From: Notolepis coatsorum
Taxonomy: Eukaryota > Chordata > Actinopteri > Aulopiformes > Paralepididae
DNA: 64,000 bases
Assembly: GCA_963971535.1 (NCBI GenBank)
Contig: OZ020593.1
Coordinates: 19,763,681 to 19,827,680 of the forward strand
Direction of reading: 5' to 3'
Part shown: one piece after another, positions 1 through 64,000 of the stretch
Layout of the letters: each line of letters opens with the position of its first letter
How positions within the stretch are numbered: the first letter of the stretch is position 1
The notes under the pieces: generated by a model
Database searches by the model: none
Seen by the model: the letters and a program-made list of their open reading frames with translations, nothing else
Told to the model about the DNA's origin: nothing
Position numbers and translations under genes: made by a program

Positions 1-240
1 TTATATTGTATGTTTTTAAACTGTATGTACTGTATGTTTGGCACCAAGACAAATCCCAATCAACCATGTGTTGAAATGGCAATAAAGTTTTCTGTTCTAT
101 TCTTCTATTCTATTCTATTCTTTAAACCTTATTTTTACTGCATGAAGCACAATCTCAGGAGGCTCATACAGAAGCATTTCACTGTAATGTACATGTCCTT
201 ATATGTGACAAATAAAACAAAACTTGAACTTGAGATAAGT
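1..240 (+). repeat. two abutting LINE 3' tails
   Basis: The stretch to about 120 ends in a TTCTA-type simple repeat after an AATAAAG-like signal. The stretch from 122 to 240 ends in AACTTGAACTTGA after AATAAAACAAAACTTG. Both layouts (polyadenylation-like signal followed by a short tandem tail) are typical 3' ends of fish non-LTR retrotransposons. No ORF portion is present. Confidence 0.55.
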
Positions 241-780
241 CTTTCAGCTCATATTGAGTAATGACACAGGTCAATGATTAACTTGTTCCTTCAAAGTCCT
301 TCAGCCATAACCACAGAATCAGTTACCAACCGTTTCCTTCCCACCCACTATAACAGCTGGAGGCTATCTTGCAAAACCACACTCACACTGTTCTCTCAAT
401 AGCAGTTGGTTAACTCAAGCCATTGCTCAAGCCATGTGCTATTAGTTATTTAATGTACTGTATGGGTTAGAACCCACTTCTGTGTACAGTCCATGACAAA
501 AGTCATAAGACTAGGTTTGTCATTTAAGATAAGATAAGATATTCTTACATTTTTCTTTGGGGAGATTTGGGCATCATTAGGACAGCCGAAACCCGGCCAA
601 TTTTCCGCCGTTGACTAAAAATACACCTTTTCAATCAATATCTGAAATAAAGAAATATTTTAATAAAATAAAAAAAATACATGCACTTTGCTACTAAATA
701 ATCTTCCTTGCCTATATTACTACTATACTATGCTAAATTATGTCTTTACTACTATGCACCCAAGACTGTAGCACTTAAGT
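241..780. other. no gene; small repeat scraps
   Basis: No coding signal is visible. An AGATAAGATA run near 527-542 followed by TTGGGGAGATTTGGG resembles the 3' end of a common fish LINE. The rest is AT-rich and unassigned. Confidence 0.4.
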
Positions 781-1100
781 TCAACACTGTTTGACGAGTT
801 GTACCCTTCCTGCTGACCTGTTGTACACAACTTGTATGTCGCTTTGTAGAAAAGCATCAGTAAAATGACTAAATGTAAATGTCATAGCAGTATGGAGATG
901 GGGAGGTACAGGTACGGGCAGGGTAATAGAAGAAAGACATAAATATAGGCAATAGAATGAAATCTGAATATTAAAATATGAGAAAGGAATAAACAGTGTA
1001 AACAATATAATTAACTCTGAATGTAAAAATATGAGAAAGATAAACAGTGTACACAAGGTGCAGGTGAGGGTCTGTACCCTAACTGGCATAATATACGTCA
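781..1100 (-). repeat. fish dispersed repeat tail, copy 1
   Basis: It contains TTGTATGTCGCTTTGTAG and the ACTAAATGTAAATGTCAT motif, then a GGTACAGGTACGGGCAGGGT segment. The same two blocks recur on the other strand near 10632, 37693 and 60440-60590, so this is an interspersed family, probably a LINE or SINE 3' region. The overlapping ORF is not convincing as a gene. Confidence 0.55.
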
Positions 1101-1200
1101 TGGGTCAGTCTACAGGCTGAAAAGGTCTATGAACCTGGAGTAATGCATTACTAAGTACCTTTTTTTTCTGTCAACTGGTGTGTTTTTAGTCGACAGCTGA

Positions 1201-1485
1201 AGATTGGTTGGGGAATGGGGATACAGAACGACCTCCTAGACCCTAATCAGTCAGGCTTCAGGACTGGTCACTCCACAGAGACGGCCCTCACAGCGGTCAC
1301 AGAGGCTCTTCACTTAGCAAAAGTAAAAGGCCTCTCCTCTGTCCTGATTCTCCTGAACCTGTCAGCAACCTTCAACACAGTCACCCTTCAGATCCTCCTT
1401 GCATCCTTCGCAGGAATGGGAATTGTAGGCTCTGCGCTGGCATGGCTGTCATCCAACCTTGACAACCTCTCCTATACCAAGTATC
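1201..1485 (+). pseudogene. reverse transcriptase fragment of a non-LTR retrotransposon
   Basis: The reading frame gives QSGFRTGHSTETALTAVTEA and then LSSVLILLNLSATFNTV. This is the RT palm region around motif A of the jockey/L2/CR1 group of LINEs. The usual LDLSAAFDTV is changed to LNLSATFNTV, so the catalytic aspartate is an asparagine here. The frame ends at a stop at 1545-1547 after sequence that no longer looks like RT. It is a dead fragment of about 95 codons with no upstream endonuclease. Confidence 0.8.
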
Positions 1486-1739
1486 ATGGAGAGGCACCCT
1501 GTCTGCCCCCCACCCCCTACAGACGGGTGGAGAGAGAATGGGGATGACTGACATATTATTTTAATTGTTGCTTTTTGAGATGTGCAAGTGAATTGCTTTT
1601 TACCCATTCATTTAGCTCTGAATATATTTTGTATAATATAAACATTTTATTATAATAAAAGTAATATAAATAAGTAATAAAACAGTGGTATTAAGATAAG
1701 ATAACTTTATTATACTGTCAAACTGTCATATTTTTATAT

Positions 1740-2330
1740 TCAGAGTTAATGTCTTTCTACTATTACCCTGCCCATACCTGTGCACCCCCCGTGCTGATAT
1801 GATACCTGCATCAATAAAGGAATACCTTAACTACTGATTTGATTTGATTTGATTTGATATTTTTTATTTTCGTGTCTTACATACAGATGTATGCCCAGCC
1901 CATATGGGCTTACAAGACACATAACAATAAGTATATAATAATATACTTTACCAATTACTTAACAAATGACATAGACCAAGATGGCCATAAAAAAAAATAC
2001 AAGAAAATACAATAAAACGTAATATAACACAAGCTGTACTCAATGTAAATAAACAGAAAAACAAGGTGAATTCAAATACAATTATATAGGATACAGTGTG
2101 TTTTGTCTCAGGTGCCATGCCTTCTCCAAAAATCCTGCAAAACCGAAGATGTCCTCCACAAAAAACGACTACTATAATTCACATCGTATTTAGAAGGCCG
2201 TCCTCTCCTATTGCTGAGGGAGAGATTGGGGTCATGACGGGCGGCCAACCACTGTAATCCCTTCTCCCTCCAGATCCAACTGAGTGTCAAGGAAACGATC
2301 GCCTAGGCAGCATCCATAATGTACGAGTCC
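1740..2330 (-). repeat. LINE 3' ends, mainly minus strand
   Basis: 1740-1830 carries CCTGCCCATACCTGTGCACC and an AATAAAG signal. From 1835 a GATTTGATTTGATTTGAT run is followed by TTTTCGTGTCTTACATACAG, the reverse of a LINE 3'UTR; the same block recurs near 37920-37965. A minus-strand frame at 2108-2290 may be a C-terminal LINE scrap, but I do not recognise it. Confidence 0.5.
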
Positions 2331-2462
2331 ACACCGATTCCACATTAGTGGATTCGGGGTCTCTGAGTAGACAGGCTTTGAAGTCTTTGAACGGCCTCAT
2401 CATCTCTCATCTCCTCCCACGACTCCCTTGGCATTCAGATCGCCTGCCTATCTCTCCGTCCG

Positions 2463-3115
2463 CAGTGTTGAAGTACTCGAGTCCAGGACTGTTTTCAGGA
2501 CTCGTGACTCGACTTGGACTTGAGCGCTGATGACTCGGACTCGGACTTGGACTTGGACTCGAGCATTGACTGCATTCGGACTTGGAAGGTGCAGACGAGG
2601 ACTCTGACTTGTTAATTGATAAATACAGTTGTTTATTTATAAAAAGATTTGTAATAGGCTCTAATAATTTGGCATAAGATATTGATGGCTATATTAATAC
2701 CGTAACATTATTGAATTTTGTGCAAGGGCAGACACGTGTGTTCCACCTACAGTACATGCAGATTCACGCCGATACCATCATGTGCAGTACTTAAGATGCC
2801 TAAAGAGACGCCCCGAATTGTTCGCTTTGCTTACACAGATTTGACATCAAATTCCAGCGAGAGCACTGCTAGATGTTCGATATGTAAACAAACTATTGAA
2901 GAGAAGAAGACATCTGTCAAGGATGCACCCAGAGAGGTAAGTGAGATGTAATCAATATGGTTGGTGATCAGTTAACGTTAGCTAACTGCCAGAGTGGAGT
3001 GGACTCAACCTTGATGACTCGGACTCGGACTCTGGTAATGGGGACTTGACTCGGACTGGACTCGAGCTCTTCTTTGGTGACTCGGACTTGAACACTGGGG
3101 ACTCGAGACTTGCAC
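2463..3115 (+). mobile_element. GACTCGG-rich hAT-like DNA element, copy 1
   Basis: It starts CAGTGTTGAAGTACTCGAG. Both subterminal regions are built from GACTCGGACTTGGACTC-type repeats. The second copy at 7475-7979, in the opposite orientation, has CAGTGTTG/CAACACTG termini. This copy appears to lack its right terminus: it matches up to GGGGACTCGAGACTTG and then diverges. The centre contains a short coding exon (separate entry). Confidence 0.65.
2796..2936 (+). pseudogene. hAT-type BED-finger first exon (fragment)
   Basis: Translation from an ATG at 2796 gives MPKETPRIVRFAYTDLTSNS and then ARCSICKQTIEEKKTS. The CxxC pair fits the first half of a BED zinc finger, as found at the N-terminus of hAT transposases. 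The exon runs into AGAGAGGTAAGTGAG, a strong splice-donor match. No second exon with the expected His/Cys pair or a catalytic domain is seen before the element ends, so it is a remnant or a first exon of a deleted gene. Confidence 0.55.
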
Positions 3116-3239
3116 AAACGCGGTCCGTAATCGCTTAAACCACCACCCTCACCAGCTTGCTGATGTCACGGTGTCGGTGCGCTTGTTTGGGAATTAATAC
3201 CACAGCTGTTGCACCTTGATGAGCTCCCAAAATACACTG

Positions 3240-3730
<491 letters not shown>

Positions 3731-3789
3731 CACACACGCCTCAGGCAAATGAAAAACAAATATGATCACAGAAATACCTAGAGAAAGGG

Positions 3790-5012
3790 CCAAGAGGCTC
3801 CAGTATTTTCCCGGTAGGCTCCAGTATGTACCGGTAGGCCGGTAGGGTCCAGTATGCACCGGTAGGCTCCTGTATGTCCCGGTAGGCTCCAGTATGTCCC
3901 GGTAGGCTCCAGTATATGCACCGGTAGGCTCCTGTATGTCCCGGTAGGCTACAGTATGTCCCGGTAGGCTCCAGTATGAACCGGTAGGCTCCAGTATGAG
4001 CTCCAGTATGAACCGGTAGGCTCCAGTATGAACCGGTAGGCTCCAGTATGAACCGGTAGGCTCCAGTATGTCCCAGTAGGCTCCAGTATGAACCGGTAGG
4101 CTCCAGTATGTACCAGTAGGCTCCAGTATGAACCGGTAGGCTCCAGTATGTCCCAGTAGGCTCCAGTATGAACCAGTAGGCTCCAGTATGTACCGGTAGG
4201 CTCCAGTATGTACCAGTAGGCTCCAGTATGAACCGGTAGGCTCCAGTATGTCCCAGTAGGCTCCAGTATGAACCAGTAGGCTCCAGTATGAACCGGTAGG
4301 CTCCAGTATGAACCGGTAGGCTCCAGTATGTCCCGGTAGGCTCCAGTATGTACCGGTAGGCTCCAGTATTAACCGGTAGGCTCCAGTATGAACCAGTAGG
4401 CTCCAGTATGTACCGGTAGGCTCCAGTATGAACCGGTAGGCTCCAGTATGAACCGGTAGGCTCCAGTATGTACCGGTAGGCTCCAGTATGAACCGGTAGG
4501 CTCCAGTATGTCCCGGTAGGCTCCAGTATGTACCGGTAGGCTCCAGTATTAACCGGTAGGCTCCAGTATGAACCAGTAATAATAATAATAATACATCTAT
4601 TTTATATAGCGCTTTTCCAGGTGCTCAAAGACGCTTTACATGGGCAGGAGAGACAAACTATGGCAAAACAAAAAACAGAACAAAAATAATACATGACAAA
4701 AATAAAATAAAATAACACCGACAGAATTAGAGGTCAAAAGCAAGATTGAAAAGGTGAGTTTTGAGGGCTGATTTAAAAGATGTCAGGGTGTTTGCATCAC
4801 GGATATGGCTGGGGAGGGCATTCCAGAGGGAGGGGGCAGCAGCAGCGAAGGCCCTGTCGCCCCAGGTCCCAGTAGGCTCCAGTATGTACCGGTAGACTCC
4901 AGTATGAACCGGTAGGCTCCAGTATGTACTGGTAGGCTCCAGTATGAACCGGTAGGCTCCAGTATGAACCGGTAGGCTCGGTAGGCTCCAGTATGTACCG
5001 GTAGGCTCCAGT
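3790..5012. repeat. 20-bp minisatellite, interrupted by a LINE fragment
   Basis: The unit GGTAGGCTCCAGTATGAACC (variants with GTACC, GTCCC, CCAGTAGG) is repeated about 39 times to 4577. It resumes at about 4868 for roughly seven more units. The 4576-4867 gap is an L2-type LINE end. Frames through the array encode a short peptide repeat and are not genes. Confidence 0.95.
4576..4868 (-). mobile_element. 5'-truncated L2/CR1-type LINE, C-terminus and 3' end
   Basis: On the minus strand the frame reads PSLWNALPSHIRDANTLTSF then KSALKTHLFNLAFDL and a stop. This is the standard C-terminal end of the L2/CR1-like LINE ORF. The 3'UTR includes AGCGCTATATAAAATAG (reverse) and ends in an ATT/AAT simple repeat at 4577-4592. 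It sits inside the 20-bp minisatellite. Confidence 0.85.
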
Positions 5013-5574
5013 ATGTGTTGTTGGTACCACCAGCAGAGGGAACCAGGAGCAGCTGAGGCAGACCCAGGCCTCCCTGGCAGGCAGCAGCCCTCTCCAGGAC
5101 CACCTGGTGCCTCAGCACCTGCACCGGTCTCCCTCCTCAAAGAGCTTCTGGCGGCAAAGAAGTAAGAGAAATATGTTCCTCAATATGTTCCTCGGGCAGA
5201 AGGGCCGTTACTCATGTAATAAAATGGACTGCGTTTATATAGCAGCTTTTATCCAAATCGCTTCACAACTTATGCCTCACATTCACCCGTTCACTCACAC
5301 ATTCACACACCGACGGCGGAGGCGGTCATGCAAGGTGAATTGTGGACTACCCACCATGAACGCTAGCATTGTTTATTGGAAACAACTTGTGGCACAATCG
5401 CTATGAAAACCACAAACTGCATGAAAGCACTTGTGACTCACACACATCCTGAAAAGGCCACAAGAGACGACCGAAAACATTATGCCATACCACGTCCTTC
5501 ATCCACTGAGCACCCATTCTAGTTACTACTGAGGTAGTAGGTATATACAGTAAACCAGGGTTGGATCATAATTA
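5013..5574. other. unassigned, with inverted SINE fragment
   Basis: 5013-5170 is moderately GC-rich and open in one frame, but I recognise no protein. 5225-5345 is an inverted 3' fragment of the SINE seen at 3482 (ACACACCGACGGCGGAGGCG). Nothing else is supported. Confidence 0.45.
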
Positions 5575-6110
5575 TATATTAAATTTAAATGATATATAAT
5601 TGTCATTAGCACAAGTGCAGTACAACAAAAATAAGTTTGGCATCCAACCAGAGTGCAAGTGTCACAGTAAAGTGCAATAGTAATATACAATGTACAGGTG
5701 ATTAAACTGGGTATAAAATATATAAATGAGTACTACTGAGTAATAGTGCTAATCAGATGTATGTACAGAGTTGTAGTATTAATATCATATGTACAGTGAT
5801 ACAGGTATAAAGACACTATGGTAGTAAGTCATACTGGCCAGCAGTGTAACTAGTAAGAGTAGGTAAGGGATATGTATAGATATAGATAAAGTATGTAAAA
5901 AGGATTATATGCAGGTATGTACAGACAGATGTGGATATATGGTAAGAATAAATACATATATATATTTATGCTATCATAGAGAGTTATATGGATTATATGC
6001 AGGTGTATAAATATATATATATATATTTCTATATAAGTATATAGAAGGATTATTATGCAGGTATGGTCAGACAGATATGAGTAGAGTTATATGGGTAGAC
6101 TATAGTCTGA
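5575..6110 (-). repeat. 'GTTTGGCATCCAACC' dispersed family, copy 1
   Basis: It contains AAGTTTGGCATCCAACCAGA, AGTGCAATAGTAATATACAA and GTGCTAATCAGATGTATGTA. These blocks recur in the same order at 34117, 35199 (partial), 54795, 55605 (partial) and 56508, identifying an interspersed family. AATATATA-rich simple sequence follows. Orientation is inferred from the likely LINE 3'UTR direction and is uncertain. Confidence 0.7.
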
Positions 6111-7322
6111 AGTTTATTGTTATTATTATTATTATGATTACTATGATTACAGTGCAGGGCAGTAACACACACGTGTACATAGAGTAACGCTTTCCATCCT
6201 TGTGGAGCAGCTGTTCCTCTTAACCTAGACACAGAGCCAACACAGCAATTTGACAGCGGATGTGATTTAATCAACCTACTGCTTGATCAACCCAGCTTGA
6301 GTTCATCGGCCTTGACTTGTGGCCCATAAGTGAATCACAGACCCAGTAAATCAAGGGGGGGCGAATTTGCATGTCATTGAGATCGAATCAGCTCCTATCC
6401 CGTATAATGTCAAACAACAGGTTGTTTACAAGCAAAACCAGCACTACGTCGACATTGTGGAGACACCGGGAGCGTTCCCAGAGTGTTCCCAGAGCGTTCC
6501 CAGAGTGTTCCCAGAGCGTTCCGGGGGGGGGGGGTTCAGGGGACATTTGAGGGTTTATTGAGGGTTTCCCCTCAATATTGAGAAGAGGTAAATTAGTCCC
6601 CTTCAAAAAATATAGCTAATGAATGTCTGAGAGCTTTACTGCATTATATTCCATTATATTTGTGTCAGTGGGTACCTGAATGTTGCCTTTTCCTTGACAT
6701 AAATAAAGATATTTCCACCATACATTGATGCAGAAAAGGCACAAATTGGTGCAGAAAAGTACAGCAGAATGCAAGAAATTAAGTGAGGACCCCCAGACCC
6801 CCTGTGTAAGGTGCCCCCCCCATGTTGAAACCAAACCTACACCCTTGTAAACCAGGGCTGACCTGAGTGGTTAAAGGAGAAATTCATGGAGAAAAAACAA
6901 AACAATGCTGATCTATTTTGCACAAAAATATAAACATATATACCCCTCATAACTGTAAACAGTCATGCATAATTTCACGTAGAGGTAATGAGTTTGAATT
7001 GCATAGCCTGAAGAAAACCAATAAATTTAGATTATAGAGTTTTAAAGTTAGTTTTATATATGTAGTGAATAATCCTTTTAAATTAAAATAAAAACAAAGC
7101 ATTACCATGTAACACCTAAATGAACTCAAAACCATAACAATAATCTATCTTGGAAAAATCAGCAAGAATGATGATTGGAACCAAATAAGAGTTGTATTTA
7201 CAGGTAAAATGCCCCTTTAAAGAGAACGAGAGGGGACTGACCTCTCTCCCTCTCCTCTCTCTAATGTGCTAATGGTATTTGATTTACAATCTGTACAATT
7301 ACTGTACTTCCGTCGTCTACAG
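6111..7322. other. no gene; short repeats
   Basis: 6468-6520 holds about five copies of an 11-bp unit (GTTCCCAGAGC/T). The segment from TTAAAGGAGAAATTC (6873) to GCCCCTTTAA (7210) could be a small TIR element, but its ends are too short to be sure. No coding signal is seen. Confidence 0.4.
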
Positions 7323-7348
7323 CCCCCCCCCCCCCCCCCCCCCCCCCC
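7323..7348. repeat. poly-C run
   Basis: About 26 uninterrupted C residues. Length is likely variable or subject to sequencing error. Confidence 0.95.
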
Positions 7349-7378
7349 GCTTCACATATCTCTCTCTCACCAGTCAGT

Positions 7379-8079
7379 CCACAGATTAGATTAATCCGCC
7401 ACACCTGGGAGTTGTTTGAGAACAAATATGCGCTGTGGGTTGATGCAGAGAGGGAAAAAAGCATAGTCCAGGGTCAGTGTTGTAGTCGAGTCACTAAATC
7501 TCGAGTCTCGAGTCCCCAGTGTTCGAGTCGGAGTCCAAGAACGAGTCACCAAAGAAGAGCCAGAGTCGAGTCCGAGTCGAGTCCCCATTACCCTAGTCCG
7601 AGTCCAAGTCATCAAGGTTGAGTCCACTCCACTTTGGCAGTCAAAGAGCTGACATACAAATACAAAAAGGTCTACATTAAACATAAATGACACAGTGGTC
7701 ACCATTTCAAAGGAAGTTCATTTACTTTGTGACACAATAGCCAAACAAATGCACTAGCTGACTAGCCATCAATATATTATGCCAAATGATTAGGGCATAT
7801 TACAAAAAAAGAAGAAGAAATAACTGTATTTATCTAAAGTCAGAGTCCTCGTCTGCACCTTCCGAGTAAGAATGCAGTCAATGCTTGAGTCCAAGTCCAA
7901 GTCCGAGTCATCAGTGCTCAAGTCCAAGTCGAGTCACAAGTCCTGAAAATCAGTCCTGGACTTGAGTACTTCAACACTGCCACAGATTAGATTAATCCGC
8001 CACACCTGGAAGTTGTTTGAGAACAAATGCTCTGTGAGTTGATGGAGGCTGCAGAGAAAAAAAAGCATAGTCCAGGGTA
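7379..8079. repeat. pair of ~96-100-bp direct repeats bracketing a transposon
   Basis: 7379-7474 and 7980-8079 share CCACAGATTAGATTAATCC, ACACCTGG-AGTTGTTTGAGA and AAAAAAGCATAGTCCAGGGT. The first copy ends one base before the element at 7475 and the second begins one base after its end at 7979. See findings. Confidence 0.9.
7475..7979 (-). mobile_element. GACTCGG-rich hAT-like DNA element, copy 2 (non-autonomous)
   Basis: The termini are CAGTGTTGTAGTCGAGTC and ACTTGAGTACTTCAACACTG, forming an 8-bp perfect TIR (CAGTGTTG) with looser subterminal similarity. Subterminal GAGTCCGAGTC repeats mirror those of the 2463 copy, and both share a block around GCCATCAATATATTATGCC. No transposase coding is retained in this ~505-bp copy. 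Confidence 0.75.
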
Positions 8080-8578
8080 TATTTGTAAGCCATGTAGGCA
8101 CAATGCAAAGTCTTTGTTTAGGTCACATAGTATTGAACTGCAAGATACTGTATATACGAATCCAGCCAGACCTGTATATTATAGTTGTTGGAACTGTTGT
8201 TGTTGTTGTTGTGGTCATAAAGATGAACATTAACTCATTCAGCGCCAGGGGTTAGTAAGGTGTTTACCTTACCGTTGAAATGCCATCGCTTTTTAACATG
8301 GGGATACGTGGCTGTGTTTGCAGGCCTAAAGCTATATATATTATAGCTATGGATCTAATAATATAGTCGATTGTCATTGAGTTTCTTCCGGTCAAGATGC
8401 AAAAAACAGATAATTTTTTCATTCATACATTCCCGTTTTATACCGTGGTGAATATGAGTATAGTTTTAGAGTAATTCTGTGTAATCCCAGGAAACGCTGC
8501 TAAACAGCGTTTTAGTGCATTTCACTAGGAATCGTGCCATTCCTCGCTTGGATCAACAATCAATCTGAAATCAACGCT
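8080..8578. other. no gene identified
   Basis: AT-rich sequence. At 8230 a TTAACTCATTCAGCGCCA motif resembles the left tip of piggyBac-like elements, but no matching right end was found. Confidence 0.35.
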
Positions 8579-8594
8579 AGATTATCGGTATTAT

Positions 8595-9052
8595 AGGGCG
8601 GCTACGTGGCGTAGTGGGCAAGGCGCTCGCCACGAATGAAGGAGACGCTGCGCTCCACATTGCTTTCAGTTTAGCTGGTCGTTCATACTAATACACATTG
8701 GCCGTATTAGGGGGTGGGAAACTAATGGGTGGGGATCGGGCGTTGTGGACAGCGACTCCTACAGGTCGGTTGGTGCACCTGCGCAGTAGAATCAGGAAGT
8801 GTCGGGGGCAGCGTGAGCCTCCCACGCGTTACTCCTCGCCACTGAGAGATCGAGCTGCGCAGGTGAAAAGATGCGACTGCTGTTACCTCAAGTACCGGAG
8901 GGGACTTGTGCTATGTATGACTTAGTCCACATTGCAGCCGGCTTGTGGGAGGCAAGAAACAGCGTTCGTGACAGGGGAGGGTTGAATTGGATGATACGAA
9001 ATTGGGATGGGAGAAAATATAGAAAATGGGAGAAAAAGTGGATAAAAAAAAA
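8595..9052 (+). repeat. long tRNA-derived SINE family 'S', copy 1, with TSD
   Basis: It begins AGGGCGGCTACGTGGCGTAG (A-box TGGCGTAGTGGG) and ends in AAGTGGATAAAAAAAAA. A 16-bp target-site duplication flanks it: AGATTATCGGTATTAT (8579-8594) and AGATTATCTGTATTAT (9053-9068), one mismatch. Body blocks AGCGACTCCTACAGGTCGGT and GAAATTGGGATGGGAGAAAA are shared with copies at 34748, 37165 and, inverted, 48006. The tRNA B-box region present in the 37165 copy is deleted here. Confidence 0.88.
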
Positions 9053-9068
9053 AGATTATCTGTATTAT

Positions 9069-9608
9069 GTTTCATCATGCATGCATGAAAGGGTGGGGGG
9101 GGGGGCGTTTCTATATGCTTCGATCGTCACCAACGGAATACGTTACACAGTACATTACAGATCACAGGGAAGGAATTATCGGATCAACGCAATATTGATA
9201 CCATATAGCCCTTACCGTATTCCGATCCGTGCAATAATATTCATTATATATTGTCATTTGAAACAAGTTACCAATGCATTGTCCCGTGGGATTATGCCCC
9301 CCCCGCGGCAAAATTAATGAGTCCCTCTCTATCCTCTCTCTCCCCCAGGTATCTGCCAGTGCATTGCAGTGCAGACTGTGGGTGACTGTCACTCAAAGCG
9401 CATTGCGAGTATGGGCGGAGCCCAGCCAAAAACAGCTTGGAATCTTGAAGGCAGAAAATGCTGCTCTAAAGTACTTGATTAGAAATACAAAACAATGAAT
9501 TATTTTGAAAAAAAAACTTACAGATGTGTTCCATAGACTCACAGGAATTGTGTAAAATTGCCCAAATAGTGAAAGAAATAGTAAGATAGTTCCCCTTTAA
9601 AATAATAT
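9069..9608. other. no gene identified
   Basis: Unassigned sequence. There are short poly-G and poly-C runs at 9095-9105 and 9298-9305, but no convincing ORF or TIR. Confidence 0.35.
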
Positions 9609-10017
9609 CTCTACATTCTGACAGCCATCACTGATCTAGAGTGTCTGGTCAGTAACATGGGTCTCCCAGTCCCTCCGTTCTGCAGTAGGCACAAAAGAAG
9701 TTTTCTGGTATCCCGTTTCCACTTTATCCAATCAGGAGAGAGAACTCCACACTGCAAAAATGGTCAGACAAAAACAAGAAATAAAAACTAGCTTTAAGCA
9801 AATGTGTCCTTGAAACGAGTAAAATAATAATAATAATCTGGCATGGCAAGATTTCTTGAAATTAGTAAAAATATCTATGGTTCTCTCTCCTGATTGGATA
9901 AAGTGGGAAGAGAGACCAGGAAATGTATTTTGTCTTTACGGCAGAGTGGAGGGACTGGGAGACCCATGTTAGTGACCAAACACTCAGTACATCAGTGATG
10001 GCTGTTGGAATGTAGAG
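9609..10017. mobile_element. 409-bp foldback MITE
   Basis: Left arm CTCTACATTCTGACAGCCAT and right arm ATGGCTGTTGGAATGTAGAG are inverted repeats that stay paired for about 135 bp, including CATGGGTCTCCCAGTCCCTC and its complement. The ~140-bp centre has no ORF. A second, right-truncated copy is at 52316. A target duplication is not evident. Confidence 0.85.
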
Positions 10018-10424
10018 CTATTTAACACTTCTTTTTAACTTACATCACCTTTATGTCTGATCATCAGTTTCCTTTTATTTTTATGAGCTGTATGGCTTTT
10101 TATTTTTTTTTATTACTCTCCAGTTTATGGTGATATCCAAGGCCACATACTGTATCTTCTTCTATAACGTACAGTCGTACACCAATAAGCCACAACTAAC
10201 TTGGAACTATGCCTGGAATCCCCAGGACGAGCTACGCTGGTGTTTTTTTTTTTTTTTTTTTTTTTTACAAGAAGAGGAGATTAATTGTTTTGCTAATGGA
10301 GGTCTTGTGGTTTCCATTCCTGGGTCTCGTGATTTCATAGGAGCTTCAAGTCAGACCCACAAAACCCATGACACAGCCACCAGCCTCATTTACCAACCTC
10401 ACCCTCTCTCCAGTCCAAGAACGT
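10018..10424. other. no gene; poly-T tract
   Basis: Contains a run of about 25 T near 10242-10266. The frame crossing it is not supported as coding. Confidence 0.4.
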
Positions 10425-10585
10425 CAAACTCTCTCCAGTCAGTCCACCAACCTCACCCTCTCTCCAGTCCACCAACCTCACCCTCTCTCCAGACTCCAGT
10501 CAGTCCACCAACCTCAACCTCTCTCCAGTCAGTCCACCAACCTCAACCACTCTCCAATCAATCAACCTCACCATCTTTTCCCAGA
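10425..10585. repeat. short minisatellite of about 20-30 bp units
   Basis: Repeats of CCAACCTCACCCTCTCTCCA, with AGTCAGTCCA spacers, occur about six times. The proline/serine-rich frame is a repeat artefact. Confidence 0.85.
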
Positions 10586-10631
10586 GACCTGCCTTCCCTC
10601 CCCCTTTCTTTATTTTATTTTATGAAATACA

Positions 10632-10745
10632 TTTAGTCATTTACATTTTGTCATTTAGATAACGCTTTTATCCAAAGCGACTTACAAGTTCTGTACGGCA
10701 AGTCAGCCAGAAGGAACTCTGACAGCTAAGGGTAAGTAAGATAGT
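10632..10745 (+). repeat. fish dispersed repeat tail, copy 2
   Basis: CATTTAGTCATTTACATTTT, AACGCTTTTATCCAAAGCGA and TTACAAGTTCTGTACGGCAA match the blocks at 781 (inverted), 37693 and 60495. Confidence 0.75.
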
Positions 10746-11693
10746 TCGTCAAACTTGAGTGCTACAGTACAATACAGTACAATACTTAGTATCATACTGT
10801 AGACCTCCATGGCTTTGAATCCGCAGTAGGTCTACTTACAATACGTGTTCTAGAACTCTCTTGAGTAGGCCACCACAGGATTAAGAGAGGAGTGCGCGCG
10901 TGTGTGTGTGTGTGTGTGTAACACCACACAGTATGGTCTATGGATTATCACATGACATGACTACTGCAGTTAAAGTGAATCAGGGCTTGTGTTAAGGAGG
11001 GGGGGGGGGGGGGCATTTACACGATGAATGAACTCTGGGACACATTACGTCACTCTGAGGATTACAGTTTTCAATGTTTTAAAGGCCCAATCTAGAATGT
11101 GGGACCTATTATAGTGTCCTCCTACCACTTTTGTCCCACTAGTACTGGCTTAGTTTATGTTTCTTCCATTGGACTGAAGAAGCGTTTCACTCTTACACTC
11201 TGACACTGTTTGGTGGCTCAGACGAGCTGTACATCGTTTGTTTATTTGTAAATGATGGAGCACAGTGGTCTGACATTTCCCAAGAGATTTCATGCCAGTA
11301 TAGCAAGTCCTAACATGATTAACAAATCAAACATGTGACCACTTTTAATCAGTTCATTGTGTATTTCATTATTGCTTTTACTATTATCGTGTTGGATTGT
11401 GTTGTAAATATTGTGTTTTACTTTCAATGCTTCTGTTTTACAGTAGGTGTGTGGTTGTATAACATCTTGCCAAAATGACTACAGTTGCGAATTAGCCAGC
11501 TGGCTAAATCTGGCATATTTACAGTAATGTTGATTAATGTGTACTGTCCTTTTTAAATAAACTGAAATTGAAACTGAAACTGAAACATGACCTCTGATAT
11601 AGGCACAATTATAGGCTAGTGATACGTATAGCTTTGGTATACTGGCGAGACAAGAATAAGGATTGTGGCTTTAAATAAATGTGTTATGTATAG
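10746..11693. other. no gene; LINE tail and simple repeats
   Basis: A GT microsatellite lies at 10896-10918 and a poly-G run near 11000. A LINE-like 3' end (AAATAAACTGAAATTG, ACTGAAACTGAAACTGAAAC) ends near 11586. No coding signal is seen. Confidence 0.5.
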
Positions 11694-11695
11694 TA

Positions 11696-12704
11696 GGGGA
11701 GAACGGGGGACGTTGTCACACGGGTAGGTTGTCACATTCATTATATTTCACTACCAGAGGGTCCTATCTCCCATACTTTGGTATTTAAATGTCCAGAATT
11801 GGGGTCAGAGTTCACCTACATTGTCATCTTTGAAGTGAAACAGCTGAATTTGAGGTGAGAGGACTTTTTGTGTTTTTCATGTCCATTTGTGAATATTCCG
11901 CTCCTCAGTATTTTTCTTCTAGGCTTTTACACAATTGGTTTATAATGAAACAATTATTACCCTTAAAAAGTGTGAAGGGATAGCTATAGTTTAGATTGTT
12001 GTTAGCTAGCTAACTAGTTGTTAGATGGCTGTTAGCCTTGATGCTATCAAGACATTCCAGTTGGGGTTGGTCGTCACATTTGATTTGGGGTTGGTTGTCA
12101 CATGTTGTGTAGGCTATTATTGTTAGGTCGATTTATTGTGTTCTTATTTTGTTATATAGGATGACCTAAAGATGTGTTTCCTGTTTATGTACATGTTAAG
12201 ATGCATTAAGTTATGTATTTTTGTCAACTTGCAATTAAAAACTTTCAAATTTAGTTCTGCCTTCTTGTCTTCTTTTTAAGATTTCTTTTGTCACACTTTT
12301 TACTCTAGTGTGAATTGCTCATCATCAAAACATCTTTCAATAGTCATTCCTACATTAAATTGAAGCTTAAGATGTTGGCTTGAAATGCGTATCCCTCTCA
12401 TTTTCCAACGTATTGTAACAAAGAGTTAATCACCTATCAAAGACACTCTGACACATGGTGTGACAACCAACCCCATAGTCTGTGACAACCATCCCCATGA
12501 TGGGGTTGGTTGTCACAATGTGTCAGAGTGTCTTTGATAGGTGATTAACTCTTTGTTACAATACGTTGGAAAATGAGAGGGATACACATTTCAAGCCAAC
12601 ATCTTAAGCTTCAATTTATTTGTGGGAATGACTATTGAAAGATGTTTTGATGATGAGCAATTCACACTAGAGTAAAACGTGTGACAACGTCCCCCGTTCT
12701 CCCC
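11696..12704. mobile_element. TA-flanked 1009-bp DNA transposon with long internal palindrome
   Basis: The ends GGGGAGAACGGGGGACGTTG (then TCACAC) and the exact complement at 12679-12704 form a perfect 26-bp TIR flanked by TA on both sides, as expected for Tc1/mariner-like insertion. About 12285-12704 is a near-perfect inverted repeat centred near 12492, with arms of about 200 bp, so the right end folds back on itself. GGGTTGGTTGTCACA recurs internally. No transposase ORF is visible, so it is non-autonomous. Confidence 0.9.
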
Positions 12705-12706
12705 TA

Positions 12707-13250
12707 GCACTAGCCTACCTTTCTTTTGGTCGTAAGAGAAAAAATATTTCATTTTGTAACTATCAATTAACTACACTGCTATTTGGCGCTGCTGACTGAC
12801 GTCACCACAGCGTAGAAGCCTGGCTTTAGTCACAGACCTAGGATCAGATTTCCCTTACATTCCATAAGCTTAACAATTCGTACAATTCGTATATGTATAT
12901 ATTGTCTGCACTGCGCAGCCGTGGAATCGCGAGGCCATAGATTTAGAATAGATAGAAAGGGCACATTGTGGTGTATCATAATTAATTTGTTGAATACAAT
13001 AGAATTTTTATAACGTTGACACAAATTAAAGAATATTTACACTAAGTTCTCTTTTACCTCTTATTTAATTCATTCATTCATTTAATTGTAGGCACTGTTT
13101 ATATTGTACGTGTGTTGTATATTGTGTCCTATGTTACTTTTGTGTTTATTGTCTCTTATACACCATGGGAAGGGGGGCATGTAATTGAATTTTTCTGTAT
13201 GTCTTGCACAAATTGGAAAATGACAAAGTTGACTTTGACTTTTAACATGT
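12707..13250 (+). repeat. unassigned sequence followed by LINE 3' tail
   Basis: From about 13050 the pattern GTATGTCTTGCACAAATTGG, ATGACAAAGTTGACTTTGAC is a LINE 3' end with its short tandem tail. 12707-13049 shows nothing I can assign. Confidence 0.5.
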
Positions 13251-15886
13251 GTCTATAGTGTCAGACACTAATTGTAATTTTAAAAACGGATACTGCTGTA
13301 ATATAAAGTGAAATTCTACCATGCCTCAATGTATCAACTTTAAACATACACTAAATGTTAATGTTAGAAATGTTAATTTCCATTATTTCCACCATGTGCA
13401 ACATTTCCTAAGAACAGCAATGTCCATTCTATCAACTCCAAAACTGTGCTATGAGCTAAATTCTCCCAGTGCATGCAGAAGTAGAATTGCTGTCTTGTTT
13501 TGGATGAATGAGTAGAAATGAAAAACGGAAATCTTCTTTTATTAAAGTAGTTTTGACATGTGATAAATGTAGCACCCTGAAAATATGGCTATTATTCAGA
13601 AGTGCTGACTTGCCTTTTATCTCCCCTGGTGCACCAAGGCATACTAACTAGTTTCCATTAATATTCCCTCGAACAATGACGCGGGCGCCTCCTTCTTCTA
13701 CCGGCTGGAATATGGATTATAAACAGTATCACTGAATCATATTCTACCATCCAGTTTTCCCTGTGTGACTAGTTGGCGGTACCAGCAGGGGGCGGTGGCA
13801 GGCAGAGAGTGTACGAGAGAGAGACGGGAAAGGAAGCAAGCCAATGGAGACGGAAGAGGGAGAACGAGCCTCTTCGAGTTTGGACTTTGATGTGATCAGA
13901 CGTGTCTCGACAGAGCCCCCGTGGTGTGGTCCACACGGGCGAACATATTGAACTTGAGTATATGACGGGTTATCCCAGAAGGACCCGTGATAGTGCGTGA
14001 GTAAGAGAAACTGAACCCAAGGACTAACGTCCATAGGTAGCGTGTTATAGTAGCAGTGTGACGGTATAAGTAGCATGCTGCTAACGGCTATATTGACTCC
14101 AGTGTACACCGAGCGCGGGGCGCTGAAGAAGACCGTGGTATAGTCAGCCACGTTGCGCAACAGTATAACCATATAGCAGGTGGGCTGTTTGGAACCCAGA
14201 GAGTAGCTTCAGTGTAAGGTAGGGCAAGTGTATGGTGGCGCGTCAACCCAGCGCCGGCTGTCAACAACTCGTCTTCTCGGCTCCGGCGGTCGACAGCCCA
14301 GTACGGGAGTTCTTCGTCCAGCAGAGGTCGCCATCACCCAGCACACGCTCTCAGCCAGCTACTGCCCTCTGCTCCAGCCCCGCTTGCTAGCGCCCGCGAC
14401 GAGAGCGTTCAACGCCATCTTGCTACCTGGACGGTGGTGGCACGGCGAGGCCGCCATTTTGGTTGAGTACAATAGGGCGTCAATGCTCCGGATCTATTAC
14501 ACAGTACACAGTGTGGTGCGGCCTACGGGCGAAGCTAATGGTTGCTAACTACAGTTCATAGGGGTACCCCATCAACATTACATGCCGGCATTAGCATAGG
14601 ACTTTTGTTCTGGTACAGTGGGCCCACAATTTTGATTTCCTTTGAGTGTGATAACGTGTTGGTTCTTTAATAATAATTCCCATTTGAGTAACCCTTTCCC
14701 TGTGGGGAGGTTACAGACCTGGTGCATCATAAGTAAAGCCTTGGAGATGTATTAGTCTTGCCATATAATTAAAGCCTGATAGAGGTATTACACATGGTAC
14801 TGACCCAGACGTGGGCGATGAGTCAAACACATTGAAGTATATTATCCCTGATACTAACCCAGAGGTGGGTGTATAATATACGTGTCTATAAGGTATTGAG
14901 TTACACACGGAGCCATAGTAGGACTTCAGTCCATTCGACCACTCCTATTAAATCATTGTAACTGAACAGTACAATTAATATAAAGACTTAAATGGGGTTC
15001 TGTGTGCGTGTCCATTCCTGTGCCCAGTATTAACTCTTTTGGTGTGGGTAACGTATATATGATTAACCCCTTCCTACCCAACTCTTCCCTTTTCATTATA
15101 AGGTTTCTAGTGGTCATCAAGGGAGGGTACTGCTTGCGGGAGGAACGAATCTATTTATGCATATCAGTCACTAGGTGTGGGAGGGTTAACGGAGGTAATC
15201 AGGGAAGTGAGAGCGAGTTGGGGAGTACTGCTGACCGCCCCGGAGAGGCGAGGAAGACCAGAGTACCAAACCAGGTTGGTAAATCCCGGGCCCCATTCAC
15301 TCCCACTACTGGGCCCCAGGTTGACGTTCCAGGCCCAAAGACGAGGGTGCAGTCAGACGGAGCTCTACTGTGTCCAGCTACATTTGCTCTTCATTCATAT
15401 TACAAAAGTTATACTGGCACGGCTAATACAGCAATGGATTATGGGTAAATGCAACGTTAAAGCAGTGCCAATGTAAGACTGACTTTACATTAAACGAATG
15501 ACAATAATATAGTATAAAGTAGGGTATTATTTGGACTAAAGAATGGTGTTGCCTCACCCTACTCGCATGTTGAGGGAGAGCACCATACATTATACACTGA
15601 GAAACCACGGCCGAGAGTGAGCTCTCGGGGAACAACCCCACTTTGCCGGTAAACTCCTCTAGATGCCCCGATTTAAAATTGTTCACGACAGTAGACATAA
15701 TGCTACGTAATAGCATTTAGCGGGGTAACGTTAATGTTAGCTAGCTTGGTACTATGACCTGTGACGGGGAAAAGGCGACAGCGGACAGCCTAACAGACAA
15801 ATAGCGGCTGTGTACTGAACAACAGGCTGCCTACTGCTTAAACAATCATGTTAGCGGTAGAAGGGAACTCATTTTGTGCAAAAATG
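13251..15886. other. 2.6 kb unassigned, moderately GC-rich sequence
   Basis: No ORF longer than about 150 codons is present and none resembles a protein I know. 13680-14570 and 15180-15400 are richer in G+C and CpG than the surroundings. ATTAAA-like signals lie near 14946. It could be a decayed LTR, an old promoter/UTR region or a repeat I do not know. It ends abruptly where similarity to CERT1 exon 1 begins. Confidence 0.35.
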
Positions 15887-15990
15887 GAAACCAGAGCTGG
15901 AACTCGTCTGGTTCTTCAGAAGAAGATTTGGAGCCGGATTCGGGACACCTCCCTGTCAGTGGTATCGAGTTCGGCGGAGTTCTTAGCAAG
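15887..15990 (+). pseudogene. duplicate of CERT1 coding exon 1 (start codon lost)
   Basis: From AACCAGAGCTGGAACTC onward this matches the real exon at 31858-31971, including TTCGGCGGAGTTCTTAGCAA and the GTAAGC donor at 15991. In the CERT frame it reads NQSWNSSGSSEEDLEPDSGH then LPVSGIEFGGVLSK. It lacks the GIAGIA insertion of the real exon. The ATG at 15884 is one base out of frame. The CERT frame is open back to a TAG at 15802-15804 without any ATG. Upstream sequence does not match the real gene's upstream. The exon is probably dead, although the splice donor could still be used. Confidence 0.9.
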
Positions 15991-16062
15991 GTAAGCTACA
16001 TGTGTTTGTAAATCTGGTATGTCATAAATGTATAGATGTAGCAGTACTGTCTATCTGTATGT
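15991..16062 (+). repeat. left part of a LINE 3'UTR, split by element A
   Basis: TTTGTAAATCTGGTATGTCA to CTATCTGTATGT matches the LINE 3'UTR at 41818-41880. The match resumes at 30849 with ATGTCATATATGTTATGATG. This shows that 16063-30848 is an insertion. Confidence 0.88.
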
Positions 16063-17121
16063 GGGTCAATGACGTGACGCCTATTTTTTCTGTCCCACTG
16101 AATTTCTTACCTTAAAAAAAACATTAAAATTCATAAAAAGATTACATGTATCTCTAATACCTTCCCCATATACAGACCCACTCTAACTCCTCCAAACATT
16201 TGAGTTATTGGTAATTTTTCTGCTATCTGAAGTGTCAAATGTCCATGTGGGGCGACGGTCCAGCATTGACTTCTATTTGGACAACCGGCTTAAAATCACT
16301 TTAAATCTTTTTAAATATTTCCCTTGCCCTATTTGGCATAATTTCAAACATGTTTTGCATTCATTGACAAAATTATGAAGCATTTGCACATATACTTCCA
16401 TCATAATATACAAACGAATGTTGTCCGCATATGTTAATTTTATGAAATATCATCTGGGGCGACCATCAAGAAAACACAATTGTGGGACTTTTATTTTGAA
16501 ACCACCTCAAGGACAGGATGTTGCATCAGCCAGTCACATGTGAGGGACCCAGAGAAACAACTAGCAGGTTAGTAAGTCTCTTTCATATTGGCAAATAAAT
16601 CTCTTTTTTAACTGCTGTAATGTAGTTGCCACTTTTTGATGTCTTGTGGGACGACCGCCCCAAAACTGTGAATAATACGTTTGATCTGAAAATCTATATT
16701 TTGATGATGAATTTGATAGTGACATGTGGTAAGAGCTAGCTAGTTTGGTTTCTGTAGCTAATGGTTAGCCTGTAATATTTGACTGACCTTAAAAACATCA
16801 TCTGGGCGACCGAGTATCATGTGGGGCGACCACTGCTGAGTGTTTTAGATGATAGATATATGTCCTGTATTTGTAGTTTCTGTATATTTATATTTTATTC
16901 ATTTATATACATAAAGTTCTTTGTTTTAGCATAACTCTTTGTATACTTTAACATATATTTTTCAACATTTCTGTAATTTTTCATTCCTATTTAGGAATGA
17001 CTTTCTTTTTTAGTATTGTACAATCTTACGAGAATTTTTTTTAAACGGTATAGCATGACATTCCATTTAGGTAATTGTACATGTATTAGTCATGTTTAAC
17101 TAGTTTAACCTATTTTCTAGA

Positions 17122-17607
17122 TGGCACAAACAAGCAAACAGAAGACTGCTCACTACAGACGGCGGGTCAATGCAGACCCTACAGCAAGAGCCGACTATCT
17201 TGCCAGGAAAAGAGAAGGTAAAAAAAACTATAGGTAGGCAACATGCAGTATATTTTTCTCTGGTGTATTTCAAACTGTCATGTTAGTAGGATTAGGAATG
17301 ACATTTTCTGTAATATCTTGAACTTAAGTTTGTATGTAATTTAGCCCACCAGAATCAGTATCACAGTATACACCATTGTTTCAGCTACCAGAGAAGAAAA
17401 CAACAGGGCAAGATTCCATATGTGAAGTCAGATGAGCTATCGGAGAGGGAGAAGGCTGCATCCAGAGGTTACAGGGAGAAGGAAAAAGATGGAAAAGGCG
17501 ATGCTGGACCTGACACCACCATCCATGGAGAACACTCCACCAGTTCTGGCTGGTGTCGAAGTAGAGAAGAGCAGCAGGGCAAGCTGTGGTGGATCCCCTA
17601 CCTCTAA
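17122..17607 (+). pseudogene. two-exon N-terminus of a transposon-encoded basic protein, frameshifted
   Basis: Exon 1 starts at the ATG at 17122 and reads MAQTSKQKTAHYRRRVNADP then TARADYLARKREG. A donor at 17234 (TATAG|GTAGGC) and the acceptor TTGTTTCAG ending at 17380 join in frame to YQRRKQQGKIPYVKSDELSE then REKAASRGYREKE. This Arg/Lys-rich YRRR-type head resembles the N-terminus of a large family of uncharacterised, probably transposase, proteins in fish and cnidarians (from memory, not searched). After about 17480 another frame (MLDLTPPSMENTPPVLAG) looks more protein-like, suggesting a frameshift. No catalytic domain follows. Confidence 0.55.
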
Positions 17608-17941
17608 ATGAGGATTTGAATCATCACTAACATTTACTTTGATTCTACAGTAGGTTTAACTTCCCTTGAAACCATAGGTTATATATCCAGCTCATGATCA
17701 ACAGTGACATATTTCAACAATAAATGTTCAGTGGATTGCACTGTGCAACATCTCCATTATAATCTGATCAAAGTTTGTTTCGTGTTTGATATATCTTTGG
17801 GGAATATTGACTGTAGGAGCCAAAGCTATATTGTATTGTATGAATGTTTATGTTTATTTTTATAACCTTACATTGACACGGCATTAGGAATATTGATTGG
17901 ATTTAGATAAACTCATTGAACCGTCTTATTTTGTCATAATA
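17608..17941. other. element A interior, no gene
   Basis: AT-rich spacer between the truncated coding region and the 45-bp array. AATAAA-type signals are present (17720) and nothing else is recognised. Confidence 0.4.
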
Positions 17942-18172
17942 GAACATTCTAGAACATTTGTGATGTCACAGTATGATGTCATGACTGAACGTTCTAGAAC
18001 TTTTGTGATGTCACACTATGATGCATGATCAAACGTTCTGGAACATTTGTGATGTCACAGTATGATGTCATGACCGCACGTTCTAGAACATTTCTGATGT
18101 CACAGTATGATGTCATGAACGAACATTCTGGAACATTCGTGATGTCACCGTATGATGTCATAACCGAACATT
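17942..18172. repeat. 45-bp tandem array with heat-shock-element and CRE-like motifs
   Basis: About five units start at 17942, 17987, 18031, 18076 and 18121, with a partial sixth at 18166. Each begins with GAACATTCTAGAAC or a variant, which fits the nGAAnnTTCnnGAAn heat-shock-element pattern. Each also holds two TGATGTCA octamers, one base from the CRE TGACGTCA. It lies inside element A, outside the hAT. Confidence 0.85.
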
Positions 18173-18518
18173 AATAATTTAACTAAATGTAAAAAATATC
18201 AGTGTTTTGTTTTTTGGTGTGCTTCTTATTCTAGGTGTTCAGGTTGCCTGATTTGTTAAAACATGCACATGTACCTCAATTTGAAATGCCTGCAGTTTAC
18301 CATGAGATAATATAAAAGGAACTAGGGATGGCACCAATCCGATACTCAGTATCGGTATTGGTTCGATACTGGCCAAATTCACAGGATTGGATATCGGAAA
18401 AAGTATTTTCCGATCCGATCCAGCCCGTAAAGCATGCCATCACGTGAACAGTAGTAGCGTGACAACAACGTTAGCATTAGCTAAACGTAAGTCAACTTGT
18501 TAGCAGCGCGCCACGATC

Positions 18519-19100
18519 ATGTCAGCTGTGTGGAGTTATTTTAAGCTCAAAGAAGAGAAAGGCAAAACAGCCTGTGGTGTTATGCTAATGTGTGTGCATT
18601 AATACGACAGAGTACAGGCCACCGTACTGGGGTCACAGACAGGTACACAGGGCAGAGTAGACTAAGCGGATAATAACGGACCTGTGTGGTGGAGCTAACA
18701 GAATGAAGACACGCACAAACAAATACAGAGGACTCGCATGTATACTTGTGGAATAACACGACACAGCCAAGTGTAATATCTGCGACGCAAGTATTTCTAG
18801 GGGTGGCAGCAACACTGGAAACTTCAACACCACACAACACTTGCAGATTAATCTTGGAAAGGGAGTATGCTGAGTTCATATGTGCAATGAATGCCAAGAG
18901 GAAACGTTTTGTCGCAGCAGCTAACATAGCTGGAAACCATTCAGAAGCGAGAGAAACTCCCTGCAGACAGTAACAAAGCAAAGCTGAAGAAAACCGGGAA
19001 AATAACCACATTTATTGTGCTGGACGACCAGCCCCTTTCTGTTGTTGAAAATGTAGGTTTCCGACGCTTAGCCTCACTTCATGTTGCCAAACCGTCATTA
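18519..19100 (+). pseudogene. hAT transposase N-terminal remnant (BED finger)
   Basis: ATG at 18519 gives MSAVWSYFKLKEEKGKTA. A different frame at 18769 gives KCNICDASISRGGSNTGNFN followed by TTQHL, the core of a BED finger. A further frame near 18983 gives KITTFIVLDDQPLSVVENVG then FRRL, the conserved segment after the BED domain of hAT transposases. Frames are broken by indels and the RNase-H-like catalytic core is absent. The protein would normally bind the TIRs and cut the element. Confidence 0.8.
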
Positions 19101-19379
19101 TCTCTGACACGGCTATCTCAAATAAGTACAATGTTGTGTTTCTTTTTCAAATGTAGCCAAGAGTAAAGACCCTAACCCTATCAAAACAGCAGTCAAAGTG
19201 TATATTTTCAGCACTAGACACGAGGACAGGAAGCAGTCATGAAATCGCTGTAGTCTTATTAACGTATTAACTAAATAATTTGAACAAAATAAAAAGCAGC
19301 AGCACTATTGCATAACTGAGTCATGTGTGGTATGTATTTCTTCCTTTAGGGGAGTTTTTGATGTTTTATAGATGGCTAG

Positions 19380-20814
19380 TGTAACTGAGGGGTACAATTC
19401 CCTGACTGTATTACTAGATATGATACTTACTACCACTACCTTTGTACTTAATATTCGGCCACCCAGTACACGGCATAAATATATTATCATGAACACTCTC
19501 ACGTAGATGAAACGGATCCAACACAAATGTACGAATTAGAAACAGGTCTTTATTTCCTACACAGCGATGGTGTGTAGAATAAGCACTTAATCACTTAATT
19601 ACATTTATGAATTGAAATAGTATGCACTTTTATGGCAAGGAGTATTCGTCGGTATATCAATAGATAATGTCCAATCTCTGAAGGCGCAGGTGGTAAATAT
19701 ACGACCTGGAATAGTTAAGGAATAACAGCAATGATACTTTAATGATTATAGGCTGGATACACTAGAGGGGGTTAATCCGGTCGCTTGTAAGCCGACAGGA
19801 GTAGGAGGGGGGGGGGGGTAGAATCCAGCTGCCTCGTCCGGCCAAGGGTATCCCAGGAGAACCCACTGTAGTGCCGTTCAATGCGCCGGCGATCCTTGGA
19901 CCACAGATGAAAGCAGGTGGACTCTTTGTGGGCCGGCTCTCTCCGGTCCACGGGGGAGAGATGTGGAGAGACCTCGTCTTGCAGAGCGTCTCCTCACCTT
20001 GCGTCCTCTCCAGGGGGGGGGGGTTCCAACACACGGTAGTGTCGGGGGTCTTTATCCATAGAATAATCAAAGTATCCAAAGCATAATCCGTGCCTGGGAA
20101 GGCGGGCTGTCGTCGGTAGAATAATCCGGTATACAGGTCCACTCGCTCGTCGGCTCTGGGGCTCCTCGGGTGCAGCTTCACATAGGGTCAACCACCCTGG
20201 GTAAGCAGCCAGTTCTCTGCCCGAAACGATGGGGTACTGACTACGGTAGTATTCTCACCGCACGAAGCACTATATATTAACAGACTATTATTAGCTTAAT
20301 AGACTACGTCCAACTCGACGATATAGTGCCAAATATGACTATTCAAATATTAATATACACGATGTCTCAATACCGATGGTAGGCCGAACTTGGCCTTACT
20401 CCCACACGTGGCATCGCGGGGAGGCTTTACGTCTGTGACTCTATTGGAGGGTAAGAAACTGGACTGAAAAGAAAGTCCTACTTTAGTAGCGCAGTATATA
20501 TACGCACTATGAACAAATAGTCCCATTAGTGGTGCGGTAGCCAGATTCCTACGCGGAACTAGGACTTGTTCGTACATGTCGAGCGGTACGTTTGAACTGG
20601 GTCTGAGGGGTATGGCAGCCTGGCACCAAGGTCTCGACCAATAGTAGAATGGAGACTATTATGGGATGTTCAGTAGGCTAGAATGGATATTCAATGCATA
20701 TTGTACAAGGAATATACAAGGGATATCAGGGAATATTAGAGAATATACAAATACAATTAAATATATATATATAAATAAATATATATATTCGGTTTAATCT
20801 GGCCCTTCACAACA
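19380..20814 (-). repeat. 3' LTR of the BEL/Pao element
   Basis: On the minus strand it begins TGTTGTGAAGGGCC and ends CCTCAGTTACA, giving TG...CA termini. It matches 27086-28520 over its full length. The ORFs inside, including a 139-codon frame, are repeated in both LTRs and have no recognisable product. Confidence 0.97.
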
Positions 20815-20826
20815 GCCACCCCCTGA
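20815..20826 (-). promoter_or_regulatory. polypurine tract of the BEL element
   Basis: Read on the minus strand, TCAGGGGGTGGC abuts the 3' LTR. This is where plus-strand DNA synthesis would start. Confidence 0.7.
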
Positions 20827-20923
20827 ATAGGTCCCAGACCTAATCAGTTAAACGGAGACAGATTAATCGCGTTGTCTATTTACACATAAGGGTTTGCTGT
20901 AGGGGTCAGTCAACTTCACAAAG

Positions 20924-23900
20924 TCATAGGGTTGTAGGGTCATGGTCATCATCAATTGTGTCTGGGAGTCGAGGCAGTTCTATGAGCCTTGCCACGGGAC
21001 GGGTGTAAGTGCGACCCTGGACGAGCACTTCAGCTGCTCGGACCTTGCCGTCGGCACCGGTGATCACTTTGCTTACGCGGCCGGCCGGCCACATAGCTCT
21101 GGGCAGTGATTGATCAATAATCATGACGACTGTTCCTTCTGTCAAATTGTCTCTCTCCTTTACCCACTTCTGGCGGGTCTGTAGAGACGGTAGGTAGTGC
21201 AGTAGGAAACTGTTCCAAAACTTGTCGGCTAATACTTGGCTGTACCTCCACATTCGTCGGCCGTTCGCTTCTTCAGGCCGGTACATTGTCTGGGGTAATG
21301 TGGGATCTAGCCGCCCCATCAGGAGTGTGTTGGGGGTAACTGGGTCGATATCCGCCACATCACTGGAGACATATCCGAGGGGCTTCGAGTTAAGTACTCC
21401 CTCAATCTCCGTGAGGACTGTCATTAGGACTTCTTCCGCCACAGTCTGGGCCCCAAGTACTGCGTACAGGGCTGTCTTTATGGAGCGCACTTCTCGTTCC
21501 CAAGTGCCACCGAAGTGGGGTGCGTTTGGGGGGTTGAATTGGAAATCAACCTGTGCTGGAGCGAGGTGGGTCTTAAGTTCTGGGCCCATAGCTTGGAAGC
21601 TCTCTCTCAGCTCTCTTTCGCCGCCTTTAAAGTTTGTCCCATGATCGGACAATAGGGTAGACGGTCTTCCTTTCCGTGATATGAATCTACGGAAGGCCAT
21701 AAGGAATGAGTCTGTGCTCATGGTCGGGAGAAGCTCGATGTGTATCGCTCTGGTGGTCATGCATTTGAATACAATACCCCACCGCTTCTCGGTTCCTCTT
21801 CCTTTCTTTATGTGCAGCGGGCCAAAGCAGTCCATACCCGTTGAGTGGAATGGCTTGTCACCGATTCGGAGGCGACATGGAGGAAGGTCAGCCATCCTTG
21901 GTATGCTGGGCTGCGCGCGCCACTTGCGGCAGTCTAGACATGTTCGTTGGAAGCGTCGTACCGCCTCTCTTCCTTGTAGGATCCAGTAACGACGTCTGAT
22001 TTCCGCGAAGACTCTTTCTGCTCCTGCGTGATGTACATCCTCATCGTATTTCTTTATAATCAGCTCTGTGACCTTGTGTCGGCTGTTCAATACGATCGGG
22101 TATTTAATGTCATCTGGTAGATTGGGGGCTCTGCGTAGGCGACCACCCACTCTGATGAGGGTGTGAGCGTCGCTCTCGGGGGCCAGGTGAATTAATCTGC
22201 TGTCGGATGGGACGGGCTTTCCTCCCTGTAGACAGGCCAATTCATCGGGGAACGAGTCTCTCTGGGCTCGCTGCAGTAGAAGCAATTCTGCTTCCTCGTA
22301 GTTAGCTGCTGACATGTCAGCGGGGGACTTGCACTCCGGGTGGTACCGCAGGAATGTTCTTTGTTGTGCACTCTCTATGGACGTGCAATCGTTTATGTTA
22401 GGGTCGGTGGAGGCTACGGTGCTCAATCCACAGAACACAGACTTCTTAATTTCCACCTCCTCTGGACTTGCTTCCCTCGGGATAGGCATGGGCCACTGTC
22501 CTTCCGGGAGTCTTAGGAATGCGGGGCCGTCACTGTAGACATTGCGACGGGTGAGGTCATCCAGGGGCATCCCCCGGGTGATGACGTCAGCTGGGTTCTG
22601 TTTTGTATCAACGTAGCGCCACTCTGTTTCTCCGGTTAACTCTTCGGTTAAGTCTTGAATCTCGGTGACTCTGACTCCCACGAAGACTTTGTACTTGCAT
22701 GAGTCCGATTTGATCCAGGCGAGTACCGTCGTGGAATCTGACCACAGGATTGTTCTAGACACCGGTATGGTGAGCTCACGTTGGATGAGCGTGGCTAGGT
22801 GCGCTCCGGCTAGGGCTGCGCAGAGCTCTAGACGTGGGATAGATTGTTGCTTGCGTGGGGCTATTCTCGAGCGGGCGAGGACAAATGCTGTGTAGATCTC
22901 TCCCCCCTGGTCTTGGGCCCGTAAGTAGGCTACTGATCCGTATGCGACCTCTGGGGCGTCACTGAAGACGTGTAAGTCCATTTTACATGTCTCTGGCCTC
23001 ACCGTGGGTGGGAAGTAGCTTCGGCGCATATTAACGCCTGGGAGTGAGTGGAGCTCCATCTCCCACTCTCTCCAGGTGGATGCAAGGTGTGCGGGAATGG
23101 GGTCGTCCCAGCCCTGGTCCTTGTCCCACAATGCTCGTACAATCATTTTTGCCCTGGTGGTGTACGGTAGAATACATCCTAGCGGGTCATATTGTCGGGC
23201 GAGTGTTGTGTACACACTCCGTCTGGTGGTCGGCGCCGCCGCCGGCCTTCCCTGTTCCGTAGTCAGGGACTTGTGTCTGTAGTGAAGCGAATCTGTTTTG
23301 AATCGCCACACCAATCCCAGGGTCATCTCCTGGGCTTCTCCCGGGATTGTAGCCATCCAGGTCTCGCTGCTGGCTGCCTTGTCCTCGGAGGAGAGGCTGC
23401 GCAGTACTTGCGGATCGCTGCTGGCCCACTGCCTGAGATCAAAGCCGCCTTTGATCAATGAGGCGCGGAGTTTAATCAGGAGAGCCTCGGCTTCTTCCTG
23501 GGTTGAAAGGCTTTGTAGACAGTTGTCTACGTAGAAGCTGTTCTTTACGCTGTGTCGGACCTCTTCGTCCGCTGCTGGGTCCTCTGCTACATGTTTCTGT
23601 AGTGCAAATGTCGCACAGCAGGGGCTGCACGTCGTTCCGAAGGGGAGGACTTCCCATTGGTAGATGGCTGGGTGCTCATCTCCTGGCTTCTCTCTCCATA
23701 GGAACCGTAACAGGGGCTTGTCCGCCTCTACTAATCTCACCTGCAGGAACATTCCTTTAATGTCCCCGCTGATGGCCACCTTTTCCTGGCGGAAGCGGAG
23801 TAGAACGCCGAGTAGGGAGGGGCCGAGTGTGGGACCGGGCAGTAACTCTTTATTCAGATTTTGGGATCCGATCTGGTAGCTGCAGTTAAATACTATGCGG

Positions 23901-25444
23901 TCTTTACCGTTGTGATGGACCTTGTGGTGGGGCACGTACCACGATTCAGTGGTCTGGTCAGCCTCTTTAATGTCCATCTTTGTGACGTGGCCCGCTGTGA
24001 TGAGCTTCTCAATCTCAGCGCGGTATACACTCTCTTGGGCGGGGTTCTTGGCTAAGCGCCGCTCCGTGTTCAGCAGGTACCGTTCTATGGCGTCTGTCTT
24101 GGCGTGGAAAGTAGGCATTCCTTCTCGCCGCAGGAGTGGCGTGGCGTATCTCAACACGCCGTTGACCGGGACTCTCTTGGTCCCTGTCTCGAGGAGGTGA
24201 ATGGCGTAAATGTCATCTTTAGAGCGAATGTCTTTCTTTCCATTCTTAAAGGGCATTTGTTCCAAGCTCCATAGCCGCTCTACGTGTTGCAGGAGTGCGG
24301 TTTCTCCCTCTGTGACTCGGGAGTGGAGACATCTAGTGGCTGTACTTCGGTTGAGAGATTTGGCGAGCGGGCCTTGGAGAGTCCATCCCAAACGGGTCTC
24401 GACTGCTGCAGGACAGCCTCGGGGTCCGGTATGAACCCGGTCTATCGGGACAATGAGGTCTGCATGGTCGGAGCCTATCAACAGGGTCGGCATAGCATTG
24501 TCTATGAGCGGGATCGGTAACTTGCGCAGATGTGCATATTTCTCCATCAGCTTGGCGACGGGGCATGTGTACCGCGACAGTCCTATTTCTTGGCTGGTGA
24601 AAGCGTCTGCAATCTGGTACCGTCGCTCAGGCTGGCCGCTTGCTGCGATAGAGAATGAGACATTCTCGCCCTTTATCGTCTTCAAATCTCGTCTTATTGT
24701 CCGAATTGTCATTTGGGTTTTGCTTCCCCGCAGCCCTAGCTGGGCCGCAGCGGAGGCGAGCAGCAGGGTCTTCTCTGACCCGTCATCGAGGACGGCGTAA
24801 GTGTCCAGGACTTTATTCTGGTAGCTTAGTGTCACACGCACTACTTTTAGGAGTACTCGGGCTCCACTGCTGCTGGCGGGATCGATGTACATGACGCTCG
24901 CTTTGCGGCTGGATGGTGCAGGTGAAGGGCGCCGTCTGTTACTGTCGTGAAGTATGTCCAGATGGGCTCCATCGCACTTGGTGCACCTTTTCTTTAAGCG
25001 GCATTCAGCTGCCATGTGTGAGCGCGCACAGCGAAAACAGCGCTTGTTGGACTTTATCCATTGACCTGTTTCCTCCGCGTTCAGCTTGGGGAAGGAGTCA
25101 CATTGCGCTAGCCAGTGTTCTTTCTCACAGTAGGGGCACACTATCTTCCACTTCTCCGTTCTGGAGGGGGTACTGTGGCTCCTGCTGCTCGGTACTGACT
25201 CCGATTGGTGCATCACAGTCACCGATCTTCTTCCATCATTTAGTCGTCTGGTTCCTTCTCTGGAGCCAGGGGTGCTCCGTCCGAATGTATCTAGCCGTAG
25301 GCTGCTGACTTCTCTCGCCAGGAAGTCTGCTAGATCGAGGAGGTTCGGTTCGGGGCCATTCGGGTCTCTGTGGTCCCTCTGCCTGACGAGCGGGCGGCAG
25401 CTTCTCCAGGATCCTTTCCACATTTGAGTTGGCGTAAAGTTCAT
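20924..25444 (-). CDS. BEL/Pao pol polyprotein (protease, RT, RNase H, integrase)
   Basis: This 1506-codon frame begins with zinc-knuckle-like Cys/His motifs (about residues 103-166, CPYCEKEHWLAQC and CFRCARSHMAAEC). An aspartic protease core follows (VLDDGS, about 218-223). RT includes GDIKGMF (about 560) and FYVDNC (about 637-642), where BEL elements often carry YVDN/YVDD. RNase H has FSDAPE (827-832), RLEL (871-874), WSDST (901-905) and NPAD (950-953). Integrase has an HHCC-type region (about 1138-1175) and acidic residues near D1205, D1267 and E1316. The C-terminus resembles the domain usual after BEL integrases. It is uninterrupted. The listed ATG lies in out-of-frame gag sequence; genuine pol similarity starts near residue 20. 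It lies in the +1 frame relative to gag. Confidence 0.95.
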   Translation of the reverse strand: MNFTPTQMWKGSWRSCRPLVRQRDHRDPNGPEPNLLDLADFLAREVSSLRLDTFGRSTPGSREGTRRLNDGRRSVTVMHQSESVPSSRSHSTPSRTEKWKIVCPYCEKEHWLAQCDSFPKLNAEETGQWIKSNKRCFRCARSHMAAECRLKKRCTKCDGAHLDILHDSNRRRPSPAPSSRKASVMYIDPASSSGARVLLKVVRVTLSYQNKVLDTYAVLDDGSEKTLLLASAAAQLGLRGSKTQMTIRTIRRDLKTIKGENVSFSIAASGQPERRYQIADAFTSQEIGLSRYTCPVAKLMEKYAHLRKLPIPLIDNAMPTLLIGSDHADLIVPIDRVHTGPRGCPAAVETRLGWTLQGPLAKSLNRSTATRCLHSRVTEGETALLQHVERLWSLEQMPFKNGKKDIRSKDDIYAIHLLETGTKRVPVNGVLRYATPLLRREGMPTFHAKTDAIERYLLNTERRLAKNPAQESVYRAEIEKLITAGHVTKMDIKEADQTTESWYVPHHKVHHNGKDRIVFNCSYQIGSQNLNKELLPGPTLGPSLLGVLLRFRQEKVAISGDIKGMFLQVRLVEADKPLLRFLWREKPGDEHPAIYQWEVLPFGTTCSPCCATFALQKHVAEDPAADEEVRHSVKNSFYVDNCLQSLSTQEEAEALLIKLRASLIKGGFDLRQWASSDPQVLRSLSSEDKAASSETWMATIPGEAQEMTLGLVWRFKTDSLHYRHKSLTTEQGRPAAAPTTRRSVYTTLARQYDPLGCILPYTTRAKMIVRALWDKDQGWDDPIPAHLASTWREWEMELHSLPGVNMRRSYFPPTVRPETCKMDLHVFSDAPEVAYGSVAYLRAQDQGGEIYTAFVLARSRIAPRKQQSIPRLELCAALAGAHLATLIQRELTIPVSRTILWSDSTTVLAWIKSDSCKYKVFVGVRVTEIQDLTEELTGETEWRYVDTKQNPADVITRGMPLDDLTRRNVYSDGPAFLRLPEGQWPMPIPREASPEEVEIKKSVFCGLSTVASTDPNINDCTSIESAQQRTFLRYHPECKSPADMSAANYEEAELLLLQRAQRDSFPDELACLQGGKPVPSDSRLIHLAPESDAHTLIRVGGRLRRAPNLPDDIKYPIVLNSRHKVTELIIKKYDEDVHHAGAERVFAEIRRRYWILQGREAVRRFQRTCLDCRKWRAQPSIPRMADLPPCRLRIGDKPFHSTGMDCFGPLHIKKGRGTEKRWGIVFKCMTTRAIHIELLPTMSTDSFLMAFRRFISRKGRPSTLLSDHGTNFKGGERELRESFQAMGPELKTHLAPAQVDFQFNPPNAPHFGGTWEREVRSIKTALYAVLGAQTVAEEVLMTVLTEIEGVLNSKPLGYVSSDVADIDPVTPNTLLMGRLDPTLPQTMYRPEEANGRRMWRYSQVLADKFWNSFLLHYLPSLQTRQKWVKERDNLTEGTVVMIIDQSLPRAMWPAGRVSKVITGADGKVRAAEVLVQGRTYTRPVARLIELPRLPDTIDDDHDPTTL

Positions 25445-27041
25445 ACTTCCCCTTCTCTCTTTGCGCTCCCAACATCCCTACCAGGGACTGCACTCTGATG
25501 GACAGGTCGTCCAGTGCTCGATTGTCTATTGCTGGGGGTAAGCGGTCGATGTGTCGGATCTCCTGGATCACGTAATCCCATATGCGCCCATACCTCTGGT
25601 CCAATGCTACCAGCGCTGCTGTGTATGGGGTGGTGGAAGTCGCGTAGGCGAGCGCTATATTATGTGCGCGGGGCACCTTTAAGTGCTGCAGTAGGATGGC
25701 GTTTTTGTGGCGTTCATCCAATACATCCACCAACATGGTCTCCAGACACATGCGGAGTTCTGTATACTGGGCCCGGTTCTCTTGGGTGAAGTCGGGTACC
25801 ATAGGCGTGCCAATGTATGACGCTGACTGTGGATACATCGGCGAGCGTTGGGGGAGAGGCCTCCTAGGCGAGTCTCCTCCCGCTCCTTGGTATGGGCTGG
25901 TACCGGCAGTGTACCATGGCCCGCTTGTCCAGGTGCTGTTCCTCGGTGCGGGTCGTGCGTCGTGCTCACCCGTGTATAGAGTCGGGGGTCTGTAGCGCAG
26001 CTCCGCGGGAGTATAGCCTGGGCTGTACCGGACCTCCTGGTCCGGTAGAGTACTGTGCTGTCTTCGGGCGCGGTTCTCCTCCTCTTCCTCTTCGTCTTCA
26101 GTTAGGTCATCCAGTGCTTGTAGTCTCTGGTTTAGCCTCTCCACAGGATATGCTGCTCCTTCCCGGTTGCTAGGTCTCGCTTGGACCGGTGGGGGGAGGT
26201 GGTCTGTGGGGGGTATAGACCTCGTCTGTTGGTCAAGTTCAGGGTTGTTTACTCGGCTAGGGGATGCCGCCCTGGAGGTGTGTCTAGACGAGTTCCTGGA
26301 GCCTCTGGCGGAGGGAGAGGGTGTTGTCCGTCTGATCAGCTGTTCTATTAGTTGCGCTTGCTGTCTGTCGCGCTCTGCGTCCCGTAGAGCACCAGCAGCT
26401 GCTCGCTGGCTGTCTGCTCGGTCTCGGGCCACATTCTCTTCCATCTGAATGCGTCTTATTTCCAGGCGTATGTGCTCTTCTTCGCTCCGTTGCTGTAGCT
26501 GCAATCGATCGCGTTCACCCTGGAGTCTATCGCGTTCAGTAGAGGCTTTCAGGCTGACGAGGAATGCCTGCTGTAGGGTCCTCTCTGCCTCGCTGGGAGA
26601 AGGCGGTTGTATAGGGGAGCCTTCCCTCGGGGTACTCCTTGCGGAGCCTTGGAGCTCTATCTCCACGGTGCTCTCCCCGTCTTCTTCCGTGCCGAGTTCT
26701 CTCTCGGTAGCGTTGTATTCCTCCCGGGACTCATCGGGGACTACTTCTTCAGTACTGGCGGGGTGTGAAGTCATGTCTGGTTCCCACTGGTCCCCACCGT
26801 GAACTTGGTCAGTTACATTAGAGCCCGTAGGGGCCTCTATGGTCGGGGTAGTCTGGGCGTTGGGGTTAGACATACTTTTACTTTCTAGTTTTACCGCGTT
26901 TACTGTTAGTAGAAGACTAGGTTGTTGACTGACAGCGTAAGCCTCTAAGTACTGAGGGAGCCGTCGTTCGCGCTGCGGGCGTTGGTTAGGAGGATCGTTT
27001 CGTGGAGTGTTCATCATAGGCCATTTCAATATTAATAACAC
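25236..27041 (-). CDS. BEL/Pao gag-like ORF
   Basis: The 601-codon frame starts just inside the 5' LTR; a second ATG pair at MMNTPRND could be the true start. Residues about 160-245 are Glu/Arg/Gln-rich and likely coiled coil. Residues about 400-545 (from VPDFTQENRAQYTELRMCLE to SNVERILEKLPP) match the capsid-like gag segment of BEL elements. After about 25392 the frame loses similarity and runs to a stop at 25236, while the matching continuation is in the pol frame. Most BEL elements have one gag-pol ORF, so this copy has either a 1-bp indel or uses +1 frameshifting. Confidence 0.9.
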   Translation of the reverse strand: MLLILKWPMMNTPRNDPPNQRPQRERRLPQYLEAYAVSQQPSLLLTVNAVKLESKSMSNPNAQTTPTIEAPTGSNVTDQVHGGDQWEPDMTSHPASTEEVVPDESREEYNATERELGTEEDGESTVEIELQGSARSTPREGSPIQPPSPSEAERTLQQAFLVSLKASTERDRLQGERDRLQLQQRSEEEHIRLEIRRIQMEENVARDRADSQRAAAGALRDAERDRQQAQLIEQLIRRTTPSPSARGSRNSSRHTSRAASPSRVNNPELDQQTRSIPPTDHLPPPVQARPSNREGAAYPVERLNQRLQALDDLTEDEEEEEENRARRQHSTLPDQEVRYSPGYTPAELRYRPPTLYTGEHDARPAPRNSTWTSGPWYTAGTSPYQGAGGDSPRRPLPQRSPMYPQSASYIGTPMVPDFTQENRAQYTELRMCLETMLVDVLDERHKNAILLQHLKVPRAHNIALAYATSTTPYTAALVALDQRYGRIWDYVIQEIRHIDRLPPAIDNRALDDLSIRVQSLVGMLGAQREKGKYELYANSNVERILEKLPPARQAEGPQRPEWPRTEPPRSSRLPGERSQQPTARYIRTEHPWLQRRNQTTK

Positions 27042-27066
27042 TATATTAATATTACACTAATTACCA

Positions 27067-27083
27067 TCCGGCTCGAAGGACCA
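27067..27083 (-). promoter_or_regulatory. primer-binding site complementary to tRNA-Tyr
   Basis: Plus-strand TCCGGCTCGAAGGACCA equals the 3' end of vertebrate tRNA-Tyr including CCA. On the element strand it reads TGGTCCTTCGAGCCGGA, two bases from the 5' LTR. It would prime minus-strand cDNA synthesis. Confidence 0.88.
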
Positions 27084-27085
27084 AT

Positions 27086-28520
27086 TGTAACTGAGGGGTA
27101 CAATTCCCTGACTGTATTACTAGATATGATACTTACTACCACTACCTTTGTACTTAATATTCGGCCACCCAGTACACGGCATAAATATATTATCATGAAC
27201 ACTCTCACGTAGATGAAACGGATCCAACACAAATGTACGAATTAGAAACAGGTCTTTATTTCCTACACAGCGATGGTGTGTAGAATAAGCACTTAATCAC
27301 TTAATTACATTTATGAATTGAAATAGTATGCACTTTTATGGCAAGGAGTATTCGTCGGTATATCAATAGATAATGTCCAATCTCTGAAGGCGCAGGTGGT
27401 AAATATACGACCTGGAATAGTTAAGGAATAACAGCAATGATACTTTAATGATTATAGGCTGGATACACTAGAGGGGGTTAATCCGGTCGCTTGTAAGCCG
27501 ACAGGAGTAGGAGGGGGGGGGGGGTAGAATCCAGCTGCCTCGTCCGGCCAAGGGTATCCCAGGAGAACCCACTGTAGTGCCGTTCAATGCGCCGGCGATC
27601 CTTGGACCACAGATGAAAGCAGGTGGACTCTTTGTGGGCCGGCTCTCTCCGGTCCACGGGGGAGAGATGTGGAGAGACCTCGTCTTGCAGAGCGTCTCCT
27701 CACCTTGCGTCCTCTCCAGGGGGGGGGGGTTCCAACACACGGTAGTGTCGGGGGTCTTTATCCATAGAATAATCAAAGTATCCAAAGCATAATCCGTGCC
27801 TGGGAAGGCGGGCTGTCGTCGGTAGAATAATCCGGTATACAGGTCCACTCGCTCGTCGGCTCTGGGGCTCCTCGGGTGCAGCTTCACATAGGGTCAACCA
27901 CCCTGGGTAAGCAGCCAGTTCTCTGCCCGAAACGATGGGGTACTGACTACGGTAGTATTCTCACCGCACGAAGCACTATATATTAACAGACTATTATTAG
28001 CTTAATAGACTACGTCCAACTCGACGATATAGTGCCAAATATGACTATTCAAATATTAATATACACGATGTCTCAATACCGATGGTAGGCCGAACTTGGC
28101 CTTACTCCCACACGTGGCATCGCGGGGAGGCTTTACGTCTGTGACTCTATTGGAGGGTAAGAAACTGGACTGAAAAGAAAGTCCTACTTTAGTAGCGCAG
28201 TATATATACGCACTATGAACACATAGTCCCATTAGTGGTGCGGTAGCCAGATTCCTACGCGGAACTAGGACTTGTTCGTACATGTCGAGCGGTACGTTTG
28301 AACTGGGTCTGAGGGGTATGGCAGCCTGGCACCAAGGTCTCGACCAATAGTAGAATGGAGACTATTATGGGATGTTCAGTAGGCTAGAATGGATATTCAA
28401 TGCATATTGTACAAGGAATATACAAGGGATATCAGGGAATATTAGAGAATATACAAATACAATTAAATATATATATATAAATAAATATATATATTCGGTT
28501 TAATCTGGCCCTTCACAACA
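27086..28520 (-). repeat. 5' LTR of the BEL/Pao element
   Basis: Same length and termini as 19380-20814. It would hold promoter and transcription start for the minus-strand element. An AT-rich TATATATATA block near 28467-28496 lies close to its 5' tip. Confidence 0.97.
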
Positions 28521-28814
28521 GCTAGGTTAAACACAGGTTTTTGTTTTTTAAGGGAGTATCGGATGGGTATCGGTATTGGCAGATACTCAAGGCTGTGATA
28601 TCAGTATCGGACATGAATAAGTGGTATCGTGCCATCCCTAAAAGGAACTGATACAACTGTGTTGTAGTTGTTTAGCGTTGATTTCATCCATGCAACTATG
28701 TTGGTGGTTATTGTTTATTGACTCTATAGAACTGTGTTGTGGTTTAATTTTTATTCCATACATACAACTCTGTTTACCTTTTATTATTGACTTAAATTGT
28801 TAATCCCTGTCCAA

Positions 28815-29748
28815 TGTGACTACCATCACAAAAGTGATGCTACTTAACCCACCTTCGTGCATATCAGAGGATCTGACATGGTCAACACACATAGACACAG
28901 TAGTAAAGAAAGCGAAGCAGCGCCTCTACCACCTGAGACAGTTAAGGAAGTTCAGAGTATCGGGGAAGATACTCCAGTCCTTCTACTCAGGAGCTGTAGA
29001 GAGCATCTTGACCGGAAACATCACTGCCTGGTATGGAAACAGCACGGCACAGGACAAGAAGGCCCTACAGAGAGTGGTGCGCTCAGCCGAGCGTACCACG
29101 GGTATTGCGCTACCTACCCTGCAGGTTCTATACAACAAGAGGTGCAAATCCAGAGCCTGCAGAATAATGAAAGACCCCCACCACCCCAATAACAGCCTGT
29201 TCCAGCTGCTGAGGTCAGGCAGACGCCTGCGAACCCCAGCTACTAGGACGGAGAGGCTTAGGCTCAGCTTCTTCCCCCAGGCCATCAGAGCCTTGAACAA
29301 TGAACATTGAGAGCCACAGAAACAACTATCCACACACAAGCACACACAAGCACACACACGACACGCACGCTGAGCACGCTCACACACTAGCAGCCACTTT
29401 AACACTCATGCCGCACACACGCACACTTATGGCCAAGAGGAAAGGCCACTTTAAATTAGTATAACAACAGGAACAGTGTATGCACTACTAAAGCTACCTA
29501 GCATGTCCTATATGCTCTGTAAATACTATTTACAGATACCGAGATGTCACACCATGTTACCTGTTTATTGCACTGTTGTTTTTATTGGATTTTATTATAT
29601 GTTGTACCACTGTATTTTTATTGGATTCTATTATATGTTGTACCACTGTATTGCACATCGTCGCGGCCCCGCGGGCAAGACCACCCGCATTTCATTGTAT
29701 ACCTGTATGCCGTGACAATTAAAACTCTTGACTTGACTTGACTTGACT
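28815..29748 (+). mobile_element. 5'-truncated LINE, C-terminal ORF end and 3'UTR
   Basis: The frame reads ISEDLTWSTHIDTVVKKAKQ then RLYHLRQLRKFRV, and later KALQRVVRSAERTTGIALPT and LRLSFFPQAIRALN. This is the C-terminal end of a common fish LINE ORF2 beyond the RT catalytic region. The 3'UTR ends in AATTAAAACTCTTGACTTGA with a tandem TTGAC tail at 29727-29748. It lies inside element A, right of the hAT. It is truncated and inactive. Confidence 0.85.
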
Positions 29749-30848
29749 TCTCGGTCTCATGCATTGACAAAACCAATGATGATATGAGGACATGAAAATG
29801 GACATTTGTGAAATGTTCAAGTTCCTGAAGCATGTAATGTGTATTGCACTTAAACTTTTTGAATGTTTAATGTTTTTAACATTTGTGATATTTGAATGTT
29901 CCTGACGAAGCTTGTAACCTACCGTGCCAAATGATTGACGGAGCTAGAGCCCCGGGAGTCGGTGTTGTATTTGTACAACACTGTGTACTTCGGCGCACAC
30001 CTCACATATCGGCATGGCTATCGACAGGCAACAAATAGGGCTTTAATTCGATATATATATATTGTATTAGAATATATGCACACCCGAGCCGGTAGAGGTT
30101 GCCAAAGTGCAAATCTTCCTCAAGAGGGCCCACATGTGGGCCCTCGCATGTTAACATGTTTTACTTTTGTGATATTTGAATGAATTGAAGAATATTTTTG
30201 TTGACCACTTGAAAAGATTGTAATAAAAACATTGTTCAGTTTTCTTTTGTCTGAACTGCATTGTGTAACATTTTAAATAGACTTTTAACTACTCTCATCA
30301 TTTGGGGCGACCATTTGTCATGCGGGGTAACCAATGATTGTCAATAACTGTACTAAATTCAAAATAGAATATCCATCAGTTTTGGCTCAAATATTAATCA
30401 CTGGTATACTATGCTTAAGTGGATACTATCTGTACACATTTTAAATCAGTTTTATGGGTTTTAGAGCATATATGGGTATTGTAACTGCATTACGAGGGAG
30501 ACACTGCCATTATAGAATAAACTTGTGAAATCATGGTTTACAAAAAATTAAAGGGCACACAAGCCTGTCTTTCTTAAGATGTATATTTAATTACTGATAC
30601 CTGTTAAAATATTAGTAATTTTAAGGAAATATATTAATTTTGAGATAAATTACGGTCGCCCCAAATGACTTTTATTAAGGCCATGTCCTATTAATTCAAT
30701 TTTAAAAACACTAAAATCTCTTAATTTGGGTTTTTTGCATAAATGCATGTATACACTACATTCCAAATGTTTGAAAAATGGCCAAATATATCCTTATTTT
30801 TTGTATTTTAAAATTGGCCTATTGAAAAGTCTTATCCGTCAATGACCC
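29749..30848. other. right portion of element A, no gene
   Basis: AT-rich sequence with GGGGCGACC at 30303 and its inverse near 30653. No catalytic transposase domain was found in any frame. Confidence 0.5.
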
Positions 30849-31013
30849 ATGTCATATATGTTATGATGAATTGAAAATGGGGGACCCTGGTGTAAACAAG
30901 ACTAAAGTCTTTCTCTGGTCTGCATCCCCTTAACAATTGTGTGTATTGAGCTGTACCGTATTGTACCCATTCTGCAATCTGTTAATAAAGTTTTCAATCA
31001 ATCAATCAAACCA
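30849..31013 (+). repeat. right part of the split LINE 3'UTR with CAAT tail
   Basis: Continues the 15991-16062 fragment: GAATTGAAAATGGGGGACCC, CTCTGGTCTGCATCCCCTTA and TTCAATCAATCAATCAAA. The same block recurs at 32035-32178, 40090-40195 and 41890-42050. Confidence 0.88.
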
Positions 31014-31319
31014 TGCGGCAGAATTGTTACAATAGCCGATCATCCATTTTCCCAATGATAAATCCCTATACGGGTGGAACCATATATCTATGGGTGGAAC
31101 AACCAGTGACGTCAGACTACACCTCCCTATAGAAGCAAATTGTACACTAGTACACACACATAGAGAAGGAGGAGTTTGTTTCCATGTAGGTTTAGTGACG
31201 TAGGCCAACAGCCAGCGCCCCTCCAACACACACACAGTCCCCTCCAACACACACACACACACACACACACACTGACACACGCGCTCACTCCCAACCCGAG
31301 CTCGAGCCCAGGCAGAGGC
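31014..31319 (+). promoter_or_regulatory. CERT1: probable CERT1 promoter region
   Basis: It lies between the LINE tail and the inferred 5'UTR exon. It contains a perfect CRE, TGACGTCA (31107-31114), and a half-CRE-like GTGACGTAGG (31195-31204). A short CA repeat occupies 31243-31272. No TATA box is obvious, as usual for housekeeping genes. The transcription start is not determined. Confidence 0.5.
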
Positions 31320-31502
31320 AGTACAGGGGATATGGCGTTTAGCGCGAGCTGTCATTTACACTGAGCCGAGGAGGAACAACAAGCTGAGGAAACGTATTGG
31401 ACGCCAGGCGACGGATTGACTGTGGAGGAAAACCGAAGTGTGAAATATTTTAATATTTTAATTTCAACCACACACTGCCACTTTTTGTGAACTGAGAAGA
31501 AG
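31320..31502 (+). other. CERT1: inferred CERT1 5'UTR exon
   Basis: Ends at GAGAAGAAG|GTACGC, a good splice donor at 31503. An intron of 327 bp would then end at the acceptor TTTCCCCTGCTCAG (31829) just before the start-codon exon. The 5' boundary is a guess. It is placed because the start-codon exon is preceded by a convincing acceptor, so an upstream noncoding exon is needed. Confidence 0.5.
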
Positions 31503-31848
31503 GTACGCTGACCGACGTTATTAGTTAGTAGCAAGAAAGGGGCGGGTGTGCTGACGGGACTATGTGTTTGCTAGCTACCGGTAATCTGTGCCAACGACCG
31601 GGTCAGGTGTAACAGTAGATGAGCCATAATCTACTAGCTCATTTTATATACAGTATATTACCGAAAAAAATCAATTTTAACGACGTGACACCTTTCTACA
31701 GTAACGTTGGTTCAACCAACGGCATATCTGACAAGCGTTCTCGGTTTCTATTTTCTTTTCTCGACTATTATAGCGTTGTGTAACAGTGTATGTCAAGTTG
31801 TTGTGTTCTTATTTTTTTCCCCTGCTCAGCTTGCTAAGGTTAGCCACC

Positions 31849-31971
31849 ATGTCTGACAACCAGAGCTGGAACTCCTCGGGTTCTTCAGAAGAGGATCTGG
31901 AACCGGATTTGGGACACCTCCCTGTCGGTGGCATCGCAGGTATCGCAGAGTTCGGCGGAGTTCTTAGCAAG
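31849..31971 (+). CDS. CERT1: CERT1 coding exon 1 (ceramide transfer protein N-terminus)
   Basis: The exon (probably 31830-31971) follows the acceptor CCTGCTCAG and has ATG in a good context (GCCACCATGT). It encodes 41 residues starting MSDNQSWNSSGSSEEDLEPD and ending EFGGVLSK at a GTAAGC donor in phase 0. CERT1 carries ceramide from the ER to the trans-Golgi; this segment is the acidic tail before the PH domain and its first residues. It is nine residues longer than the human N-terminus as I recall it, mostly through GHLPVGGIAGIAE. An AG|GT inside (31939/31940) is a possible cryptic donor. Confidence 0.95.
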
Positions 31972-31980
31972 GTAAGCTAT

Positions 31981-32178
31981 GTACTGTATTTGTAAATCTG
32001 GTATGTCATAAATGTATAGATGTAACAGTACTGTCATCACATGTATGTTATGATGAATTGAAAATGGGGGGACCATGATGTAAACAAGACTAAAGTCTTT
32101 CTCTGGTCTGCATCCCCTTAATTTAACAATTGTGTGTATTGAGCTGTACTCTATTGTACCCATTCTGCAATCAATCAA
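31981..32178 (+). repeat. LINE 3'UTR with CAAT tail, ten bases past the exon 1 donor
   Basis: GTACTGTATTTGTAAATCTG starts nine bases after the exon end and matches 41810 onward. It ends AATCAATCAATCAATCAC. A short internal deletion (near 32036) removes part of the 3'UTR. The same exon-LINE junction is present in the upstream duplicate, so the LINE inserted before duplication. Confidence 0.85.
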
Positions 32179-32664
32179 TCAATCACGTGTGTTGCTATGC
32201 TACTGGATGGGGTTTATTATGGCTGAGCACTTGCTGCAGTTTGACACCACTGGCTAGCTATCAAAAACAATAATCGTGATTCAGGGGGGTGTGGGGAGAG
32301 AAGCCACTGTCTTTATTAATGCTCCCCCAAGAATGTGACTCACTCTGGGCAAATATGCATTTGCTACATAAAATAGGTCAAATACATTTGCAGTTATCAG
32401 CAGCCAACAATATTGTTTCTGTTGATCCCACGGATTTATTAAGTCATTTTCAGGTGTCCTAAATATAGACTGTAAGACAAGCATGCACCTCCGTTGAAGC
32501 AATTTCCATGACCAACAACACCTCACATCTGTCAGTGAGTTATTTGATGGAGTTTCAACATTATAGGGATGCATCTGGGCAAAAAAAGGGTATCGGAACA
32601 TTCCAGGAAATGAAAGCAGACGCAGAATGACTTGATTTGCTGCATTTTTTATACACAAGCATTT
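32179..32664. other. intron 1, no feature recognised
   Basis: Mixed AT-rich sequence. The 181-codon minus-strand frame has no similarity that I know. Confidence 0.4.
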
Positions 32665-33573
32665 TAAAGGGATAGTTCTGATTTTTTTATACATGAAGTG
32701 GTATGAAATACTACTTGCCAGTAGTTTAATCATAGCCACGCCAGACACTCTTATCGAGTCCCGTGGCCGAAGTTCTGTCTGCGTTCTGAGCAGCTTCAGA
32801 CAGGCAGCACATGGGGTCCAGTACAAAAGTTACCCTAATAAGCCACATCGCAACATGCAAACAAACATTTTAACCAGCTAGCTAGCCCCAGTACGTAGTA
32901 AATACAATGGGATTCTATAAGAAACAAAATAGTTCCATAGTTGGTCTAAGTGACCAAGGAAACTATAAAAGAAGGAAGGGTCATCATCACGTCAGAATAC
33001 CAGCGTTCTATGCTCTGCATGGTGCCAGACTTTGGTGTTGTCAGTTCTATTGAAGCTTGTATTAAAATTCTAAATATAGCAGCTATCTGAGGAAATATCA
33101 ACTGATATATGGAACGTAATAGCTAGTTAACAATGCAAAAAAAACTGAGGTATCTGAGGTAATAGCCTGTTTAAATTACTGTTTAAGGGGATGGGGTTGA
33201 TTCAACTCAATGTCAACCGAACTGAAAGTTTCCACACTTGGCACCAATGTGTGTCCATGCGCTATTCAGTGACGTAATGACTCTTCCTTCTTTTATAGTT
33301 TCCTTGGGTCTGACAGAAGAATTGAGCGTTGGAAATACAAAAGGACTGTTGCATTCTGTTGTGTCTGGTTAAAACTTTGTATGTTGTGGTAGTGTGGCAT
33401 AAAAGTTTTTTTTGTTACCGGACCCTGTGTGCGACCTATCTGAAACTGCTCCACTTTCACAGAACACAGCCAGAACTTGGACGATGGGTCTCTGTAAATT
33501 AGCTAATGGTTATATATATCGTTTAGTCTACTGGCAAGTATTTCATACCACATTGTAAAAAAAATCTCTAATG
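32665..33573. mobile_element. MITE with about 50-bp inverted ends
   Basis: The left end TTTTAAAGGGATAGTTCTGA then GTGGTATGAAATACT..TTGCCAGTAG is mirrored by CTACTGGCAAGTATTTCATA then CCACATTGTAAAAAAAAT on the right. The 0.9-kb interior has no transposase. The TTAAAGGGATAGTTC tip is typical of a common fish MITE family. TSD not resolved. Confidence 0.7.
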
Positions 33574-34116
33574 GAGACTATAGACCTGCTTCCCCACCTA
33601 GTCCAACTACTGGACCTGCTTCCCCACCTAGTCCAACTACTATATGCCTCTCTCCACCTAGTCCAACTACTAGACCTGCTTCCCCTGCTTGGTCAAAAAT
33701 GGAACCTTGATCTCTGCCATCGATCTGAAAGAAATTCAATAATGCAGGTCTTTGACTGATTGTCAACCTATCCACTAAGTTTGAGTCAAATGGGATAAGA
33801 GCGGTGGTCACAAGACAGACAGACACATACACAGTGAGTACAATACCAACCTGCGCATTGACTACAGGCTTTATAAGTGAAAAACCCACAGCTATCCATA
33901 TTTTCCTTCAAGGTCTGTTGAGCCTGTTCTCAGAGATGGTGTCGTTCGTAGTTAATACAATCATCTCTCAGACCACATGCACCTCTGCTGGCACAGGATC
34001 AAGTCCCAGTGTTTTTTCTCCTGTGTCTCTTCCCTACTGTCTCCCTCTCTGTGTTCCTACTGTCGCAATGAATGAAAAAATAACAAGGGGAGTAGTGGAC
34101 TGCCTGCAATTTTAGA
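33574..34116. other. intron 1: short tandem repeat then unassigned
   Basis: 33580-33690 has about four copies of CACCTAGTCCAACTACT with CCTGCTTCCC spacers. The rest is unassigned. Confidence 0.5.
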
Positions 34117-34235
34117 TTCGATTCAAATGTATTGATGTCATACAGCACAAGTACAGTACAGTACAGTACAACAAAAATAAGTTTGGCATCCAACCAGAGT
34201 GCAAATGTAAAGGTAAAGTGCGATAGTGATATTAG
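34117..34235 (-). repeat. 'GTTTGGCATCCAACC' family, copy 2 (truncated)
   Basis: AGATTCGATTCAAATGTATT, AAGTTTGGCATCCAACCAGA and GTAAAGTGCGATAGTGATAT match the 5575, 54795 and 56508 copies. Confidence 0.75.
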
Positions 34236-34747
34236 GGTTTGGTACCGATCAAATTAGGATTCACGTTAAATCAATCAGTGCCACATTTTGGTATCTTGAG
34301 AACAGGTAGATTAATACCCGCCTAGGTAGAAAATAATCTGCATTCCAATTACGTGCAATAAGTTTCGTCTCTCTCTTTTTAAGTAGCCAAACGTTACACT
34401 CTAAAAACGAAATGGATTGTTGATGATAATAAACATTTAACTTAGCTGAAGTATTTTAAAGTCTGCTATAAGCCATTCTCCCTTATTACTGTCTCATCTC
34501 TTGGGTTATTGGAAAGACCATAATGTTGATTTGATACAAATAATGTTGATATTTAAACATAAGAATACGTAAAAAAAAATTGTAGGAACAGTTTGGGAGG
34601 GGAGTGGGCGGTAGGGAGGGGTTTCAGTTTGTGTGGTGTGTTACAACAATAAATAACTAAATGTTCTAAATAAAGAACTGTTGAAATTGAGAAGTTTGGA
34701 TAACATTTCTGTTATTACAGAGAGTAAAGTACAAAAAGAAAAATGTA
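34236..34747 (-). mobile_element. hAT-like 'GGTACC' element, degraded copy
   Basis: Internal blocks such as CTCATCTCTTGGGTTATTGG, GTGTGGTGTGTTACAACAAT and GAAATTGAGAAGTTTGGA are the inverse of blocks within 53872-54361. The left tip TTAGGGTTTGGTACCGATC is degenerate. No coding sequence is kept. Confidence 0.65.
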
Positions 34748-35198
34748 TCGTGGGTGGCGCAGTGGACATTGTGCTCGTCACCAACGCAAGAGACACCGGT
34801 ATCGAATCCGGCTGTCAGCGTTGCCTCCGGCTTGGGCCGGCCGTCATACTGACTCAATTGGCAGAGTCAGCGGGAGGGGAGTCGATGGGTGGTAGTCTGG
34901 TCGTTGTAAACAGCGACTCCTACAGGTCGGTCAGGGCGCCTGCACAGCAAAGACAGGAAATGGCGGGGGCAGTGTGAGCCTCCCACACGTTACACCTCGC
35001 CAATGAGAGTCCGCGCTGGCAGGTGAAAAGAAGTGACTGGCTGCCTCCACATGTATCGGAGGGGACATGTGATGGGCTTCTATCCTCCCTACGACCGGCC
35101 AGTGGGGGGCACATGCGAGCAACGATCAGGACAGGAGGGAGAATTGGCACGAGAGGAAATTGGGATGGGAGAAAAATCACAGAAAAAGGAGGAGAAAG
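34748..35198 (+). repeat. SINE family 'S', copy 2
   Basis: The head TGGGTGGCGCAGTGGACATT (A-box) and GTATCGAATCCGG (B-box like) precede AGCGACTCCTACAGGTCGGT, TGTATCGGAGGGGACATGTG and GAAATTGGGATGGGAGAAAA. More diverged than copies 1 and 3, and no clear TSD. Confidence 0.82.
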
Positions 35199-35609
35199 GT
35201 ACCGTAATATACAATGTACAGGTGATTTAAACTGGGTATAAACTATATAAATGAGTGCTACGGAGTAATGGTGCTAATCACACAGGCTATTCCTTTCAGC
35301 TGGTGTGATTTGACACATCAAAGGTTCCCACGCACACCTGGGGGTGTTTGAAGTACAGGTGGTCTGCATAATAGTCACGTGTATCTTCCCCTGAAAATAA
35401 CTGAGCCGTGCATTTGGTTTTGCATGTATCCAAGTTTCAAGTTTGCTTTTATCTGTCACGTATAAAGTACATGTACATTACAGTGAAATGCTTGGTTCTG
35501 TATGAGCCCCTGAGAATGTACTTCATACAGTAAAAAAAAAAAAAAGTATGAATGGAATGAAGTCCCAACACAATACAATATACAACTAAAATACAACCTA
35601 AGTACAATG
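35199..35609 (-). repeat. repeat scraps: 'GTTTGGCATCCAACC' fragment and LINE 3' end
   Basis: AATATACAATGTACAGGTGA to AGTAATGGTGCTAATCA (35205-35280) is a fragment of the dispersed family. 35428-35515 (CAAGTTTGCTTTTATCTGTC, TACAGTGAAATGCTTGGTTC) is an inverted LINE 3' end. Confidence 0.6.
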
Positions 35610-36735
35610 AAAGTACTTACTTACTTATGCCTATCGCTTCTTTTGGGGGAGCATAGGCCGTCGACAACAGTTCGCCAGGGTCCTCTGTCCTGTGCTTTTC
35701 TTTCCAGCTGTTTCCATGTCAGTCCGCTCTGTGTGATGTCTGTCTCCAAGTCCCTGCGTCAGGTGTTCTTGGGCCGGCCTCTCTTCCTTTTGCCTTGGGG
35801 GTTCCATCTAAGGGCCTGTCTGGTGGTGCTGGTGTTTGGTTTGCGTAGTGTGTGGCCGATCCATCCCCACTTTCTTCTCTTGATTTGTTCTTCCACTGGT
35901 TGTTCGCCCGTTCTCTGCCAGAGATCATTGTTACTGATGGTATCTGGCCAGTGGATGTTCAGGATCCGCCTCGGGCATCTGTTGATGAATGACTGCACTC
36001 TAGTCATTGTGATCTTGGTTGTCCTCCACGTCTCTGATCCGTATAGGAGTACTGTAACTGCTTTATGTTGGATTTGAAGAGTCTGATCTTTGTCTGCTGA
36101 CTGATTACCTTGGAGCTCCAGATGTTCTTTAGTTGGATGTATGAGGCCCTTGCCTTGCTGATTCTTGCTCTGACATCTGCCTCCGTGCCACCCTTCTTAT
36201 CTATGATGCTACCTAGGTAGGTGAAGGATTCTACTTCCTCAAGTGCTGTTCCCTCCAGGTTTACTGGGTCTTCGTTGTTTGTGTTGATCTTGAGTATTTT
36301 GGTCTTTCCTTGGTGGATGTTGAGGCCTAGTTGTGTTGAGGTGTGTCTGCCAGTATGTTAGTCTTCTCCTGCATCTGTTGTCGACTGTGGGATAGTAGGG
36401 CAAGGTCGTCTGCGAAGTCTAGGTCGTCCAGTTGTGTTGTGAGTGTCCAGTGGATCCCGTTTCTCCTCTGTGCTGTTGTGGTCTTCAATATCCAGTCGAT
36501 GGCCAGGACTGGAAGAGGAAAGGGGACAGTATACCGCCTTGCCTTACTCCGGTTTTCACTTAGAAGCTTCGTGTGAACTGTCCGCTGTGTATGACTCTGC
36601 AGGTCATTCCTTCATAGGAGTAGTGTCGAAGCAGTTTCCAGAGGGTGTTTCTGTGGAGGCTGTTAAATGCCTTCTTGTAGTCTATGAAGTTCCATTCCAA
36701 TGATTGCTCGACTATGATTCGGAGGGTTGAACAAT
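35610..36735 (-). pseudogene. RTE-like LINE ORF2, 3' half, frameshifted
   Basis: On the minus strand FIDYKKAFNSLHRNTLWKLL is RT motif A; the usual aspartate before SLHR is asparagine. MTCRVIHSGQFTRSF and a degraded TGVRQG segment follow. The C-terminal part reads [20 protein letters not shown], then [20 protein letters not shown] and WKQLERKAQDRGPWRTVVDG. An ACTT tandem tail at 35615-35627 marks the 3' end. Several frame breaks make it dead. I place it with RTE-like elements by these motifs only. Confidence 0.85.
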
Positions 36736-37164
36736 GAAAGTACAATGAAGTACAAATGCAAACTTTAAAAGAAATGCTAAATGAGGTATGTATGTAGTGC
36801 AAATCTCTTTTAATAAATAGATAACATATGGTGTAGTGTTTATTACACAGACATGAGTGGTTGCATGTCAGGAGGAGCTAATGGCTTGGTCACATACACA
36901 AGTGTAAACTGAGCTAAGCACAACAATGTGCATAGTGTAGGTAACAAAGCCTTGCACAGTGTGCTCCCCACAAGACCAGTGACAAACGACCACAACAGAT
37001 GAAATTGAGAGAGTATAAACTGACCCCAGAATTGTAAAAAACACAGTTAAGGTTTCATGGAAGTACAGTACTCTCGTTCTGACTGGTTAAAAAAAAAAAA
37101 GTATTTTTATTCTATTCTTTAGAAAACACTAACCTGGAATGAGTATAATAAACTGACCCAGAGT
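36736..37164. other. intron 1, unassigned
   Basis: No gene. 37062-37144 is the left member of a direct repeat that reappears after the SINE at 37637 (see findings). Confidence 0.45.
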
Positions 37165-37636
37165 GGGCGGCTACGTGGTGCAGTGGGCAAGGCGCTCACC
37201 ACGAATACTGGAGACGCTGGGTTCGCCTGTTCGAGCCCAGCGCTCCACATTGCTTTCAGTTTAGCTGGTCGTCCGTACTAATACACATTGGCAGTATTAG
37301 GGGGTGGGAAACTGATGGGTGGGGATCGGGCGTTGTGGACAGCGACTCCTACAGGTCGGTTGGTGAGCCTGCGCAGTAGAATCAGGAAGCGATGGGGGCG
37401 GTGCCCCTCCAAAGCGCAGACCCCTGACGCTGAAAAATCGCGCCGCGCAGGTGAAAAGATGCGACTGCTGTTACCTCGAGTATCGGAGGGGACTCGTGCT
37501 ATGTATGACTTAGTCCACATTGCAGCCGGCTTGTGGGAGGCAAGAAACAGCGTTCGAGACAGGGGAGGGTTGAATTGGATGATACGAAATTGGGATGGGA
37601 GAAAAATAGAAAATGGGAGAAAAAGTGGATAAAAAA
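37165..37636 (+). repeat. SINE family 'S', copy 3 (most complete head)
   Basis: GGGCGGCTACGTGGTGCAGT holds the A-box, and GCCTGTTCGAGCCCAGC holds a B-box. The body GTTGTGGACAGCGACTCCTA and tail AAAAAGTGGATAAAAAAAG match copy 1 closely. It could once have been transcribed by RNA polymerase III. Confidence 0.88.
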
Positions 37637-37692
37637 AGTACAGTACTCTCGTTCTGGCTGGTTTTAAAAAACACTGACCTGGAATAAGTCAA

Positions 37693-37790
37693 TGACATTT
37701 TACATTTAGTCATTTAGTTGATGCTTTTATCCAAAGCGACTTACAAGTCAGCAGGAGGGGTCCATCTCTGGCTGCTAAGGGTCAGTGGCA
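37693..37790 (+). repeat. fish dispersed repeat tail, copy 3
   Basis: TTACATTTAGTCATTTAGTT, GATGCTTTTATCCAAAGCGA and TACAAGTCAGCAGGAGGGGT match copies at 10632 and 60495. Confidence 0.75.
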
Positions 37791-38100
37791 TTGTTCATCA
37801 AATAGTGTCGAACTGTTGAGTGCATAGTAGTATAGACAATTAGCATGATAGGTAGTAGTATAAGTATAGTAGCATAGTAGTATAGACATATTAGCATGAT
37901 ATGTAGTAGTATATGATTGATTGATTGATGTTTTTTTATTTTCGTGTCTTACATACAGATCTATAGTAAATATAGTAGCATAGTAGTATAGACATATTAG
38001 CATGATAGGTAGTAGTGTATAAGTATAGTAGTAAGGTACTTAATTAATAGTAAAAGACAGTAATAAGGTTCGTTTTTTATTTTGTCACCTGTTTTTCTGC
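37791..38100. other. intron 1, tandem AGTAGTATA-type sequence and LINE scrap
   Basis: TAGCATGATAGGTAGTAGTA is repeated about three times, and a minus-strand LINE end (TTTTCGTGTCTTACATACAG, 37941-37960) lies within it. Confidence 0.5.
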
Positions 38101-38845
38101 TAGGGCTGTCAATTGTCCTCGAATGCCTGAATGAAATGTGGCAAATCTGAATTAATAAAAAAAATGCTATTACAAGAAAGCAGGGCATAGCGCCCTTAGA
38201 ATTAACAAGTTGAGTAGGCTTTGAGCTGTCGCAACACAAATGGGCAGTTATTTACACAAGCTCGCTGAGGGAGTACACGTATCGACAGTAGACTTTCTTT
38301 GGTATTGTGGTTTCCAATGCAAGTTTAGTTTCCAATGGCTGTTTAGCTTGCATGCTGGGGACTCTGTTTCCAGCTGCGCTCGTTCATTGCTAGTTGTTAG
38401 CTATAACAGTTTGTTTTAACGTGGACGTCCCTCATATCATAGTGGACTGATCCAAATGTTTTCCACAACGCTTCTCCCCTTGAAAAGGCAGCTCCATGCC
38501 TTTTCATAAATCGCCAACATAGCTTGCCAAAACATTTCTTGTAACTTGTGTTTCGCTGGGAAAGACCGTTCATCACTGCATATAACTTGGTTTAATTCAA
38601 AAGTCCATTGGGAAACTTTGTATTATGAACTAAGACATTCAGGGATGTCTGGTCACTGTACTATTCTCCCTGTGGCGCATGTGATTCAGGAATGTAAAAA
38701 AAAAAACGCATCACCAGCCACCCGGGAGTAACCGGTTGTCAAAGTAAATATGGGAAGCTGATGGGGTCAAAAAGGGTAACGTGATTAATTGTTACGATTT
38801 GAAAATGTCTATAGATAAATTAACGTGTTAATATTGACAATCCTA
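38101..38845. mobile_element. hAT-like MITE (TAGGGCTGTCAAT)
   Basis: Ends TAGGGCTGTCAAT and ATTGACAATCCTA are 13-bp inverted repeats with two mismatches. The interior has no transposase. Related tips are at 39802 and 63385. No clear TSD. Confidence 0.6.
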
Positions 38846-39726
38846 TTTTTTCTTTTTAGTTTGTATGTTTGACTTGAGATATAAACATTTAATCAGTAGT
38901 AGTAATCTCTGCATTTTCCTTGATAACCAAGCAAGTAGACTCATGACACCATTTATTTATTTAATAAATCGTAATCACAATATTGTCCACAATAATGATA
39001 ATCACACTCTATCACCAAATCGTGCAGCTCTACTGCCGTCCAGATGCACTCAGTGCTTCACTTTGGCGCCCATGTGTTAACAGGGGCTACTGGACACACT
39101 CAGTGCTTCACTTTGGCACCCATGTGTTAACAGGGGCTGCTGTCCACACCGGACACACTCAGCGTGGAGCTCTGCTCGCAGATGGTGGAGGGGTAGGGAT
39201 GACAATCTGTGTTCTGCTCTAATTCTGAATTCAAACACATCCTTGCAGTCTGAATGATAGGTGAAGGTTCGCACTTGTGCTCAGTGAGCCAGTGCTTACC
39301 CTGCCACGTGCTAATTAGCCAGTAAAATGTTACATGTGACTATCAGCAAAGTGGGGGGACATTCTCTTTTATAGGTAAATATTGTGGCTTAAAGTTGGCG
39401 ACAAGAAACGTCCTGTGTTGCCAACGGTCGACTCTTGTAGTTTACTTCAGCGTTAGCTGGTACACAACGTCCCTGCTTGACCGTGGTTTTAGTTAGCTAA
39501 GCAGTTGGCAAGCTTACGTCTTCTTGATCTCACTCAGCCCCGTTAGGGTGAGCTGTAAACAGATTGCAGGCTGACCTGCCAACCAAGCATACTGGGAGAT
39601 TACCCAGATCCTCATCCTAAAAACTCACCAGCTTCATCATATTAAGCTCTGAAATAATGTTCTTGATGTGGATGAATGAGTCTGTGACCTTCATAACTTT
39701 CAAATGTGTTGATATGCATCACACAT

Positions 39727-39728
<2 letters not shown>
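38846..39728. other. intron 1, unassigned, with a 2-copy tandem duplication
   Basis: ACACTCAGTGCTTCACTTTG and CCCATGTGTTAACAGGGGCT occur twice at about 50-bp spacing (39046-39141). Nothing else is recognised. Confidence 0.5.

Positions 39729-39801
<73 letters not shown>
39729..39801. repeat. (TA)n microsatellite
   Basis: About 36 uninterrupted TA units next to the tip of a hAT-like MITE. Confidence 0.97.
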
Positions 39802-39804
<3 letters not shown>

Positions 39805-40541
39805 GGCTGTCAGTTTATCGCGTTAATTAGATTAATTAATTACACAGCAAATTATCGCGTTATGAAAATTAACTCAAAATTAATTACAAAAGAATTTTTT
39901 TTTTTTTTTTTTTTTTTTATATAATATTTTTTTTGTATCTCATTCATTCCATAATAATGTAGAATACACATTTACAGACTTTTTTTATTTTTTAATATGG
40001 TCCATTTGCATGTTCTTGGTATCTGATTCTAGGGAGATCTATCTCAGGGAATGTATTCCCAGTGTCAGAAATACTGTGGGCTAGATCCACAAAGAATGGA
40101 TTCCCTGGTCTGCATCCCCTTAACAATTGTGTGCCGTACTGTATTGTACCCATTCTGCAATCTGTTAATAACATTTTCATTCAATCAATCAATCTGCGCG
40201 GTGATTGATTGAATGAAATTTTTATTTTGAGTAAATTGTAATGAACCAAATGAGAATATCAATACATTTTTTTGTATCTTTGACTGTGAATAACACCATG
40301 CTCAAATTGACCAGACCTGAAAAATCTAAGCAAATTAATAGATGGAAGATGATTAAACAGAAGGTTTTGTAGATACAGTACTGAATTCTGCCATCCGGAC
40401 ACATGCAATTTGAAATATGATTATATAATATAGAATATCAGGCATAAAATGGTTATGCGATTAAAATGCGATTAATTAGATTAATTAATTACAAATCCTG
40501 TAATTAATTAGATTAATTTTTTTAATCGCCTGACAGCACTA
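39802..40541. mobile_element. hAT-like MITE (TAGGGCTGTCAG) with nested LINE tails
   Basis: Ends TAGGGCTGTCAGTTTATCGC and AATCGCCTGACAGCACTA are inverted, with CGCGTTAATTAGATTAATTA subterminal blocks mirrored as TGCGATTAATTAGATTAATT. A CAAT-tailed LINE 3' end (about 40090-40195) and an inverted one (about 40200-40260) sit inside. Confidence 0.75.
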
Positions 40542-40564
40542 ATATATATATATATATATATATA

Positions 40565-41153
40565 TACCGTAATTCCTCTAATAGTAACCGGTATTCAATT
40601 AAAAACCGGGTCTCTATTAATGACCGGGTGCGCTGTTGAGCTAAGCAATTATAAGCCGGCCTCCTAATACAAGCCGGGTTTCATGTATATTAGAGGAATT
40701 ACGGTATTAACCTCAACGGATTTACCATAGGCAGTATATTTTGTTATTGTTGTTATATGCTGGCCTGGCTGTGCAGTAAATACCATATAATGGTATGGTG
40801 TTAATGTTTACCAAGAGAGTAAGCCTACCTCAGAATTGTATAAAACGAAGTTATTATTATTATTATTATACCAGTATTGTGATTGCACTATTTTACTTTA
40901 TTTTACTTTTTTTGACCACCTGTAATTGCACTGTTTACTACCGTATTTCATACAGTACTTGGTTTCAATAAATGAACCCAGTACATTTTACTGGGTTCAA
41001 ACTGACACAAAATGTTGATTTATTCATTATGATCTGTTTGAAAATTAGAAATATAGGCCTCTCTCTTATACATGCCTCCTCCTAATACAAGCCTGGTATC
41101 CGCTACAGTTGAAACAAATACAAGCCGGGGTTACTATTAGAGGAATTACGGTA
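40565..41153. mobile_element. MITE with TACCGTAATTCCTCTAATAG ends and a third internal copy
   Basis: The left end TACCGTAATTCCTCTAATAG and the right end CTATTAGAGGAATTACGGTA are exact complements over 20 bp. An additional inverted tip, ATTAGAGGAATTACGGTA, lies at 40688-40706. CAAGCCGGG-type motifs are shared by both halves. AT simple sequence flanks it. Confidence 0.85.
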
Positions 41154-41174
41154 TATATATATATATTATATTTG

Positions 41175-42050
41175 TGTGTATATGGAGTGGGTTATTGTGT
41201 CTTTGCTCATCACTTTTAACTACCCCTGCCCACTTTGACAACCTAGGATGGCTTAGAGTAGACGACAGAGTACAGCAACTTGCAATGGGCCTGGTCTACA
41301 AGATACACTACGCGACCAAGGTACCCATGTACATGTCAAAATACTTCCCAAAGGTCAGTGAATACCACGATCACAACACCAGAGGGAGCTCCACAAATCA
41401 TGTAAAACCCAGATTCGGCTCAAACAAGGGACTAAACACGTTTCGCAATTATGCCACATCAATGTGGAACGCCCTGCCTAAAGCTGTAAAGGAATGTGAA
41501 TCACTACCCACCTTCAAAAACACTCTCAAAAAACACCTACGTGAGACTGCAATTCGAAACTGGCCCCTACAAATGTCCTAACCTAGTTGTACAGTAAATG
41601 ACCAAGTAAGGCTTTGTCAACATTCCAATGTACAGTGTAAAATGTGTGTGTGTCCCCTACCCAACCCCCCCCCCCCCCCCCCCCCCCCCCACCTCCAATG
41701 TACAGCCCTCACCCAACCCACCCAACCCCACCCCACCAACCTCCTCCAATGTACAGTTTCTACGCCAAATGTATATACACTCCTTTTCTGGACACTTTTG
41801 TATCACAAACAGTACTGTATTTGCAAATCTGATATGTCATAAATGTATAGATGTAGCAGTACTGTCTATCTGTATGTCATGTATGTCATATATGTTATGA
41901 TGAATTGAAAATGGGGGACCCTGGTGGAAACAAGACGAAAGTCTTTCTCTGGTCTGCATCCCCTTAACAATTGTATGTATTGAGATGTACTGTACTGTAC
42001 CCATTCTGCAATCTGTTAATAAACTTTTCAATCAATCAATCAATCAATCA
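41175..42050 (+). mobile_element. 5'-truncated LINE: ORF2 C-terminus and CAAT-tailed 3'UTR
   Basis: The frame gives LGWLRVDDRVQQLAMGLVYK, then VSEYHDHNTRGSSTNHVKPR and YATSMWNALPKAVKECESLP TFKNTLKKHL. TRG and MWNALP-type motifs are typical of the CR1/L2-like ORF2 C-terminus. A poly-C tract interrupts the 3'UTR (41669-41690). The end is TTTTCAATCAATCAATCAAT. It is the fullest copy of the family that also abuts CERT1 exon 1. Confidence 0.87.
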
Positions 42051-42060
42051 CAATGGCATA

Positions 42061-42210
42061 CACTCTGAAGACATGGATGTGTTGAAACGTTAGTGATTTT
42101 TTTTAGTGCACATCTGGGAGTGCTACATTCATTCATATTATCATTGATGATATGAATGAATGTAGCACTCCCAATCACTAACGTTTCAACACATCCGTGT
42201 CTTCAGAGTG
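42061..42210. repeat. 150-bp hairpin-forming inverted repeat
   Basis: CACTCTGAAGACATGGATGT pairs with ACATCCGTGTCTTCAGAGTG, and GGGAGTGCTACATTCATTCA pairs with TGAATGAATGTAGCACTCCC. Together they form a long stem with a small central loop, about 220 bp upstream of CERT1 exon 2. A partial third copy of GTGTTGAAACGTTAGTGATT is at about 42223. Confidence 0.88.
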
Positions 42211-42429
42211 AGGAGAAGAACGTGTTGAAACGTTAGTGATTTTTCTGCACCTTATTAAATATGTTTCTAAAGATGATCCGTGTCTCCAGTTAGTACCTTC
42301 CTTTCTGATGACTATATGGTCCTGATCTGAGCAGCACCGGTCCTCATGTGAACAGGTTTGGCTCTCATGACTCCTGAGTCCTGACTCGCTCCTGTTTGAA
42401 TATTGATGAGCGTTGCTGTTGTCTTCCAG

Positions 42430-42564
42430 TGGACGAACTACATCCACGGCTGGCAGGATCGCTGGGTGGTGCTGAAGAACAACACGCTGAGTTACTACAA
42501 GTCTCAGGACGAGAGGGAGTACGGCTGCCGGGGCTCCCTGTGCCTCAGCAAGGCTGTGATCACT
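42430..42564 (+). CDS. CERT1: CERT1 coding exon 2 (PH domain, first half)
   Basis: The acceptor TTGTCTTCCAG and donor ACT|GTGAGT bound a 135-bp phase-0 exon. It encodes [20 protein letters not shown] then [20 protein letters not shown] and KAVIT. This is the N-terminal half of the CERT PH domain, which binds PI4P at the Golgi. Tryptophan, tyrosine and arginine positions equal to human W33, Y36 and R43, and the glycine equal to G67 (mutated in ceramide-transport-defective LY-A cells), are all kept (W42, Y45, R52, G76 here). Joined to exon 1 it makes residues 42-86. Confidence 0.97.
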
Positions 42565-42769
42565 GTGAGTATTCTATTCACACCACACTGTGACTGGCAT
42601 GAATATAGACTTGTTAGACTGGCATAAAATTAGCAGAGAATTGACTAGATTACTGTTTTACCCTCATTTACACCGATGACAAGCTTACAAAACAAAGACC
42701 CAGTTTATCAGCAATTTCATACCTATAGGCACAATAAGTAAGAATAAACGATACAAAAAGACAGTTACT

Positions 42770-43600
42770 ACAAGTCAAGTCAGCTTTATTTATATAGCAC
42801 GTTTACAATGACTAAAAGCCACCCAAAGTGCTTTACAGGTAGAACACAATAAAAAAAAACACGTACAATACAGTAACAAATACAATACACAGTAACTCAC
42901 AGTAAATAAGTATAGTACACTAAAACAAGAGCAAGGGTGCAATATAAAAAGAGACGCAAGCAATAAAATGGATACAAAAAGTCGAGAGTAGCAGTAAACA
43001 TAGTTGACAGGTGGCAGGCTAAGGCTATGTGTCCACTCAAAGCCTTTTTTTCAAGGCGGACCGCTTTGAAAAAAGAAAGAAAAGCTCAGAGCGTTTTTCT
43101 GAGGCTCGCGCCAGCCGCGGCTCCGCCCCTTCCTCGATGAGTTACCGCGCTCCTTTTCCAAAAGTTGAACTAGTTTCAACTTTATGTGCTGAGAGTGCTC
43201 CGACCAAAAACGCTGCCGCCCAGAGCTCATAAAACGCGAGGCGCGTCGCTGGGAAGAGGAGCGCGCCTGTCGCTTCTCCAGCATAGAAATGAATGACAGA
43301 AAGGAGCTGACAACTCATAACTATGGACACAAGCCCTAACTCTGATCAAAGGCCAGGGAGAAAAGGTGCGTTTTAAGCAGCGGTTTAAAGGCCTCTATAG
43401 GCTCTGGGCAGATCCAATGTGGGGGGGGGGGGGGGCTGTTCCAGAGCCGAGGGTCTGCAGCAGCGAAGGCTCTGTCGGTCCCCCCTGGTCTTGAGCCTGG
43501 TCCTGGGCACCACCAGCTGGTCAGCAGACCCTAGGGCTCTGGATGGGGTGTGGTGGCGCAGGAGCTCAGCCAGGTACAATGGAGCCAGCCCTCTCAGAGC
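42770..43600 (-). mobile_element. L2-like LINE 3' portion, interrupted by a MITE
   Basis: On the minus strand YLAELLRHHTPSRALGSADQ then LVVPRTRLKTRGDR is the conserved stretch near the C-terminus of L2-like ORFs. The 3' end is TTATATAGCACG/AAGTCAAGTCAGC-like sequence at 42772-42800. A TIR-like insert (TAAGGCTATGTGTCCACTC to GGACACAAGCCCTAA, about 43021-43340) interrupts the 3'UTR. No intact ORF. Confidence 0.75.
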
Positions 43601-43870
43601 TTTAAAAACAGTCGGCAGTAATTAAAAAATCAATACAGAGACGGACGGGGAGCCAATGGAGTGAAGCCACAAGTCGACACACGGTGGTCGGAGATCAAAC
43701 TTTTTAAAAGCAGCAAGAGAAGGAAGAACCTTCAGCTTCAGAGTCAGTCGGAGGGCATTCCAGGTGTTGGAAGCATCAAAGGAGAGCAAACTGCGAGGAA
43801 CCCTAAGAACCATTTGAACGTGTTGTAGAATAGGTTCCAAGATTCCATTCCAACAGTGGCGCGATGTAAG
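43601..43870 (-). mobile_element. LINE C-terminal fragment related to 62864-63355
   Basis: On the minus strand NTWNALRLTLKLKVLPSLAA then FKKFDLRP parallels LKLKVLPSLAAFKSMISDH in the + strand LINE at 63120-63170. It is a Rex1-like C-terminus by motif. Heavily truncated. Confidence 0.7.
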
Positions 43871-44217
43871 ACCTGATGAGGACCCAGTCGGGTTGAAACG
43901 TTGATGCTCAGCTTTTAATCAGTCAAAGTTTATTGAAGACAAGTGTGCGAGTTCCTCTGCTCCAGCAAGCATTCCACACAGACTGCCACTTGACCTGGAT
44001 CTTCAATCCCGTTTCCTCCCTGCCACTACAGACAGAAAGAGATGATCTACTGTTATCACAGCAGGGTTCTGCTGCCAGCTCACAGTGCCAGTGCCCTCCT
44101 TTCAGTATGTGGGGCAGGAAGTCGTGAGTGGGACAGGGCAAGACAGATGGGGCAAATTGAAGAGAAGAGATTAAGGGCATTGGTGTGTTTCTCTCCTGAG
44201 GGCACCCTGCCAACTCA
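43871..44217. other. intron 2, unassigned
   Basis: GACCCAGTCGGGTTGAAACG (43881-43900) is a common fish repeat motif. Otherwise nothing is recognised. Confidence 0.4.
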
Positions 44218-45003
<786 letters not shown>

Positions 45004-45225
45004 CCAGAAATCCTGCACAGTAGGACAGCAGACTGTTTGCCCAATCGAACAACAGCGACTTAAATTTGTGGAGATTGACTCACAGTAAAATAAAGAAATT
45101 ATGATACAGTGTCAAACACTCTGTGTGTATCCTTGACTTAAGAAGGGAGTAGCCTAAACCACCTCTGATCTTCATCTGTTTGTTCGCCTTCACTCAACTG
45201 TTTGGTTTCAAAACGGTTGCCCAAC

Positions 45226-45627
45226 TAAGGCCCTGTCCACACAAAGAGAAAAGAGATTAAAAAAAAAACAGTGGAACCGTGTAGCCATGTTAAACGTATC
45301 GTCTAGACTCTAGAGAAACAATGATATTACAACTCAATTCGCGCTTGACCACTTTTTGTAATGCACATTTCTGTCACTACATTATTTAACTTTTCAGTTG
45401 CTGCCGCCAATGAAAATCAGCTCACTACGCAATGCTCAGACTGTTGTTCTATGGTATTTGAGACATCGCTTATCCCCATCTACTGGCCCGGCTTGCTTGT
45501 TGGAGCAATTTATATGCGTTTCTGCATTTACGTCTGGACGGATTTTTGAATTAAATAGTTTTTTTTTAAATGGAGCGTGCAAATATCAGTTTTGGAAAAT
45601 ATCCATATACGTGTAGTCAGGGCCTTA
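45226..45627. mobile_element. 402-bp MITE (TAAGGCCCTG)
   Basis: Ends TAAGGCCCTGTCCACAC and GTGTAGTCAGGGCCTTA are 17-bp inverted repeats with two mismatches. The interior is AT-rich and noncoding. Confidence 0.75.
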
Positions 45628-45894
45628 ATCAGATGAGAGAGAGGTAACCCTACCTAGTGTTTCTCAATCTCTTTCTTGGACTGTGTGTGTGTTTGTGTGG
45701 GCGTGGGGGTGGGGGAAAAAAATCTCCTGATTATGTCTCAAGTTATGCCTGAGGGTAGCTAGCTGGCTTGTCAGGAGACTGTTTCAAGGCAACTCATTCA
45801 TGTCGTTTGCTAAGACCTTCCTGGAACCCTCCGCTATCCAGACTGCTATGATTCTCTGTCGCTGTTCAGTTTAGACCTAAAAAATATTGTTTTA
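45628..45894. other. intron 2, nothing recognised
   Basis: No coding or repeat signal beyond a short GT-rich stretch near 45680-45710. Confidence 0.4.
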
Positions 45895-46125
45895 CAGCTG
45901 CCCGCGCCTCTGGAACAGTCTACCTGCTAACATTAGGTCTGCCCAGTCACTTGCCACTTTTAAATCGCTGCTTAAAACCCATCTATTCAGCCTGGCCTTC
46001 TAAATCTGTTGTATAGAGCATCCGCTTAGTTTTAATGTGATTTTAATGTATATATGTTTTAATTGATTGATATGGTTTGAGTATAGCATCTTGAATTTTG
46101 TGTAATTTGTTCAGCACTTTGTCAC
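45895..46125 (+). mobile_element. L2/CR1-type LINE C-terminus and 3'UTR
   Basis: PRLWNSLPANIRSAQSLATF then KSLLKTHLFSLAF and a stop at 46000-46002. The 3'UTR ends in TTTGTCACACAAAAAAAAAC. Confidence 0.85.
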
Positions 46126-46933
46126 ACAAAAAAAAACGAACAACTAGAGTGAATACTCGTATTTATGGCGACGCACATCAGAGTATTTAATAGTTTACTT
46201 TAAGTAAATAAGTGTCACTCTCGTGTCTAGAATGTGAACGTGTCAAAGGTTCTGTTGTGATGACGGCAGCATGTGATTGACGCTAAATGCCTCTCCTCAG
46301 ACTTTGAACCCTGACACTGATCTGGAAGGTTGAGTGAGTTCTCACCGTGACGAGTGCAGACGCACCAGACAGGATCACCTGTTGCTTCATGCTGGATGTT
46401 CTCCACATTTCACACTTTCCCACCTTTGGTCACGTCTCTGTGTGGGAACCCAGGCCAGTCATTGATGAAGGCCCAGTGTCTCTCTCTCACTCTCTCACTC
46501 ACACCAGGTCTTATTGTTCTAGGTGGTTCGGGCCAGGTCTTACTGTTCCACCTATTTGCTCAGCTTTATCTATTCCCGGCCGTTGTAAATATTAACCTCT
46601 GTGCCGTGTGCTACTGGAGCCATTTCTCAGCCCAGTGGCAATATGCTTCAGAAGTGTCAAAGTGGCGCGTGAATGTCAACCGAGGAGGAGAGTTATGAAT
46701 GCCCATTGACTTCCATCCTCGGATCAGAGGGTGATCCGGTTGAACAGGCTTGTTTTCAAAGCTTGTCTGTCTTTTTATGTATTTATTTACCCAGAGAAAA
46801 TGTTCCTCAACTCCACATATTTCTTTTCAGCAATGCCCTTCTACACTCACAATTATTACACACATTCACTCCCTGGGAGACTTCCGCCCAGTACGACCAA
46901 CCACTGTACGCTGCTGATTAGATTAGATTCAGT
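46126..46933. other. intron 2, unassigned
   Basis: No recognisable repeat or exon. The frames here do not resemble known proteins. Confidence 0.4.
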
Positions 46934-46941
46934 GTATGTTC

Positions 46942-47081
46942 CTAGTGATGCACGATATATTGGCCGCCGATATAATATCGGCCGATATGGCCGTTTTTTC
47001 ACACATCGGTATCGGTCCGATATCAAAATAGGGCCAATATTTAAAAAAGAAGAAAACATTTTTTTTTTATATATATCTTTA

Positions 47082-47116
<35 letters not shown>

Positions 47117-47322
47117 CATGTTTTGGCCTTAAATAGTTTCAAAATATCAGTCATTTCTGAAAATAAGTTATGCGTTTTGGAAAATAGCTCTTTATTTGAT
47201 TATCATAAAAAGTGTTTTCTATACAGAGATATCAACATCGGTAAATATCGGTATCGGCCAGAACAGCAATATTAATATCGGTTATCGGTATCGGCCACAA
47301 TTTTCACATCGGTGCATCACTA
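46942..47322. mobile_element. hAT MITE with 8-bp TSD
   Basis: CTAGTGATGCACGATA and ATCGGTGCATCACTA are inverted ends. The flanks GTATGTTC (46934-46941) and GTATCTTC (47323-47330) are an 8-bp duplication with one change. The interior is full of GGTATCGGCC-type subterminal repeats and a T-rich tract. Noncoding. Confidence 0.85.
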
Positions 47323-47330
47323 GTATCTTC

Positions 47331-47995
47331 CTCTATGTAAAGCCACCGTGCATGCCGAGATCCTCTCATTGCCTCATTAAACCAGAGTATCTGCGTTATG
47401 AGAAATGTCTACTGCTCGTTTGAGGCACAAGCACACGCACACACACAGACACACAAACCCACCGATGACGTAAACAATGTTTGTGTTATTTGCCTATTCC
47501 TGCGTGAAACAGATGGTGCCCCCTTCCTCGCCTGAAGGTTAGACGGCACTATAGCAGCGGCTCACTCACTGTTAGCGGTACCTGTGGAGGCTTTGCCGTG
47601 CAAAGAAGAAAGACCAGTTATGTGCTGTTTACCGTACCTCCCTGAGAGTTGACGTTAAGATTTGGCCGCGCTGATCCCAGAACGCCCTGAGGCCAAACTG
47701 CATTTGGTGTCCCAACCAACGATGAGGTAATGGAAGCAGAAGACGTAAACTGCGATTGAGAGACTCCAGGAAGGGTAGACGGCCCCCGGGTGAGTGTGTG
47801 TGTACACCATAACAAGGGGATTTATACCACGTCACGTCGGGTCTTGCCTTGCTTTAGTATGTTAATGCTCTTTTTGTGTGATGGTGTTCAAGGCAAGTAT
47901 AACTACAAGCTGGGCTCAATACTCTCTGTAACCGATAACAGGAGATTAAGCAGGCGTAGGGAGTGTGTCAGGGTAAAGCCGTTTGTAACAGAGGA
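47331..47995. other. intron 2, unassigned
   Basis: No feature is supported. 47610-47780 is open in two frames but not recognised. Confidence 0.4.
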
Positions 47996-48005
47996 CTAAC
48001 CTGCC

Positions 48006-48510
48006 TTTTTTTTTTTTTTTTTCTTTTTTTTTTTATCTTTTTCCCCCCCTCCTTTTTCCTCCGATTTTTCTTCCATCCCAATGTTAGTCGTTATGCCAAT
48101 TCCCAATCCCCTTCCTGGTCGCTGCGCACTTACCCCCCACAGTCGGTCTGGGAGAGTGGAGGCTATCACGTGCTTCCTCCGACACACGTCTAGCCAATCA
48201 ACCGCTTCTTTTCACCTGGCAGCGCGGACTCTCACTGAGAGGGTGTAACGTGTGGAAGGATCACACTACCCCCCTTAGATCCTATCCGCGCTGAGCAGGC
48301 GCCCCGACCGAACTGTAGGAGTCGCTGTTTACAACGACCCGGACCCACCCCGCCAGCTTCTCCCACCCTCTAATACAGCCAATTGTATTAGTGTGAACGG
48401 CCAGCCAAGCTGGTGACAACGCCGGAGCTGTGAGCTGGATTCGAACATGCGAATCCAGCGTCTCCGGTGTTGGTGACGAACGCAATCTCCGCTACGCCAC
48501 CTGACCGCCT
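48006..48510 (-). repeat. SINE family 'S', copy 4, with TSD
   Basis: Read on the minus strand, GGCGGTCAGGTGGCGTAGCG (A-box) and CATGTTCGAATCCAGC (B-box) head the element. It ends in an A-rich/poly-A tail (48006-48036 on the + strand as poly-T). The 10-bp duplication CTAACCTGCC flanks it (47996-48005, 48511-48520). About 505 bp, the longest copy. Confidence 0.88.
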
Positions 48511-48520
48511 CTAACCTGCC

Positions 48521-49864
48521 CTTTCTAATGGCAGCAGTATATGTGCTGAGGTCGGAGATCAGTTTGGGATCAAAGAGCTGTTCGGCGTGTGAGCTCTGCA
48601 GAGACAACAGAAACGGTATTTTAACCTCTTAACAGTCCTGCAAATTCTGCATAAAACGCCTGTCGATTGCATACCCAACGTAAATTGAAAAGCTATTCTT
48701 GAACCATTTATAGCACATGAGTCTGGCCTCTTTTGAAACATTCTGATACTGTAATAGAGTCTGAATTATTTAGCAAACAGATGCCTCTTAACAGGTTCCA
48801 GCTGAGAGGTATTACCTGGGAAACACAATGGGGCCATTAGCCTGAAGTCTTATCTAGTACAGGTCCAAAGTTGATAACGATACCACAGAAAATGAGTGTT
48901 TTTTTACACATGTTTTTCTAATGGTATGTTTAAGTAACGTTAACAGGTTAAAAGTCAGAAGACGCCTATAAAGAAACACTAAACCCACAGAGAAGAAGAG
49001 CAGGCCCCGCACACAACATTCCCCAGAACACCAGACACGCTCCAGCGTTGGAAGGCCACGCATCAAGTCAGCTGAAAGAGAGGGATAATGCAGCTGAGGT
49101 TTCGTCGTATTTCCCCCCAAGTTACGGATGAGTGGTCTGCTCTCAGAGCCTTGTGGATCTGCAGCCTGAGCACTTTCCCTCCCTCATTCACTCAGAGTTG
49201 AACTGTCAGCTGAATGCTATAAAACGTGACTGCCAGCTTCTGTGTGTGGTGTGTGTCTGTGTGTGTGTGTGCCCCATGATTAGAGGAAGCGGCAGACTTC
49301 GTAGACTGTTACAACAATGGACCCATTCCCTTTCATAGACTGAAGCACAGTTGATACTGTATGGGCTGCCTGCCAGGGTGGAAGTGATGTTTGCAGAAGA
49401 GGCACGTGGCCCATTGTCATTCCAGCTTATCTCGTTGAGAATGCTTTACAAACGATACGAGAGCAGCAAAATAAATATTAAAACTAGTTATTAAGTTAAT
49501 AACGTTACCTGCTGCTACACTGGTCTTTTTATTCCCATCGTGGCATGTAAAGTATGGGTCTGTATGGGCGGGGGTGAATACTGACATCCAATGACTTTAA
49601 CATATGAGGAGGAGGCTAAAATAGGTTTGTTTACGTGTTTAGGTTTGTATTATGAGTAAACATGTTTGGGATTCATTCTACTCACAGGACACTAGACTAC
49701 TATCCATTTCGCTGAGGCTGGGAAAGGCCCACAGGTCGATGTGTGTAATAGAAGAGTATTTTGGGAATGACTAAGTGCTTCCCTTCCCTGTAGCCTCGTT
49801 GAATACCCCTCCAGCATACATTAGCTCCAGATTTAGACTCCACTCTGCTCAGCTTCCCCCGGGA
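48521..49864. other. intron 2, unassigned
   Basis: 1.3 kb without recognisable repeats, exons or RNA genes, apart from a GT run at 49243-49271. Confidence 0.4.
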
Positions 49865-50410
49865 CCTGCTGCTGCAGATCTCTTCAGGAAGGAGGGATGA
49901 TCCACTGCTGCAGATCTCTCTTCAGGAAGGAGGGATGATCCACTGCTGCAGATCTCTCTTCAGGAAGGATGGATGATCTACTCTTAAATAAAAATCAAAT
50001 CAAATTTATTTGCAAGGCCCGACAACGCACGTTAATGTCCCCATGGGCCGGACACGTCTTCTTTAAACAAGTCAAGAAGAAACATCACAATAGGTCAAGA
50101 ACAAAACACCATAAAGTAAATTTTTTTTTTTAAATAAATGCAAAATAAATGCAACACTCTCAGACATACCCCACGCGAAGGTAAGGAAAAACTCACTAAA
50201 ACCTAGCAATAGGAAAAAATGCACCACAGGCGATGTGGAGGAGAGAAACCTTAGAAGGGCCATTCAAGGGGGGATCTCCCTTCTTAGATGTCGGTGATAG
50301 TAGTGTTGCAGTAAAACAGGCGAGCAGTTGGTAAGCAGCATGCACTCGCATGTGTGGTGAGACACATCCTCTTCAGGAGGGATGGATGATCCACTGCTGC
50401 AGATCTCTTC
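49865..50410. repeat. about 40-bp tandem repeat split by a LINE end
   Basis: CTGCTGCAGATCTCTCTTCA then GGAAGGAGGGATGATCCA occurs three times at 49868-49980 and once more at 50370-50410. Between them a minus-strand LINE end starts AAAATCAAATCAAATTTATT. Confidence 0.75.
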
Positions 50411-51035
50411 AGTTTAAATAAATTAGTGACATGGTAGTGCTGAAACATTCAAACGGATGGCTTTCAAATTGTATTTGAAACGCGTAACGCGCACAGATAA
50501 AATCAAAGCAAATAAACGGACAACAAGCAGACATTGGCTTGTGACTTAGCCTGTGATGCTAACGTTTGCGCTCGCTAACATTTGACCCCCAACTAGCAGC
50601 AGAGTTCAACTAGGCCTGCCCTCGAGTGAGTACAATGTTTTCAAAGGGTCCATCAGGTCCTCTGGAGCGTAACAGTAAGAAGCATTTTGTATAAAAGTAT
50701 TCTGTACTTCTGTATGACAACTATTAAAGAAACTTGAAACTTGAGGTGCTCTTGGGTCTTTGGGAGAAGACAACTAGAAACAGGACAGGATCCCAGGCAC
50801 TCAGAAAGTACAGCAGGAAGGAAAATGTCTTAGAAAGCTTTTATTGTATCACGGCTACATGGTAAAAACTCCAACATTTTGGACCAAGATGGTCTTCATC
50901 AGGCCATAATAGGTTGCTACGGGTTCACCCTTTATATAAAAGGGGTCGTCATAACGGCTATGGTGATTGAGCAATCAATTAATAATCAATTCAAGAAAAA
51001 CAAAACTCATAAATAAAATCACATGACCCAGATCA
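50411..51035 (+). repeat. LINE 3' tail and other repeat ends
   Basis: 50660-50746 (TCTGGAGCGTAACAGTAAGA to AGAAACTTGAAACTTGAG) equals the 3' end of the LINE at 55096-55604. 50755-50960 (TGGTCTTCATCAGGCCATAA) looks like an inverted end of another fish LINE. The remainder is unassigned. Confidence 0.6.
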
Positions 51036-51480
51036 CTCAGATCTGCCGATCAGCACCTCCTAGTGATCCCCAGGACCAGGCTAAAAACAAGGGGTGATCG
51101 AGCCTTCGAGGTGACAGCACCAAGGCTCTGGAACGCTCTCCCCCTGGACCTGCGAACTGCCCCCTCTGAGAACTCTTTTAAAAAACAACTAAAAACACAT
51201 TTGTTCAGGCAGGCTTTTGATCACACATAGGCGCCTTTTTCTTTTTCTTGTCCTCACTGTTCTATAGTGTTGTTTTAATTAGTGACTCATGATTTTATCC
51301 AAATTCTTTTATTCTACTTTTTCTATCTGGTTTCACTGTTTTTAACTGCTGTTTGTCTATTGTCATTTATTTCTGATTTTGTTTTTATTGTGTTTTTATA
51401 TTAACCTGTAGTGTAAAGCACCCTGTGCATTCGTGCTGTGAAGGGTGCTATATAAATAAAGGTCATTCATTCATTCATGA
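51036..51480 (+). mobile_element. L2-type LINE C-terminus and CATT-tailed 3'UTR
   Basis: The frame RSADQHLLVIPRTRLKTRGD then RAFEVTAPRLWNALPLDLRT and NSFKKQLKTHLFRQAFDHT ends with TAG at 51228-51230. The 3'UTR ends in GGTCATTCATTCATTCATG. It is 5'-truncated and the remaining frame is intact. Confidence 0.88.
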
Positions 51481-52315
51481 CACTAAATAAAATTAAAAAA
51501 ACAAGTGTATACCACAAGAAGTAATCTACACCGGGGCATATTGTTCGTCACATAGAAATAGCAATTGGTACATTTCACAACATATTCATATAGGACACAT
51601 TTGAATTCGATGTCCTCATTCAGACCTGGGTGAGAGCTGACCCAACTGCTTTGGTTCTCAAAGAAGACTCTTCACTTGTATCTGGCTGTGTTGACATACA
51701 AAACCATCGTCATCATTTGTCACAATCGTCATCGTTTGTCACAGTCGTCACATTAGATCACATTCATTATTATGACTCAGCATCTCCCCAGTTTGCTTCA
51801 GTATCTGTCTGACTGCCTGAGTGGTTAGTCTCCTCGAACTCCTGTCTCAATCCGTCTTAAGCAAGATCATGGGGCGCGGGGCTGCCTTACACATACAAAG
51901 ATGTTGACATAATGACATGCATAAGAAGCTCCTCAACTTAGGGTTTCTTTATATTACTAGTGGGCTATTTATGTATCGGTTTGTATCAGTATTTCTGACC
52001 TGGCTTTTTGCATCGATGCAGCCAATTAGACAATTTGATTGTAATTGATTGTAATTTTTTGCTACTTGTTTCACATCTGATAATAATCAAGGCCTTTTTT
52101 AAGTGTATTTGTCACATCAAGGCAGATCATGTTGGTAATGTCAATAGTGTGTGTAGGATATGTTTTGGTGTGTGTGCTTGGATGTACATTCGTGCCAATA
52201 CGCCTCAAGTTCTTTGTGTTGGAGTTCGTCCATGACTCCTCAAGGAAGTGTATGTGTTGTTGGCGCTATAAGGTGCTATAAGTGGTATTGTTTGTTAAGA
52301 TAAAGTATTAAAGAA
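51481..52315. other. intron 2, unassigned
   Basis: No supported feature. A small CATCGTTTGTCACA duplication is present near 51715-51745. Confidence 0.4.
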
Positions 52316-52624
52316 CTCTACATTCTGACCGCCATCCCTGTCCCTCCGCTCTGCAGTAAACACAAAATAAATTTCCTGGTATCCCGTTCCCACTTTATCC
52401 AAATCAGGAGAGCGAAGGCTATATATTTTTCTCAAGAAATCTTGCCAAGCCAAATGTACAGATGATTTTACTTGTTTCAAGCACATATTTGTATTTCTTA
52501 TTTTTGTCGGGTATCTCTCCTGATTGGATAAAGTGGGAACAGGATACCAGAACATTTATTTTTTGGTTTACTGCAGAGTGGAGGAACCGGGAGACCCATG
52601 TTACTGACTAAACACTCAATGTAT
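52316..52624. mobile_element. foldback MITE, second copy (right end truncated)
   Basis: CTCTACATTCTGACCGCCAT and GGGAGACCCATGTTACTGAC match the arms of 9609-10017. The outer ~40 bp of the right arm is missing. Confidence 0.8.
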
Positions 52625-52887
52625 GGGTTGAAAATGGAGACGGGCGAGACGGAGGTGGGAGAGAGTGTCTTCAGAGGAAGTGGGTCTCTTCCTCTCGCCA
52701 TTGTGACATCCTGAAGGTGGAAGTAGGGGGGAGGGTCAGCGGCCACATGTCGTGTGTCTGTCTCATGACGACGGACGTCCCCACGTCATCCTTCCTGTCG
52801 GGCCGCTTGGTTTCTCCTCTATCTCTATAGACCCCAGCAACACTTCCGGTATTCTGAAATCATGGCAGAGAGAGCGTGGGGGAGAAA

Positions 52888-53317
52888 ATGAATGAATGTG
52901 GATGAGAGCCTTGACATTAAGTGGTTGTTGTAGCTACGGCTGTGGGGGTGCTGGAGACATGATCCAATAGACGTTTATACGCCCGAGTCTCCTGAACACG
53001 GAGCGACCAATCGCAAGTCGATCGGCACTTTCTCGGCCGAGCTATAGTCGCTTTTCCGCACCTACTCCTGAACTACGCATGCGCAGATTGCCCACGGAGT
53101 CTAGGTTCATCAATCTGCGCATGCGTAGTTCGGGAGTAGGTGCGGGAATTTGGGAAAGCGACCATAGCTTGGCCGAGAAAGTGTCGATCGACTTGGGACT
53201 GGTCGCTCCGTGTTCAGGAGACTCTGTGTATAAAAGTCTACTGGATCATGTCTCCAGCAGCCACACAGCCGTAGCTACAACCATTAATGTCGAGGCTCTC
53301 ATCCACATTCATTCAGT
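52888..53317. repeat. 430-bp near-palindrome
   Basis: Arms of about 200 bp: TGAATGAATGTGGATGAGAG pairs with CTCTCATCCACATTCATTCA, TTGTAGCTACGGCTGTG with CACAGCCGTAGCTACAA, and TACGCATGCGCAGATTG with CAATCTGCGCATGCGTA. The loop is about 25 bp. No TSD or coding sequence. It may be a MITE or a palindromic duplication. Confidence 0.9.
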
Positions 53318-53863
53318 GGTCTATGGTCGCCCGGTGACTCAGAGGTTCCCCTGCTACACTTTAAAACACCACTCCCTCAGAAGATCACTTCTCTGCACCA
53401 GCTCCTCATAGTGAAACTGGAGGAGCGCCGTGTGTTGCTCCACACATGGGATTACTGTTTAGAGTAGCAGATACAAGTGGTGATATAGGAGACATTATGT
53501 TTGGCCTGTTTTTTACATGTGGGCTTTTAATGTTGACGTTGGCTTCTCAAGACCCCCGAGCAGCCTCTGTGTGTTTGCTGTAAATCTGGTTCTGTTTAGA
53601 AGGAGCCCCATCTCTCCCCCGTTGGCTTTGCTGCCTAGTTTGTGACTTGAGACACGTACACAGAGGGAAGGGTTAGGAGAGGACGGGTTATAGTGAACTA
53701 AACTAGGTGTAGAAACATTTTAGTTAACTGAAATGAAAATAAGAACTAGGCTTTAGGAGGAGAAAAAAGAAAACGGACGGAAATTTTGCTAAACAAAAAA
53801 ATATACAGAACATGTTTTAGTCTTTGTCAAGTTGGCGTGAGGAGGCATTGGTTCATATGTTCA
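53318..53863. other. intron 2, unassigned
   Basis: Nothing recognised. Confidence 0.4.
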
Positions 53864-53871
53864 TTGAGACT

Positions 53872-54361
53872 AGAGTTGGGTACCGTTCACGTTTGAACTG
53901 ATACCGGTACCAGTTCCTGGAATGGTACCTTTTTTAGGTACTTAACACTCTGTAAATAACATTTAGTTGTAAAATAAATAATAAAATAATAATAATAATA
54001 AGTCCAAACTTCTCAATTTCAACATTGTTATTTATTTAGAGCATGTTGTTATTCATTGTTGTAACACACCACACACAATAAATCATATGATCATGTATTG
54101 TTTGTAAATGTTTAAATATCAACATTATCTGGCCATCCACAGTAAATATGATCAAACTCCTCGTCTGGTCTTTCCAAAGACCCAAGAGATGGGACAGTAA
54201 TAATATATATATATTTGTGGAAAAGGCTCCCTCTTGTCTAGTATATTACACTCTTGTACTTTATAATAAACATGTAAAGGTACCGTGAATCTGTACTCCG
54301 TAGTACCGATGTCATTCGGCCGGTACCCTTAAAAGAACTGGAGTTCAGTACCCAACCCCGA
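53872..54361. mobile_element. hAT-like 'GGTACC' MITE with 8-bp TSD
   Basis: AGAGTTGGGTACCGTTCACG and TTCAGTACCCAACCCCGA are inverted ends. TTGAGACT (53864-53871) and TGGAGACT (54362-54369) form an 8-bp duplication with one mismatch. Interior blocks recur inverted at 34236-34747. Noncoding. Confidence 0.82.
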
Positions 54362-54794
54362 TGGAGACTGGGATGTCTACATCATGACATGAGTCAGTCG
54401 CCTTCACGCCATGTGCTTGTGTTACACAATATACCTATTATGAACTTCTTCAATCTTGCCAAACACCACCCATATTACAGTAAAAACACTAATACTGAAA
54501 CTTAAACTGGAAGTTCTGGAACTAAACTGAAACCAAACTGAATTGGATTTTTTTTTTTAATAACGAATAAAAATTAGTAAACTATACTCACCCTGGCCTG
54601 CAGGGAGGGGCCTCTGAAGCTGCGTGGGAAGTGTCGTCAGGTGAGACTAAACTGAAGCGCTTTGGTTTCACCATTTTGAATTCAACATCCCACCACGTCA
54701 AGTCAGAAAAGTCGAGATGTGAAAAAAGAGGTGAAAGCTGTACAGAACGGAGCACCTTCACTGTTTTGCAAAGCAGATGAGAAAACCCTGAATG
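54362..54794. other. intron 2, unassigned
   Basis: No recognisable feature. Confidence 0.4.
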
Positions 54795-55760
54795 ATTAGA
54801 TTAGATTCAAACGTATCGTCATCATACAGCACAACGAAAGGAAGTTTGGCATCCAACCAGAGTGCAAATGTAACCGTAAAGTGCAATAGTAATATACAAT
54901 GTTGTACAGGTGATTAAACTGGGTATAAAATTAAAATATATAAATTAGTATTACTGAGTATAGTGCTAATCGGATGTACTGTACAGAGTTGTAGTATTCA
55001 TACAGTCATACAGGCCAGCAGCGTAACTAGTAAGTGTAGGTATAAGGGATATGTACAGAGAGAGATATGCAGGTAACAGATGTGGATAGATATGTAAGCT
55101 TCTATTCCCAGGCCATCAGGCTGCTAAACGAACAATAAACACTATGCAACAACCATCACTCACACACACACGCACACACTCACTCAAACAAACAACACAC
55201 TGCAGCACCCACTCTCCACACTTTAGATCACACAAACACACTTTACACTTTATATTTATTGATAAAGGATTTGCACTACAACTCGTACACCTACTGTGAA
55301 TTGTACCTAAATTGCACCTCGTCCCATTTCTGCCTTGCACTATATAGTATTGTATATTAGTACACTGCACAGTATTGTATATTGTATGGTAACTACGTCT
55401 ATTCTGCATCGAACATTGTACATATGTCTAAACTGAACACTGTGACCTCATTTTTTTTACTTCTAATTTTACTATGTTATTTTATTTCATACTTATCTTG
55501 TCTTGCACAGTCTCTGGAGCGTAACAGTAAGAAGCATTTTGTATAAAAGTATTCTGTACTTCTGTATGACAAATATTAAAGAAACTTGAAACTTGAAACT
55601 TGATATACAGTATACACGGTAAGAATAAATATATACGGTATATACAGCATTATTGTACATGCTATCATACAGAGTTGTATGGGTTATATGCAGGTGGTGT
55701 ATAAGTAGGTATGTAGAAGGATTATATGCAGGTATATTCAGACAGATATGGACGAGTCGA
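54795..55760 (-). repeat. 'GTTTGGCATCCAACC' family, copy 4, split by a LINE
   Basis: Left part 54795-55095 and right part 55605-55760 (GGTAAGAATAAATATATACG, GGATTATATGCAGGTATATT) together follow the order seen at 5575-6110. The LINE at 55096-55604 interrupts it. Confidence 0.75.
55096..55604 (+). mobile_element. LINE 3' end
   Basis: Starts in the last ORF codons (AGCTTCTATTCCCAGGCCAT then CAGGCTGCTAAACGAACAAT, i.e. SFYSQAIRLLNEQ). The 3'UTR ends TATTAAAGAAACTTGAAACT with a tandem tail. The ORF end resembles FFPQAIRALN of the LINE at 28815. Confidence 0.75.
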
Positions 55761-55876
55761 GGAGTACAGCCAGAAGGATTATCTTGTTGAAATGCATGAA
55801 TTCCTTCACTGGCTGTTCTTTTTTTCTTTATGGGAAACATGATTTCAAAAGAATTCCGTGGCTCATCTCCCAGCTG

Positions 55877-55924
<48 letters not shown>

Positions 55925-56507
55925 TCGACAACACGCTCCCTCCCGCCAAGTCTGTGATCTGCTGCAAAGCCGTGGAAAGTAGAGCAGGCCACGGCTATCC
56001 AGCCGTACCATCTCAACGTGGCATTTGCAATCTGTTCGATGGACCTGTGTGGGATGTAGCATGTGATGCAGAGCAGAGGGTTAACAACATGGGGCCCATG
56101 TGATGCAGGCCAGCAGCACAGAGGGGAACGACATGGGGGTGAAGAAACCAGAGGAAGATGCTTAGTCACTGGAGCGTAAAACGCACTTAGCGTTACTGTA
56201 CCCACTGCAACAATACGCATGCAGTGGAATAACATCCACTGAATTATTTCACATGATTTAGTCCTTCACGTCCACAGACTTCCACTGGAGAGAGTAGTTA
56301 TCCTCGTTTGTTGAATTTAGGATTCAAGATTCAAGAGGTTTATTCGTCACATACATATACACGAGAATTATAGTGAAATGAAGGTGGCCATGCACGCCTT
56401 GATTGTGCAAAAAAATACAAATAATAATAGAATAGATAATAAAATAGACATGATAAAAAGTACTAAGATAAAATACAATGCTAAGCTTACGAATTAAAAG
56501 GTAATGA
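55761..56507. other. intron 2, (CT)n microsatellite and unassigned sequence
   Basis: CT repeats occupy 55879-55921. 56325-56400 resembles an inverted LINE 3' end (AGGTTTATTCGTCACATACA). No gene. Confidence 0.6.
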
Positions 56508-56812
56508 GTCGATTCGATTACATTCAAATGTGTTGTTGTCATCATGCAGCACAACAAGTACAGTACAACTAAAAGAGGTTTGACATCCAACCAGCGTGCA
56601 GATGTAACCGCAAAGTGCAATAGTAATATACAATGTACAGGTGATTAAACTATATATACTGTGTATAAATTAGTACTACTGAGTAATAGTGCTAATCGGA
56701 TGTATGTACAGAGTTGTAGTATTAATATGTACAGTGATACAGGTATAAAAACACTATGGTAGTAAGTCATACTGGCCAGCAGCGTAACTAGTAAAAATAG
56801 GTATTTACATTT
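56508..56812 (-). repeat. 'GTTTGGCATCCAACC' family, copy 5
   Basis: GATTCGATTACATTCAAATG, GGTTTGACATCCAACCAGCG, AGTGCTAATCGGATGTATGT and TAGTAAGTCATACTGGCCAG follow the family order. Confidence 0.78.
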
Positions 56813-57374
56813 AATTGTAACTAACAAATCAATGTATCACTGGCTGTCATACAAGTTTACATTATAAAAAATGGCTGGTTAATCTTAAACCGGCATACAG
56901 AGATGTAAATAAAGTGCAGAGTTTAAGTGCCTCACCAAAGATCTGCAGTTCTTCACATATTCATACTAACAAATTAAGTCATGGTCCGTCGCCTGCTGTC
57001 CGTCACATCTGTTTGCTTTTGGTTATATAACCTTGAGAGATGAATCGCCTGTGAAATGACAGTGGTTGACCTCCTCCCCTCCCCACTCAGTAAGTTCCTG
57101 TTCTCCGCTATGCCCCTGTCTTTCATAATACGAGGGCCGGCCTGTCATCCCAGAGGCTGCTGAGACCGTGACCTTCTCAGAGTAGACGCTACTGTTTATT
57201 TTAGCCCCCTGGTCCCTTCCCAGTAGCACTTCTCAGAGCCTTCTCAGTATTGACCCAGTGAAGACCTGCCTTCCCAATATACCCATGACCCCCACATAGC
57301 CCGTTCCCCGTTCCCAGTAGTCCTCACCAGTAACCTCTCCGCTCCCCTTCCGATCACCCTAGAGACACCCGGCT
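56813..57374. other. intron 2, unassigned
   Basis: No repeat or coding signal that I can name. G+C rises toward the minisatellite. Confidence 0.4.
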
Positions 57375-59285
57375 CTGTCCCGTCTCCTCCTGCCAGAGCC
57401 CTGTCCCATGTAGAGGAGGTTCCAGCCTCTACTGTCTCCTCCTACCAGAGCCCTGTCCCATGTAGAGGGAGGTTCCAGCCTCTACTGTCTCCTCCTACCA
57501 GAGCCCTGTCCCATGTAGAGGAGGTTCCAGCCTCTCTACTGTCTCCTCCTGCCAGAGCCCTGTCCCATGGAGAGGAGGTTCCAGCCTCTACTGTCTCCTC
57601 CTACCAGAGCCCTGTCCCATATAGAGGAGGTTTTAGCCTCTACTGTCTCCTCCTGCCAGAGCCCTGTCCCATGTAGAGGAGGTTCCAGCCTCTCTACTGT
57701 CTCCTCCTGCCAGAGCCCTGTTCCATGTAGAGGAGGTTCCAGCCTCTCTACTGTCTCCTCCTGCCAGAGCCCTGTCCCATGTAGAGGAGGGCTCCAGCCT
57801 CTACTGTCTCCTCCTGCCAGAGCCCTGTCCCATGTAGAGGAGGGCTCCAGCCTCTACTGTCTCCTCCTGCCAGAGCCCTGTCCCATGTAGAGGAGGTTCC
57901 AGCCTCTCTACTGTCTCCTCCTGCCAGAGCCCTGTTCCATGTAGAGGAGGTTCCAGCCTCTCTACTGTCTCCTCCTGCCAGAGCCCTGTCCCATGTAGAG
58001 GAGGGCTCCAGCCTCTCTACTGTCTCCTCCTGCCAGAGCCCTGTCCCATGTAGAGGAAGGCTCCAGCCTCTACTGTCTCCTCCTGCCAGAGCCCTGTCTC
58101 ATGTAGAGGAGGTTCCAGCCTCTCTACTGTCTCCTCCTGCCAGAGCCCTGTCCCATGTAGAGGACAGCTCCAGCCTCTACTGTCTCCTCCTGCCAGAGCC
58201 CTGTCCCATGGAGAGGACGGCTCCAGCCTCTCTACTGTCTCCTCCTGCCAGAGCCCTGTTCCATGTAGAGGACGGCTCCAGCCTCTCTACTGTCTCCTCC
58301 TGCCAGAGCCCTGTCCCATGTAGAGGAGGTTCCAGCCTCTACTGTCTCCTCCTGCCAGAGCCCTGTCCCATGTAGAGGAAGGCTCCAGCCTCTACTGTCT
58401 CCTCCTGCCAGAGCCCTGTCCCATGTAGAGGAGGTTCCAGCCTCCACTGTCTCCTCCTGCCAGAGCCCTGTCCCATGTAGAGGAGGTTCCAGCCTCCACT
58501 GTCTCCTCCTACCAGAGCCCTGTCCCATGTAGAGGAGGCTCCAGCCTCTCTACTGTCTCCTCCTGCCAGAGCCCTGTCCCATGTAGAGGAGGTTCCAGCC
58601 TCTACTGTCTCCTCCTACCAGAGCCCTGTCCCATGTAGAGGAAGGCTCCAGCCTCTACTGTCTCCTCCTGCCAGAGCCCTGTCCCATGTAGAGGAAGGCT
58701 CCAGCCTCTACTGTCTCCTCCTGCCAGAGCCCTGTCCCATGTAGAGGAAGGCTCCAGCCTCTACTGTCTCCTCCTGCCAGAGCCCTGTCCCATGTAGAGG
58801 AGGTTCCAGCCTCTCTACTGTCTCCTCCTGCCAGAGCCCTGTCTCATGTAGAGGAGGTTCCAGCCTCTCTACTGTCTCCTCCTGCCAGAGCCCTGTCTCA
58901 TGTAGAGGAGGTTCCAGCCTCTCTACTGTCTCCTCCTGCCAGAGCCCTGTCTCATGTAGAGGAGGTTCCAGCCTCTACTGTCTCCTCCTGCCAGAGCCCT
59001 GTCTCATGTAGAGGAGGTTCCAGCCTCTACTGTCTCCTCCTGCCAGAGACCTGTCCCATGTAGAGGAGGTTCCAGCCTCTACTGTCTCCTCCTGCCAGAG
59101 CCCTGTCCCATGTAGAGGAGGTTCCAGCCTCTCTACTGTCTCCTCCTGCCAGAGCCCTGTCTCATGTAGAGGAGGTTCCAGCCTCTACTGTCTCCTCCTG
59201 CCAGAGCCCTGTTCCATGTAGAGGACGGCTCCAGCCTCTCTACTGTCTCCTCCTGCCAGAGCCCTGTCCCATGGAGAGGACAGCG
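57375..59285. repeat. 1.9-kb minisatellite with 52-54-bp unit
   Basis: The unit includes TGTCTCCTCCTGCCAGAGCC, CTGTCCCATGTAGAGGAGGT and TCCAGCCTCTAC, repeated about 36 times. Common variants are an extra TC (TCTCTAC), AGGCTCC for GGTTCC, and TACCAG for TGCCAG. Frames on both strands through it are artefacts. Confidence 0.97.
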
Positions 59286-60494
59286 GACCATTCTGTTATT
59301 GTGCCAACTCACTGGAGAAACACAATCCGCAGTTACCATCCAGACTTGGGCAGTATAGCATGGAATATGGGTTTGCCAGCTGGCATTGGTTCCAGATGAA
59401 GGTTTGGTGCTCAGCTGTACTGATAACACCTCTAAGGTTGATCTGAATTCAAAACACATTTTGGAGGTGAGTTGCCTTCTGGTTGCATTCTGCATAGACT
59501 GCATTAAGTAGGTGGCCATTTCTCTTCTATGCTGCATGCTCAGGATGGGATTCCTGAGAAAGGAACATAGAATATTGTGATGCTTTGAATGCTACATGAA
59601 TGTTGCATTACCAGACGACTGCTCTACCTCCTGAGCCCCTGTCGCCCCTCGCTATTAAGTAAAAATATATATATATTAGTATTGGATTATCCCCAGTGAC
59701 TATCAAATAGCAATTCCGTGCGTTTTTCCCCATCCCTGCTGCTCGCCCCCTAGCTGTCTGCGTCCTCTGGTGTGGTTCCCTAACGATCACTGCAGCAGCG
59801 ACAGCAGCTCCCCTTGCTGCTCCGTTCATTAGGAGGCTTCTCTCCCCGCCTCCCAGTTCACAGCCCATCTCTAGCCGTGTCCTCAGCTACCCTTGACCAG
59901 CCTAGACTGGTAACCTGACACACACGGACACAGACACGACACGCACACACACAGACACACACAGACACACACAGACACACACACACAGACGCACACACAC
60001 ACACACACACCAGCTCATTGTGCTGACTGTGATTATCTGTGGTGGGTGATTTAGCGTCAGGGTCCTCCTGAGCTTTCACTGCATAGGTGTCCTTCAGAGG
60101 GTCTGGTGCAGCTCGTAAAAGCTCCACACACACGCACACACACACACACACACACACAGCCCCCCTCCCCCCGTGCCAGCGCAGCAGTTCTCACAGCAGT
60201 GCCGACTGTCCACAGGAGATGCATTAACAATACGCTCCGTCTGTGAGTTGCCTTAAAAGGCCAGTTATCTTCTTCCACTGCTCCCTGGAGAGAGACGCAC
60301 ACAGTGCCTGAAACGGAGGCCCGACGGCGGTGTCTGGTGCTGCCCTCCACGTGGTCGTCTTCTATCTCTTACTCTTTATTTTGACATTCAGAGTTTATTA
60401 TATTGTTTACACTGTTTATTCTTTCTTTTCTCATATTCTATTTCCCTGCCCATACCTGTACCTCCCCTCCCCACTCCCCCCATGCTGCTATGAC
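59286..60494. other. intron 2, CA-rich and unassigned
   Basis: Imperfect CA/ACAG repeats at 59920-60010 and 60120-60160. 60395-60490 (CCTGCCCATACCTGTACCTC) is a repeat block also found at 890-1100 and 62270. No gene. Confidence 0.5.
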
Positions 60495-60595
60495 ATTTAC
60501 GGTAGTCATTTATCCGACTCTTTTATCCAAAGAGACTTGCGAGTTCTGTACAACAGGTCAGCAGGAAGGGTGCAACTCACATATTGAGTAAAGAC
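60495..60595 (+). repeat. fish dispersed repeat tail, copy 4
   Basis: GACTCTTTTATCCAAAGAGA, GAGTTCTGTACAACAGGTCA and GCAGGAAGGGTGCAACTC match copies at 781, 10632 and 37693. Confidence 0.75.
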
Positions 60596-60945
60596 ATTGA
60601 TTTTATTTGATTTTATTTATGGAAGATTGCTAAACAAAAGAATCCAAAGGATGACATGAAAAGTGCGAACACCTAATGCCATCATTGTCCCAAAGATGTT
60701 TAAAAACAAACAGACAAACATAACTTTCCTGTAAACAAGTTGTGACCTGTGTATTTACCATGTGGAGAACATTTTTATAATAATTAGACATTTTCGTTTT
60801 CGAAGCGGATATATACTCTGAACAATTTTTTTGCCAAACCACTGGTGCCTGGGCGCAGTGATTTCATCACCTCAAAAGCCCTGTTGTTTTTTGAAAAACG
60901 GGGGAGGGAGCCTTTCCCCTCTTCTTCTAGCCTCCCTCAAGCCTC
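60596..60945. other. intron 2, unassigned
   Basis: Nothing recognised. Confidence 0.4.
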
Positions 60946-60953
60946 CTTCTAGC

Positions 60954-61771
60954 CAGGGCTCTACGCTAACCTTTTTCCCAAGGAGCACATGTGCAGCACA
61001 CAAAGAAATTTAGGAGCACAGTGAAAAATGTTGAGTTTATTAACAAACTATTTATTACATGCATAATATTATACTGTGCGTGCCTGTGCATACTAAAGGG
61101 ACACACATCTGTGCAATAGCACATACCACCAAAATCACACATAGGCCCATGCCTACTAGACGCAAAGGATATAGGTTGTCCAGCTGCTTTTGTATGTTGT
61201 AATGTTGTCACGATACCAACATTTTGACTTCAATACCGATAGGAAAGGTAATGGATTATATTCTATATATTATAATGGAAAAATTCTTTATACAATTCTT
61301 TAACTAATTATAATTTAAATTAATATTTTGACACTGTTGAAACGTAAATAATTAAAAATAATCAAATTATTCTGTTACAGCTGCTGAGCTATATAGCTAA
61401 TGTACATCAATATCTTCCTTTTGAATGAAATGGGTTCAAGAATCTGATTGTTATCAGGCAGAGAGAGAGAGGGGAGGGGGGGGCAGAATGGCGAGGATGC
61501 AAAGCATGTTTAGACCATTGGACCCGTTGCTCGCATAGTTTACATTACACATAGAAACAGCGTGACTCGTGAGAGAAGTTGTCACTGAGCTGTCAAACGC
61601 AGGGCTGAAGAGCTAGAATTGAAGGTCTGCTCTGCTCTGACAATTGCGCATTGACACGCCCACTACACAAAGCTATTACTCGCACAGTGTGCTCCTAAAT
61701 GATTTTTCCAGTTCGCACATATCTATTTTTAGGGGCAAATGCGAGTGAAATAGTCTCACTGTAGAGCCCTG
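60954..61771. mobile_element. non-autonomous hAT element with perfect 8-bp TSD
   Basis: Ends CAGGGCTCTAC and GTAGAGCCCTG are perfect 11-bp inverted repeats. CTTCTAGC lies on both sides (60946-60953, 61772-61779). The 818-bp interior encodes no transposase. Subterminal TAGGAGCACA and TGTGCTCCTA motifs are mirrored. Confidence 0.92.
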
Positions 61772-61779
61772 CTTCTAGC

Positions 61780-62357
61780 CCTCTATACGATTTGTAGATG
61801 GGCCTGCGAGGCAGCCAGACGGTTTAAATCCCTGCTCCGGCGACGTGGAGGAGGGCTTGACGTGTTCCTTCTCGTCACAGCCAATGTTTCCACAGAGTGT
61901 CACCACCACTGAGCCCTCGGATGAGAGATTAGAGAACCTGTTTCTTCACTTGCGTTAATAGCCGTTTACATGCACTACTGCCTCTCTAGACAGAGAGTAG
62001 ACTTTCTGCAAGTTCTGGTAACCTTGATGGTGGATAGAGTACCTTAATGCTAAGCGTTAGGCCATCAGGGACCGCTGCCAGCGGCTGGAGAACTAACGGC
62101 TGCAGAACTCTAGAGCTATTAGGAACGTCTGACCACTAAGTGTGTCTGACTCTTAACCACCAAAACCTGCACAGACAACGACCGACGCCCCACCTGCACC
62201 TTGTGTACTACTATTTATTTTTGTCTTCATTTTTATATTCAGATCTCATTTTATTGCCTATATTTATGTCTTTCTAGTACCATGCCCATACCTGTACCTG
62301 ACCTCCTCACTCCCCCATGCTGCTATGAGGTGTGAGGAGGCGGTCGGGACGGTCAAG
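61780..62357. other. intron 2, unassigned; LINE 3' scrap
   Basis: 62215-62330 matches the CCATGCCCATACCTGTACCT block of other copies. Otherwise nothing. Confidence 0.4.
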
Positions 62358-62463
62358 CTTAGCCCTGGTTCCAGTAACCTGGCTGATGGCAAGCTTAGAG
62401 CCCTGGATCCAGTAACCTGGCTGATGGCAAGCTTAGAGCCCTGGATCCAGTAACCTGGCTGAT
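62358..62463. repeat. three-copy minisatellite of about 39 bp
   Basis: CCAGTAACCTGGCTGATGGC then AAGCTTAGAGCCCTGGAT is repeated about 2.7 times. Confidence 0.88.
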
Positions 62464-62790
62464 GCCATTGGAATCCACCCAGCAGCTGATCCCGGGCGTC
62501 AGCAGAGGATTTGGGGACAGAACGGTGGCCAACTGTGTCTAACAGTTCAGTGTAGAATCAAACGGCTGTCGCTGCACAAACACACACCCGTCTGCCACAC
62601 GCCATATTGTGTCCACTCTGAAAGTGGCACTCTCACACTCAATGCTGTAAGCGATTGCAAAACAGAATCTGTGATTTGTTTGAGGTTTGGGTATTTCTGA
62701 CCATTTTTATGGTTCAGGGTGTCCTTCATCTACCACCTACCTCAGTCGCCGTCTCTCTATTTAAACCGTTTCAGTCTTTTGAAATCTTTC

Positions 62791-62795
<5 letters not shown>
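62464..62795. other. intron 2, unassigned; probably LINE-flanking
   Basis: No supported feature. Confidence 0.35.

Positions 62796-62863
<68 letters not shown>
62796..62863. repeat. (AT)n microsatellite
   Basis: About 33 AT units at the truncated 5' side of the LINE below. Confidence 0.97.
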
Positions 62864-62864
<1 letters not shown>

Positions 62865-63355
62865 TCTGGTCTATCATTCTGCCCTAAGATGTATTACTGG
62901 TGACAGATATGATACCCACCACTGTGTCCTTTATGAAAAGGTTGGATGGCCTTCTCTGGTTGAAAGGCAGCACATGTTGGAATGGAATCTTGGAACAACC
63001 TATTCTACATGTTCAAATGACTGGCTGGTTCTCAGGGTTCCTCCAGTTTGTTCTGAACTTGGAAAACGACTTTTTCCTTTGATGCTTCCAACACCTGGAA
63101 CGGAACGTCCTCCGACTCTGAAGCTGAAGGTTCTTCCTTCTCTTGCTGCCTTTAAAAGTATGATCTCCGACCACTGTGTGTCAAGCTTAGCCCTGTCGAC
63201 TTGTCTTAGCTGATTTTTATTGTTTATTCTTTCTTACTTGTGCCTATATGTATGAAATTGCTGATAAACTGTGTCTTTGTTTTGTAAACTCGTTATTGCT
63301 GTAAATTAGGGTAACCTCAGTGTCTCACGAGTTGAAATAAAGGTTTGAAATTAAA
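62864..63355 (+). mobile_element. Rex1-like LINE C-terminus and 3'UTR, internally deleted
   Basis: Fragments read CITGDRYDTHHCVLYEKVGW then PSLVERQHM, followed directly by SNDWLVLRVPPVCSELGKRL and LKLKVLPSLAAFKSMI. This is the usual C-terminus of a fish Rex1-like LINE, with the segment between the two blocks missing. The tail is AAATAAAGGTTTGAAATTAA. Confidence 0.8.
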
Positions 63356-63384
63356 TGATAATATATATACCGGTATATATATAT

Positions 63385-63778
63385 TAGGGCTGTCAGATTA
63401 ATTTAAATTATTTAAAGCGTTAAAATAAATGTATCTAGATTAATCTATGGAGTGAAAAATCTTCAACGTTCTGAACTTTCAGCAGTATATTTGCTTGTTC
63501 TTTTTTTCCATTGACTTCATGCACCTTTTTGAAAATCATCTGACATGAAGATGGAACACATTTTTGTTGTTAATATGATTTATATTACTATTAAAATAGT
63601 ATTTGAATCTAAATATACTTTCTTTGTGTTGATTTTACATTAATTCCATGATTTTACTCAAGTAAATATCTGTTACAAGCTTTGGTCTTAAATCGAAAAA
63701 TGCTATTTTTAATCTAGATTAATTACAGAAAATTGTGAGATTAATTAGTTAACTTTTTATTATCTATTGACCGCACTA
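63385..63778. mobile_element. hAT-like MITE (TAGGGCTGTCAG), second copy
   Basis: TAGGGCTGTCAGATTAATTT and TATTGACCGCACTA are the ends. TCTAGATTAATCTATGGA and TTTTTAATCTAGATTAATTA are mirrored subterminal blocks. It ends about 165 bp before CERT1 exon 3 and is AT-flanked like its relative at 39802. Confidence 0.7.
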
Positions 63779-63944
63779 ATATATATAATGTATATATATA
63801 TATGTTTTTTAGTCACGGACCAAGTTCTGAAGTCAATGCAGCTACTTCACTCCTGTTTTTCTTCTCCTCTATTGTGCAGCTCAATGTTTGCTCTGCATAC
63901 TGACTAACTTCTCTCTCCTCTCCTCTCCTCTCTCCCTCCTCCAG

Positions 63945-64000
63945 CCTCATGAGTTTGATGAGTGCAGGCTGGACATCAGTGTGAATGACAGCGTGTGGTA
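63945..64000 (+). CDS. CERT1: CERT1 coding exon 3 (PH domain, continues off window)
   Basis: The pyrimidine-rich tract and CCTCCTCCAG acceptor end at 63944. The exon continues the frame of exon 2 with [18 protein letters not shown] and the first two bases of the next codon (TA, tyrosine expected). This matches the middle of the CERT1 PH domain. The exon end, the rest of the PH domain, the coiled coil, FFAT motif and START domain lie outside the window. Confidence 0.96.

Follow-up and report, generated by a model that had tools for sequence, protein, structure and literature searches.

The DNA immediately upstream of the CERT1 promoter of Notolepis coatsorum contains several mobile elements lying one inside another, together with a partial copy of a CERT1 exon. 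The locus raises the question of the order in which these sequences arrived and of how the exon was copied. The window analysed is the whole 64,000-nucleotide stretch at positions 19763681–19827680 of its contig, and copies of the elements were surveyed across the 3.42 Gb assembly. Comparison of the locus with these copies suggests, with a probability of roughly 0.8, that there were five separate arrivals: a dispersed repeat (T), a block of exon and LINE sequence, a DNA transposon (element A) with a hAT already aboard, and then a BEL/Pao element and an L2-like LINE. The kinds of event involved are all known and well documented, and BEL/Pao, hAT and L2-like LINE elements are ordinary components of fish genomes. 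As a worked case the locus may be instructive: reading the insertion order from nesting and target site duplications (TSDs) alone gets one step wrong, since one transposon may bring another along as cargo, and it is the copies elsewhere in the genome that settle the order.

Structure of the locus

CERT1 was identified from a conserved N-terminal coding exon and a PH-domain exon downstream, both of which are present, and relatives were found. Exon 2 was placed near 42428 and exon 3 from 63945, by match to a CERT1 query. The stacked insertions that the first-pass annotation had described upstream of CERT1 are real, with boundaries exact to the base. The LINE 3′ end that it had found cut at 16062 and resumed at 30849 is uninterrupted at that point in nine other copies of the LINE, one at 41.8 kb in the window and eight fetched from the best 40 of 2793 candidates, the continuity of the eight being partly selected, as the query that ranked them was itself an unbroken LINE. 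The duplications that had been assigned to the hAT (at 18315 and 28641) and to the BEL/Pao element (at 19375 and 28521) were both confirmed. The figure of about 400 bp given, with A removed, for the gap between the copied exon and the inferred CERT1 5′UTR exon is fair, the distance from the end of the copied exon to 31200 being ~420 bp without A. Two layers had been overlooked, the L2-like LINE inside A and the outer repeat T. An artefact of assembly is very improbable: each of the inserted layers carries a TSD of its own or has its site empty in other copies, and the whole arrangement sits within a contig of 134 Mb. The features are listed in Table 1.

Table 1. Positions in the window of the features at the CERT1 upstream locus.
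Feature	Position	Strand	Remarks
Repeat T, left part	15646–15890		matches L057–L065
Partial copy of CERT1 exon 1	15889–15990	+	begins at codon 4, lacks a start codon, retains the GT donor
Copied CERT1 intron 1 start and first part of LINE 3′ end	15991–16062	+	
Element A, TIR DNA transposon with hAT as probable passenger	16063–30848		12-bp TIRs, 4-bp TSD
hAT remnant, probable A-family passenger	18323–28640		TSD AAAGGAAC 18315–18322 and 28641–28648
BEL/Pao LTR retrotransposon	19380–28520	−	two long ORFs; TSD GCTAG 19375–19379 and 28521–28525
L2-like LINE, 5′-truncated	28857–29746	+	(ACTTG)n tail; TSD CTTC 28853–28856 and 29747–29750
Stretch between 17-bp direct repeats, within A	29882–30182		29 of the 39 other A copies match at least 50 bp of it
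Remainder of copied LINE 3′ end	30849–31011	+	AATAAA, (ATCA)n tail
Repeat T, right part	31012–31137		~14 bases of T lacking before it; longest match reaches 31137
CERT1 exon 1, coding, parent of the copied exon	31849–31971	+	matched by the CERT1 query
Presumed parent of the copied LINE piece, a LINE 3′ end within CERT1 intron 1	31981–32184	+	no AATAAA

The outermost layer, repeat T, was searched for with its left part, and nine places (L057–L065) were fetched from the best 40 of 1605 candidates. In all nine T is unbroken, running from the left flank through ~14 bp that are absent in the window into the sequence that begins at 31012. The right-hand match extends over 118 to 126 columns in eight copies and 52 in L065, and this continuity was not selected, because the right part lay outside the search query. 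None of the nine fetched copies matched the exon-LINE block, which is thus an insertion into T. At 15836 other T copies have ~60–70 bp of extra sequence, which starts with GTAAGT in L057 and is not a clean intron.

Element A

Genome searches with the two ends of A gave the best 40 of 260 and 40 of 329 candidates, the window's own included. Forty stretches were fetched from these matches, two of which proved to be one copy, giving 39 other A copies, all chosen by best match to the ends of A. Two of them (L040 and L043) share a contig and have identical 4 flanking bases, and may be one duplicated locus. The 12-bp terminal inverted repeats (TIRs) that had been annotated are present as GGGTCAATGACG and GGGTCATTGACG and agree at 11 of the 12 bases rather than at all of them. 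The TSD of A at this locus is probable rather than certain, as ATGT (16059–16062 and 30849–30852), because the site is a variable ATGTC-rich stretch; a 4-bp duplication is supported by an exact 4-bp repeat in 12 of the 17 A copies for which both ends were obtained. With the BEL/Pao and L2-like elements removed, A measures 4746 bp in the window, and four of the 12 complete copies measure 4733–4787 bp, within a range of 4019–6150 bp.

Two short ORFs in A gave no Pfam match above cut-off, and a protein search with a 66-residue stretch returned nothing at E 0.1 among 27 candidates; A is apparently non-autonomous. Sola2-type elements are described in one source as having TIRs of 12–13 bp or longer and AT-rich 4-bp TSDs (PMC3627910). 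The 12-bp TIRs and 4-bp TSDs of A resemble these, but membership of A in this group is not established, because no transposase was recognised in A and several of its TSDs are not AT-rich.

The 17-bp repeat at 29882 and 30166 was considered as a TSD and rejected. No insertion is claimed there, because a diverged relative of A (L074) retains part of the enclosed stretch and 29 of the 39 other A copies match it; the stretch is therefore part of the A family. A 45-bp tandem array occupies 17942–18169 in A, and other A copies align across it. Read by eye, the flanks of one A copy (L018) resemble the LINE 3′ end that A interrupts in the window, at a base close by.

The hAT remnant as a passenger of element A

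The hAT remnant has TIRs (TAGGGATGGCAC) that are identical over their first 12 bases, an 8-bp TSD, and a weak match to the DNA-binding domain profile DBD_Tnp_Hermes (E 0.0069), its 16.5 bits falling below the cut-off of 20.5. The first-pass annotation had read the order of events at this locus as A, empty on its arrival, then a local hAT insertion and then BEL, and the nesting and the TSDs are what such an order would leave. The nesting and the late, locus-specific arrival of BEL stand. The step from A to hAT does not, since the hAT junction was found with the same TSD and at the same base in 33 of the 39 other A copies (left junction in 32, right in 30), and the hAT-empty site, a single AAAGGAAC, in none of the 39. 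Independent insertions at the same base are not credible, and a local hAT insertion after A has hardly any probability left; on the copies compared, that order is refuted for this genome. The remaining six copies have neither hAT junction and are broken or rearranged within the stretch read; one of these sequences, L053, reaches AAAGGAAC and then continues into other sequence.

When the genome was searched for the hAT-empty site, allowing up to 3 mismatches, three matches were obtained, and a reversed control pattern gave 0. Two of the matches, L074 and L075, are diverged relatives of A (local pieces 76–95% identical) in which a single AAAGGAAC links A-left to A-right. In the third, L076, an A copy, the start of the hAT is deleted, and this match was not counted. 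The shared junction, its absence in empty form from the 39 copies and the empty sites of the two diverged relatives together indicate that the hAT entered an A progenitor once and that A then spread with it. Element A probably reached this locus as an A+hAT composite of ~4.75 kb. Over the 45 common pairs divergence was similar in A-left (1.9%) and the hAT (1.6%), which is in favour of this reading; against it, the pairwise distances of the two parts showed only a weak correlation (r 0.28).

An empty orthologous site at 18322/28641, as proposed in the first-pass annotation, is accordingly expected to be absent in any species with this A insertion. As in other nested transposable elements of teleosts, one element lies in another and the arrangement is readable from the TSDs; the difference here is that the inner hAT would be a passenger of the A family and not a later local insertion. 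A narrow literature search found no account of nested transposons spreading together, which is no evidence of absence.

Insertions made at this locus

The BEL/Pao element has LTRs of 1435 bp that differ at 1 base and a 5-bp TSD. Its minus-strand ORFs matched RVT_1, Peptidase_A17, Integrase_H2C2 and DUF5641, all above cut-offs, and the upstream ORF of 601 aa had no family match. The site is empty, with the hAT flanks joined, in 30 of the 39 other A copies and unreadable in the remainder. Among the first 20 A copies whose site sequences were examined, one has a base change in GCTAG. The second element, 890 bp in length, has a 168-aa ORF that matched ALKBH8_N above cut-off and DNA_pol_phi weakly, with no reverse transcriptase model; it is a putative LINE, a label based on the occurrence of such ORF proteins in these elements and on its tail. 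Its site is empty in 31 of the 39 other A copies and unreadable in the rest. Judged by these empty sites, both elements are insertions made at this locus. They are adjacent and do not overlap, so that their relative order is not readable.

The fetched A copies differ by 1.2 to 1.8% on average depending on the segment, a low estimate because the copies were picked for high identity. Set against this divergence, a single LTR difference in 1435 bp makes BEL much younger than the spread of A.

In the proposed history, repeat T was in place first, at ~0.7 kb on the upstream side of exon 1. A copied segment of ~330 bp, which held exon 1 from codon 4 onward together with the first part of intron 1 and the LINE 3′ end behind it, then entered T with the loss of ~14 bp, as the other copies of T show. 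For the copying itself, which is inferred, a local event at the DNA level is most likely, with retrotransposition by LINE machinery next. Element A, with the hAT already aboard, followed into the copied LINE, and finally the BEL/Pao element into the hAT part and the L2-like LINE into A, steps that are shown by comparison with other copies. The locus offers an ordered series of insertions and one clear local exon copy beside its parent.

Origin of the exon-LINE block

A genome search with exon 1 gave two places only, CERT1 and this copy (both of the two candidates scored). From the end of the block to the parent exon downstream is 0.84 kb; without A, ~1.1 kb would separate the copied exon from its parent, both being on the same strand. 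No convincing flanking repeat was found as a TSD around the block; ~14 bp of T are missing instead. The N-terminal states GSSEE and GHLPV, common to the copied exon and CERT1, are absent in 236 of 236 relatives among the matches listed, so that the copying would be recent relative to the split from those species. Compared with the family majority, the copied LINE piece has 6 private differences and the CERT1 LINE has 15. They have one difference in common within the LINE, and this is also found in two of the nine family copies. A longer copy of the same LINE is present in CERT1 intron 1 at 41807–42048 and resembles the copied piece more closely (95.7% over 161 columns) than does the presumed parent (91.7% over 133). 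This counts against the proposed history, and the event may have included a switch to another copy of the LINE.

Local copying of DNA is the favoured explanation of the block. It could have taken one of two routes: a break in T repaired with a templated insertion, or a tandem duplication that spanned T-right to the LINE tail and was then reduced by a deletion of ~0.86 kb. Either route yields the order T-left, exon piece, LINE, T-right, promoter and exon. In templated insertions and local duplicative rearrangements a short nearby segment is copied, with microhomology and a small deletion. The block shows the same traits in its locality, shared orientation and single copy, in the ~14 bp lost at the site and in an AA microhomology, but its end coincides with the LINE tail, which under DNA copying would be chance.

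Retrocopying is the less probable explanation: a CERT1 pre-mRNA that ended at the intronic LINE 3′ end would have been inserted into T by target-primed reverse transcription (TPRT), with a small target deletion. This would fit the 5′-truncated start in exon 1, the 3′ end in the (ATCA)n tail and the unspliced sequence, as well as the 2-bp microhomology (AA) at the 5′ join and the ~14 bp missing from the target. Target-site deletions are given in one source as a possible outcome of TPRT (PMC2881922), and such deletions and microhomologies are described in another for 5′-truncated L1 insertions (PMC2912911). Against this stand the lack of a TSD and the position of the block: in a genome of 3.42 Gb no other extra copy was found, and this one ends 0.84 kb from its parent, in the same orientation. 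By our own estimate the chance that free retrotransposition would land so close is about one in a million, which favours local DNA copying, and no reason is known for a freely retrotransposed copy to land near its parent. The intronic LINE end lies ~10 bp behind exon 1, and it is conceivable, although improbable, that this allows LINE machinery to copy nascent CERT1 RNA nearby, giving a cis-local exon duplication. In LINE transduction and mRNA retrocopies a host exon and a LINE 3′ end are likewise copied to a new place; the block differs from these in being local and single, and a DNA route is at least as likely for it.

Coding potential of the copied exon

Over the 34 codons compared, the copied exon differs from CERT1 at 6 synonymous and 2 non-synonymous positions. 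The probability of 2 or fewer non-synonymous changes among 8 is 0.003 to 0.009 if neither branch was constrained, but no function of the copy follows from this, because constraint on the CERT1 branch alone would give the 6:2 pattern. Comparison with relatives did not clearly polarise the changes between the copied exon and CERT1. In the open frame that spans the copied exon (15805–16011) there is no ATG, and a role as a functional alternative first exon is unsupported. Nothing was found in support of a function for the copied exon, and a function is not likely. The LINE in the CERT1 intron is without the AATAAA signal that the copied LINE keeps. Selection need not be invoked for this loss, because two of the eight LINE copies fetched, read by eye, have shortened tails as well.

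Other features of the window

A search of positions 14000–33000 against Rfam at E 0.5 gave one match only, to snR67 and far under the gathering score, and no tRNA was found in the window. Two self-complementary segments of ~400 bp, at 12288–12687 (92.6%) and 52889–53315 (84.4%), are fold-back or MITE-like, and a minisatellite of ~36 copies of a 54-bp unit occupies 57382–59280.
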